46,772 nt of DNA from a virus, in the IMG/VR virus record IMGVR_UViG_3300023210_000060, positions 1-46,772 of that record, one strand, 5' to 3'. The notes below the pieces were generated by a model, which saw only the letters and a program-made list of their open reading frames with translations, did no database searches and was not told where the DNA came from. How positions within the stretch are numbered: position 1 is the first letter of the stretch; every line of letters begins with the position of its first letter. A program made the translations under genes and the position numbers. Below are positions 1-46,772 of the stretch, in pieces.

Positions 1-1240
1 CGTATGGGCAGTAGAATAGACCAGCGTCATAAGGTGAAGAACCTTTATAACCAACAACGTAATACTGGAGTGCAGTATTGTTGGAAGCGTAGGGATCGAT
101 GTATACGCGATACTTACCATTGATAGTACCAGCAAAGGTGTTGCCAGTGTCATCAACGTTAAGGTTAGCGTTGAGGGCGGGGGTGTAATCAAGTACACCA
201 GCCATGGTTAGAGCAGAAGCAACATCAGCAGAAGTTAGGATGATGTTACCCTTTCCACGACGAGTTCTCTGAGCGATCTGGTTAGCATCGCGCTCGATCT
301 GGAATAGTAGACCCTTGAACTTCTCAACGCTCCAGCGACCGTTGCTGTCGATGTCTAGGTCGAACTGACCAGCGGTAGCGGTGTTGAGTTGAGCACCAGC
401 CTCAGCAGACTTATAGATGGTTCTGATAACTTCGCGGTTGATCTCAGCCATAATCTCAGTAGAGAGAATGTTGGCGAGTTCAGCCTCGGCGTTTAGACCA
501 TGAATTGCCTTAAGGTCTTGTGCAAGTTCCAAGGAGTACTCAGCCTTGAGTGCTCTGGACTTAGCGGTTACGGTGACTTTCTCGATTGAGAATGCCATCT
601 GGTTGAAGTCAGTTCCGCTCTCGCCTAGGGCTTCAGAGTCGGTAACTGCCATACCCTGACCTACGCTGTAGGTGCTAGGAGCAGCATTAGGATCAAGAAC
701 ACCAGGATTGGAACCACGCTGTAGGGTAGTACCGAAACCAACGGTGCCATTGCTGTCAGCGCCGCCAGTGTAGTCGCCCTGAGTTGCACTGTTACCAGAG
801 TTCTGTGCAGAGAAAGCAGTATCTGCTTCGTTGAATAGTGCTTCCTGACCGTCCATGCCCTTGTACTTGGAGCGCATCGCGAAGATGAGTCCAGTAGGTC
901 CGTTCATGGGCTGCACACCAGCGAGGTCATAAGCGACCAAGTTGGGCATGGAGCGACGGATGAGGCTGATTAGTACGGGATCGAAACCACCAGTGGGTGA
1001 ACCACTGTCAGTACCACCAGAACCACGGTAGTATGCACCACCACCAGTGGAGAAAGAGTTGGTGGGTTGTTCCTGGAGGTCATAACCTTCAGAGAAAGAA
1101 CGCTCTTCGTTGAGGAAACGCTCTTGGTTTTCTAGAAGTTGGGCGGTTACTGCACGTCTGTGAGTATCCTTGATGGAGTCGCAACCTTCATAATCTAGAA
1201 GGGGAGCCCACTTCTCTAGGAGTTGGGGATTGTTATACAT
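1..1240 (-). CDS. 23: Major capsid protein gp23 (3' end cut by window edge)
   Basis: This is the major capsid protein that forms the hexamers of the T4-type head. Translating from the ATG at 1240 gives 413 codons with no stop, so the C-terminus lies outside the window (T4 gp23 is 521 aa; I infer about 50-75 residues are missing). Visible hallmarks are NLVAYDLAGVQPMNGPTG, close to the T4 segment NLIAFDICGVQPMNSPTG; the helical stretch AKSRALKAEYSLELAQDLKA; ILSTEIMAEINREV; and GKYRVYIDPYA followed by YKGSSPYDAGLFYCPY at the truncated end. The N-terminal region (about residues 1-60) should be removed by the gp21 protease; LNE at 43-45 and LQE at 55-57 fit the T4 (L/I)xE rule, but which is used is unknown. 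It lies 48 nt downstream of gp22 with no late-promoter motif in the gap, so it probably shares gp22's transcript. Confidence 0.97.
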   Translation of the reverse strand, partial: MYNNPQLLEKWAPLLDYEGCDSIKDTHRRAVTAQLLENQERFLNEERSFSEGYDLQEQPTNSFSTGGGAYYRGSGGTDSGSPTGGFDPVLISLIRRSMPNLVAYDLAGVQPMNGPTGLIFAMRSKYKGMDGQEALFNEADTAFSAQNSGNSATQGDYTGGADSNGTVGFGTTLQRGSNPGVLDPNAAPSTYSVGQGMAVTDSEALGESGTDFNQMAFSIEKVTVTAKSRALKAEYSLELAQDLKAIHGLNAEAELANILSTEIMAEINREVIRTIYKSAEAGAQLNTATAGQFDLDIDSNGRWSVEKFKGLLFQIERDANQIAQRTRRGKGNIILTSADVASALTMAGVLDYTPALNANLNVDDTGNTFAGTINGKYRVYIDPYASNNTALQYYVVGYKGSSPYDAGLFYCPY

Positions 1241-1288
1241 TTTACTTGAGTAAGTTTAAGGTTTTATGAAAATAATTTAGGTTAACGA

Positions 1289-2248
1289 TCACTTAATTCT
1301 TGAAAGTGTTTCTAGATAGCGAGACATTGAACCAGTAAAATCTGGGCCAGCAGCGTCTACACCTTCAGAAAGGGTTTCGGTAGTTTCACCTTTTTTATCA
1401 GCGGGGAAGTATGATTCCCTTAGAGTCGCTAACTTATCACGGTAAGATTCTTCACCCTCAAACTCAACACCTTCTGCTAGAGAAGCGAGTTTCTCCTTCT
1501 GAGTAAGTGCTAGACCTTCGGAAACTGATGCGAAGATTCCTTCAGCAGTAGTATCTCCAAGTCTGCGATTCAGTTGGATATTTCTCTCGATTTGTTCGTT
1601 GAGCTTGGTCTCCATGTCATCAAGTTTTTCTACCATATTCTCAACAACATCATATTTATCTTCAGGGATTGATACATAATGATCTTCAAAAAGACTCTTC
1701 ATTCCATGTAGGAATGATTCGGTCATCTCAGACTTCAAACCGTGCTCGATCTGAAGTGAATTTTCTTCGATCCATTCTTGAGAAACATACTCAAGGTAGG
1801 AATCGACTCTTTCAACTATTTCGGACTTCATGCCTTCTAGTTCTTCTGCAAGAGCTGCTTGTGATTGCTCTTCGACTTGTGCTTTGACTTGCTCAACACG
1901 CATGTGAAGGGCAGCTTCAAAAACAGTTTTTGCTTTTGCTTGGAACTCTTCGGAGAGTTCTTCACCAGCGAATAGAGCGGCAACATCTTCTTCGACGTTG
2001 ACCTCTTCGATGGTATTCTCTACTGCTTCGACTTCTTCTTTTTTAGTTGCACTTTTAGCAGTAGGAACAGGTGCTCTACCAAGAGATGCAGCGGGATCTT
2101 TTAGTTTGGCGGAATCGTCGTCAGGACGATAGTTCTCTGGGGTAGGACCACCGAGATCTTCGATTTGAGCGCCACCAGCAACCATTGGTACTGGAGCAGC
2201 TGCGCCTTTGCTCACGACGTTATCCATTTCTTGTAAATTAGCGGACAT
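1289..2248 (-). CDS. 22: Prohead core scaffold protein gp22
   Basis: This is the main internal scaffold of the prohead, around which gp23 assembles before gp21 digests it. The identification rests on its place between the gp21 protease and gp23, its size (319 aa; T4 gp22 is 269) and its character: very acidic, almost free of Cys, and predicted to be long helices, with Glu/Lys-rich heptad-like stretches at about residues 95-240. The first 80 residues are Pro/Ala/Asp-rich and probably disordered. Several (L/I)xE tripeptides are candidate gp21 cleavage sites. The start at 2248 is supported by a GGAGAG ribosome binding site 8 nt upstream and a perfect TATAAATA late promoter 45 nt upstream. Scaffold sequences diverge fast, so the call leans on synteny. 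Confidence 0.93.
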   Translation of the reverse strand: MSANLQEMDNVVSKGAAAPVPMVAGGAQIEDLGGPTPENYRPDDDSAKLKDPAASLGRAPVPTAKSATKKEEVEAVENTIEEVNVEEDVAALFAGEELSEEFQAKAKTVFEAALHMRVEQVKAQVEEQSQAALAEELEGMKSEIVERVDSYLEYVSQEWIEENSLQIEHGLKSEMTESFLHGMKSLFEDHYVSIPEDKYDVVENMVEKLDDMETKLNEQIERNIQLNRRLGDTTAEGIFASVSEGLALTQKEKLASLAEGVEFEGEESYRDKLATLRESYFPADKKGETTETLSEGVDAAGPDFTGSMSRYLETLSRIK

Positions 2249-2293
2249 TTAGACTCTCCGAAAGTAAATCTATATTGGTAAGTTGACTATACT

Positions 2294-2301
2294 TATTTAT
2301 A
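2294..2301 (-). promoter_or_regulatory. T4-type late promoter TATAAATA for gp22-gp23
   Basis: The minus strand reads TATAAATA, an exact match to the T4 late promoter core recognised by the phage sigma factor gp55. It lies in the gp21-gp22 gap, 45 nt before the gp22 ATG. It is one of only two perfect matches among nine related motifs in this window. Confidence 0.8.
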
Positions 2302-2303
2302 AA

Positions 2304-2954
2304 TTATAAACTTGATAGAAAATTTTGAAACAAATTAATTTTATTTTCTTCCAATTTTTTCTGATCTACCAAAGTGTTGATTTGCTTGTAGGTTCTTTCT
2401 GCAAGTTTTTCGCGGAGAATTCCTCCATCCCAAATCCAATCTCTACCTTCCATAATACCGTCAACAAAAGCATCAGGTGCGGAAGGATCCGCTACAATAT
2501 CAGCAGCAGTTGCTAAAGCAAAGTCATCATTAACCAAACTATATCCTTCTTTAGTAGGAGAAAGTGTTCCAATTCCGCGAGAAGAAACTCCAAGTTTGAC
2601 ACCATCATTTAGAAGAGATTCGGCAATTTTACCCATTGGGGTAGAAAGAATTTTTGCCTTACCAATAAAATTATTTCCTTCTCTGTGAAGAGAAACAATC
2701 TTATGGGAAACTCGATCAAGATTGATAGAAGGGCCATCAGGATGCCCCAGTTCTCCAAGAGCTCTGCCTTTAGATACAAAGTTTTCGTTGTATCGTCCTA
2801 CTTCTCTTTCTAGGAGAGAGCAGTCATACATCCTCTTGTTTCTATTGGGCATGTTTCCCTGAAGGAAAACTCCTTCAATGTAGAGATTCTTTTTACCGTT
2901 GCGTTGTTCAACGATAATCTCTACTTGTTCGATTTCTTCTCTAATCAGTTTCAT
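2304..2954 (-). CDS. 21: Prohead maturation protease gp21
   Basis: This serine protease of the T4 prohead core digests the scaffold and trims gp23 and other head proteins before DNA packaging. The length (216 aa) matches T4 gp21 (212). The conserved motifs are present: NRNKRMYDCSLLERE (38-52), typical of herpes/T4-type prohead proteases; ELGHP with His71 as probable catalytic histidine; and GVSSRG (122-127), holding the probable catalytic serine. It lies 4 nt after the 89-aa gene and 55 nt before gp22, in the same order as T4. The N-terminus starts directly in the conserved fold, so the ATG at 2954 is well placed. Confidence 0.96.
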   Translation of the reverse strand: MKLIREEIEQVEIIVEQRNGKKNLYIEGVFLQGNMPNRNKRMYDCSLLEREVGRYNENFVSKGRALGELGHPDGPSINLDRVSHKIVSLHREGNNFIGKAKILSTPMGKIAESLLNDGVKLGVSSRGIGTLSPTKEGYSLVNDDFALATAADIVADPSAPDAFVDGIMEGRDWIWDGGILREKLAERTYKQINTLVDQKKLEENKINLFQNFLSSL

Positions 2955-2958
2955 TTGT

Positions 2959-3228
2959 TTAAACGGTAAATCCTACTTTTGCACCCAAAACCAAAGCTGA
3001 GTCTGAAAATACACAATGTGCATGTGACTTTTCAAGATATTCAACAGTATTAGATAATAGTGTCATTGATCCAATACCAGCTCCGCTTTGAGTTTCAACC
3101 ACAGTAATAACGTGATCGTTAGCTGTTGGATTTGCAAGGCGAACTACAGTAGCTTGGGCGAAACTTGTAGCTGTTCCAGTTGTTGTTGGCAGAGCAATTT
3201 CATCTGCCAATAGCAAAGTTCTTGCCAT
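2959..3228 (-). CDS. Small beta-rich protein at the gp68 position, unknown function
   Basis: An 89-aa protein between gp67 and gp21, the slot occupied in T4 by prohead core protein gp68 (141 aa). Its composition does not look like a core protein. It is rich in Val, Thr, Ala and Ser, has alternating hydrophobic residues suggesting a small beta sandwich or barrel, and has few charges, unlike the acidic helical scaffolds around it. The pattern of an N-terminal ATVVRLAN strand, a central TMTLL-type strand and a C-terminal lysine-containing KVGFTV strand resembles small virion surface or accessory proteins. The gene abuts gp67 (its ATG begins at the last base of gp67's stop codon, position 3228) and ends 4 nt before gp21, so it is translated with the head genes. 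Function is unknown; a capsid accessory role is only a guess. Confidence 0.85.
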   Translation of the reverse strand: MARTLLLADEIALPTTTGTATSFAQATVVRLANPTANDHVITVVETQSGAGIGSMTLLSNTVEYLEKSHAHCVFSDSALVLGAKVGFTV

Positions 3229-3410
3229 TACTCTTCTCCAGGTTCTTCGGTTGCAGTTTCGATAGATTCATCACCAAATAAGGAAGCTGCAGCGTATGGA
3301 CGAAGGGTATCAATTTTTTCTGCAGATTTTGCGTATAGCGTGTCTTTAATGCTATCACTGATTTCAGATGCACTTGCATCCGAAAAAATCAAATCTATAA
3401 TATTTTCCAT
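3228..3410 (-). CDS. 67: Prohead core protein gp67-like
   Basis: A 60-aa acidic protein directly after the portal gene, where T4 encodes prohead core protein gp67 (80 aa). It begins with a helical segment (MENIIDLIFSDASASEIS), includes the central KDTLYAKSAEKID and ends in an acidic tail (TATEEPGEE). The small size, high Asp/Glu content and position support gp67, which together with gp22 shapes the prohead core and is cleaved by gp21. The match is by context and composition; the sequence is too short for a firm family call. A NATAAATA late-promoter variant lies 26 nt before the ATG, and the stop codon overlaps the next gene's start by one base. Confidence 0.8.
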   Translation of the reverse strand: MENIIDLIFSDASASEISDSIKDTLYAKSAEKIDTLRPYAAASLFGDESIETATEEPGEE

Positions 3411-3436
3411 GAAAATGGTATCAACTAACTAGAAAG

Positions 3437-3444
3437 TATTTATT
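3437..3444 (-). promoter_or_regulatory. Late-promoter-like AATAAATA before gp67
   Basis: The minus strand reads AATAAATA in the 37-nt gap between gp20 and gp67, 26 nt before the gp67 ATG. It differs from TATAAATA only at the first base, as do most of the motifs in this window. Confidence 0.6.
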
Positions 3445-3447
3445 CTC

Positions 3448-5112
3448 TTAGATTTTTCCACCTTCTAGATCAACTGGATCGGTAGTTTCAGTTGAACTTG
3501 CATCAACATCCATATCCATTGGTGTTGCTCCCATCATGTTAGGATCTTGAATTGGATTACCAAATTCATCCGTGGGAACGTTTGGATCTGGCAAAATTCC
3601 TTTTTCAATCTCATCTTGAATTTGCTTATCAATTTCAATGATCTCTTCATCTGTCTGACGAAGAACTTTTCTGCGAAGATATTCAACAGAATAATACTTG
3701 CCAAGATATGGTTCTGATAGTTGTGCAAGGCTCAATCTACCTTCAAGAAGTTCTTTCTCCTTAAGTTCGGCAAAATGATTATCATACATGTAATCAAATT
3801 GGATGTGCTCCTCAAGCATTGCCCAATCTTGAGTGGTGCAAATATTCTTAAGAAGACATTGAGTTTTCAGCATGTCAATAAACATGTTGCTGAAACGCTT
3901 TCTAAGACGGCCAACAAATTTAGAAAACTTGAGTTCATCTCTTAGGATCTCTGAAGAACGGCCAAGATTGAATCCACCTTCAGCTGCAATTCTTGATTCT
4001 GGAACTCCTAGTGATCTGTATAGTTTTTTCAGGAAATACTGAACATCATTTAGTTCACCAAGATTCTGACCACCAGGAAGTGTAGAGATTTCAGTTCCTC
4101 TACCACCTTCACGTCTTGGTAGCCAGAAATCTTCTAGCATAGACATGTATTTTTTATCATCACGAACTTCTCCAGTAGAAGCATCATAGGTAAGTTTATT
4201 TCTATATCTATTCATTACATCACGAAGATATTGCTCAGCTTTGATCTTAGGTAGATTGCCTACATCAATATAGAAAATTCTACGTTCTGGAGCTCTTGAT
4301 AGTCTGTAGATAACTAGGGAATCCTCAATCATGCGAAGTTGATTGAGTGATTTAATTGCTTTATGAAGATATGATAGAACTATACCTTTATTTCTATCAA
4401 CTAATCCAGATGTGCAATATGTAATTGAATCTTTAGTAAATTTTACTCCCTTTGATGGAGAATACTGACTACCACTAGCTCCAGCATAGGTTGGTTTTGG
4501 TGTATACATGAAGTATTCTTCAATTTCTGGAAACTGAACAACATCATTTGCACTTGAACCATTTGGTTGCCTGAAGATTGCAGAACCCTCTCCTTGCTTT
4601 TTCTTTTCTTCGCGAACATATCTCATCTTGAGGGGATCAATATATCTTAGCTCTTTGATCCCTTCATGTGGATTTTTGATGTCAATTACTTTATGGTAAT
4701 AAAGTCTTCCATCAACATACCAGTTTCTAAAGATCTCATGTGACTTTGCATCAAAGTTTAGAAGATCTTTGACATTTTTAAATTCTTCCCTAATTCTATT
4801 TTTAATACCATCGCTAGCTGGCAGATTATCAAGATTAATAGTAACGGGAGTGTCATTTAAATCACTAACAATAGCTTCATTTACAACATCTTCAATGGCA
4901 CCATCCGATTCAGGATGAAGAGCCATTTCACGATATCTTTTTACTAGTTCAAACTCCGATTTATATACGCCTTCTAGGTCAAGATATTGACCATAAAAAT
5001 TACTAGCGATATAATGGTCAACCCCGTCCTCATTATTTTGAGGAACGGGGGATACTATACCTTTAGATTTTTTCTCGCTATCATCAATAGAGAATCCAAA
5101 AAGTCTCGCCAT
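3448..5112 (-). CDS. 20: Portal vertex protein gp20
   Basis: The portal protein forms the dodecameric ring at the head-tail vertex through which DNA is packaged and ejected. At 554 aa it is close to T4 gp20 (524). Conserved cyanophage/T4 blocks include SYLHKAIKSLNQLRMIEDS, then LVIYRLSRAPERRIFYIDVG (about 264-283), EDFWLPRREGGRGTEISTLPG (about 325-345, quoted in pieces: EDFWLPRREG, GRGTEISTLPG), LKKLYRSLGVPESR and the Asp/Gly-rich C-terminal tail ending VDLEGGKI. These are the segments used for cyanophage diversity typing. A GATAAATA late-promoter variant lies 27 nt before the ATG. The gene is followed by the scaffold and protease genes in the T4 order. Confidence 0.97.
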   Translation of the reverse strand: MARLFGFSIDDSEKKSKGIVSPVPQNNEDGVDHYIASNFYGQYLDLEGVYKSEFELVKRYREMALHPESDGAIEDVVNEAIVSDLNDTPVTINLDNLPASDGIKNRIREEFKNVKDLLNFDAKSHEIFRNWYVDGRLYYHKVIDIKNPHEGIKELRYIDPLKMRYVREEKKKQGEGSAIFRQPNGSSANDVVQFPEIEEYFMYTPKPTYAGASGSQYSPSKGVKFTKDSITYCTSGLVDRNKGIVLSYLHKAIKSLNQLRMIEDSLVIYRLSRAPERRIFYIDVGNLPKIKAEQYLRDVMNRYRNKLTYDASTGEVRDDKKYMSMLEDFWLPRREGGRGTEISTLPGGQNLGELNDVQYFLKKLYRSLGVPESRIAAEGGFNLGRSSEILRDELKFSKFVGRLRKRFSNMFIDMLKTQCLLKNICTTQDWAMLEEHIQFDYMYDNHFAELKEKELLEGRLSLAQLSEPYLGKYYSVEYLRRKVLRQTDEEIIEIDKQIQDEIEKGILPDPNVPTDEFGNPIQDPNMMGATPMDMDVDASSTETTDPVDLEGGKI

Positions 5113-5139
5113 GTTATAAAGAAACTACTGTAGTAACCT

Positions 5140-5147
5140 TATTTATC
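5140..5147 (-). promoter_or_regulatory. Late-promoter-like GATAAATA before gp20
   Basis: The minus strand reads GATAAATAAG in the 39-nt gp19-gp20 gap, 27 nt before the gp20 ATG. The same ten bases recur upstream of the 2456-aa gene at 23181-23190. Confidence 0.6.
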
Positions 5148-5151
5148 AAAC

Positions 5152-5742
5152 TTATGCAATGTCACCTGCGCCAGCACCAGCGTTGTCACCAGCAGCTGTC
5201 CAATACTGAACTTGTAGTTCAACGGTGAATTCTTCAATGGTGTCAGAAGAATCATAAGAAAGATCGATCTGACTGATGTTTGTTGGGAACACATCGTGGA
5301 ACTTATACTTTCTTAGTACAGAACCATCTCTATCTAATTGATATACAAATGCATCAGCTTGATAGTCTGCTGGGTTTGTGGAACCCGTAGCATTCACAAC
5401 ATTATTGATGCTATTCATCCATCTTTCAAAAGCACCTCTGATACTGAAATCAGTATCGTTGATGATAGTGATTGTCCAAGTATCAAAGGTTCTGTCCCCT
5501 GCAATTTTGAGGAGACGACCACGGAAAGCAACGTCAATAGGTGCAACGTTAGATGCGGGTAGAGCAGCTGTTTTTACTAGAAATCTTGATTCAGTTAAAA
5601 CATTTTCTCCGATTCCCAGATCACCTGGGAATGAAAGAACAACTTCAAATAGATTAGGCCTTGCGCCACCTCCTGACAGTTTATTTTTGAAGTCTGAGAT
5701 AGTCCTTAATGCAGGAGGGTTTTGTTGATTTTTCGATGCCAT
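5152..5742 (-). CDS. 19: Tail tube protein gp19
   Basis: This is the subunit of the inner tail tube, stacked as hexameric rings inside the sheath. It is 196 aa (T4 gp19 is 163). Recognisable features are the N-terminal SDFKNKLSGGGARPNLFEV followed by a beta strand, a central LKIAGDRTFDTWTITIINDTD segment, RGAFERWMNSINN, and a C-terminal ELQVQYWTAA strand before a Gly/Ala tail. These fit the T4_gp19-type tube fold. The ATG at 5742 has an AGGAG ribosome binding site 12 nt upstream. It follows the sheath gene with a 20-nt gap and no promoter motif, so it is probably co-transcribed with gp18. Confidence 0.95.
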   Translation of the reverse strand: MASKNQQNPPALRTISDFKNKLSGGGARPNLFEVVLSFPGDLGIGENVLTESRFLVKTAALPASNVAPIDVAFRGRLLKIAGDRTFDTWTITIINDTDFSIRGAFERWMNSINNVVNATGSTNPADYQADAFVYQLDRDGSVLRKYKFHDVFPTNISQIDLSYDSSDTIEEFTVELQVQYWTAAGDNAGAGAGDIA

Positions 5743-5762
5743 TTTCGGTTTAGACTCCTAAA

Positions 5763-7943
5763 TTAAACGTTTCCGATGACTTCTTCAAAGGAAACACCTG
5801 TGCGGGTAGCAACAAAGGTGAGGCCAACGAAGTTGATGGAGCGAGCTGGTTTGATGAAGATGTCCGCAACGAATTCGTTGCGATCAATTACAGCAGATGT
5901 GTTGTTTGTCTGGTCACAAACAACTACGAAATCCTGGACACCACGGTTGGACTGAACTTCACGTAGGAAAGGTTCAACCGCATTTACAAAATTAGTTCTA
6001 GTGATTTCATCGTTAAACTCAAAGAGTTGATCTCTAGCAACTGCGGAAATTGCTTTCTCTAGATAGAGGAACAATCTACGAACGTTGATTCTATCGAAGG
6101 CGGAAGCCTTAGCAAGACCAGTCTTATCACCGAATAGAACAATACCAGATCCAGGAATGAATGTTACTGGATTGATTCTATTTGAATAGAGGCGATCTCT
6201 TTGTGACTTATTGGGATTATATGGAAGTTTTACTGCATTTAGAATTGAACCTCTCTGAGTTCCAGCGGGTGAGAACCAAGGGAACTGGTTAATATCTGTT
6301 CTGGCACAAGTTCCAGCAACGTCACCATTTAGGGGAATATATCTGAACTTGTCAGCAAAACGATCATACATGTACTTATAACCACTATCAAAGATCGCAA
6401 AGGAACTTGAAGTGACTGGTGAGAAGTGACCAATTACGTTATCGGTAATTGTATCAACAGGTCTTACAACTGCTTCAGTTGCACTATCATTAAATAGGGC
6501 AGCTCTATGTGGTGAGAGGAATGCAATAGCATCCTTTCTTCTTTCGGCAATGTCGATGGCCTTTTGACCAATTGCTTGAGTCTCTTCCTTAGTGAAGTTG
6601 CCAGATCCTTGTAGAATAAAGTCTACCGAATACTCATCTGGATTGTTGAGTAATTCGTATCCAGCATTTAGATTTGCGACTGATGCTTGTAGTGCTCCAG
6701 TTGTTGTTAATCCAGAGTTTCCATCATAGTTTACGCCAGATGACAGTGTTGCTGTAGTATTTCCATATCCAGCGAAGGAAATGCCAGAAGTGTTTTGATC
6801 CCAGGCAATATCAGTTACCTTAACAAATCCATTGCCAACAGCAGAACCAGTCTTAAAGTCAATTGCAGTAGTTCCATCTGGAGCTCCGCCAGCATAAATG
6901 TAACCAGAACCAGATCTTACAAACTCTCTATAGTAAGAGATTGAACCACTTTCAAATAGTGCGTCTTTAGCTTTAGAAAGATTTAGATGCTTCTCAAGGA
7001 TAGTTCCAGGATTTCCAGTGATGTCTCCATCGTCATCTACAACAACGATATGAGTTTCATCGAATCTAGAATTTCTATTTGCGGCAAACTCTGAGGTTCC
7101 AGGTCTTGGTGCAAGTTGATTCCAGAATAGTTCAGAACCAGTTAGTTCAATCTTCTGAGCATCGAACCAATCAGTTGGAGTTGCGTTAGTAGTGACAGTG
7201 GCGATAGCGACACCAGAGTTGTTAAAAACAACTAGATCTTTGTCTGATGGATTGGCAAATCTATAGATGCCGTTTTCTTGATAATCTTTTTGAGTTAGGA
7301 TTCCAGCAGAGGAAACGTGCTGTACAAACTTAATATCAATAGAATTGGTTCCTACACCAGAAACAACTCCTTTGAAAGATCCGTCTAGAAGTGCGGTTGA
7401 TCCGATTCCAGGAACAACAGTTCCATCAAGAACAGACTGACTGACACCCATACCGACTGAGATTCCAGTGGTTGCGATTCCAGTGATGACCTGATCAGCA
7501 CGGCCATCAATGATGGCAACCTTCATCCCATTACCCCAGGATCCAGGGTTTCTGGCAGCAAAGGTTACACCAGAAATGGTGTTATCAGAATATCCAAGAT
7601 CTTCGTAGTGATCAACACTCTTGATCTTGGGTGCTGTGGTTGTTGATCCAAAGAAAGCATTCTTCAAATCAGAATCGTCTGCTCTGATTACACGTAGTGA
7701 GCCACCATATGCTAGATATGATGAAGCATTCAACCAATGCTCATAATGTCTATCAACTTCGTATGACTTGCCAAAGTTTGCAAGTAGGTCTGATTCGTTC
7801 TCAACAAGAGTTGGAACTTCTACTGGTCCCTGTGCAAAAGGTGCCACCACAGCAGCAACTTTATCGGATACGGGATCTACTCTCCCTAAAGTAAGATCAA
7901 CCTCTCTTACTACGATACCAGGAGATGCTAAATTGAGCGGCAT
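5763..7943 (-). CDS. 18: Contractile tail sheath protein gp18
   Basis: This sheath subunit contracts around the tube during infection. At 726 aa it is larger than T4 gp18 (659). The N-terminus (PLNLASPGIVVREVDLTLG) is the conserved start of myovirus sheath proteins. The C-terminal third carries the sheath core: DRINVRRLFLYLEKAISAVA, FEFNDEITRTNFVNAVEPF, EVQSNRGVQDFVVVCDQTNN and a final beta strand GLTFVATRTGVSFEEVIG. The middle (about residues 170-400) is Gly/Ser/Thr-rich and variable, the usual protruding domains. The gene has a GGGGAG ribosome binding site and an AATAAATA late motif 40 nt before its ATG, so it probably heads a gp18-gp19 transcript. Confidence 0.97.
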   Translation of the reverse strand: MPLNLASPGIVVREVDLTLGRVDPVSDKVAAVVAPFAQGPVEVPTLVENESDLLANFGKSYEVDRHYEHWLNASSYLAYGGSLRVIRADDSDLKNAFFGSTTTAPKIKSVDHYEDLGYSDNTISGVTFAARNPGSWGNGMKVAIIDGRADQVITGIATTGISVGMGVSQSVLDGTVVPGIGSTALLDGSFKGVVSGVGTNSIDIKFVQHVSSAGILTQKDYQENGIYRFANPSDKDLVVFNNSGVAIATVTTNATPTDWFDAQKIELTGSELFWNQLAPRPGTSEFAANRNSRFDETHIVVVDDDGDITGNPGTILEKHLNLSKAKDALFESGSISYYREFVRSGSGYIYAGGAPDGTTAIDFKTGSAVGNGFVKVTDIAWDQNTSGISFAGYGNTTATLSSGVNYDGNSGLTTTGALQASVANLNAGYELLNNPDEYSVDFILQGSGNFTKEETQAIGQKAIDIAERRKDAIAFLSPHRAALFNDSATEAVVRPVDTITDNVIGHFSPVTSSSFAIFDSGYKYMYDRFADKFRYIPLNGDVAGTCARTDINQFPWFSPAGTQRGSILNAVKLPYNPNKSQRDRLYSNRINPVTFIPGSGIVLFGDKTGLAKASAFDRINVRRLFLYLEKAISAVARDQLFEFNDEITRTNFVNAVEPFLREVQSNRGVQDFVVVCDQTNNTSAVIDRNEFVADIFIKPARSINFVGLTFVATRTGVSFEEVIGNV

Positions 7944-7983
7944 CTTTTACTCTCCCCTATGAGGTCCAAAATTAATCTAAACT

Positions 7984-7991
7984 TATTTATT
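7984..7991 (-). promoter_or_regulatory. Late-promoter-like AATAAATA before gp18
   Basis: The minus strand reads AATAAATAAG in the 86-nt gap between the zinc-knuckle gene and gp18, 40 nt before the gp18 ATG. A 7-bp inverted repeat (8005-8011 with 8033-8039) lies just upstream and spans the end of the preceding gene, but it lacks a T tract and I do not call it a terminator. Confidence 0.6.
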
Positions 7992-8029
7992 GTTTGGAGT
8001 GTTTTGACTGGGGAAACGGTGCGTGAACA

Positions 8030-8254
8030 CTACCAGTCAGGATATTCCCATCTTTCAATGTCAGATTTTCTTGATTTTAGAATTCTACGAATAGTGCATT
8101 CTTTACATTCGTAAGAATATGATGATGGAAACTCTCCCCTGTCTCTTCTGGTCAAGTAATATCCTTCAATCAAGTCCTTTGTCTTTTTGCAGGTTCTACA
8201 CTTCCGTTCTTTAAATAGTAAATGCTCTAAGGATAATTGATCATTAAAGTCCAT
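8030..8254 (-). CDS. Small zinc-knuckle (CxxC...CxxC) protein linked to gp17
   Basis: A 74-aa protein with two CxxC pairs: CRTC (about 19-22) and CKEC (about 50-53). They are separated by a linker containing YYLTRRDRG and SYSYE, a spacing expected of a treble-clef or zinc-ribbon fold as seen in the N-terminal half of some phage HNH proteins. No HNH catalytic core follows, so it is more likely a nucleic-acid- or protein-binding knuckle than a nuclease. Its ATG overlaps the gp17 stop in the sequence TAATG, implying translational coupling to the large terminase. T4 has no gene here. A packaging-related role is inferred only from that coupling. Confidence 0.85.
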   Translation of the reverse strand: MDFNDQLSLEHLLFKERKCRTCKKTKDLIEGYYLTRRDRGEFPSSYSYECKECTIRRILKSRKSDIERWEYPDW

Positions 8255-9900
8255 TATCTATAATCCCACATATAAGATCTATCACCATATTCATCGGCAA
8301 ACCATCTATCTCCATCATTATCAACTTCACTTTCAATATCTAAACCATCAGAGAGAAAACCAAACGGAGCCATATCTTGATCGATTTGATTTTTTTGCTC
8401 TTCATAAATTCTTTTACGAACATCATTATCAGTCATTTCTTTGAAATAATCTTGTGCAACTAACCATGAGAATATAACTAAACACATCGCTAGATCATCA
8501 TTACATCCTTCTTCAGCTTCAAATGATTGCCTCTTTTGAACAAACGTAGTTAGTTCAGAAATAATATCATAATCACTTGTTATAAGTTTATCATCTTCTA
8601 ATAAAGTTTTTAAATTAGAACATCCCAATTTTTTTACTGCTGATGTCATTCTGACACCCAATTGAGATTTTTTGCCAGAAAATCCAGATCCAACAACTTG
8701 ACCTGCTCTACCTCTCATAGAACACATGAGTAAATTTTCATACTCAAGATCAAAATAAAGAATAGATGCAACTTGATCCCCAATATCATTGACTTCGACT
8801 AAAACAAAAGATTGATTATATCCGTCTGCAACTTGTTTGATGATACTTGGAAATACCATCGGTTTTATTTCATTATTTCTATATTTTGCAACTATCCTAT
8901 ATGGAAATTGTGTTATATCATATACGATGAAAGCTGAATAGTCACGTTCTACTCCTCTAGCAACGTCAACTGTCATCATGTAATTATGATCCTTTAAAGG
9001 ATCTTGGTAAATATCTAACCCTTTATTTCTTTTTATTGGATCATCATATACTAAATTCTTTAGTTTAGTTACATCAATAAGAGTATCAACAGATCCTAAG
9101 AATTCACATTCAAACTCAACTTTGAACTGTTGCTCTGATGTGTTTGCAATAGTTTGAGATTTCCACTTAGTATTCCTTCCAGGAACTTCAGACCAGTGTA
9201 CTGCAGTTGGTATATATTCATTTTTATTTCTTTCGGCATCATGCCACATTCGGTAGAAATGATTCATACCATGTGGTGTAGATACAATAATTACCTTGGT
9301 GTTTTTACCAGACGAGATAGTAGGATAAACAGAGGCAAAGAATTGGTCAGCAATATGATTTGGGATGAAAGCAAACTCGTCAAGAAAGATGATATTATAA
9401 GAACCACCACGAACAGCAGATGCAGATGTAGATGCGGCTATAATTTTAGATCCATTCTCCAATTCTAATGATTGTTTATTCCAAGAAACAATACCCTGTT
9501 GCATCCACTTTGGTAAATTTTCATATGCAAGTTGCAATCTTCCAAGAAGATCCTTTGCAGTAGCTGCTTTGTTTGCCAAGATAGCAATATTAACATTGTC
9601 ATTAAAGACTGCATAATGAAGTAGATAAGACACACATGTTGTAGACTTACCAGTCTGACGTGGCATCTTACAGATGTTGAATCTATTCTTATGAAAGTTT
9701 TTTACAAGTCTCTCTTGAAACTTGTACATCTTAAATGGTACAAGACCCTCATCTAGAGAAACAATTTTGATATAATTTCTAGCAAAATATACAGGATCTT
9801 TTTTACACTTCAAGAATTCCCGAATATCATCTTCAGAAAATTGAATCTTTGTATTTGCTTTTTTTAGATTGGGATTACCAAGATAAATGCTTTCACTCAT
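8254..9900 (-). CDS. 17: Large terminase subunit gp17 (packaging ATPase-nuclease)
   Basis: This is the motor and headful nuclease that pumps DNA through the portal. It is 548 aa (T4 gp17 is 610). The N-terminal ATPase shows a Walker A variant MPRQTGKST (79-87), Walker B with catalytic Glu in IIFLDEFAF (170-178) and a coupling motif VSTPHG (206-211). The C-terminal RNase H-like nuclease shows the first Asp in TVDVARG (D312), an acidic centre in LVEVNDIGD, and the last Asp pair in CNDDLAMCLVIFSW. All key residues are intact. Unusually, the small terminase gp16 is not immediately upstream: a 532-aa gene intervenes, ending 13 nt before this ATG. The stop overlaps the next gene's start (TAATG). 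Confidence 0.97.
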   Translation of the reverse strand: MSESIYLGNPNLKKANTKIQFSEDDIREFLKCKKDPVYFARNYIKIVSLDEGLVPFKMYKFQERLVKNFHKNRFNICKMPRQTGKSTTCVSYLLHYAVFNDNVNIAILANKAATAKDLLGRLQLAYENLPKWMQQGIVSWNKQSLELENGSKIIAASTSASAVRGGSYNIIFLDEFAFIPNHIADQFFASVYPTISSGKNTKVIIVSTPHGMNHFYRMWHDAERNKNEYIPTAVHWSEVPGRNTKWKSQTIANTSEQQFKVEFECEFLGSVDTLIDVTKLKNLVYDDPIKRNKGLDIYQDPLKDHNYMMTVDVARGVERDYSAFIVYDITQFPYRIVAKYRNNEIKPMVFPSIIKQVADGYNQSFVLVEVNDIGDQVASILYFDLEYENLLMCSMRGRAGQVVGSGFSGKKSQLGVRMTSAVKKLGCSNLKTLLEDDKLITSDYDIISELTTFVQKRQSFEAEEGCNDDLAMCLVIFSWLVAQDYFKEMTDNDVRKRIYEEQKNQIDQDMAPFGFLSDGLDIESEVDNDGDRWFADEYGDRSYMWDYR

Positions 9901-9913
9901 AATAATTATTGTT

Positions 9914-11512
9914 TCAGCAATTCCAAGCTCTTAGTGATTTTGATAGACGATCATCGCCTGTGTTGTTAGAAGGTTTTTGTCTCTTACGCATTCCTTTCAT
10001 CCTTGCACAGAATGATGCCCTTCTCTTGTTACCAACTTTCTTAGAAGGTGCTTTTAGATCAGAACCAGGATTCTCTTTTTCGTAAGACTTGCGTCCCTTC
10101 TCATTGAGTCCACCCTCACTGTTCTGACCAGACTTCTTAGTCCATGATGCACCTTCTGGCATAAATTGTCCAAAACTTTTAACACCTTCTACAGTTACAA
10201 GCGGCTCATTTTCAATACGATCTCTTTCAAAGAAATTTACCAATACAGCTTCAGGAAAAATTTTTCTGAGTTGAATTAATACATCTTCTCTAGAAGGTCG
10301 TTTTGATGTTGGAAAGAAAAATTGAAGTGACTTGTATTGGCCTCTAAAGGTAAAGAACATTGTATAAGTTCTTCCCATTTTTTGAATTCTTTCATATTTT
10401 TCTTCAACATACTCTTCATTTGATGGAGTAACAGAAGCAATATTAAATGTATTTTTTGATCCAAGCGCAACAGGACTTGAATTCATATCCCAATTTTTTG
10501 GTCCATATGAACATTCTTCTCTAGTTTCATTCTTCTCACATTGAGGGCAATAACGAACATTTCCCATACCCTCTACATGTAGATTGAGATTGTCACTGAG
10601 ATTTACTTCTTCTTTCTTAGTTTTCTTAACACAGTTTGGATATCTCTTTCCAAACATAGTCTTCATGCCTTTCTTCTCATAACCTTTCCAACATGCTTCA
10701 CCAATCTCTGTTTCTTCTTTTGTGCTATTGCCCCAGTTAGCAGCACCAGCCTTACGACACTTTACCAAAGCACCAGAAGCATAAGCAGAGGGCCATACAG
10801 AATAACGAGACTTGACTTTATGGTAGCAAGCGTCTTTCTTACCACTACCTTTTCCTGGTGTATCCTTTGCTTCTTTCATTGATTCTTTCTTCTTTTCTGG
10901 CAAATCTTTGTGCTTTGTTTTTGCAAAATCCTTTACATCTTTTAACTTCATACTGGATGCAGCTTTAGCAACCTCAGGTGATGGATTTTCCATTTCACCT
11001 TTTTGAGTTGCTCTCACCATTCCAAAAAATCTTTGCTGTTTTTTAGAAACTGCTTCTTCGTTTCTGATTTTTCTGTCAGTTTTTACCATGGTAGGTGCAG
11101 CTGCTCCAGTTTTTTTCTGTTGACCAGGATCTTCTCTTCTCTTTGCTGCCTTAGCAGCAACTCTTTCTTTTTTTGACATACTTGCCCTTTTAGAAGAAGA
11201 AACACATTTGGGTATACCTTCTCCAGGTTTATCACTTGCACAGGTTCCTCCTGTTACAACATTAACCCATCCTCTTTTACCACCTTTTGATTTAGATTTA
11301 CCAAACCAATCACGTAGCCCTTCTTCAGATATTCCACCGCCACCGTTACCATTTCCACCATTACCATTCTTTTTATTCTCGGAATCATCACCTTCTTCAT
11401 CTTTTGCAAGATATCCACGAGAACCAATATGGTATCCCATAGGAATCTTCTTACATTTTTTGTCTGTAAAACAGTAGTAATAACCAATTTTACATTTCTT
11501 AGATTCCGTCAT
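9914..11512 (-). CDS. Lysine-rich multi-module protein between the terminase subunits
   Basis: A 532-aa, strongly basic protein inserted between gp16 and gp17. It looks like a string of short modules: an N-terminal Cys cluster (C7, C14, C20); a Gly/Asn-rich linker (48-60); GLRDWFGKSKSKGGK then GWVNVVTGGTCAS (65-93); an Ala/Lys helix (107-130); SKKQQRFFGMVRATQKGE (156-173) with KDVKDFAKTKHKDLPEKK, resembling DUF3008; DACYHKVKSRYSVWPSAYAS (227-246), resembling DUF5872; CWKGYEKKGMKTM to YPNCVKK (274-297); a CPQC...C zinc-like site (322-334); an alpha/beta stretch (375-430); and a C-terminal SWTKKSGQNSEGGLNEKGRK to LRAWNC block (456-532), resembling DUF6321. These DUF names are from memory and unverified. 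Its ATG overlaps the gp16 stop (ATGA). Function is unknown; nucleic-acid binding during packaging is an inference. Confidence 0.9.
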   Translation of the reverse strand: MTESKKCKIGYYYCFTDKKCKKIPMGYHIGSRGYLAKDEEGDDSENKKNGNGGNGNGGGGISEEGLRDWFGKSKSKGGKRGWVNVVTGGTCASDKPGEGIPKCVSSSKRASMSKKERVAAKAAKRREDPGQQKKTGAAAPTMVKTDRKIRNEEAVSKKQQRFFGMVRATQKGEMENPSPEVAKAASSMKLKDVKDFAKTKHKDLPEKKKESMKEAKDTPGKGSGKKDACYHKVKSRYSVWPSAYASGALVKCRKAGAANWGNSTKEETEIGEACWKGYEKKGMKTMFGKRYPNCVKKTKKEEVNLSDNLNLHVEGMGNVRYCPQCEKNETREECSYGPKNWDMNSSPVALGSKNTFNIASVTPSNEEYVEEKYERIQKMGRTYTMFFTFRGQYKSLQFFFPTSKRPSREDVLIQLRKIFPEAVLVNFFERDRIENEPLVTVEGVKSFGQFMPEGASWTKKSGQNSEGGLNEKGRKSYEKENPGSDLKAPSKKVGNKRRASFCARMKGMRKRQKPSNNTGDDRLSKSLRAWNC

Positions 11513-11922
11513 TGTTGGTTTTTAAGAAATTTAGCTAGTTCTGCAGTAGACCCTACAAATAATGAATTATTTGTAATAGATTTTGGACCAGAGTCCTCAT
11601 CTTTATTTAGTTCCTTCATTTTTTTCTGCAAATCTATAAGTTTATCAGTTGTATCTGCAACACTTTTTATAATCTGTCCAGCAACTTCATATGCTCTAGG
11701 AGAATCTGACTCCTGAGCTAATTCCATAATTCCGTTTAAACTTTCTTGACCTTTTTCAATTAAAGAATAAAGATTTCCTCTTGTATATTCATAGTCTTTT
11801 TTAGACTGTTCAATTCTTTCATCAGAAACAACTGGAATAATTTCAGATTCCTTGGGAGTAACATCAACAATGTCGGTTTCTGTGTTGAGTGATTCACTAA
11901 TTTTGTCAAATGTTTTTTTCAT
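11509..11922 (-). CDS. 16: Small terminase subunit gp16
   Basis: This protein recognises concatemeric DNA and stimulates gp17 during packaging initiation. It is 137 aa (T4 gp16 is 164). The central part, YEYTRGNLYSLIEKGQESLN then GIMELAQESDSPRAYEVAGQ (about 45-85), forms the long helical oligomerisation segment typical of T4-type small terminases and ends in a coiled coil with LIDLQKKMKELN. The C-terminal TNNSLFVGSTAELAKFLKN is the short conserved tail seen in this family. The gene lies 11 nt after gp15 and overlaps the following 532-aa gene by 4 nt (ATGA). Confidence 0.92.
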   Translation of the reverse strand: MKKTFDKISESLNTETDIVDVTPKESEIIPVVSDERIEQSKKDYEYTRGNLYSLIEKGQESLNGIMELAQESDSPRAYEVAGQIIKSVADTTDKLIDLQKKMKELNKDEDSGPKSITNNSLFVGSTAELAKFLKNQQ

Positions 11923-11933
11923 GGGAGTTCATA

Positions 11934-12731
11934 CTAGATGTCTTTGTCCTGAGTTGGACTATACTTCTTACTATCATTGAAGACTTCTAAAGTTTCACTA
12001 AATCCAAAGTCATCCCCAGGCTCAGCATCTATTGGATCTGGTACTGCAGTATATCTAACCTCTCTCTTGGCATTTTGTGTGTCAACGCTATTATAGTAAT
12101 CAACTTGTACCTTACGGATGAGACCGTCTGTTGTCTCTGCGATTGGGCCAAATAGATATGTATTTGCTGTGAAACTTAAAGTATAGATAATTGCTCTTCT
12201 TGACTCAAAATTCCCCTCATATTCATCCTGCATCGAAATATTGTTTAGACCAATTGGAATATCTCTCTTTTCGCCAATTGAACTAATAAGATCTACAGTT
12301 ACCTTGAATGTTGGTTGGAAATATGGTAAAATTTGCTCTATAATTTGTAGAGCATCTTCATTGAGTTTTGCATAAATTGATAGTTGAAATTCCACATTAT
12401 ATGGAACTGGGAAAAAAACTTTCTTTAAGTTCTCACCATCAACGGCTTTAAATGTTTTTGTAATATTTGATTTTCTTGATGGGTCATAACTAATACCTGT
12501 CATTTCAAATGACATTCTTGGTAAAGTTATTGCAACTGGTTTATCTAGTCTTGCCTGCTGCTCTAGTCTAGCTAAGAACTTTTGTTGTGGTGCATATGCT
12601 AAAGGAACTGTAATATCACTAACTGTATCAGAATCAGTGCTAGTATGTCTTATATGAATATCATTGAAGACACTACCAAACGCAATGATTGTCTTCCTCA
12701 GTATTTCGTGATAGTAATAAGTTCCTAACAT
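11934..12731 (-). CDS. 15: Tail terminator / proximal sheath stabiliser gp15
   Basis: gp15 caps the tail at its head-proximal end and connects it to the gp13-gp14 neck. At 265 aa it matches T4 gp15 (272). Signature segments are the N-terminal GTYYYHEILRKTIIAFGSVF, then VPLAYAPQQKFLARLEQQ, VAITLPRMSFEMTGISYDPS and VPYNVEFQLSIYAKLNEDAL, as in T4-like tail terminator proteins. The C-terminal 60 residues are acidic and less conserved. Its ATG overlaps the gp14 stop in TGATG, so neck and terminator proteins are translationally coupled. Confidence 0.96.
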   Translation of the reverse strand: MLGTYYYHEILRKTIIAFGSVFNDIHIRHTSTDSDTVSDITVPLAYAPQQKFLARLEQQARLDKPVAITLPRMSFEMTGISYDPSRKSNITKTFKAVDGENLKKVFFPVPYNVEFQLSIYAKLNEDALQIIEQILPYFQPTFKVTVDLISSIGEKRDIPIGLNNISMQDEYEGNFESRRAIIYTLSFTANTYLFGPIAETTDGLIRKVQVDYYNSVDTQNAKREVRYTAVPDPIDAEPGDDFGFSETLEVFNDSKKYSPTQDKDI

Positions 12732-14110
12732 CAGTATGTACCAAATGGATTCGATTCTGTAAAGTCTAATATATCATCCGCTAATTCTTCAATCTCTTCA
12801 TTCTGAGAATATTCAATTTCAATCCCTGGATCGGAATTATAAGATAGTAGAGTGTAAGATGCTCCAGAATCGGATCCAGTAATTGTTTCGCCAGCGGTAA
12901 AGTTACCACTATTTATGTAGACATTCAGAGTATTGTCGTCCTGATCATACTTCTTGACTCTTGCAGTAGTTCCAGAAAGACTTCCAGTAACAATTTCATT
13001 GACTTGGAAAGTGCCAATTCCAGCGGATGGTGCCGAAGAAATGGCAACAACAGGTGCTGATGTATATCCAAAACCAGCATTTGAAAGTCTAATATCAGTA
13101 ACGCTACCACCAGCACCTATAACTGCCTGAGCCGTTGCAGATGATCCTGCAGATATTGTTGATGGGCCAGTTAAAGTTATTGTTGGAGTTACAACGTAAT
13201 TCGCTCCAGTATTTGCAATACTAATGTATTGTACAGACCCATCTCCTAGAGTTGCTGTTGCCGCTGCTCCTGCCCCTCCAGCACCAGAGAACGTTACTGT
13301 TGGGGTTTCTGTGTATCCAGCACCAGCGTTTGTGATTAGAACCTCATATACAGAACTATCCGTTTTTATTGCAACTGCAGTAGCATTGGTTCCACCAACT
13401 GGTGCTGTAGAAATTGAAACTGTTGGTGCTGATGTATAATCATAACCATCATTTGTAAGAGTAATCTGTCTTACAGATCCTTCATTTGCAATTGTTGCCG
13501 TAGCTGTCGCATTAATGCCAGATGAAACAAATGTTAGAGTTGTAATATATCCATAATTCTCAACAGCAGAATCAATTTCATCAACAGATGTTTCAATGAT
13601 CTCATCTTCGAGTTCTAAGAGTTCGCATGATAATTCATAAATGTAGTTTTTACCCAACTGGAAGAATGGTTTTTCGTGCTCTACATTTTTAATTTCATAT
13701 AATCTTTCTCCAAGTGGGAAATATATTACATCACCCTCTCTAGGTCTATCTGTAACTATAATTTCAGTTGGATCTGCTTTTTGTAAATCTTTTAAAAATG
13801 GTTCAATAAAAAGTTGAAATCTTTCCTCAGAAATTGTAAGAGAGATTTCACTTTTTAGTTGAACACCAAATTTTGAAAGAATTTCACTATTTGCTCCATA
13901 TCCCTCATAATTATTGAGGTAGGCTTCAATGATAAAATTATCATCAAGTTTTGATAAAGTAACTTCTCTTGATAATGTTTCAGTGCCTAAAATTTTTCTT
14001 GGTATGTAATAAACATCCAACCCATACATTTTAAGTTGTTCATTAACAAGATCCTGCACCAAAAACTGTTCGTTAGCAGATCCTTGTAGGAAAAAGGGAT
14101 TGAGTGCCAT
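12731..14110 (-). CDS. 14: Neck protein gp14 with a large repeat insertion
   Basis: gp14 forms the head-tail neck with gp13. T4 gp14 is 256 aa; this one is 459 aa. Residues 1-185 look like the ordinary neck fold (NPFFLQGSANEQFLVQDLVN; DVIYFPLGERLYEIKNVEHE; FFQLGKNYIYELSCELLE). Residues about 190-365 are an insertion of roughly four 40-45-residue repeats of the type GSV..I.LTN.GY.YTSAPTV, followed at 366-424 by a second module with twin GE...GS.SG motifs. The expected acidic C-terminus resumes at ADDILDFTESNPFG (445-457). The insertion corresponds to about 12836-13543 in DNA and resembles modules in gp8, gp7 and the 2456-aa protein. Starts and stops overlap gp13 (TAATG) and gp15 (TGATG). Confidence 0.93.
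   Translation of the reverse strand: MALNPFFLQGSANEQFLVQDLVNEQLKMYGLDVYYIPRKILGTETLSREVTLSKLDDNFIIEAYLNNYEGYGANSEILSKFGVQLKSEISLTISEERFQLFIEPFLKDLQKADPTEIIVTDRPREGDVIYFPLGERLYEIKNVEHEKPFFQLGKNYIYELSCELLELEDEIIETSVDEIDSAVENYGYITTLTFVSSGINATATATIANEGSVRQITLTNDGYDYTSAPTVSISTAPVGGTNATAVAIKTDSSVYEVLITNAGAGYTETPTVTFSGAGGAGAAATATLGDGSVQYISIANTGANYVVTPTITLTGPSTISAGSSATAQAVIGAGGSVTDIRLSNAGFGYTSAPVVAISSAPSAGIGTFQVNEIVTGSLSGTTARVKKYDQDDNTLNVYINSGNFTAGETITGSDSGASYTLLSYNSDPGIEIEYSQNEEIEELADDILDFTESNPFGTY
12836..13543 (-). repeat. GxGY beta-repeat insertion inside gp14
   Basis: Coding repeat region within gp14. Four divergent copies, each about 40-45 codons, carry the pattern V..I.(L/I)(T/S)N.G..Y...P.(V/I) followed by Gly/Ala-rich turns and an ATA.A strand; the last is followed by a GE...SG module. 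Boundaries are approximate and set where T4-like gp14 sequence stops and resumes. Confidence 0.75.
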
Positions 14111-14949
14111 TATCCGATCATATCGAGGGGTGGTAATTCATATGTTGACTGCATCTTATCTTCAATTTCTCTCAGTTCAGATACAGCATCATCATAATAT
14201 TGTCTTCCATTCAGTTCTACTCCACCAGGAAGTTTGGTTCCACTGAATTTGATCATGTTCATACCCCACTGCTTCTTAAGCATTGCAGTAAGATATCTTT
14301 TTAACCAACTATCATTATATATTTTTGGAAAGTCTGATGGATTTAGAGCTCTTTCACAATCAATAACAATATAGTCTCCAACACTCTGAGCTGTCCAATC
14401 AATATCGAGATATAATCTTCCTTGTCTCTTACTATATCTAATTTGTTTATCTGTAGTTAATAGAAAATCAATATCTTCTAGATAACTCTTGGTCATAGCG
14501 TATTGGAGAAGATCAACACTACTAAAAGAATACAGATCGTTTAAAAATAACTGATACTTGATACTAAACATTCCACCAGAGATGGAATTTGTGTCAAATT
14601 TAAAGATCTTATTGATACCCAAAACTTGATCGGGAACCTTTATATAATTATTATTCTCCTCATATTTAAATTCGCTTGTAATTCCTACAGACTCTGTTAC
14701 AGTTGTGGTTGTAATCCCACTTACTCCAGATGCATTGGGGCCTCTTCCACGATCAATGTCATCTTGAGTGATTTTATATTTTAGATACATTCTCTCAGAA
14801 CCATCATAATGACGTTCCTGAAAATATTGAATAGCATCATCGACTAGATCATCAATCTGATCATCATCAACATTTATCTCTAAAACTGGAGCTCCAAGTC
14901 TTCTTAGAGAATAATCTATGAGTTCTTGTCTTGTTGCTGGACTTGCCAT
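14110..14949 (-). CDS. 13: Neck protein gp13
   Basis: gp13 assembles with gp14 at the portal to complete the head and accept the tail. It is 279 aa (T4 gp13 is 309). Conserved blocks are TRQELIDYSLRRLGAPVLEI, then NVDDDQIDDLVDDAIQYFQE and HYDGSERMYLKYKIT at the N-terminus, SIKYQLFLNDLYSF in the middle, and WLKRYLTAMLKKQWGMNMIK with FSGTKLPGGVELNGRQYYDD near the C-terminus, all typical of cyanophage gp13. It overlaps the upstream 66-aa gene (TGATG) and gp14 (TAATG). Confidence 0.96.
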   Translation of the reverse strand: MASPATRQELIDYSLRRLGAPVLEINVDDDQIDDLVDDAIQYFQERHYDGSERMYLKYKITQDDIDRGRGPNASGVSGITTTTVTESVGITSEFKYEENNNYIKVPDQVLGINKIFKFDTNSISGGMFSIKYQLFLNDLYSFSSVDLLQYAMTKSYLEDIDFLLTTDKQIRYSKRQGRLYLDIDWTAQSVGDYIVIDCERALNPSDFPKIYNDSWLKRYLTAMLKKQWGMNMIKFSGTKLPGGVELNGRQYYDDAVSELREIEDKMQSTYELPPLDMIG

Positions 14950-15149
14950 CAGAAACTTCCTCCATCGATGATAACATTATCTAAAGTAGTTGTTGCAGTC
15001 CATTTTGTGGAAGAACTGTCATAAGCAAGAATTGAACCATCAACAACTGAACTGGTATCAACATCCCTTAAGTCTTTTAGATTTGCATTCACATCTGACC
15101 TTAAGACTTTAGTTGCGTTTGATTGTCCAATTCTTACAGTATAAGTCAT
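14949..15149 (-). CDS. Small fibre-like repeat protein before gp13
   Basis: A 66-aa protein. Its centre, LRDVDTSSVVDGSILAYDSS then TKWTATTTL, matches the short motif (L.DVd....dG..L.Yd....W) repeated in many phage tail-fibre and neck-appendage proteins; here there is a single copy, ending in IIDGGSF. Its position just before gp13 is where T4 encodes the fibritin whiskers (wac), so it may be a minimal neck or fibre-attachment component; this is inferred from context. ATGA overlap with the upstream 111-aa gene and TGATG overlap with gp13 indicate coupled translation of the three. Confidence 0.85.
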   Translation of the reverse strand: MTYTVRIGQSNATKVLRSDVNANLKDLRDVDTSSVVDGSILAYDSSSTKWTATTTLDNVIIDGGSF

Positions 15150-15481
15150 GTTGTAACTCCTGCTCTGACTATTGCTGTTCCTTCAACTACTCTGACAGTT
15201 TCTGATGGATCTGTGATTTTTACATCATAAACATATCTTCCATATTTCAAATTAGAAGTGACTGAAGATCCCATGGAGATGGAAATCGTGCCATCACTTG
15301 GTGATGATATTGTAGATGCAAATGAAGTTGAAGTTGAACTAGTATATGTCTTCTTTAATTGGGCTGAGACAGAATATCCACTTAGATCTTTAGCCGCATT
15401 TGACTGAGTTCCTTCTACATTGAAATTAACAGAAAAATCTGCACCTTGATCAATTGTAATATTGTGGACATATACTGCCAT
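15146..15481 (-). CDS. Small beta-sandwich-like structural protein, unknown function
   Basis: A 111-aa protein with strongly alternating beta pattern: AVYVHNITIDQGADFSVNFN, DLSGYSVSAQLKKTY, GTISISMGSS and YGRYVYDVKITDPSETVRVV, ending VEGTAIV. The order resembles small immunoglobulin-like or baseplate-upper-protein-like (BppU-type) domains in which a query about polarisation-type strands is followed by a YxYDV strand. No Cys and no catalytic motif are present. It is coupled by ATGA to the 66-aa fibre-like protein and sits in the wac/fibre slot before gp13, so a virion appendage role is likely but unproven. An AATAAATA late motif lies 24 nt before the ATG, making this gene the probable start of the gp13-gp17 transcript. 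Confidence 0.85.
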   Translation of the reverse strand: MAVYVHNITIDQGADFSVNFNVEGTQSNAAKDLSGYSVSAQLKKTYTSSTSTSFASTISSPSDGTISISMGSSVTSNLKYGRYVYDVKITDPSETVRVVEGTAIVRAGVTT

Positions 15482-15504
15482 TTTTCACACTGTCGGATAT
15501 ATTA

Positions 15505-15720
15505 TTATTTATTATTATCAATAAGAGTCTTTAGAAGATCTTTGATTTCAGATATTTCACCCTTAAGATCTTCTATTTCTTGTCTCTTGCTATTTCTAAG
15601 TTTTTTGGATTTTATATAATTTTGGTATGCCACGTCATTTGTATTGACAATAGCACCCGTATTCATATCTCTAGAAAAATCAGAATCTTCCTCAACTTTT
15701 CTTAACTTCATTTTATGCAA
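15505..15720 (-). CDS. Small coiled-coil protein after the DUF4815-like giant
   Basis: A 71-aa charged protein. Residues about 38-70 (KSKKLRNSKRQEIEDLKGEI and on to LLKTLIDNNK) form a clear heptad pattern ending in Leu/Ile positions, so a coiled-coil oligomer is expected. The N-terminal half contains DMNTGAIVNTNDVAYQNY. Its start overlaps the 3' end of the 2456-aa gene by 8 nt, indicating co-translation with that baseplate-region giant. No T4 counterpart is recognised; a small virion or assembly component is inferred from context. Confidence 0.85.
   Translation of the reverse strand: MHKMKLRKVEEDSDFSRDMNTGAIVNTNDVAYQNYIKSKKLRNSKRQEIEDLKGEISEIKDLLKTLIDNNK
15506..15513 (-). promoter_or_regulatory. 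Late-promoter-like AATAAATA before the gp13 cluster
   Basis: The minus strand reads AATAAATA, overlapping the stop codon of the 71-aa gene and lying 24 nt before the ATG of the 111-aa gene. The surrounding sequence is an A/T run, so a chance match is more likely here than elsewhere. Confidence 0.5.
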
Positions 15721-18700
15721 GTACTACGGCTCTGATATCATTTAGTCTAGGAGTAAACGCTTCACTTGTGCCAGCGAATACAATCTTAATTTGATATCCA
15801 GTAAATGGTGGTAAGTTATCAACACTATATTGATACTCCCTGAGTTCACTGCCCCCAGTAGTCACAACTTTCTGATCTTCAAGTCCAGAATTTTTCGCTG
15901 AATCAATAACAAGATCTCCAAATCCATTACCATCAGTATCTCTGAGGTTGTCATAACCTGGGAATAATACAAATGACTGATCAGTATTTGCACTATCAAC
16001 AGGATATGTCCTGTAAAGAACTCTCATCTCATTTGTTAGATCAACATATGCACTTGTCAGAACTTTTAGTGAAGTTCCTGGATTTTTGATATCGATTCTA
16101 TCAGAAACATAGATTGCTGCATGTGGATCATCATTAAGGCTATTGACTCTTGGATCATTAACATAATCTGTAATTGGGGCATCAATTCTACTTCTATCAA
16201 AGTCTACGGCACAGTTATCAAGATAGATGAATGGTGAATATCTACCATCAGTAGTATTAAAATCAACTTCAATCGCAAGTGATTTATTTCTTGGCAAACT
16301 ATTAAGTTGTGCATCTTCATTCACTTTGGATGCAACCATCATTGGTTCTGTAAATAAAAGTGTTGCATTTGCTGCAGCAGCAGCAAATCCATTATCAACA
16401 AATGAAGCTTCAACTCCACCAGCACTAGTTCCTGTTACGGTTCTAATACGAGTTTCAATGGAAGTTGTTTTTGGTAGAACAATATCAAATCTTGCATTAA
16501 CTCTATCATATTGAATATTGCTGGAAGCCCAAACTTCATCTCCACCAGCCACTAATTCAGATTCAAAGTTGAGTTGATTTTCACCAGTTGCTCTTGTTCC
16601 ACGATTAATTTCCAGATAATATGTGTCAATAGTTTTGTTAGCCTGGAAAGTAACTCCATTGGGCATTTCATGAGTCTTATTAATTTCAGTTAGGGAAATT
16701 CCATTAAATTCATATGGATAAATTTGATCACCAACTTGGTGTGCGGATGAAGATGAACCTTCAGCGGCTCTTGTGCTAATTCCAAGAGTACCACTACCAA
16801 TGCTGTTGTAGTAAACAACTTCATTACCAATTAGAGCAAAACCAGCAGATGTTGTGATTCCCTGGAAAGTTGCAAATGGAGTCGTATCTGCAACGGAAAC
16901 TGTTGTATTTGTTGCATTAATAGCACCTGTCAATGTTGTTGGTGTTCTTGTTGGTTCTACATCATAAATTTCAACACTATTTCTAATATCCTTCATGGCA
17001 TGATTAGGATGTAGAACTTGAATTACATTTCCACTGTATAATTCATTGGAAACTGTTGAACTTACAACAGTAGTATTTGCAAGAGAAACTACAGTACTGG
17101 AATCATCATAATAAACTAGTGGATCATCTGCAGTGAAGTCTTCACCCTGAACAGCCGTTAGATATAGTTTATCAAATCCATAGATTTCAGATACTGAAAT
17201 CTGAGCGTCCGATCCTTTAAAGACCTCAGATGTTGTAATACCCAAAGATTCTCCGACGATATAACCAGTTCCAGTACTTGCTAGTGATACTGATGAAACC
17301 ACATTATCACTAACTGTTACATCGGCAGTTGCTCCAGATCCATTGCCATTAATAGTGAATAGTGAAACTCCATTGTAAGTTCCATTAGAATAACCAATTC
17401 CAGCAATGTTTACATTAAGAGTTGTAATTGGGCCACCAACATTACCAATATATCCAGTTACAGTGTTTCCAGAACCAACTTTTCTTCCAATATTAAGAAG
17501 ATTTTTCATATCATCTGTTACCACAGTGGTAATCCCAACATCCAATTGTCTTGGTAGAGATTTAATTGGATTTGAAGGTAATGTTGGTATGATTCCAGAA
17601 TCATAATCAATATCTGGATTATAGAATGTGGCAGTTCCTTCTTGAGCTATAAATTCACATCTATTGACAACAAACTTCAAATCTTCAAATTGTGTTGGCG
17701 TCCATGTGGATCCATTCTGCGATTTGAATAAAGAACCAGCACCATACTGTTTAGTATATTGAAGTTGATCTGGACCAGATAGTTCCTTGGTGTTTACAGT
17801 TTTCTCACCAAGTTTTGCAATCCATGCATTATATTTGTCACTTGTAGGTGCAAGAAGAACAATTGCATACTCAGTTTCTGGTAAAACTGGGATTGGTGAT
17901 GAGAATGTTATCCTAGTTGCTGCAGATGCATCATCTGAGGTTTTCACTTGAGATGGATCTAGAACAATTTGGGCCTCTAGAGATACTAGTTGTCCTGTGG
18001 GCAAACCAAGATCAATGGTTCTCAACTCAACTGTTAATGGTGCTTTATTATCTTTTGTTGCCATAAAAATGTCAACGGATGTAATAAATGCACCTTTTTT
18101 GTCTGTTAAGAATGATTGTGCTAGTGGGTCTCTTCTTGGAGCTTCAATAATATTATTCGTTACATTAGTAACATTTCTAACGTTAGTAATTTGAGGTCGA
18201 ATGGTTCTGGTTCTATCAATAACTGTTGTTCTTCTAATAATCCTTGGTGGTGGTAGTTTCTGGAATCTAAAAGTATTTGTTTGAGTCACCGTGGTCACAA
18301 CATTTCTTGTGGTTGTGATTGTTCTTATTTGAGTCGTTGTAAGAGTAGTTCTTTGAATAGTTCCAGTAGCAGAATATATGGATTCTGCTTCACTGTGTTT
18401 TTTCTCTCCAGGAAGTGGTAGAGTATCATTACCAACATTTGTCAATTTAAATGTTTTTGATCCAGTTTTAAATTTAATTTTTTCTTCTATTGTTGGTGTT
18501 CTAAAGAAGAATGATCCATACAAACTACCAAGACCATCAGAAATTAATCTGCTGTCTTTAACAACTGCTTGAGCTCCACTAGTTTTACCAATCAGTTTCA
18601 TTCCTGTGACAATACGTCCAAAGAAGGAACCCTGAGCAGCCAAACTGAGAGCATTTAAATCAATATTTAAGAATTTTGATGATGTATTGTAGGTTTTTGT

Positions 18701-21700
18701 ATTCTCTAATGATTGATTCTTATTATATGGACTAAAGTCTAGGGCCAGATCAGGGTTTTTGAAGTCTCCAGTTTTATGATTAGGAACACAAAGTCTAAAG
18801 ATAATTCTTCTCTTAACTTTGCCACTTTTCGTGGTTATAAATCCTTCGACAGTTTCGCCAACTTTAAATGATCCGACAACACTTTTAATTTCCACGTATT
18901 TTGGAAAAACGTCAAGTTTTTTGGAACCATCTAAGAAAGAATAGTATCTCGTAAATGGTTTTAGTCCATCAGCAAAGAAAGTAACATTTCTACTTCTGAT
19001 AAACGGATCATCAGTCGTTTTTACATCAATATCAGTAGATGTATTCGTGATTGCAGATGATTTTGATGATGTTACTTTTCTATCACTTGATGTAGATGTT
19101 GTCATTGTAGTTCTCCCTGTACGGGGTTTGCCAACTACATTTCTGCTTCTGAACTGTCTACTCCTATTCGTAAGTGTCTTGAATTTCTTTTTGGTTACTT
19201 TTTTGGTTTCAGCTTTATTCGTTACCCAAGTATCAGTAGAAGGTTCTAATCTTATAGTTCCAGTATACTCGATAATATTGAATGGGTTTACATTTTCAAT
19301 TCTGGTAGCAAATTCTTGCGCTAGATATTGAGATTCATTATATCTCAGACTGATAACATTACCAGTCTTTTGTAGAACATTGTCCAACAATTCATAATTT
19401 GTGGTATAATCAAAAGTTTTTGCCAGATTAGAAGCTGCTGGGGCAATTTGTGGTGATAATGTAATTCTACTTGTGGGTACAGAAAGTTGCTTAATACCAG
19501 CATCCACAACACAAGTTGTAAATTCCTGATCAAATAGATCACCGTTTTTGAAATCATCAGCAAAGAATCCACTCTTAAATCTGCTCAATCCATCAGCATC
19601 TTGAATTTGTAAAGATTTGGTTTCATTTTCTAGAATTGAAAGTGAAGTAACTTCTTCAAGATTACTTACTCTAGATTCAATTTCACCAATATCCCTCATC
19701 GTATATCTTTTATTATCTATGAGAGTGACTTGTGCATCATCAATATCATAGAGATATGGTGGCAATTGAATGGTTGCCAAAGTCATTGATTCCTCAACAA
19801 TTGTTGGGGTTTGTGGATCCTCTGATGACTGTCCTTTTACAACTCTAAAACGACCATCAGCGGTTAGAATTACTCTATCCATTCTTGGTAGGTAATATTC
19901 ATAACCAATTAAAGTACTTTCACCAGCCTTTGGAATCAGATTTGTTGTCGATCCAGTAGTAGAGAAATCTCTTGAATCGTAATCAAATGGTGAAGATGTT
20001 GTACCAGTAAATGGAGATACTCTTGGTCTAAAATCAATAGTATCAGATGCTCTAACTATATTAAATGCACTTGTTGAATTTGGATTGTATATGGTTGGGA
20101 TGTCTGTCTTATATCTTTCAGCATCATATGATAGAACTGTAAATGCATCACCTTCATCCGTAGATAAGATAGTGTAATGATCAAATATAACTAAAAGTTG
20201 TTTTGCTGGAATTTTAATTCCAGGATTTCTTACAAGTCTTGCATAATCATAGATGTCTTGTCTTTGGCCATCATCCAAAATATAATCATTTGTCCTATCG
20301 ACATAATCACCAAATATAATTGACTGAATTGTTCCAATAATTCCAGATTCTTGGAATGTTACTTCTTCACCAACAATAAAACGTTCATCATTTAGATAAA
20401 CAATTTCTACAGATGTTGGTGAAGATCTGGTTACAATTTTTGCTACAGATTGATTATTTGGGCCTTTAATATATTCACCAAGAATTGAATTAATATCTAA
20501 TGCGAGTCCTGTTTCAAAAGTTAATTTATCTAAAACTGGAGCACTACTAGTATTTGATTCATAAATTGCAGCTATATTGACAACATCTGGATAATTTATA
20601 GAAATTTCTTCGTCTTCAACTCTTAGGCCGAAGAATGAGTTGAAATCTAAACCATTGGAAAGATTTGTTGATACACCAGAAACTTTATTTTTGGACTTGT
20701 CTACAGTCAGTTTAGTACTTCTTGTAAACTGTTTAATCTTTGATTTTAGACCTATCTTTTTAGCGGTTGCAATAACCGTGACATCAGTTTCACTAGCAGT
20801 TAATCCTGTGAAAGTAACTTCCGTACCGTCAGTATTAATGTTGAATTGATCAGAAGTCAGATCCTCAATAGATCCATCCGAATAGTGTATTGAATATCTT
20901 TCAGCGTCAAAATTCTCAAATAGGGCACTGGATACTCCAACTGAACTTATGTTTACAGTTAAGTTTCCTAACGCATCGGTCGATAATCCATCAATTTGGT
21001 CATAAATTGGTAGATTTGCTGATGATAGATCAATTGTACTTACATTATCATTATCAAATCGAATAAAGAGTGATCCTCCATTATCACCAATAGAAAAGTC
21101 TGTTTCACCAACCCTGAAATCAACAGTTATGTCTGTTGTTGGAAGTAATCCAGTAGCGACTCCAGCAATGTCCGAAACAGCTATAACAGTCATTGAGTTT
21201 CCGTCTGGGGAAACTGTACTTACTCTGTTAAATACCTCATCTGCATATGCATCTGAAGTATTTTGATATCTAATAATGGTATTTGTTGCAATTCCAGTAA
21301 ATTTATTTCCAGGGGATGTTACAGTACCTCCGCTATTGATGGTAATTTTATCAGTTGCTTTAAATCCTCCAGCAACTCTAGACTTTAGAGATACATCAGC
21401 GACAAAATCTGATTGAAGTCCCAGTGAACTTGCATCCTGATATACAGATTTTACATCATTGATAGAATATAAAATAATATCTTTAATTGTTCTTGGATTT
21501 TCAGTTACACCGTCGATTGAAATCTGCTCACCCTCCATGAAGGTGCCAGATGTTTGATGTAACTTTACATATTTTCCACTAGACCATGCTTCACTTGCGT
21601 ATCCACTAGCACCACTACTCAATCCTTTAAAGTATGTGCCCTTGGAATATTCATATTCTTCATTTAATGTTAATTGTGTATATGTTTGTATATCAAATAA

Positions 21701-23083
21701 TCTTAAATCCCACTCTGTGCTATCATCTGCATATGATGCATCAGTTACAGAAAATGAGTATACTCTAGCTTCACCGACTTTTTCTCCAGTACCAGCAGTG
21801 TTGCTTGATGTTCTCTGGTCATACAACTCTACAACGTATGTTGAGTCTCTATTTAATCCTATTACTGGAGTTCCAAAAACATTATTTACTTTTAGAATAT
21901 TACCAAGATCTAATGGAACTAAAGCATTCTCTACAGGTTTAGTATCTCTTGGTTTATCGACATCAATAATTCTAGATCCAACTACGTCAATATCATATCC
22001 ATTTACATATGCCTTTCCAGGGCCAACAACTAAGCAAAGTAGATCATCTGAGGGAACATTACCTTCTCTAGTTGTTTGTGACTCTTCATATACACCACCA
22101 TTTCCAATTTCATCATTTAGACATTCGTCCAATGTTAAATCGAAAGGAATTACAGAATAATCCCCAGATTCCTCATAAGTTCTCTTTGCAAAATAATCTT
22201 TAATGACATTATACTGAGTTTTTTGCTCAGATTTTGCTGTTATTCCTTCTTCTATCCTTAAAATTTCTACAAACGAACGATCATCAATATTATTAATATC
22301 TTTTTTGACTAATTTTAGATCGAATTGGAATCTATCTGCTCCTGGAGCTGAATAATTATTAAATCCTCTGGCATTATCAAATAGAGATTCATTTTCATTT
22401 GCATTTACTGTCCTTTCAATAATATCCAATCCAACCCTATAGGATGGTTCATTTGTATATTGATCAAGAATTATTGTTTGTGCATAAACATCTACAAAAT
22501 AACCACGAACAAAATATACACCATCGGCAATTGAAATTGCAGAACCAATAGCAGTTGCATTATCAGAAATTACCTGTGCAAAAGAGGATCCTTCAGTAAT
22601 GGTTGTATTGCCATATGTTATATTTTGTTCAGCAAGAAGTAATTCACTCTCAAGAAAACTTACATCTTCCCCATCATCATTTGAATTCAAGTATTTTACA
22701 TATAATGTGAGTTCCCCATCATCAGAATCTTCAGCAGATAAAACATTTACAACTCTAGCTGTTACTTGAGTTGTTTGGCCCTTAATAACAGTACCAATAA
22801 ATTCATTAATGTATACAGATACTGGAATTCCAAGAAAATCAGAATTTATCTTTACTGAAAAATATTCTCTGTCATAAGAAACACCACCAGGAATTACTAC
22901 AGATCCATCTTTAAATATGTGATCGCCAAAACTTTCAATCTGATTCTGAAGAATAGATTGTAAGTTATTTAATTCCCTAGCTTGAACTGGAAATCCAGGT
23001 TTAAATAATACCTTATAAAAATTATCAGTTGGATCATAGTCATCAAAATAGGGTGAGACATTTAAATTTGTTTTTTGTGCCAT
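15713..23083 (-). CDS. Giant virion protein (DUF4815-like), 2456 aa, in the gp9-gp12 slot
   Basis: The N-terminus (NVSPYFDDYDPTDNFYKVLF then PGFPVQARELNNLQSILQNQ) is the mark of the DUF4815-type structural proteins of T4-like cyanophages, recognised from memory. Residues about 1290-1345 and 1575-1650 are low-complexity Thr/Ser/Arg/Lys-rich, interrupted by FADGLKPFTRYYSFLDGSKK. After about 1650, RRDPLAQSFL begins a jelly-roll-like domain. A Gly-rich GxGY module sits near 1890-1950, and the C-terminus ends YQIKIVFAGTSEAFTPRLND. The remainder is beta-rich with no recognised enzyme motif. It follows gp8 by 4 nt, where T4 has gp9-gp12, none of which is recognisable here. It is therefore probably a baseplate-periphery or adsorption protein. 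A GATAAATA motif lies 99 nt before the ATG. Confidence 0.92.
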   Translation of the reverse strand: MAQKTNLNVSPYFDDYDPTDNFYKVLFKPGFPVQARELNNLQSILQNQIESFGDHIFKDGSVVIPGGVSYDREYFSVKINSDFLGIPVSVYINEFIGTVIKGQTTQVTARVVNVLSAEDSDDGELTLYVKYLNSNDDGEDVSFLESELLLAEQNITYGNTTITEGSSFAQVISDNATAIGSAISIADGVYFVRGYFVDVYAQTIILDQYTNEPSYRVGLDIIERTVNANENESLFDNARGFNNYSAPGADRFQFDLKLVKKDINNIDDRSFVEILRIEEGITAKSEQKTQYNVIKDYFAKRTYEESGDYSVIPFDLTLDECLNDEIGNGGVYEESQTTREGNVPSDDLLCLVVGPGKAYVNGYDIDVVGSRIIDVDKPRDTKPVENALVPLDLGNILKVNNVFGTPVIGLNRDSTYVVELYDQRTSSNTAGTGEKVGEARVYSFSVTDASYADDSTEWDLRLFDIQTYTQLTLNEEYEYSKGTYFKGLSSGASGYASEAWSSGKYVKLHQTSGTFMEGEQISIDGVTENPRTIKDIILYSINDVKSVYQDASSLGLQSDFVADVSLKSRVAGGFKATDKITINSGGTVTSPGNKFTGIATNTIIRYQNTSDAYADEVFNRVSTVSPDGNSMTVIAVSDIAGVATGLLPTTDITVDFRVGETDFSIGDNGGSLFIRFDNDNVSTIDLSSANLPIYDQIDGLSTDALGNLTVNISSVGVSSALFENFDAERYSIHYSDGSIEDLTSDQFNINTDGTEVTFTGLTASETDVTVIATAKKIGLKSKIKQFTRSTKLTVDKSKNKVSGVSTNLSNGLDFNSFFGLRVEDEEISINYPDVVNIAAIYESNTSSAPVLDKLTFETGLALDINSILGEYIKGPNNQSVAKIVTRSSPTSVEIVYLNDERFIVGEEVTFQESGIIGTIQSIIFGDYVDRTNDYILDDGQRQDIYDYARLVRNPGIKIPAKQLLVIFDHYTILSTDEGDAFTVLSYDAERYKTDIPTIYNPNSTSAFNIVRASDTIDFRPRVSPFTGTTSSPFDYDSRDFSTTGSTTNLIPKAGESTLIGYEYYLPRMDRVILTADGRFRVVKGQSSEDPQTPTIVEESMTLATIQLPPYLYDIDDAQVTLIDNKRYTMRDIGEIESRVSNLEEVTSLSILENETKSLQIQDADGLSRFKSGFFADDFKNGDLFDQEFTTCVVDAGIKQLSVPTSRITLSPQIAPAASNLAKTFDYTTNYELLDNVLQKTGNVISLRYNESQYLAQEFATRIENVNPFNIIEYTGTIRLEPSTDTWVTNKAETKKVTKKKFKTLTNRSRQFRSRNVVGKPRTGRTTMTTSTSSDRKVTSSKSSAITNTSTDIDVKTTDDPFIRSRNVTFFADGLKPFTRYYSFLDGSKKLDVFPKYVEIKSVVGSFKVGETVEGFITTKSGKVKRRIIFRLCVPNHKTGDFKNPDLALDFSPYNKNQSLENTKTYNTSSKFLNIDLNALSLAAQGSFFGRIVTGMKLIGKTSGAQAVVKDSRLISDGLGSLYGSFFFRTPTIEEKIKFKTGSKTFKLTNVGNDTLPLPGEKKHSEAESIYSATGTIQRTTLTTTQIRTITTTRNVVTTVTQTNTFRFQKLPPPRIIRRTTVIDRTRTIRPQITNVRNVTNVTNNIIEAPRRDPLAQSFLTDKKGAFITSVDIFMATKDNKAPLTVELRTIDLGLPTGQLVSLEAQIVLDPSQVKTSDDASAATRITFSSPIPVLPETEYAIVLLAPTSDKYNAWIAKLGEKTVNTKELSGPDQLQYTKQYGAGSLFKSQNGSTWTPTQFEDLKFVVNRCEFIAQEGTATFYNPDIDYDSGIIPTLPSNPIKSLPRQLDVGITTVVTDDMKNLLNIGRKVGSGNTVTGYIGNVGGPITTLNVNIAGIGYSNGTYNGVSLFTINGNGSGATADVTVSDNVVSSVSLASTGTGYIVGESLGITTSEVFKGSDAQISVSEIYGFDKLYLTAVQGEDFTADDPLVYYDDSSTVVSLANTTVVSSTVSNELYSGNVIQVLHPNHAMKDIRNSVEIYDVEPTRTPTTLTGAINATNTTVSVADTTPFATFQGITTSAGFALIGNEVVYYNSIGSGTLGISTRAAEGSSSSAHQVGDQIYPYEFNGISLTEINKTHEMPNGVTFQANKTIDTYYLEINRGTRATGENQLNFESELVAGGDEVWASSNIQYDRVNARFDIVLPKTTSIETRIRTVTGTSAGGVEASFVDNGFAAAAANATLLFTEPMMVASKVNEDAQLNSLPRNKSLAIEVDFNTTDGRYSPFIYLDNCAVDFDRSRIDAPITDYVNDPRVNSLNDDPHAAIYVSDRIDIKNPGTSLKVLTSAYVDLTNEMRVLYRTYPVDSANTDQSFVLFPGYDNLRDTDGNGFGDLVIDSAKNSGLEDQKVVTTGGSELREYQYSVDNLPPFTGYQIKIVFAGTSEAFTPRLNDIRAVVLA

Positions 23084-23087
23084 TGCT

Positions 23088-24650
23088 TCAGAATTCCAGT
23101 ACTACTTTGATGTCTTCTTTTTGACGAGAATTTCGCGCTATAGTGGGTCTATTATCAATATAGATTATTTCTCCCGACCTCTTATTTATCTGAGACTTAG
23201 AAAGTCCATCGGTAAAGTTCACTCCGAGATTGATTGTATTGTTGCCAATAACAGTTGTAATTCCAGAGAAGTTTGTATCGACAGAAGCAGAGAATCCACC
23301 ATCAGTTGTAACAGACTCAACACTTGAGTCAAAATCAACATATTTGGATTCTGATGTGACGCCAATAAAATCTCTCTGTGTTCCTGTCGCCTTGTTAAAG
23401 TACAATGAACGATCTTGAATATACTTGATCACATTAGTCTCCTCATCAAAAGAGGCTACATATCCAACAGCGGTTGTTGTACCAACAACTTGCTTAATGG
23501 TATCACCAACAACCAAACTTCCACTTGGACTAGTAACCTTAATTTGTCCCATTGCAGAATAGTTATTTGCACTAAAGACTGCCGTAGAACCAAATGAGGT
23601 TGGATTTTTTACAATACCAACCTGTGCAAATTGAGTATCAGTTGGGAAATTTCTTGAGGAGTCATCAAAACGTGAGTAGACTAGAACTTTCTCAGCTCCC
23701 AATTCTTTATACAAATCATAACCATGACCTCTTGATGGTGGAATGATTGGGATCAACTCGGCAAATTCTGTTAGACTACCACTTTGAACTGGGCCTAAAT
23801 CAACAATACCGTAACTATATCCTTTACCACCAGAAGAAACCTGTGCGCTTGTAATTCTTCCACTACTATCTGTGGAAACAACTACCTTTCCTCCAGTACC
23901 ATCCCCCAAAATATCAAGTTCAACATTTAATCCAAGACCATATCCAAATCCATCCTTTTTGACGGAGATGGTCTTGATTTGATTACTATTGATTTCGGAA
24001 TCACCATTATTGCGAACAGCTTCAATTTGTGGATCAGTTGAAGTGATCCAATTTGCTGGTAAGGTAATATATTCAGTAGAATCAAATTTAATGATGTCTG
24101 ATGGTGAGATAGTGAAAAGATACTTCCAAATATAACCATCACCACTTTCACCAGCTCTATTTGGTTCTAAATCTGTGAATGTTGGTTCGTCTTGTGATGC
24201 ATTTCCTGCTGGATTTGATGGGGTTGCTCCATTTTCAATACAAATATAAACTCTAAATTCAGAGTTCATTACATAATATCTTGAATCATACAACCTGGTT
24301 GATCCTGTTATTGGAGATAAGTTATTTGTACTATAATCATGGCGATATTGTTCATAAACATTACCCTGCTCCCAGTCAACTCTTCTTATAACTCTACGAA
24401 TATTTGCTGGGGTAATTTTCTTACCGAACAGCATAGTATCATAGACATGATTACTATAATTAAAATTGTCAATTGGTGCTGGTGGACCAGATGTGTTTGT
24501 ATTCCAATCAGACGTTCTACCAAACCCAACCGATAAAGTTGGATTTGGTAAGGACGTAAAAACATAATATGAATTTTCAATACTTTCTACAGAGTTAATA
24601 AAATTATTAACATTCAGTATCCTAAATTGGTCCGTTACAATAGCCGCCAT
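23088..24650 (-). CDS. 8: Baseplate wedge protein gp8 with an internal insertion
   Basis: gp8 is a wedge subunit that binds gp7 and gp10 in T4. T4 gp8 is 334 aa; this is 520. The gp8 frame is clear: IVTDQFRILNVNNFINS near the start, RVIRRVDW (86-93), SGDGYIWKYLFTI (169-181) matching T4 GDGYVWEYLFEI, and the C-terminal SGEIIYIDNRP (492-502) ending IKVVLEF. Extra sequence occupies about 225-285 (two GFGY/GKGY turns, the same module as in gp14) and about 365-470 (a VGDTIKQVVG module). It starts 27 nt after gp7's stop and has a CATAAATA motif 24 nt before the ATG. Confidence 0.95.
   Translation of the reverse strand: MAAIVTDQFRILNVNNFINSVESIENSYYVFTSLPNPTLSVGFGRTSDWNTNTSGPPAPIDNFNYSNHVYDTMLFGKKITPANIRRVIRRVDWEQGNVYEQYRHDYSTNNLSPITGSTRLYDSRYYVMNSEFRVYICIENGATPSNPAGNASQDEPTFTDLEPNRAGESGDGYIWKYLFTISPSDIIKFDSTEYITLPANWITSTDPQIEAVRNNGDSEINSNQIKTISVKKDGFGYGLGLNVELDILGDGTGGKVVVSTDSSGRITSAQVSSGGKGYSYGIVDLGPVQSGSLTEFAELIPIIPPSRGHGYDLYKELGAEKVLVYSRFDDSSRNFPTDTQFAQVGIVKNPTSFGSTAVFSANNYSAMGQIKVTSPSGSLVVGDTIKQVVGTTTAVGYVASFDEETNVIKYIQDRSLYFNKATGTQRDFIGVTSESKYVDFDSSVESVTTDGGFSASVDTNFSGITTVIGNNTINLGVNFTDGLSKSQINKRSGEIIYIDNRPTIARNSRQKEDIKVVLEF
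23183..23190 (-). promoter_or_regulatory. Late-promoter-like GATAAATA within gp8 end
   Basis: The minus strand reads GATAAATAAG inside the last 100 nt of gp8, identical over ten bases to the motif before gp20, and 99 nt before the 2456-aa gene's ATG. Because it lies in coding sequence it could be coincidental. Confidence 0.45.
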
Positions 24651-24674
24651 TACTATTTTGGGTGGTTTTTTTTC

Positions 24675-24682
24675 TATTTATG
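24675..24682 (-). promoter_or_regulatory. Late-promoter-like CATAAATA before gp8
   Basis: The minus strand reads CATAAATA overlapping the gp7 stop codon, 24 nt before the gp8 ATG. Confidence 0.6.
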
Positions 24683-27600
24683 ATGAAACTTGCTTATTAA
24701 TATTTCCAGTGTTTCTCAAACCAACACCTCTTCTAGTAATTGATGGATAGGTTGTTAGGCCAACATCAAAAGTATTACCCTCAACTGTTAGAGTAATTGG
24801 AGACACACCTCTAGTGAAATTACTTAATTTGCCCCAAGAGAATTGACCAATATCATCACCTGTTGTGGTTATTATTCCAATAGTATCAGTATCGGACTTA
24901 ATATTACATGTGATAATACCAGTGGTTCCTTCAATGAAGTACTCTTGGATAATGTAAATATTGTCAACATTAGTGGATCCAATTCCAACAATTTCTGAGT
25001 CCGAAGAATCTACAGAAGTCACTCCAGTTCCAGTTACGGTATCTTTAACAACAATTGGATAACCAGGTAAAAGAGTTGGGAACAATGATACTTGACCAGA
25101 ATTGCTCAAATCAACTTGGAATTTAAGGGCCAATGGATGACCACCAACTCCTGTTGTAGTTCCAATACCAGTGATGATACCAGAGTATCCAAGAATAATA
25201 GGTGCATCTATAATTGTTTCAGTTACAGGTGCAGCGGTTGCAACAATAACTAGGGGTAAGTTTGTATTTGTATATCCAAATCCTGGATTTGTAATTGTAA
25301 CAGAAGTTAGAATTCCTCCAGAGGCAGATGCTGTTGCAATAGCAGTAGTACCAACACCAACAATTCCATATTTTGCATTATCAACCTTTGGTGGATTTGC
25401 AATTCTAATTGAAACATCACCATCAGGATATCCAGATCCACCATCATTGATTGTGAGAGATGTGATCGTACCTGCTACAGAAACTCCTGCAGTAACTGCA
25501 GCTGCTACTGGATCATTATAATCAACAATAAGTGCATCACAAACAATTTCTCCAAAGTTGGATCCATCAGCATCTTCTTCATATTGGAAGAATTTTGCAT
25601 CATCTAAGAAAATTTCAGTATCTGAAGAACCAAAATTACCAATAACTTTGCCCACAGGCATAATTTGTGCTTCCAAAGAATCTCTCACCTTGTATTGAAC
25701 CTGCTCAGAAATAATTACATCTTTCTTTTGTCTTGTAAAGTTGAGAGGACGGAATTTATCTCCATCAATTCCCTGCTGACGATAAACATTCGTTTCAATA
25801 TCAGTAGAATCAATAATTGAGAAAATGGTTCTCGTATCTTGAGATTGAACATCACCAGAAATAGATCTGAGCATTTGTACTCTGTCTCCTGGTTTGACTG
25901 TTTCATATACAGTCACTAGAGCACTATCAGTTCCTCTTGTACCTCTATAGAAGTAGAGGGAAATATCATCCTCAACTCTTGGTGGAGATGTAAAGTTGAA
26001 GTTGAAACTTGTACCACCTTCAAAGAAGTAATCTTTCTTGGGCACCTGAACAACGCCATTAACAAAGATTAGTAGAACAGCGTCCAAATCAATTTCTACA
26101 GATTGTTGGTCTGTAATATCTCTCTGGAAACTTAAACTATTTCCATTTAGCTTGAGTGGGAATCTTGTTCTTTGGCCATCCTGTAGACTCCTGATTGAGT
26201 CAATATAATCAATTTGTCCAAAGTTCCATGATGAGAATGTATCGTTTAGAACATTGAGAACCTCTAAAGTAAATTCACTATAATTTGTTCCAACTCCTAC
26301 AGCAGTTACTAGACCAACTGGTCTAAACAAATCACCTCTTAGGAATGCAAATCCTGGATTATTGAGTGTGAATCCTTTAACTGCAAAAGTAGTTGTTCCA
26401 ATTCCAGTCGTTCCAGCGGGGCCGACACTTAGTGATACTGTAACTCCTTTTCCAGTATCTGTAGTAGCACCAATACCAAGTCTGCTAATACCTTCAATTG
26501 GAAGATTTGCATATGATGGGATGGATACCTGAATGGTTGGATCTGTGTATCCAGTTCCACCATCTTCAATGGTAAATGATAGAGATCCTCCTGCACCAAC
26601 TGTTGTTATAATTGTTGCAGCTGATCCAGAATGACCATCCTCTTCAACTACAACTGTTGCTGCGTTGAAATAACCAGAACCAAATGTTAGATAATTGAAT
26701 TTGGCAGCTTCGGCAACAGTTGCACCCTTTCTTCTATTTGGAACAAAGGTATGGGCAAAACCAACCTTAAATACATCAACTTCAAACTCAGTATCCGTCT
26801 TAATTGTTTCAATTTCATATGGACCAACTGTCTTGATTCCATGTACAATTCCATGATCATCATAGATATGATCAATTGTAGAAACTCCTACATTAGTGAT
26901 AATTTGATTAGGAGCAGGAAGACCAAAGATTTTGAATTCAGATCCTTGAGTTCCATCTGGGAAAATTGAAGTTGTGATGCCAATTCTAACCTTACCAGTT
27001 CCAGAAACATAATCGTGAGCAATTGTAGAAATACCTACGTTTGTAACGATTGATGTTCCAGAACTTCCAGCATTAACGTTAAAGTAGAAACCTTGAGTTC
27101 CATCTGGGAAGATAGTTGTTGTCACGCCTGCATGAGGAGCTGCACATGAGAATTCAATATCGCGAAGCATTACCAAATCACCATCACTTAAACCATGATT
27201 ATCTGCTGTTAGGATTGTACTAACGCCAGTTGATGCAGTGTAATCAAAGTCATAGATAGCAATCTCATTACCATATGCAAGACAAGTCATTGCAATTCCA
27301 GAGAGATTAATTACATCTCCAATGGCAAGACCACTGTAATTTTTCTTAGTAGTAATAGTTGAGAAACCAGTTGTCTTATCATATTCAAAATTAGAGATTG
27401 CGAAAGGAATACCTCTATTGTCTGGGAATCTAGTGGTCGTGAATCCAGTCTCAACAACACCTCCACTATGAGCAACATAAGTATGTGCAAATCCAACTGG
27501 TAGAGCATTTACTGAGAAGTTCTTAGAGTCGATTACGTTTCCAACTTTATAACCACCAACAAATTTGACACCTTGGGCAACACCATTAGCTGAATAAGTA

Positions 27601-30600
27601 TGTGCAATTGTGGAAGGACCAACGTTAATCTTAATCTCAGTTCCAGAAGGAACATCTAGAACTTCAAACTCATCAATAATTGTGTCTGGGAAGATAGTTG
27701 TAGTTACTCCAGAGTGTTCTGAGGAACATGTAAATTCAATATCCTTGAGTCTTACAAACTCACCAGTAGTAATATTGTGAGTCTTTCTGGTTGCGATTGT
27801 GCTGACACCAGTTGCTTCAGTATAATCGAATCCAGAAATTGCCCATTCAATTCCAAGATCACTTGGGAATACGTTAGTCGTAATACCAGTTTCAACGTTT
27901 CCACCACTATGAGCAATGTATGTGTGAGCAAATCCAACAGTTGGAATCTGAGCTTCAAACTCAGTAGTGGAGTTGACCTTGGTTACATTGAATCCTTCAT
28001 CATATTGAACTTCAGATAGGATACCATGTGCGGAATAGGTATGGGCGATAGTTGAGATGCCAACGTTGATATTAATTGTAGAAGCGCCAACACCAGTTAC
28101 CTTAAAGGTATCTCCTTGAGTACCATCAGGGAAGATAGTTGTTGTTACACCAGCATGTTCTGAAGAACATATAAATTCAATATCTTCTAGTTTGACATCT
28201 GTACCAACTGAAATTTCATGATTTCCAGATAGTGTGATTATGCTTGATCCACTGTTCTCAGTATATTCAAAGTTGACAATTGCAAACTGCTTACCTTCAG
28301 AACTTGGGAAGACATTAGTAGTAACACCAGACTGAACAAGACCACCACTTACATATGTGTGAGCAAATCCAACAGTGTCTATCTGAGCCGTAAACTCTGT
28401 ACCAGATCCTACATTTGTGACTGTGTATCCCTCAAGATACTTAACACCAGAGACAAAACCACCACTATCATAAGTATGTGCAATTGTGGAAATACCAACG
28501 TTGACTTTTAGTTCAGTTGCAGAGGGAACTGATAGAACTTCATATTCAAATCCTTGAGTGCCATCAGGGAATGTTGTTGTAGTAACGCCAGCGTGCTCTA
28601 CGGCACATGTAAACTCAATGTTTCTAATATCAACTGTTTCTCCAATAGTTATGTTGTGGTTTCTGTTGACGGTAATTGTACCAACACCAGTAGACTCGGT
28701 ATAATCAAATCCAGTAATTCCATATTGAATTCCAGCTTTGCTTGGGAACTTAGTTGTTGTGATTCCAGTTTCAACTGTTCCACCACCAATTGGAATATGT
28801 GGAATAGTCGTTATACCGACCTGAGTAGTGAACTGAGTGGCGCTTAGAGCAGACTCTACGGTATTGAAGATTCTACCATTTGTGCCATCGGGGAAAATAG
28901 TTGTAGTGACACCAGCATGTTCTTCTGTACATGCAAATTCAAGATCAGCCAATCTCAAGGACATTCCTTTATTGAGAAGATGATTCGTGCTTGTAGTGAC
29001 AGTTAGGATACCAGAAACATGATCATACTCAGTACTGGAGATTCCCAACTGGGTGTCAAATCCCTTCTGACACTCCATTTCAAGATCATAGAACTTGACC
29101 TTCATGTTTCTGTTTAGTTTGTGATCACCGATTGTGGAAACAGTGATAATACCAGAAACATTATCATAATCTGCTGTGTAGATTCCAACCGTAGGTAAGA
29201 ATTCTTTAGTACATTCAAACTTCAGGTCGTGGAACTTGACCTTCATATTTCTATTCAGGTCATGTGCAGAGCTTGTAGTTACAGTAATGATTCCAGAGAG
29301 ATGATCGTAACTAGCAGTAGAAACTCCAAGTAGATTGTCAAATCCTTTAGCACACTCAAACTTGAGATCTCTGAACTTAACTTCCATATCTTTGTTCAGG
29401 AAGTGATCTGTTTTCGTCGTGACAGTCATAATACCTGATACATTATCATAATCTAGTGTAGAAACACCAACCAGACTGTCATATCCACTTGTACAATCAA
29501 ATTCAATATCTCTCAGTGAAACGAAGTCAGAAGATACAAGTCCGTGAGCAACTGCAGTGGTTACTGTTGCGATTCCAGATACACCATCATAAACAAAATC
29601 GGTAATTGTTGTATATGTTCCAACAGTGTCTGCACCAAGAATATTCGTAATACTGCCACCTGTACCAACCTCAGCGATGACTTTGGCACCAACTAGGGGT
29701 GCGATGCCAGTTCCGCCAGAAGATGCAATAGAGACGATTCTACCACCCACTGGTAGTTGGTTTTTAATAGCATCCAACTCACTTAAGTATGGATCACCAC
29801 TAATTAACTTAGTTCCACTAAATTCTACATCAACAGTAGTGTCGCTAGGATTTAATTCATAAACATTACTTGGGTTATTATCTGTTGTTTGGCCTTGATG
29901 TATTCCATTAATGAATAGAACACCACTTCCACTTCCTGTATCCAATCCAACTGGATAATTTCCACCAACAGTTAATCCAAAAGTCTTTGCAATGCCAGTA
30001 AATGATGGGGAAATATCATCATAAATTTCATTCGTTGTATAGTCTTGTTTTAGATAAACTCTTCCACTAAAATCAGATCTTAAAAATTCTAGACCTCTAT
30101 CATCAAGAATAAAATCTCCACCAGCACCCTTGGGAGCATCAACAAAATGGACTTTGCTTTCTACAATGTTATATGCACCTCTATGTACAATTGCTCTAGT
30201 TCCATCAGTATGAGTAACTTCTTCAGTACCAACAAATCCTCTTTCGACATTTACTAGATTAAATGTACCAACACCACTAATTGGGCCAGATGAAGATGTT
30301 CCCAAACCAACGTTTTGGATATTCATCAACTCATCATCGACTTTCAAAATATAATCTGGAACTAGAGTTGAAATTCCAGTTAGAGGGAGGAATGTTCTTC
30401 CGATACCAGCATCAACTTGAATATCATACTCGACGAGTGTTCTAGAAATTGGAGCCTGAACAACACCATCAAGAATGATTAAGGATTTTTCAAGTTTTTT
30501 CGTTGTATCGATCAGGTGATCATTTCCAGATCCAGTTGATGTTGGTTCAATTCCAACTCCTCTGAGAGCAAAATCTTTCTTGGTTGCCAATTTGATGTTA

Positions 30601-33600
30601 TTGTTATCAATTCTAATGGCAAATAGATTTGATGGAAGAATGTCAGTTGTAACTCCAGAGAAGCAAACTTGACTGGTGGTATTAGCTGTAGATACTACAG
30701 ATAAAGAAATACCAATTCCGAGTCTTTCAGAATAATATGTACTGCCAACTCCAACGGGGACATTATTGTCAACTACGATTGAATTGATTCCAATTGAAGT
30801 AATTGTGCCGAATCCAGTTTGAGTCAATTCTTCTACGATTGTATCCCCAATGGCAAGAACCGATGTATTTGCAATTGAAGTAATGACATTTGTGCCATCA
30901 GAGTTGCCAACAAAGAATCTAAATGTTGACCCAACACTAACAATTGTTGCTCCATCTCCAATACCTGGACCAAAGAATTCATCGTCAATATTGAGACCCT
31001 GATCTGTGCTCGCAGAAGAAACAACTTTACTATTGGTAAAAATATCACCTGTTACTTCAGTACCACCAGCAATTGTTGTTCCAATTCCAATTGCTTCAGA
31101 TGTGATACCAGAAATTGTTGATCCAGACTCATAAACAATATCCTGACCATCTTGTAAGAAATGACTTTCAATAAAGATATTTCCAGTAGTTTGGTCGAAG
31201 ACAGTAGAGTTTTGTGGGTTGAATCTTCTGGCATAAATTTGGAATCCTTCATGCTCCAATTCAAAATCTAATTTTGCATTTGGTGTATATCTTGATTGAA
31301 AAACATTTTCGATTACAGTACCAAATCCAAAATCTGGAATTGAAGTGATATTAGTGTCTTGGTCGATATAAACAATTTCACTGAATTCCTCAATTCTAAT
31401 TGTATCGCCAGTAAATTTGCTATCTGGAATAAACACCAGATTTGCAAACTGGCCACTATATTCAGAACTAAATGTACCAAATCCAATAGCAGTATTAATT
31501 CCAAGTTGTGGGTATTCAACAACAAATGTTTCAATAGAACCGAAATCCTGAGTAAACATTACTTGACTCAAAGATTGTGTGTTTCCAGATGAAACTCTAA
31601 TAACAGACTTTGCAAGTCTATCGTTCAGTGTTGAAATTCCAACAACAGTGATGCCATATCCAGCTGCAACTTCTTCAATTACATTGGATTCTAGTCTGGC
31701 AGTTCTCTCAGATCCACCTTCTTGTGTCTCTAGTTTAAAGAATTCAGATCTCAATCCAACATTAGTTGTTTTAAATCCAACTATGCTTGCTTTGACTAAA
31801 GTGCTATTTGATGAATTATTTGTATAATTTAAATTGAGAACATCGGATACAAGAGTAGCACCAAATGTACCAATTGGATTGAATGATAGTAATCTATCTG
31901 AAGTATTGAATCCAAATTCACCAATGTAAGCATTTACCCCATCATGTAAAATTGTTACCTCAGCATAATCTCTTTCAGAGTTTATTTGATTTGTTATTTC
32001 AACATATGCAAATGCTGAATTAAAATCACCAATTCCAAGATCAACAATAGATGTTGTTGTACCAACTCCAACTGTGTTTGTGGAACCAAATATAACAGTA
32101 TCTCCAATAGTTACTGATCCAATACCACTTGTTCTTGAGTCAAATACTTGACGGAAAGCCTTGATATCATATGTTTTAAGTGGATTAGATGGTGTGAATC
32201 TTATTTTTACAGTTGCAGATACATCATCATATAAAGAGTCAATCTCACCAAGTGATGTTATTTCTGCCTCTGGATCAATTACTGGGACTTGTGGGTTTGC
32301 CTTTATTCTGTTCTTTTGTAAAATAAATGTATTTGGTTCACCATCAACAAGAACAACAATTTCATGAACTTCATATGAAGTTCTATCAACAACATCTCTT
32401 ACAATAATGATAAATCTACTTACTCCAGTTCCAGCAGAGTATGAAATAATATCTTTAAAGTTTCCAACAGTATTTTCAAAATCAATAAATTCTGAGCTAA
32501 TATCATCAATTGTAAGAACTCTATTTGTCTTACATTCGATATAGTTTGTTAGTTTTTTATTACCAAATTTGATACTGTTTGTAATGGCTGATGGTGAGTT
32601 AATAATATCAGTATCTACAGCAAAGTCAAAATTATTAATGGTTGTGACATCAGCATCAGCAAAAATATCAATAACTAATGTAGATGCTCCAGCATCCACA
32701 AAATTTGTAGCAGCAACAGCAACCGTTTGAATTTGCGTATCCGCAAAATTCTTCGTTCCAGAAATATGAGCTAATCTGTTTACTGGATCGATAAGTTCAT
32801 CAAATTCAATTGGACTCTTAATAGAGTAAGCCATTTTCTGATAATAATTGTTATCAGGAACAACCTGAGAATCATCATTTAAAAATCCTCTATTATCGGT
32901 CCAACCATATCTTATAGTTGATCCAAAATTAACTTCATATAGTCCATCATACCTATCAATAGTTTCTACCGTTGCTCTTGTTCCAGAAACTTCACCGATA
33001 ATCACATCACCAATTACAAGTTTGTAATCACCAAATGTTCTTAATCTCAGATCATCTGAATAAACTACTGTTAGGTTTGTTTTGACATTATTGTTGCCCT
33101 TCACAACAATTAGAGATTCATTATCAATAAACGTCGCACTCTTTAAAGTCACATTAAATATTGGATAATTTTCTCTCTTAATAATAGTACCAAAGTTTAC
33201 AGTAGTTACTGCAATTCCAGGATTTGTTGAAATTCCAGATAGATCTATAGTTACAGTTGATGGAACAATACCACCATTAAAACTGGTAACTTTAAAGAAA
33301 TTGAATTTATAATCTTTTGAATTAAATCCGAGGCCATCGCTAGAGTACTCATCAATACCATCGACAAATACTTCATCACCAGCACGTAATGGGTTTGTAC
33401 TAAATCCGAGAATTGGAGTAACAACAGTAAACGTGACAATTCCTGTATTAACACTATCTGCAGTAATAATGCTCAGGCCATTATCACCAGTTAATGCATA
33501 TACAGTATGAGCAACACCTGCTAGTCCAAATCCTGGAGATACAATATCAACTTTATTGATTGATCCAGAATCGATGCTACAAATCAAAGATGCATTATCA

Positions 33601-36600
33601 ATTTGTTTACCCGTTGTAGATTCAACAAGAGTCAAATTTGGGACAGAGAGATAATTTTTCCCGCCAAATGATGGTTTTACAGTATCAAGAGTTTTATTTC
33701 TTTTCAATTCATAATATGTTGGAATATCTGCAATTGGCTTAAGTGTCTTATCAACAGAAAAATCAAATCCAGATTTTTGAACTTCAGTTGCGCCCAAAAT
33801 TCCAATTTCTTTGGAAATTGCAAATAGTTCAGCATTACTTCCAGATTCAGTTGTTATTGTGGAAATTCCTGGAGTTATGTTATAATCACTTCCTTTTGAT
33901 ATAATCCTTGATTTTGCAATTCCGCCAGAAGTTGTTGTAGATCTAGTGGTATATGAAATTACGTCACACTCAGATAATGTATATGAATCCTTTTTGGGTT
34001 CTTCTCTTAGATTTACTAAGAATGAAGTTGAAGCTACTCCAACAACAGATGCAGATTTATTAGTATAAGAACTATCGGAGAATAGTATTCTTGAATAGTT
34101 ATCAACTGAAGAATCTGGTTCGATTAGAGTATCTGTTGATAATTCTTCTACATTATAATAAAGTTGATTTGGTAGGTATTCATTGAATTTTACTGTTATT
34201 GTTGCTGTTGTTGTTCCAATTCCAATTGCTCCATCCGTTTCAACTTCAAAAACAGTTGATTGCCCAGTTCCTACAATTCTATTTCTATATTCTTGATCAT
34301 AATAAATTTTAAAATTATATCCAGATAAAGATGAATCCGAAACATCAAATACCAAATCGTTATTTTTTATAACAGGAATTTGTGGATTTACCTTAGATAT
34401 TGTATGTGAGGTTCCGCCCACAGAAGTAAATTCAATAAGATTTAAAGTGTCTCCAGTAATATCACTCTTTGTTTCAGCTAGAGAGAAACTATCTGGATCT
34501 CCAGAAAATACAAAATATTTTCCAGTTTCAATTCCTGCAGGTAACTCATCCGCATCATAGAAAATTAGATCACCAGTAACTAAACCATGACTATTAACAA
34601 GAATCCTTGAACTTGTGAGGCCAACAGAAGTTGAAGTGAATCCGATTGGATCTACAGTAATATTTTGAATGAAATCTTCAAATAAAACTTTTACAGATGT
34701 TGAAGTTCCGATTCCAACAGAAAGATCTGATTTTAGTGTAAAGTTTACAGAATCTCCAACTTGCAATCCATGAGATGATGCAGTTGAAACTCTTGCGGTC
34801 AGTCTATCAATATTTCCAGTAATTTTATTATTAATACTGGTTATGTAATATTCATAACTTTCCGAGTCACAATTACTAAAGAATAGTTCATCGGAATCTA
34901 ACGTTGTTTTGATGCCAATGTTATTTTTACTCTTATTGGTAATATAAACAGTTTGGATGTCACCAGAGTCTGGTAAGTTAAATGTTGATCCAGCACTTAC
35001 TGTGGAAACAGATACTGGATTTCCAGAAGATGTCTTTACAAAATCAACTTTTTGGTTATTTTTGAAAATGTGGTCTTGGATATAAATTGATTGAGTTGGA
35101 ATATCTCTAGTCGTAGTTACTCCAAGAAGTTCATAATCTCTTACTGTAGAAACTCCAACTTCTGTGCCAAATCCAATGACTTCAGTTGGATTGAAATAGT
35201 ATACAGTATCAGCTTTAGAATTTAAATTTTCTCCAGAATAATTAAATATAATTCTATTTGCTTTGGATGTAATAGCAGTTCCAACGGTATGTCCACTTCC
35301 AGAAATTCCTCTTACTGCTCTTACAACTCCTCTAAAATTATCAAAAACATTTTTGGAATCAAATACATTCAGTATAGTTAGAGTTTCATCGCCAATCAAA
35401 ATATCAGTATTCGGTCTTAGGAACTCTGGAATGGGAGCGACTGGAATATCTGTGGCCATGCCACCAACTGCCTCTGCTGGCATATTGGTCAACATTTTAA
35501 AATCATCTGCAGGAACACCAATAGTTTTATTTCCACCCAATCCAGCCACGAAAGTTGACAGACCACTTATGTTAATGATGTTTGTAGCTTCTAGATCATG
35601 ATATGTTGAAATGTATCCAACAACCTGATTGCCATTTAATCTCTCAAAAGTAAAGTTCTCGTAAGATAAAACTTCTTTAGTAATACTTTCAACATCTTTT
35701 CCGATCAGTTCAAGAACCTCTGCAGATGCTCCACCACCAGTTCCTTCATCATCAAAAACAATATTGTCACCAACTTTGTAGTCCGATCCAAAACTAACAA
35801 TACCAATATTATCAATACCACCATTGAATTTGGATTTAACTATGACTCTTTGTAATTCTGTCTGATATGGTTGGGTGAAGAAGTCATAATTGGCAAATAA
35901 TTCAGATACATTATATGGGAATGTATTTCTTATTAGTCCATTGTTATTAAAATCAAAATCTTGATTAATTTCAACCTCAGATCCTGCAATATTTTCTCTT
36001 ACTAATGTTGATCTATAAGTATTACCAACAAAGTATGGAAAACTTGATATAATATCGCCAGTTCCTGGATCATTCTCAATTGTGGCATAATATGCATAAA
36101 CTCCATTTGGATATTCGGGAGTTTTTGAAAATCTTCCATTGTGATCATCAAGATCACCAGTTCCTTTAAATGAATAGTCTTCAACAAAGATACCGGCTGG
36201 GAATCCTGAAGGTCTGTTTACAACCTGACTGACATCCAACTCATAACCAGATTTTATTTCTTTGATTAAAGATGTTGAATTGTTTGCATCTGTATATCCA
36301 TATGATCCATAAATTGGGTTTCCGTCATATGCATATCCAATTAAAGGAGAATGTGCATTTTCATTGGTATCTTCAAAACTATTTTTTAGATTTTGATTAT
36401 AACCAATGACACCATATTGTAATTCATTTTCACCCTTATCAAAAACAGTTTCTCCATTATATTCTGGGAATCTAGATCTATTATTTAATGATAGGCCTCT
36501 AACTTTGCTATTAAAAGTTGCATTTGATCCTCTAGATACTCCAGTAATAAAAGTATCTCCAGCATCATATTTTGATCCAGAATTCAGTACTATAGCATCA

Positions 36601-39600
36601 ATAACATTTCCAACATCATTAATAACAGCTCTTCCTACTGCACCAAAACCAGATTCGCTAGTAATGATTATATCTGGTGGTGAAAAATAATTTTCTCCAA
36701 ATCGTGTAACTAAAATATCAATTATTTGTCCATCAATGATAAGTGGTTGAAACTCTACATCATTGCCATTTAAAACATTGATCCCTGGCCTCTTTTCAAA
36801 ATTCAATATTTTGGAACCATAATCAGTACCTTTTTCATATAATAAAACATCTACTATTTCACCAGTTACAATTGGAGTTCCAGTTATAACACCAACAGTA
36901 TTCGCAATTGAAGCATTAATCTCAACTTCAATTGGTTGGTAATTGAAAACATGTAGTCCCGTACCAATACCAGAGAACTTTTGAACAAGTCTCCTATTAA
37001 AATCTGAAGTATCTGTTCCACCTATGCCTGCATCTGATAACCTGAAATTGTTATTGTTGATCTTAATAATAAAATATTGATTATCCGTATTCAATCCAAC
37101 AATATTATCTCCAGTTGTTGAATACGTTACTAATTCACCCGTCTCGTATCCATGAGATGTAAATTCTAAAGAATTAGTTACCGTTGAAACTCCAGTGGTT
37201 TTAATAGCTACTTCTCTATTTGAATAACCAGATCCAGGATTTAGTACATTAACTCCTGTTAATTTTTTGGTGGACTCTTGTAATGTAAAGATGTGTTTTC
37301 CACCAGAAGTTGATCCAGTACTGAATCCTACAGTATTGATTCCTCCATTGAAATCTGAAACAGTTTCATATAACCTAAAGGTAAGTGAATCTATAACTTC
37401 AGCATAGTAAACACCACCAGTCTCTAAGAAATTGCCCGTAAGGGTAGTTTGTCCAAATCCAGTAATTGGAATTGATGGGTTTCCATTTGAACTATAGACT
37501 ATTGGTTCACCATCTTTAAAATTGTGATTGTTAATAGTTTCAATTGTGTCTTCATAAATGGAAACTCCACCACCAGATTCAGTATATTTTCCATTAAAAC
37601 CAACTTGTCTGAAATAATCAATAACAATTGGTTCAACTTCAGCACCAGTTCCATTTCCACCAACAATAGAAATACTATTGATCTTATTAATATTGAAATC
37701 TTGTGGATCAATTAAAACGTCTTTTAGTACACCAGTAACCGCTAGGTTAGTTATAGCATTAGTTCCAGTTGTTGAACTGGAACCAGTAATATTAAGTTTT
37801 GGTGGATTTACAACATCATAACCACCCCCACCATTGAAAAGAGTGATTTCTTCTAGTGGACCATAATAAATTTTATCTTCGACTTTATAATTAACAACTT
37901 CGACACCATTAATTAACATTCCCGTTGGGCCGGGAATTGTATTAATTTCACTACCAGTGTCAAATGATCTTTCTAGGCTAAATTTTTTGAGTAATTTTTG
38001 TCCTCTTATCTTTTTATTGTATTGTGAAGCAGCGATAAAACTATGACTTCCAGTATCCTCATCTATGGGTTCATTTATTTTGATATTTTGGGATACTTGA
38101 ATGAATGATCTTGCAACGTATAATCTAATCTTATTTGCAGGACTTAAAACTTCGACGAAATAATTTCTACCAAATTCAAGACCACTTATTGGAGTTTCTG
38201 CTGTCCCTGCGATGTAAACAATTTCATCTCCAGTTATGAATGGAACAGTATCTGAAAAGGATAGAATATTATAAGTTCCATAACTGTTTAAATCCTGAAT
38301 AGATCCAGAATCAACAGAAGCTACTGGTATTGTTCTTTTAATTGTATCGAGACTTATCTCATAATCTGGAAGTGAATTTGATGCTACAAATATTTCACTA
38401 CTATCCTTAGTAATATACGTATTCAGAATATTTGAAGTAATTTTATCATTACCATATTGAAGTTCAATTCCAGAACTACTTGCTTTTTTAAGTTTTCTTC
38501 TAATATCATAACTGATGCCAGTATTAAGATCACTAATACCAGTTCCAGATAGAACTACTTCATTATCACCAGTTATTGATACTGTGGCTTCACTTACTGG
38601 AACAATATTTGTACCCCTCTGCACAACTTCAACAACATCACCATTGCGAAGATATGCTTTATCAATATCAATACCCAATACAAAAACTGATCCAGCAAAA
38701 CTACTGATTTGTATTCTGGATGCTGTATTATATTTCCATGAATTGAAAGTATTTTCGATTACCGTCTTATTTTCATCTGGATTTATAATTTTTCTACCAA
38801 TTGATTTTGTTCTAAAATCATCACCCAAATTTGTATTGGCAATCCTCTCACCAGCAATTGGCTCAAAGTTTGAAATCGTTCCTGTCAAACGAAGTTCTAC
38901 CTTTTCATTATCACCTCTTGTGTATCCATAAATTACATCATTTGTCCTAACATCATCACCAGATAGAATAGTCCTTTCAATACCAGAACAATTTAAAAAC
39001 TGGTTAATAGTTTTATCTGTATACGTAATAACATTATTTCCAGATACCAACAATCCACTTTTAGGGAATCCAATGGTGGTGTCTACAGAAATTACATTAT
39101 CACCAATTGAAACTTCACCAATACATCTAGTAGATGGTGTGATTGAAAATTCACCCTCAAATCCAGGAGAAGGATCTAAGTATTTTTGGAATAGGTAGAT
39201 ATTGTAATAATCTTTTCCATCTCTATTAGTATATTCAACCTCAGAAATTGGTGCAGAAGCTCCATTTATGACTAAACTATTTGAATTATTATCTTGGGAT
39301 AATGTCTGACCAGATAGTAAAAGTGGATCTCCTCCAGAAACTTTTTCGGCAACTAGGAATAATCTTCTTCTAAATTCAGACTCTGATGAAGAAAATAAAG
39401 ACTCTGAATTATTTCTAACAGTTGCATTTTCGCCAAATAGGCATGACATTAAAATGTTAAAGGACTCATTAGTTCCTTTAGACTGATAGAATGATCTTAG
39501 GTTTTTTACAAAATTATTTACGTTTAGATCAGAATTAAAACTTTCGTCTTCAAATCCAGGAGCAAAAAGAACCTTTAAACTCTTAAAAAATTCTCTAAGG

Positions 39601-40076
39601 AAAAGGACATTAAGGTTGGATACAGTATCCCCAGAGCTATGGGATTCAGCTGATGTTTTATTGAATACAACTTCACCCGAAGAATAATCAGTTATGCCAC
39701 TAAATCCACGAACACATCCAGTAAAAGAATTTGAGGTGCTTCCAGTATAGTAGATGATTTCATCACCAACTTTAAATAATCCATTAGTGTTTGGATATCC
39801 CTTTGTAGATTCTACATTAAATATAGAATCATCGTCAGATACATCTGCAGTTAGAGTAGTTGTTCCACTAACAACTTCTGGTGTCAAACTATCAAACTTT
39901 AAATATTGATCCAGATTATCAATGATATCTGCAGGGAGTCCCTGAGAATCTTGTGAAAGATAATACTGCTTTAAAAAATCTATAGACTTTGGATTTTCAA
40001 TTGCCACATAAGATGGCAATTGACCCTGAATGATTTGACTTACTTTTACTCTCTTATCAATTCCTGGCTCTATCAT
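24678..40076 (-). CDS. 7: Giant baseplate wedge protein gp7-like, 5132 aa
   Basis: An uninterrupted 5132-codon gene between gp6 and gp8, the T4 gp7 position (T4 gp7: 1032 aa). Residues about 20-41 (LPSYVAIENPKSIDFLKQYY) and 185-219 (FVKNLRSFYQSKGTNESFNI, then LFGENATV) resemble the C-terminal third of T4 gp7 (SYLLQDSNFEAFCEAYIQYL; DFYSTKGIEASYKFLFKVLY). Then come thousands of beta-rich residues: repeated FxVGDEIxYYTG-type turns, GxGY modules, a YHYH-like domain at about 1240-1355 (GYAYDGNPIYGSYGY ... DLDDHNGRF ... PNGVYAYYA ... FPYFVG), and Cys-bearing repeats at about 3490-4450. The C-terminus carries TYPSITRRGVGLRNTG. The ATG lies 1 nt after the gp6 stop, so translation is coupled. No frameshift is visible. 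Confidence 0.93.
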   Translation of the reverse strand: MIEPGIDKRVKVSQIIQGQLPSYVAIENPKSIDFLKQYYLSQDSQGLPADIIDNLDQYLKFDSLTPEVVSGTTTLTADVSDDDSIFNVESTKGYPNTNGLFKVGDEIIYYTGSTSNSFTGCVRGFSGITDYSSGEVVFNKTSAESHSSGDTVSNLNVLFLREFFKSLKVLFAPGFEDESFNSDLNVNNFVKNLRSFYQSKGTNESFNILMSCLFGENATVRNNSESLFSSSESEFRRRLFLVAEKVSGGDPLLLSGQTLSQDNNSNSLVINGASAPISEVEYTNRDGKDYYNIYLFQKYLDPSPGFEGEFSITPSTRCIGEVSIGDNVISVDTTIGFPKSGLLVSGNNVITYTDKTINQFLNCSGIERTILSGDDVRTNDVIYGYTRGDNEKVELRLTGTISNFEPIAGERIANTNLGDDFRTKSIGRKIINPDENKTVIENTFNSWKYNTASRIQISSFAGSVFVLGIDIDKAYLRNGDVVEVVQRGTNIVPVSEATVSITGDNEVVLSGTGISDLNTGISYDIRRKLKKASSSGIELQYGNDKITSNILNTYITKDSSEIFVASNSLPDYEISLDTIKRTIPVASVDSGSIQDLNSYGTYNILSFSDTVPFITGDEIVYIAGTAETPISGLEFGRNYFVEVLSPANKIRLYVARSFIQVSQNIKINEPIDEDTGSHSFIAASQYNKKIRGQKLLKKFSLERSFDTGSEINTIPGPTGMLINGVEVVNYKVEDKIYYGPLEEITLFNGGGGYDVVNPPKLNITGSSSTTGTNAITNLAVTGVLKDVLIDPQDFNINKINSISIVGGNGTGAEVEPIVIDYFRQVGFNGKYTESGGGVSIYEDTIETINNHNFKDGEPIVYSSNGNPSIPITGFGQTTLTGNFLETGGVYYAEVIDSLTFRLYETVSDFNGGINTVGFSTGSTSGGKHIFTLQESTKKLTGVNVLNPGSGYSNREVAIKTTGVSTVTNSLEFTSHGYETGELVTYSTTGDNIVGLNTDNQYFIIKINNNNFRLSDAGIGGTDTSDFNRRLVQKFSGIGTGLHVFNYQPIEVEINASIANTVGVITGTPIVTGEIVDVLLYEKGTDYGSKILNFEKRPGINVLNGNDVEFQPLIIDGQIIDILVTRFGENYFSPPDIIITSESGFGAVGRAVINDVGNVIDAIVLNSGSKYDAGDTFITGVSRGSNATFNSKVRGLSLNNRSRFPEYNGETVFDKGENELQYGVIGYNQNLKNSFEDTNENAHSPLIGYAYDGNPIYGSYGYTDANNSTSLIKEIKSGYELDVSQVVNRPSGFPAGIFVEDYSFKGTGDLDDHNGRFSKTPEYPNGVYAYYATIENDPGTGDIISSFPYFVGNTYRSTLVRENIAGSEVEINQDFDFNNNGLIRNTFPYNVSELFANYDFFTQPYQTELQRVIVKSKFNGGIDNIGIVSFGSDYKVGDNIVFDDEGTGGGASAEVLELIGKDVESITKEVLSYENFTFERLNGNQVVGYISTYHDLEATNIINISGLSTFVAGLGGNKTIGVPADDFKMLTNMPAEAVGGMATDIPVAPIPEFLRPNTDILIGDETLTILNVFDSKNVFDNFRGVVRAVRGISGSGHTVGTAITSKANRIIFNYSGENLNSKADTVYYFNPTEVIGFGTEVGVSTVRDYELLGVTTTRDIPTQSIYIQDHIFKNNQKVDFVKTSSGNPVSVSTVSAGSTFNLPDSGDIQTVYITNKSKNNIGIKTTLDSDELFFSNCDSESYEYYITSINNKITGNIDRLTARVSTASSHGLQVGDSVNFTLKSDLSVGIGTSTSVKVLFEDFIQNITVDPIGFTSTSVGLTSSRILVNSHGLVTGDLIFYDADELPAGIETGKYFVFSGDPDSFSLAETKSDITGDTLNLIEFTSVGGTSHTISKVNPQIPVIKNNDLVFDVSDSSLSGYNFKIYYDQEYRNRIVGTGQSTVFEVETDGAIGIGTTTATITVKFNEYLPNQLYYNVEELSTDTLIEPDSSVDNYSRILFSDSSYTNKSASVVGVASTSFLVNLREEPKKDSYTLSECDVISYTTRSTTTSGGIAKSRIISKGSDYNITPGISTITTESGSNAELFAISKEIGILGATEVQKSGFDFSVDKTLKPIADIPTYYELKRNKTLDTVKPSFGGKNYLSVPNLTLVESTTGKQIDNASLICSIDSGSINKVDIVSPGFGLAGVAHTVYALTGDNGLSIITADSVNTGIVTFTVVTPILGFSTNPLRAGDEVFVDGIDEYSSDGLGFNSKDYKFNFFKVTSFNGGIVPSTVTIDLSGISTNPGIAVTTVNFGTIIKRENYPIFNVTLKSATFIDNESLIVVKGNNNVKTNLTVVYSDDLRLRTFGDYKLVIGDVIIGEVSGTRATVETIDRYDGLYEVNFGSTIRYGWTDNRGFLNDDSQVVPDNNYYQKMAYSIKSPIEFDELIDPVNRLAHISGTKNFADTQIQTVAVAATNFVDAGASTLVIDIFADADVTTINNFDFAVDTDIINSPSAITNSIKFGNKKLTNYIECKTNRVLTIDDISSEFIDFENTVGNFKDIISYSAGTGVSRFIIIVRDVVDRTSYEVHEIVVLVDGEPNTFILQKNRIKANPQVPVIDPEAEITSLGEIDSLYDDVSATVKIRFTPSNPLKTYDIKAFRQVFDSRTSGIGSVTIGDTVIFGSTNTVGVGTTTSIVDLGIGDFNSAFAYVEITNQINSERDYAEVTILHDGVNAYIGEFGFNTSDRLLSFNPIGTFGATLVSDVLNLNYTNNSSNSTLVKASIVGFKTTNVGLRSEFFKLETQEGGSERTARLESNVIEEVAAGYGITVVGISTLNDRLAKSVIRVSSGNTQSLSQVMFTQDFGSIETFVVEYPQLGINTAIGFGTFSSEYSGQFANLVFIPDSKFTGDTIRIEEFSEIVYIDQDTNITSIPDFGFGTVIENVFQSRYTPNAKLDFELEHEGFQIYARRFNPQNSTVFDQTTGNIFIESHFLQDGQDIVYESGSTISGITSEAIGIGTTIAGGTEVTGDIFTNSKVVSSASTDQGLNIDDEFFGPGIGDGATIVSVGSTFRFFVGNSDGTNVITSIANTSVLAIGDTIVEELTQTGFGTITSIGINSIVVDNNVPVGVGSTYYSERLGIGISLSVVSTANTTSQVCFSGVTTDILPSNLFAIRIDNNNIKLATKKDFALRGVGIEPTSTGSGNDHLIDTTKKLEKSLIILDGVVQAPISRTLVEYDIQVDAGIGRTFLPLTGISTLVPDYILKVDDELMNIQNVGLGTSSSGPISGVGTFNLVNVERGFVGTEEVTHTDGTRAIVHRGAYNIVESKVHFVDAPKGAGGDFILDDRGLEFLRSDFSGRVYLKQDYTTNEIYDDISPSFTGIAKTFGLTVGGNYPVGLDTGSGSGVLFINGIHQGQTTDNNPSNVYELNPSDTTVDVEFSGTKLISGDPYLSELDAIKNQLPVGGRIVSIASSGGTGIAPLVGAKVIAEVGTGGSITNILGADTVGTYTTITDFVYDGVSGIATVTTAVAHGLVSSDFVSLRDIEFDCTSGYDSLVGVSTLDYDNVSGIMTVTTKTDHFLNKDMEVKFRDLKFECAKGFDNLLGVSTASYDHLSGIITVTTSSAHDLNRNMKVKFHDLKFECTKEFLPTVGIYTADYDNVSGIITVSTIGDHKLNRNMKVKFYDLEMECQKGFDTQLGISSTEYDHVSGILTVTTSTNHLLNKGMSLRLADLEFACTEEHAGVTTTIFPDGTNGRIFNTVESALSATQFTTQVGITTIPHIPIGGGTVETGITTTKFPSKAGIQYGITGFDYTESTGVGTITVNRNHNITIGETVDIRNIEFTCAVEHAGVTTTTFPDGTQGFEYEVLSVPSATELKVNVGISTIAHTYDSGGFVSGVKYLEGYTVTNVGSGTEFTAQIDTVGFAHTYVSGGLVQSGVTTNVFPSSEGKQFAIVNFEYTENSGSSIITLSGNHEISVGTDVKLEDIEFICSSEHAGVTTTIFPDGTQGDTFKVTGVGASTININVGISTIAHTYSAHGILSEVQYDEGFNVTKVNSTTEFEAQIPTVGFAHTYIAHSGGNVETGITTNVFPSDLGIEWAISGFDYTEATGVSTIATRKTHNITTGEFVRLKDIEFTCSSEHSGVTTTIFPDTIIDEFEVLDVPSGTEIKINVGPSTIAHTYSANGVAQGVKFVGGYKVGNVIDSKNFSVNALPVGFAHTYVAHSGGVVETGFTTTRFPDNRGIPFAISNFEYDKTTGFSTITTKKNYSGLAIGDVINLSGIAMTCLAYGNEIAIYDFDYTASTGVSTILTADNHGLSDGDLVMLRDIEFSCAAPHAGVTTTIFPDGTQGFYFNVNAGSSGTSIVTNVGISTIAHDYVSGTGKVRIGITTSIFPDGTQGSEFKIFGLPAPNQIITNVGVSTIDHIYDDHGIVHGIKTVGPYEIETIKTDTEFEVDVFKVGFAHTFVPNRRKGATVAEAAKFNYLTFGSGYFNAATVVVEEDGHSGSAATIITTVGAGGSLSFTIEDGGTGYTDPTIQVSIPSYANLPIEGISRLGIGATTDTGKGVTVSLSVGPAGTTGIGTTTFAVKGFTLNNPGFAFLRGDLFRPVGLVTAVGVGTNYSEFTLEVLNVLNDTFSSWNFGQIDYIDSIRSLQDGQRTRFPLKLNGNSLSFQRDITDQQSVEIDLDAVLLIFVNGVVQVPKKDYFFEGGTSFNFNFTSPPRVEDDISLYFYRGTRGTDSALVTVYETVKPGDRVQMLRSISGDVQSQDTRTIFSIIDSTDIETNVYRQQGIDGDKFRPLNFTRQKKDVIISEQVQYKVRDSLEAQIMPVGKVIGNFGSSDTEIFLDDAKFFQYEEDADGSNFGEIVCDALIVDYNDPVAAAVTAGVSVAGTITSLTINDGGSGYPDGDVSIRIANPPKVDNAKYGIVGVGTTAIATASASGGILTSVTITNPGFGYTNTNLPLVIVATAAPVTETIIDAPIILGYSGIITGIGTTTGVGGHPLALKFQVDLSNSGQVSLFPTLLPGYPIVVKDTVTGTGVTSVDSSDSEIVGIGSTNVDNIYIIQEYFIEGTTGIITCNIKSDTDTIGIITTTGDDIGQFSWGKLSNFTRGVSPITLTVEGNTFDVGLTTYPSITRRGVGLRNTGNINKQVSS
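26930..28900 (-). repeat. Long composite repeat (about 145 codons) inside gp7
   Basis: Coding repeat. The element EHAGVTTTIFPDGTQG followed by a VNVGISTIAHTY strand, a VETGITTNVFPS strand and an FDYTEATGVSTI strand recurs. Copies of the FPDGT element lie near 26950, 27100, 27680, 28115, 28555 and 28880; the middle copies are about 435 nt apart. Copies differ at many positions, so this is an old, diverged array. Confidence 0.8.
28880..29605 (-). repeat. Five 141-nt tandem repeats (47 codons) inside gp7
   Basis: Coding tandem array. The element YD(N/H)VSGI(I/M/L)TV(T/S)T begins near 29597, 29459, 29317, 29177 and 29036 on the minus strand, giving a regular 141-nt step for the inner copies. Each copy ends in an xDLxFxC strand, so a cysteine is conserved in every unit. 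The last copy runs straight into the longer composite repeat. Confidence 0.85.
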
Positions 40077-40077
40077 T

Positions 40078-41988
40078 TTACCTAGTTAGATTTCCGTTTG
40101 AATAACTTGAAGTGACTGGGAATCCGATTCCCGAAACCTGCTCACCAGAACTAATAGTGTCCTTCAACATATTTATGGTGCTTTTGGCGATGGATAATTC
40201 CACGAAAAGGTTTGTCAACCCAATGACATCATTACTTTCTGGGAAGGCCTGAACTTCTACTATTCCAGATGGCAGATCTGTATTAGTAACGTTAATTGTG
40301 AAGAGTTTCACTTCACCAATAATATAATCAACAATTCCAGCATTTTGGACCACTGTAACTGGATTACCATTTGTATCAATTTGAATGAATGAAATAATAC
40401 CAGTTTTCATATCATCATTTGGAGTATCTGTCATATAAACTTTTCCAGAAATTCCACTAATATTAAATCCTGTAGATTTAATATTTTTTCCTGATGGTGT
40501 TATATGAAACTTGTTACCAAAGCATAGTTCATATTGTGCTGGTCGATTCAGTTGGGACTTCATATCCCTTCTAATCCTCACCTTTGTTATGTTTGATGTA
40601 ATAGATGAACTTGTATCATCAATAATTTTGAGCAATTTACTATACTTAAATCTACCACCAAAATTATTCAGATCTTCAGACTCTGAAAAAGCTGAGAGTG
40701 TTGAAGAAACATTAGATTTTAGTTCATTAACACTTGATACTTTACTGCTGTTATAATAGATAAAAGTATCAAGTTCAATTGAAAGAACTTCAATGTCTAC
40801 AATTGTTTGTTTGATGCCAGCTAGAGAGTAACTCTTCAGGCGATTTAAAATAGATTGTTTGTTAAAGTCTGATATGAAATAATCATTCTTCGGTTTGATG
40901 CTGATCTGAACTTCACCAAATCTTGGGGGATCTAACTCTTCACCACCAACAACAGAAACTGATTCTGCATCTGGATATATTAACTTAACTATGGACTCGT
41001 AATCACTAGCCGTAACCGCCCTGTACTGCGATGAATATGTTTTGGGTGCAAAGTACTTAACGGACTGTAAAGACTCAATCTCGGTGCCTCCCTGTGCCTT
41101 AGAATTGGTTGTAACAGTGATAGATCCGATTGGGGAAATTGTTTGATCCGTAGATCCTCTTAATACACCAGAAAAACTAAAGTTAGTTACGTCATTACCC
41201 TCAATACCATCAGTAATGATATATGATGATATAATTTGACCACCAGTCTCTAATTTTTTGCCTAAAATTCCATCACCAAATAGAAGTTCATATTTTTCAT
41301 CTTTCACTTCCTGAACAAAATAAATTTCAGAGTTGGCATTTACATTAACAAGTCCTTCAGCTTTAATATATTCGTTTCCAGATCCCGTATCACCAGGGCC
41401 TTTTACTTTTACAATTAATGTTGCGGTATCAACAAAGGAATTTTCAATGATAAATCTTTGATCCAACGAAGTATCGACATTAAACTTCTTAGTTGCGTAA
41501 GATCCCTGATAAATGTCAATATTACTGAATGTAGCGGTTCTATTACCAATCAATCCGTTTGTAGGGTCGTCAAGAGTTGCAACTGCAGTAATATCTTCTG
41601 GTATTGAGAATACAAAACTACTATTTTTTGTCGTTCCTACGCAAACTAATCCCGCTTTTAGCGTAACTGTTGAACTTTCTCCGTTAAATTTTACCTGAAA
41701 CGATACTTTTGCCTTGGATGAAGTTTTAGAACGCGGAACATATCCAATATTTCGCGCAAGTGAGACGACATTCTCTCTTAAAGTCGCGGAATCTATGAAA
41801 GATTCGTTCACCGCCATGTTTGTATTGAAGGCAGTGATGTAAGTATTATATGCAAGAGTATCAATTAGGACAGAAAAGTTTGATCCTTCAAAATCAAAGT
41901 CAGTAAAGTCCGAATTTGCTCTCAAATAGTCTTTAATTTGATCCTTAATCTGATCAAAGTCTAAATTTGTATACTTTGTGAATGGCAT
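40078..41988 (-). CDS. 6: Baseplate wedge protein gp6
   Basis: gp6 is the wedge protein that joins neighbouring wedges into the baseplate ring. I start it at the ATG at 41988 (MPFTKYTNLDFDQIKDQIKD), giving 636 aa (T4 gp6: 660). A longer frame to 42066 would only read through the gp25 end. Typical segments are the start just quoted, FEGSNFSVLIDTLAYNTYIT, AVNESFIDSATLRENVVSLA then NIGYVPRS, YKAVTASDYE-like (YRAVTASDYESIVKLIYPDA) and ETGGQIISSYIITDGIEGND, all common to gp6/baseplate J-like proteins. The start overlaps the gp25 stop as TAATG, and the stop is separated by 1 nt from gp7. Confidence 0.96.
   Translation of the reverse strand: MPFTKYTNLDFDQIKDQIKDYLRANSDFTDFDFEGSNFSVLIDTLAYNTYITAFNTNMAVNESFIDSATLRENVVSLARNIGYVPRSKTSSKAKVSFQVKFNGESSTVTLKAGLVCVGTTKNSSFVFSIPEDITAVATLDDPTNGLIGNRTATFSNIDIYQGSYATKKFNVDTSLDQRFIIENSFVDTATLIVKVKGPGDTGSGNEYIKAEGLVNVNANSEIYFVQEVKDEKYELLFGDGILGKKLETGGQIISSYIITDGIEGNDVTNFSFSGVLRGSTDQTISPIGSITVTTNSKAQGGTEIESLQSVKYFAPKTYSSQYRAVTASDYESIVKLIYPDAESVSVVGGEELDPPRFGEVQISIKPKNDYFISDFNKQSILNRLKSYSLAGIKQTIVDIEVLSIELDTFIYYNSSKVSSVNELKSNVSSTLSAFSESEDLNNFGGRFKYSKLLKIIDDTSSSITSNITKVRIRRDMKSQLNRPAQYELCFGNKFHITPSGKNIKSTGFNISGISGKVYMTDTPNDDMKTGIISFIQIDTNGNPVTVVQNAGIVDYIIGEVKLFTINVTNTDLPSGIVEVQAFPESNDVIGLTNLFVELSIAKSTINMLKDTISSGEQVSGIGFPVTSSYSNGNLTR
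40170..40177 (-). promoter_or_regulatory. Late-promoter-like CATAAATA within gp6 end
   Basis: The minus strand reads CATAAATA in the gp6 coding end, 93 nt before the gp7 ATG. It is the same octamer found before gp8. Being inside a gene, it may be coincidental. Confidence 0.45.
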
Positions 41989-42389
41989 TATCTTGTTGCC
42001 TCTAAGATGAACGTAAATTCTTGTGCAGGAGCTGGTGATCCGATAATATCGTATGCAATCACACACTCAAATTCATTCAAATCAGGCATTGGCCTTACTA
42101 CAATTTCAATATTATCAACTCTGGGTTCAAATTGTTCGATTACTGTTCTTATTTGCTCCTGAATTTGACCCGAAGAACCATAATCTACAAACTCAAAAAG
42201 CAAATCACCAACTGGAGAACCTAATTCTGGTTCAAAAAATCTCTCAGTGAAGTGTGTTTCTACTAAATTGCGAACAGCTCTCTGAATCGCCCTCTCATTT
42301 TTTAAAATTGGAAGATCTTTTGTAACAGGGTGAGGCTCAAAAGACAAGGATATGTCCTTAAATGCCTTTGAAACTCTCTTGACTGCCAT
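41988..42389 (-). CDS. 25: Baseplate wedge protein gp25
   Basis: gp25 is a small wedge protein with a lysozyme-like fold but no known enzyme role that helps initiate sheath assembly. At 133 aa it matches T4 gp25 (132). The characteristic sequence is DISLSFEPHPVTKDLPILKN, then ERAIQRAVRNLVETHFTERF and FEPELGSPVGDLLFEF. In T4 gp25 lies elsewhere; adjacency to gp6 is the cyanophage arrangement. A perfect TATAAATA sits 21 nt before the ATG, and the stop overlaps gp6 (TAATG). Confidence 0.96.
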   Translation of the reverse strand: MAVKRVSKAFKDISLSFEPHPVTKDLPILKNERAIQRAVRNLVETHFTERFFEPELGSPVGDLLFEFVDYGSSGQIQEQIRTVIEQFEPRVDNIEIVVRPMPDLNEFECVIAYDIIGSPAPAQEFTFILEATR

Positions 42390-42410
42390 TAACCGACCAT
42401 GAACTTTATG

Positions 42411-42418
42411 TATTTATA
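42411..42418 (-). promoter_or_regulatory. T4-type late promoter TATAAATA for gp25-gp6-gp7
   Basis: An exact TATAAATA on the minus strand, 21 nt before the gp25 ATG and overlapping the stop of the preceding gene. It should drive the baseplate wedge transcript. Confidence 0.8.
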
Positions 42419-43010
42419 GGCAATCCAGATAAAATCCCTTTCTTAGATAATCTGGATCATCAATAAAAACTAAATTTTCATTTTTTTCAACTTTTTCACC
42501 CTCCCAAACAGGTATTGCAACGGAATTACCATACCTGAAGTCTGGATTTTGGCGAAAATGTACCTCAATTAGATGATCACCGATGAATTCACAATTAATC
42601 CACTCGTATTCACCAACCAAATTATCTAAAATTGAAGGGAAATTTATTTTTTCATCAATCTTAGTCCATTTTTTCCACTTGTAAAGAGGATCCGATGAAT
42701 CTCTTTCACCAAGAACGACTAATTCTGACTTTTTGTGATGGTAATCCACACTCATATGTTGGCCTTTAAAGATCTCACACCAAAATTCTGCAGGATGAAA
42801 GTGATCAGTTGACTCTTGTATGGTTTCTATACGAGAAAAGCGACCCATCCCTAAAAGGTTCATACTAGGTCGAACGATATAATCCCCAGAAAATGGAACA
42901 GGCACCCCTGTAGGTCCACAGAGATGCCTTAGATGTTGATTTAAAATTAACTTGTTATAGACCCAAAGATCTTGTGGATGTATTTGATCCCATTCTTCTT
43001 TAGGTTCCAT
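42414..43010 (-). CDS. ATP-grasp-like protein, unknown substrate
   Basis: A 198-aa protein with the strand order of an ATP-grasp domain: VPVPFSGDYIVRPSMNLLGMG-type nucleotide loop (37-56, quoted as YIVRPSMNLLGMG), FWCEIFKGQHMSVDY (77-91) resembling the E-x-(I/V)-x-G-x-E/H-x-S-V-D core, and INCEFIGDHLIEVHFRQN (138-155) resembling the metal-binding E-x-N/H-x-R strand. It is short for a full ATP-grasp enzyme (usually over 250 aa), so it may be minimal or degenerate. If active it would ligate a carboxylate to an amine or thiol. The gene stands between a 2OG-oxygenase-like gene and gp25, 13 nt after the former. Similarity is judged by eye only. Confidence 0.85.
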   Translation of the reverse strand: MEPKEEWDQIHPQDLWVYNKLILNQHLRHLCGPTGVPVPFSGDYIVRPSMNLLGMGRFSRIETIQESTDHFHPAEFWCEIFKGQHMSVDYHHKKSELVVLGERDSSDPLYKWKKWTKIDEKINFPSILDNLVGEYEWINCEFIGDHLIEVHFRQNPDFRYGNSVAIPVWEGEKVEKNENLVFIDDPDYLRKGFYLDCL

Positions 43011-43023
43011 TAATATTTAACTA

Positions 43024-43569
43024 TTATTGAATAACTGAATATCTAACATTATTATGCCAAGATAAAATTGTCTTTCGATGATCACTCTTATTTTCTGAGG
43101 CTCGATGAACAATATAACTTGGGAAGGTTAAAATATCACCCTCTTCAATAGAATCAATTTGAATCAATTCTTTTGTCATTAGATTCATAAACTCAGTCGG
43201 TGGCGATCCATCTGGATATTCAACGTAATAAACAGAAGTGAATGTGCAAGATTGATGAACGTGCCATCCATGTTTGCCACCATAATAATATTGCTGATAC
43301 CAAATCGAATCTATTTCTGCATGGTCATATCCCATAAAATCACAGATTTCGGCCATATAATCATATAAAGGGCCTTCTAATATTTCCCAATAACTTGATG
43401 ATCCATAAGTTGAACCATAGTCAGTTTGAATATCAGATGAATTGTTTTTGAGACGATACTGAAAATTTGGAGCATCGTCTTCAATACATCTTAAAATGAT
43501 ATCTCTTAATTCATCATGCCTTGAAAATTTGTGGATAATACAAGGTGCATCATATGTAAAAAGTTTCAT
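43024..43569 (-). CDS. 2OG-Fe(II) oxygenase-like protein
   Basis: A 181-aa protein resembling the phage-borne 2-oxoglutarate/Fe(II) oxygenase family (PF13759-like, unverified). The core is GWHVHQSCTFTSVYYVEYP (101-119), where His103 is the likely first iron ligand, then EEGDILTFPSYIVHRASEN (142-160) with His155 as the second ligand and Arg165 or Lys166 as the possible 2OG contact. The usual HxD carboxylate is replaced by HxH, as I recall for this phage family. Such enzymes hydroxylate proteins or small molecules; the substrate here is unknown. The ATG overlaps the stop of a 31-aa gene (ATGA), and the protein sits in a run with a glycosyltransferase and an ATP-grasp-like gene. Confidence 0.9.
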   Translation of the reverse strand: MKLFTYDAPCIIHKFSRHDELRDIILRCIEDDAPNFQYRLKNNSSDIQTDYGSTYGSSSYWEILEGPLYDYMAEICDFMGYDHAEIDSIWYQQYYYGGKHGWHVHQSCTFTSVYYVEYPDGSPPTEFMNLMTKELIQIDSIEEGDILTFPSYIVHRASENKSDHRKTILSWHNNVRYSVIQ

Positions 43570-43661
43570 TTCTTCTTCTTAGGTGCGGCGCTTGCTTTAA
43601 AACGCTTATCAGGACGAGACTTCCCGCCCTTATGTACCCATCTATAGGATGATTTAGTCAT
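43566..43661 (-). CDS. 31-aa basic peptide, coupled to the oxygenase gene
   Basis: A 31-residue, very basic peptide (MTKSSYRWVHKGGKSRPDKR, ending KASAAPKKKK). It is too short for ordinary ORF calling, but it is supported by overlaps at both ends: its ATG lies in the ATGA of the preceding 50-aa gene's stop, and its own TGA overlaps the oxygenase start in the same way. Its function is unknown. The Lys/Arg-rich composition without hydrophobic core suggests an unstructured, nucleic-acid- or protein-binding peptide. Confidence 0.75.
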   Translation of the reverse strand: MTKSSYRWVHKGGKSRPDKRFKASAAPKKKK

Positions 43662-43810
43662 CCTTTACCTTGACCCCTATACATCTTACGAGCCGAGTTA
43701 CGGGACGACGCCGCGTATTTTGTGTTCTTGCCAGAACCCTGACGAGTTCTTTTGGGTTTACCAGGCATCCAGCCATCTTTGCTGATACCGACTTTTGAAC
43801 GTACTGCCAT
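43658..43810 (-). CDS. 50-aa basic protein, unknown function
   Basis: A 50-residue basic protein starting MAVRSKVGISKDGWMPGKPK and containing RQGSGKNTKYAASSRNSARK before YRGQGKG. I recall similar short proteins in T4-like cyanophages, but no function. Codon-level support comes from its tight packing: it starts 7 nt after the 62-aa gene's stop and its TGA overlaps the next ATG (ATGA). The pI must be very high. Confidence 0.8.
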   Translation of the reverse strand: MAVRSKVGISKDGWMPGKPKRTRQGSGKNTKYAASSRNSARKMYRGQGKG

Positions 43811-43817
43811 AATTAAT

Positions 43818-44006
43818 TCACTCCTCTAATAATTGCTTCATTTCGTGACGGAAATTTCCAGGATTCAATGCAGGATCCTGTGTCATATAATATTCATGGG
43901 CATAGAAATCCATCTGATCCATGAATTCAGTCTCGGTAAGTTCTTCATGAAGTAACTCCGAGCCACGGTAGACATTGTAATAATAAGTCTTGTTCTTTCT
44001 AGCCAT
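43818..44006 (-). CDS. 62-aa conserved-type small protein
   Basis: I start this at the ATG at 44006 because it has a strong AAGGAG ribosome binding site (TAAGGAGATCGC) immediately upstream; an open frame continues to 44168 but only overlaps the glycosyltransferase gene. The product begins MARKNKTYYYNVYRGSELLH and continues with the acidic EELTETEFMDQMDFYAHEYY before PGNFRHEMKQLLEE. Tyr-rich, acidic and with no Cys or membrane segment. Function is unknown. It lies 10 nt after the glycosyltransferase and 7 nt before the 50-aa gene in one apparent operon. Confidence 0.85.
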   Translation of the reverse strand: MARKNKTYYYNVYRGSELLHEELTETEFMDQMDFYAHEYYMTQDPALNPGNFRHEMKQLLEE

Positions 44007-44016
44007 TGCGATCTCC

Positions 44017-44775
44017 TTAAATAACGCGAGTTTTTTCGTGACCAACCCTGATACGGGGATCACACCAAATCTCATAACCTGCTTCCTTTGCATCCAAACA
44101 GAAGGAGACATCCTCTCCACACATATCCTGTACTGCACCACTATCAAAGACTTGCATCTTCGGTGCAAACCATGGATACTTTATCTCATTGTTCTCAAAC
44201 ACTCCGTGCTTGATGAGGATCCATCCGAAGCCTGCATAATCAACCGTGAATGGTTTCTTACGATTCTTCATCGTATCCAATGTCTCATGATTCATGACTC
44301 CACCATTGTTCTTGAAGTCATCCTCTTCTAACCAATGAGCAACTGATGATGTCTTTCCATCCTCGGTACAATACCATCCAGAAGCAATGTCCTCATCCAT
44401 TAGTACCAACTGATAAAACTTCTCGGTGCTAAACACAATATCACTATCAATCCATAGTTGATAATCATACTTTAGTTTGCCGTCCCAGGGAATCTGATCA
44501 GGGCCACGTAGGACGTTCGCTCCAAGACACTTGCATCGAGCAAAGTTGACCATGGAACTATAGTCCTGACTGATCTGAATCGCTGCCCCTGCCTGCACTA
44601 AGTCAAAACAGAGTTGTACGAAGTTCTTTAGATACGTGTAGGATACTCCACGCCCAGGAAGACAAAAGACAATCGTCTTCCCTTTTACCATCTCACGAGC
44701 TTTCGTATAATCCCACTCTTCGGTTGTTGTTTTCGCAGCGGGTGGTTTCGCCTTGATCGTAAATCCTTTCGCCAT
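44017..44775 (-). CDS. GT-A type glycosyltransferase-like protein
   Basis: A 252-aa protein with the layout of a small GT-A (GT2-like) glycosyltransferase: a nucleotide-sugar Rossmann start KTIVFCLPGRGVSYTYLKNF (33-52), the metal-binding DxD in YQLWIDSDIVF (D110, D112), a GWYCTEDG segment, and the acceptor/catalytic region GEDVSFCLDAKEAGYEIWCD followed by RIRVGHEK near the C-terminus. Such proteins are common in cyanophages; the sugar and acceptor (DNA, fibre protein or host glycan) cannot be read from sequence. A near-consensus sigma70 promoter lies upstream, unlike the late motifs of the virion genes, so it may be expressed earlier. It heads a run of closely spaced genes down to the ATP-grasp-like protein. 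Confidence 0.9.
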   Translation of the reverse strand: MAKGFTIKAKPPAAKTTTEEWDYTKAREMVKGKTIVFCLPGRGVSYTYLKNFVQLCFDLVQAGAAIQISQDYSSMVNFARCKCLGANVLRGPDQIPWDGKLKYDYQLWIDSDIVFSTEKFYQLVLMDEDIASGWYCTEDGKTSSVAHWLEEDDFKNNGGVMNHETLDTMKNRKKPFTVDYAGFGWILIKHGVFENNEIKYPWFAPKMQVFDSGAVQDMCGEDVSFCLDAKEAGYEIWCDPRIRVGHEKTRVI

Positions 44776-44798
44776 AATCTGAAATGATGAACTCAGTT

Positions 44799-44827
44799 AT
44801 TCTAACGTATTATATAGCGTCTGTCAA
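44799..44827 (-). promoter_or_regulatory. Sigma70-type promoter before the glycosyltransferase
   Basis: The minus strand has TTGACA (44822-44827), a 17-nt spacer and TAGAAT (44799-44804): a perfect -35 and a 5/6 -10. The spacer also contains TATAAT at too short a distance from the -35. The -35 overlaps the stop codon of the AbrB-like gene. Transcription would begin near 44792, giving a leader of about 17 nt. Confidence 0.75.
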
Positions 44828-45003
44828 TCTAACGTTTCACACGTTTCAATGACAATATCATTGCCATCTAGAGACGCTGAGAGGCACGTTCCGTCATACC
44901 ATCCCATATCATTTACAAGATACTCGGGAAGTAATATCATATACTCATGAGTTACTGGATCGACCTCTACGTTTAATTTTATTGGCCCAGAATTTTTTTT
45001 CAT
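44824..45003 (-). CDS. AbrB/MazE-like small protein
   Basis: I start this at the ATG at 45003 (59 aa, beginning MKKNSGPIKLNVEVDPVTHE). The segment LLPEYLVNDMGWYDGTCLSA followed by DGNDIVIETC matches the swapped-hairpin pattern of AbrB/MazE/SpoVT-type DNA-binding domains (strand, LP.....lgw..G, strand, G..ivi). Similar short proteins occur in cyanophages. It could be a transcription regulator or an orphan antitoxin; no toxin gene lies beside it. The frame is open to 45159, but that extension runs through a C10 homopolymer and non-coding-looking sequence, so I reject it. A plausible sigma70 promoter lies just upstream. Confidence 0.8.
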   Translation of the reverse strand: MKKNSGPIKLNVEVDPVTHEYMILLPEYLVNDMGWYDGTCLSASLDGNDIVIETCETLD

Positions 45004-45024
45004 ATCGATATTTACATTCTTGGA

Positions 45025-45053
45025 ATTATATATGGGGTGGGGGTTTTTGAAAA
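45025..45053 (-). promoter_or_regulatory. Putative sigma70 promoter before the AbrB-like gene
   Basis: The minus strand has TTTTCA (45048-45053; 4/6), a 17-nt spacer and a perfect TATAAT (45025-45030), ending 21 nt before the AbrB-like ATG. Confidence 0.55.
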
Positions 45054-45179
45054 AGTATTCGGCATAACATAAAGCCCTCTTGGGTAACACTTTGTAGACT
45101 AGGGTAGTTAGGCGTTTTAATAACGGGGGGGGGGCCATCGCCGCCTTAATCAACAACAACCGCGCCGCCCTTAACTGTC
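45054..45179. other. Non-coding stretch with a 10-base G/C homopolymer
   Basis: No convincing gene lies here. It holds an uninterrupted run of ten G on the plus strand (45125-45134; C10 on the minus strand), flanked on the minus strand by two near-identical GC-rich stretches TTAAGGGCGGCG and TTAAGGCGGCG. The local composition is unlike the AT-rich structural genes. The run could be a slippage-prone tract or an assembly/sequencing artefact. Confidence 0.6.
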
Positions 45180-45204
45180 AAAAAAGGGGGCAATGTAGCC
45201 CCCT
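45180..45204 (-). terminator. Rho-independent terminator
   Basis: On the minus strand: GGGGGC, a 6-nt loop TACATT, GCCCCC, then six T. The 6-bp all-GC stem (45186-45191 with 45198-45203; an extra A-T closes it) plus T tract is a textbook intrinsic terminator. It lies 5 nt after the stop of the 61-aa gene and separates the small-gene region from the AbrB/glycosyltransferase region. Confidence 0.9.
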
Positions 45205-45209
45205 CTATG

Positions 45210-45395
45210 TTATTCAAATGTAGGGATCTTATCTAATGCTTCCTGCTGATACTTATCAGCACAGACACCTGCAAAGAATGAAGCTTCAGAGGGGAAGAGT
45301 TGACCTAAGGTGGGTTGAATGTCTGTCTGAGTGTTACGCTCTACCCAACGGATTGATTGGGTTGCGATGTCAGAGCACATTGAGAAGATTGCCAT
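45210..45395 (-). CDS. 61-aa small protein, unknown
   Basis: A 61-aa protein beginning MAIFSMCSDIATQSIRWVER and including FPSEASFFAGVCADKYQQEA. No family is recognised. There are two Cys (C7 and another near residue 45) and no membrane segment. It has no clear ribosome binding site, but it ends 5 nt before a strong terminator, consistent with its being the last gene of a short transcript together with the 42-aa gene upstream. Confidence 0.7.
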   Translation of the reverse strand: MAIFSMCSDIATQSIRWVERNTQTDIQPTLGQLFPSEASFFAGVCADKYQQEALDKIPTFE

Positions 45396-45433
45396 TTGAT
45401 TGTTAGTTAGTGTGTGTGTAGAGTTGGTGTTAC

Positions 45434-45562
45434 TTAGTAGTCGATGTTGGAGTTAATGAAGTTCTCAACGTTGAACTTCTCCTCCTCCTCTAGCTCACGA
45501 AGTTCAGGGATATCGAAGATCTCACCTGGGGAATCCATGATTTCTGAAAGTAGGTCGTCCAT
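45434..45562 (-). CDS. 42-aa acidic small protein
   Basis: A 42-residue, very acidic protein beginning MDDLLSEIMDSPGEIFDIPE and ending in EEEEKFNVENFINSNIDY. It is too short for most gene callers, but the frame is open from ATG to TAA, it lies in line with neighbours on the same strand, and its amphipathic acidic composition is typical of small early phage proteins. The downstream 38 nt before the 61-aa gene contain a CA-rich tract and nothing else. Function is unknown. Confidence 0.6.
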   Translation of the reverse strand: MDDLLSEIMDSPGEIFDIPELRELEEEEKFNVENFINSNIDY

Positions 45563-45587
45563 AGTGTTAGATAAGGTGAATGAATGA

Positions 45588-45617
45588 TGAAGCGATTAGA
45601 GTTGATTAATCGCTTCA
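45588..45617 (-). other. Perfect 11-bp hairpin between the 108-aa and 42-aa genes
   Basis: An 11-bp inverted repeat (45588-45598 with 45607-45617; core GAAGCGATTA) with an 8-nt loop lies 11 nt after the stop of the 108-aa gene. On the minus strand it is followed by CATCATTCATTC rather than a T tract, so it is more likely an mRNA-stabilising or processing hairpin, or a leaky terminator, than a full intrinsic terminator. Confidence 0.7.
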
Positions 45618-45628
45618 CTGTGTGAAAC

Positions 45629-45955
45629 TTAAGCGAACTCACAGAAGGTGTAACCATCAACGAAATCATGGGTGACCTTGTTGTCACGAATGAACCACTG
45701 AAAATCCTTCTGAAAGACACCATCAGTGAATGCATTGCAGAATTCGTTGATGATTGCATTGAGGCGTGATTTGGTTGTATTAGACTGCCAACCGCCATCA
45801 AATACGGTTACGAAATCATCGCCCACTTTAGCGATCAGGTTTCCATGAAGGCGAACCTCAGACACGCCGTCCTGAGTCGTAACGGATGTGTTTGCTTTGG
45901 TCCAGTTGGCATTGCCATGGATGGCGGCGTTCATTTGGGATTCGATCTTACGCAT
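45629..45955 (-). CDS. 108-aa cyanophage-type small protein, unknown
   Basis: I start this at the ATG at 45955 (MRKIESQMNAAIHGNANWTK); the frame extends to 46084, but that part overlaps the preceding gene and its leader. The body shows a beta-rich pattern: NTSVTTQDGVSEVRLHGNLI, KVGDDFVTVFDGGWQSNTTK (quoted in part) and a helix SRLNAIINEFCNAFTDG, ending FIRDNKVTHDFVDGYTFCEF. I recall similar proteins in marine cyanophages and cyanobacteria, with no assigned function. It is followed by an 11-bp hairpin. Confidence 0.8.
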   Translation of the reverse strand: MRKIESQMNAAIHGNANWTKANTSVTTQDGVSEVRLHGNLIAKVGDDFVTVFDGGWQSNTTKSRLNAIINEFCNAFTDGVFQKDFQWFIRDNKVTHDFVDGYTFCEFA

Positions 45956-45994
45956 TTTGAAACTGAGTTGAATTGGTTTGTTTGGTATGTGGCC

Positions 45995-46023
45995 AGTATA
46001 GGGCCAAAAGGGATCAGTGGCGA
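45995..46023 (-). promoter_or_regulatory. Putative promoter / repeated upstream block A
   Basis: The minus strand has TCGCCA (46018-46023; 4/6 to the -35), 17 nt, and TATACT (45995-46000; 5/6 to the -10), within ATCCCTTTTGGCCC and a GGCCACAT flank. The same flank sequence (ATCCCTTTAGGCCC...GCCACAT) precedes the 62-aa gene at 46014-46202. It would serve the 108-aa gene with a leader of about 33 nt. Confidence 0.5.
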
Positions 46024-46202
46024 TCTGAGATGTTCCAGTTCGTGGAGTGGCACACCTCAATCTTACCTGAGCGGATCGCCTCACGTCTGGCGTTTTCTGC
46101 CTGCTGTTGCTGGCGGATCTTCTCCATGACGGTCTGCATCAGAGGGGAAGGGTTTGCAGAGGTCAGGAAGATGCCGTCTGCGGATCGTTGAAGTTTGTTC
46201 AT
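46014..46202 (-). CDS. 62-aa small protein, unknown
   Basis: A 62-aa protein beginning MNKLQRSADGIFLTSANPSP and containing a helical VMEKIRQQQQAENARREAIR segment, then GKIEVCHSTNW. No family is recognised. There is no Shine-Dalgarno; a -10-like TACAAT ends only 6 nt before the ATG, so a leaderless transcript is possible. The N-terminal MNK and the upstream block are shared in form with the next gene upstream. Its stop lies inside the upstream block of the 108-aa gene. Confidence 0.7.
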   Translation of the reverse strand: MNKLQRSADGIFLTSANPSPLMQTVMEKIRQQQQAENARREAIRSGKIEVCHSTNWNISDRH

Positions 46203-46208
46203 GTGGCT

Positions 46209-46254
46209 ATTGTAGGGCCTAAAGGGATGGTTTGGAAGCGTCCCTGTGACGCTT
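46209..46254 (-). promoter_or_regulatory. Hairpin plus putative promoter, block B
   Basis: On the minus strand a 7-bp hairpin AAGCGTC-ACAGG-GACGCTT (46236-46254) is followed by ATCCCTTTAGGCCC and TACAAT (46209-46214), 17 nt after a weak TTCCAA (46232-46237). The hairpin follows the stop of the 74-aa gene by 11 nt. A terminator-like hairpin directly followed by a promoter resembles the early regulatory cassettes (PeSLs) described in T4-type phages. Confidence 0.5.
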
Positions 46255-46265
46255 ATTGAATTGGT

Positions 46266-46490
46266 TCAGGCAGACGCCTTCTTGACGTAATACTGAGCCA
46301 AACCGATGAGGTTGGACTCCTCAACGGTGGTAGGAAGTGGAAGGGTGTTCCACTTGTGGAAGGACTTTCCTTCGTCTCCTTCGTTCATGATATCTTCGAC
46401 AAGGTTGCCAGTGATCTGGCAAACGTTGGAACCTTGGTAGGTTGCCCCGAATTGGGCGGAAAGGATTGAAATCGCTTGTGTTTTGTTCAT
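46266..46490 (-). CDS. 74-aa small protein, unknown
   Basis: A 74-aa protein beginning MNKTQAISILSAQFGATYQG, with SNVCQITGNLVEDIMNEGDE in the middle and LPLPTTVEESNLIGLAQYYV near the end. Mixed alpha/beta pattern, one Cys, no membrane segment, no recognised family. As in the following gene, no Shine-Dalgarno is seen and a -10-like hexamer (CATCAT) ends 6 nt before the ATG. Confidence 0.75.
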   Translation of the reverse strand: MNKTQAISILSAQFGATYQGSNVCQITGNLVEDIMNEGDEGKSFHKWNTLPLPTTVEESNLIGLAQYYVKKASA

Positions 46491-46496
46491 ATGGCT

Positions 46497-46525
46497 ATGA
46501 TGGCACAGAATCGGTCGAAAATCAA
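46497..46525 (-). promoter_or_regulatory. Weak putative promoter, block C
   Basis: The minus strand has TTGATT (46520-46525; 4/6), 17 nt, and CATCAT (46497-46502; 4/6), ending 6 nt before the ATG of the 74-aa gene in the context AGCCATATGAAC. The spacer region also forms an imperfect hairpin GGCACA...TGTGCC. Its identity as a promoter rests mainly on similarity in layout to block B. Confidence 0.35.
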
Positions 46526-46540
46526 GGGGTCTTGTGCCGC

Positions 46541-46772
46541 TTATCCAATTGGTTTCAGAACCTTGCCCTGCTCCATGCTGTACGTCTTGAGGCGTTTGGT
46601 CATTGGCACGTCTGCTAGCTCAACCTGTTCGATCGTTGCCCGTTTGATGCTGATGCCGTTCGCCTTGTTTCCTAAGAGTCTTGTGGCTAGTTGGCGTGAG
46701 GTTCCTTGTGGGAAGGATACAAAGGACACCCATGGCTCTACCTTGTTGCGACGTGAGAAACGGGAAACTTTC
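46541..46772 (-). CDS. Partial small protein, 5' end beyond window
   Basis: The frame is open from the stop at 46541 to the right edge, giving 76 visible residues. A GTG at 46729 could start a 62-aa product, but the upstream codons read naturally (KVSRFSRRNKVEPWVSF), so I treat the gene as cut by the window edge. Visible sequence continues FPQGTSRQLATRLLGNKANG and ends VPMTKRLKTYSMEQGKVLKP. It is basic, with no recognised family. Confidence 0.65.
   Translation of the reverse strand, partial: KVSRFSRRNKVEPWVSFVSFPQGTSRQLATRLLGNKANGISIKRATIEQVELADVPMTKRLKTYSMEQGKVLKPIG

Follow-up and report, generated by a model that had tools for sequence, protein, structure and literature searches.

The window analysed here (the whole stretch of DNA) is a 46,772-base IMG/VR fragment. 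Among sequenced phages it is closest to Synechococcus phage S-T4, the match covering 95% of 25 kb with 81% identity, and the window therefore belongs to a T4-like cyanomyovirus. The initial annotation had pointed to a Lys-rich open reading frame (ORF) of 532 aa placed between the two terminase genes, joined to gp16 by a 4-nt overlap (ATGA) and separated from gp17 by 13 nt, and this arrangement is confirmed. It had also stated correctly that gp16 and gp17 of T4 are adjacent and overlap (96194-96688 and 96672-98504). The genes at the locus are as follows:

11509..11922, minus strand: gp16, terminase small subunit, with the ATGA overlap at the start of the 532-aa ORF (Pfam and PHROGs)
9914..11512, minus strand: whole gene for the 532-aa modular protein (PHROG 727 / T4-GC119 / Syn9 gp114)
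8254..9900, minus strand: gp17, terminase large subunit, 13 nt downstream of the 532-aa ORF (Pfam and PHROGs)

The ORF starts with ATG and encodes a protein of pI 9.7 with 79 Lys (14.8%), 32 Arg and 14 Cys. Because dN/dS is ~0.2 in comparisons with both a 90% relative and S-T4, and because an identical protein is encoded by a second metagenome contig (L253), this is a real, constrained gene. In a scan of the window, the late promoter TATAAATA was no more frequent near the gene than expected by chance. Elsewhere in the window, a gp14-like protein (12731-14110) carries a long Gly/Ala-rich extension with matches to PHROGs of virion structural and baseplate proteins, and positions 24678-40076 form one 5,132-aa ORF.

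The protein had been thought undescribed, but it is already catalogued. It matches PHROG 727 near full-length (E 2.1e-122; residues 54-532 against positions 103-430 of the 450-position profile), and the same gene appears as T4-GC119 in the records of S-SM1, S-SM2, Syn1, P-HM2 and P-SSM4 and as gp114 in Syn9. Judged by these matches, it is a member of a known cyanophage family of lysine-rich, module-built proteins of unassigned function. Relatives occur in 503 of 50,697 public phage records, nearly all of them cyanophages (mostly marine), with a few pelagiphages and others, so that a widespread family still lacks an assigned role. Matches in cellular records appear to be metagenome-assembled genome (MAG) or single-cell contigs resembling phage DNA. 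No match to the protein was found in NCBIfam, nor any in plasmids with a composite query (a module-4-like consensus plus module 8). A literature search returned no papers naming DUF6321, DUF3008 or DUF5661, and DUF5872 was named only in an algal virus.

The initial annotation had counted at least five separable modules; the modular build stands, and iterated profiles, by which the modules are defined here, resolve eight:

11399..11500, minus strand: module 1 (residues 5-38), a small beta fold by prediction, with three invariant Cys
11075..11326, minus strand: module 2 (residues 63-146), marked by W and Cys (Cys pair 91/103), distantly DUF5872-like
10886..11059, minus strand: module 3 (residues 152-209), DUF3008-like, three-helix, no Cys
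10718..10837, minus strand: module 4 (residues 226-265), Cys pair 229/252
10622..10702, minus strand: module 5 (residues 271-297), CWxGY...C beta hairpin, Cys pair 274/294
10469..10558, minus strand: module 6 (residues 319-348), CPxC-x8-C knuckle
10196..10402, minus strand: module 7 (residues 371-439), well-predicted beta-beta-alpha-beta-beta domain
9917..10153, minus strand: module 8 (residues 454-532), DUF6321, Cys pair 502/532, normally C-terminal

The domain names suggested earlier fared unequally. DUF6321 scores well above the Pfam cut-off (73.9 against 28.5 bits) and is present at the C-terminus of all 43 aligned family members; DUF3008 remains below threshold (18.6 of 24 bits); DUF5872 is unmatched by the protein itself and weakly matched in one relative (E 0.008). 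Modules 2 and 8 are strongly basic (mean net charge ~+10 and ~+15). Among relatives the modules are shuffled: modules 4 and 5 may be swapped, module 6 may be N-terminal and module 5 duplicated, module 8 usually comes last, and module 7 also occurs as a separate downstream gene of ~105 aa. DUF192 is carried by 16 of the 43 aligned members and, where placed, stands between modules 2 and 4; its carriers include A1 members such as L164, and also L211 and L038. DUF5661 is found N-terminally on four relatives (L178, L357, L379 and L393), and a module-5-like stretch occurs in a 2-Mb Mucilaginibacter contig (L435 5001-5093). No enzymatic domain was recognised in the 532-aa protein, the matches being to DUFs only. 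A search with PADLOC gave one weak Csn2 match over module 7 (E 0.004), judged to be chance, and assignment to an anti-defence family was rejected.

The two Cys clusters that the initial annotation had offered as possible zinc sites (7/14/20 and 322/325/334) lie where it had placed them, in modules 1 and 6. Cys sets occur in modules 1, 2, 4, 5, 6 and 8, with three invariant Cys each in modules 1 and 6 and two in each of the others, and among non-redundant module copies these pairs and triplets are never singly lost. Conservation among relatives reveals no fourth conserved metal ligand in the Cys-bearing modules, and the putative zinc binding by modules 1 and 6, with three rather than four conserved Cys each, is undecided. 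AlphaFold predicts confident folds for module 7 (beta-beta-alpha-beta-beta) and module 3 (three helices), and for parts of modules 1, 5, 6 and 8, with disordered linkers between modules. Neither sequence nor fold searches of the PDB gave a significant match to the protein or its modules; the nearest fold neighbours of module 7, RNA polymerase epsilon YkzG and T7 Gp2, are not significant (E ~1-2).

Linkage to the terminase genes was counted in 200 distinct multi-module relatives, the nearest among the matches listed, each with at least 400 nt of downstream sequence. gp16 and/or gp17 share the fragment in 184 of them, which upholds the proposed terminase-operon link across the set: gp17 lies downstream on the same strand in 140 (at most 20 nt from the gene end in 80 of the 140), a further 44 have gp16 on the fragment, and 16 have neither. 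When module-bearing ORFs are counted in the loci fetched with each module query, again among the matches listed, those beside gp16 or gp17 make up 95/100 for module 2, 74/92 for module 8 and 121/141 for stand-alone module 7, with module 3 being promiscuous (49/119).

This tight coupling to gp17, in a basic and plausibly DNA-binding protein, is what favours the role put forward in the initial annotation, that of an accessory to the terminase, or a DNA-end factor, at work during packaging. However, the interval lies in a hypervariable insertion region that is already known, the cyanomyovirus hyperplastic region between g15 and g18 (PMC2984593; PMC3037559). Varying sets of metabolic genes (plastocyanin, PTOX, gnd, zwf) occupy it in Syn9, S-CAM22, S-RIM2 and S-SM1, in three of which (Syn9, S-CAM22 and S-SM1) such cassettes separate the family gene from gp17, and tail-fibre or virion structural genes occur within it in S-SM2, S-SCSM1, S-T4 and S-RIM2. 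Adjacency to terminase is weak evidence for packaging because the region also houses photosynthesis, carbon-metabolism and tail-fibre genes, and since some relatives (in P-SSM4, S-SSM7 and, as gp160, S-CREM2) are encoded well away from terminase, position alone carries little information on this point. Moreover, no module resembles a packaging family in Pfam, PHROGs or family searches. A packaging role is thus very unlikely.

Two further placements were observed: a module-8 gene lies between gp15 and gp16, rather than between gp16 and gp17, in contigs L077 and L080, and in the T7-like cyanophage P-SCSP1o (L096 5947-6201) a gene for DUF6321 by itself is found between those for the major capsid protein and the tail tube.

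Turnover at the locus can be followed in three contigs (L174, L254 and L255) that encode a 90%-identical protein. L174 has two genes between the family gene and gp17 that are missing from the window, one for module 7 standing alone and one for a protein of 425 aa; counterparts of the latter in S-T4, S-RIM2 and S-B43 belong to PHROG 1645, ‘virion structural protein’. The break falls within module 8:

9909..10153, minus strand: recombination zone, where DNA identity between the window and L254 drops from ~95% to ~50% across module 8

Identity to L254 is ~95% until ~10150 and 92% again from 9908 into gp17, and two L254 genes are absent from the window at this zone. What the alignment shows is one recombination event within module 8 with the loss of two genes.

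Virion proteomes of relatives bear on the suggestion, also made initially, that the protein may be associated with the head or virion, and homologues found in S-SCSM1 and S-CREM2 virions support it. For S-SCSM1, 45 virion proteins were detected by mass spectrometry (PMC9602691), and virion status was taken here from deposited product names and notes. The record annotates gp029 as a virion protein, in which seven of the eight modules are present and identity is 51% over 99%; gp279 (module 3 alone) is annotated likewise, and gp030 (module 7 alone) is not. In S-CREM2, the virion table (PMC10665884 Table 3) includes gp137 (a thin detection, with 4 unique peptides and 4.1% coverage), which consists of modules 7 and 8 and is located between gp16 and gp17, and gp160 (7 unique peptides), which consists of modules 2, 5 and 4 and is located outside that interval. 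Against these detections, gp191, gp192 and gp194 of S-SZBM1 (modules 7, 8 and 3, from a module scan of the gp16-gp17 interval) are not among its 30 detected virion proteins (PMC9146016). Contaminants, moreover, may be present in phage stocks purified on CsCl. The virion evidence for the family is therefore positive but mixed.

Another S-SZBM1 protein, S-SZBM1_195 (87 aa, beside gp16, L420 20378-20641), was considered as a family member and placed outside the family because no module matched it; this hypothetical protein has the third-highest emPAI in the S-SZBM1 virion.

The absences in S-SZBM1 would be expected of a late intracellular protein that has no virion role and is detected through carry-over in CsCl stocks. 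The S-SM1 homologue, too, is annotated as hypothetical (status again taken from annotation) although the S-SM1 virion was analysed, and carry-over in the virion stock was flagged by the S-SCSM1 authors themselves (PMC9602691). Detection in two different phages, in each case of module-bearing proteins from two loci, argues against this explanation, which we regard as quite unlikely, and virion association of the 532-aa protein is likely.

As for where in the virion the protein would reside, composition and sister proteins offer two clues. Firstly, the T4 internal proteins IPI-III, with 12.6-15.0% Lys and pI 8.9-9.5, are close to the window protein in both measures, whereas the other late window proteins examined have pI 4.1-6.0, with the exception of a 74-aa endonuclease VII-like protein (8.7). 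Among themselves the T4 internal proteins vary widely, a capsid-targeting sequence being their one common feature, and they touch DNA through their lysines (PMC3012670). Secondly, a leader of the T4 type is found on single-module sisters of the protein. We used a strict motif, MK[TSND][FY]xxF, and a loose form; over 48 kb of T4 the strict motif finds exactly ipI, ipII and ipIII. A T4-type leader (MKTFKEF...) is borne by 51 of the 54 proteins that consist of module 7 alone and by 6 of the 37 small module-8 proteins; among background ORFs it occurs in 28 of 2,039. In S-CREM2 all four genes with a loose-form start encode proteins of the virion proteome (52 of 219 proteins), a result whose p ~0.003 is indicative only, since T4, the sister proteins and a part of the S-CREM2 starts had been viewed before the motif classes were chosen. 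Leader-like starts (MKDFDSF, MKNFSSF, MKSFLQF) were seen on S-CREM2 gp6, gp13, gp136 and gp154 (L411-L413) and S-SCSM1 gp281 (L416), a group comprising a SAM hydrolase, a cytidylyltransferase/NMNAT and other cyanophage virion proteins. We found no earlier report of this leader on cyanophage virion proteins in a literature search. A leader in the style of the T4 internal proteins may mark packaged effectors in cyanophages and, if so, would help to predict which of their proteins get packaged. The 532-aa protein itself begins with MTESKKCKIGYYYCF, and the motif is absent from it and from the window, so that by the leader it does not qualify as a T4-type internal protein; the leader is likewise missing from 175 of 176 multi-module family ORFs.

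These clues also weigh on the possibility that the protein is an external virion component, a neck, tail or fibre accessory whose modules serve as outer adhesive or cross-linking units. Virion detection fits this equally well, and the tail-fibre or structural genes in the interval of the four phages named above are in its favour; yet its high Lys content and pI set it apart from the remaining late structural proteins encoded in the window, its single-module sisters bear a leader of the internal-protein type, and it has no similarity to fibre folds. We consider an external position rather unlikely.

The best single reading, which in our estimate stands at even balance, is that of a virion-associated, DNA-bound internal head protein, the location in the head being what we infer from composition and sisters. 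The protein would be produced late, along with the terminase genes, and would enter the virion, most probably lying on the DNA within the head, as the T4 internal proteins do. Its Lys-rich modules would contact the DNA, with which it would be delivered into the host, and the Cys pairs may serve as disulfide or metal staples, holding together modules that are too small to fold by other means. Recombination in the hypervariable locus turns the set of modules over, as would be expected if the modules face changing host targets or act as interchangeable DNA-binding units. If the family belongs with the proteins that are carried in the virion and possibly ejected from it, it would offer cyanobacterial virology a defined candidate set for early host takeover or counter-defence.

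A wider proposal, possible but doubtful, is that cyanomyoviruses possess a cassette system of internal head proteins, in which small, Cys-stapled, Lys-rich modules, either single with a T4-type leader or strung together at this locus, are recombined and ejected with the DNA. If true, this would be a counterpart of the T4 internal proteins on a far more elaborate plan. In its boldest form, module 7 might bind host RNA polymerase, which, given the weak fold neighbours, we offer as a lead only.

Three known systems invite comparison. The closest is the family itself, T4-GC119 / Syn9 gp114 / PHROG 727, with which the window protein shares the profile match, the C-terminal DUF6321 and the gp16-gp17 interval; it differs in that module 3 (DUF3008-like) fills the slot in which many T4-GC119 relatives hold DUF192, and the two genes that follow it in the 90% relatives are missing from the window. 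The polyvalent proteins of the P1 DarA/DdrB type (PMC5512222) are likewise multidomain chains with shuffled domains that are predicted to be packaged, but the modules of the window protein are small, basic and devoid of a recognisable enzymatic domain. Finally, T4 IPI-IPIII resemble it as a Lys-rich, hypervariable set with pI ~9-10, and they share the MKT(F/Y)xxF leader with the sister single-module cyanophage proteins; they are, however, small, single-unit proteins that carry this leader, whereas the window protein, at 532 aa, is multi-module, Cys-rich and leaderless.
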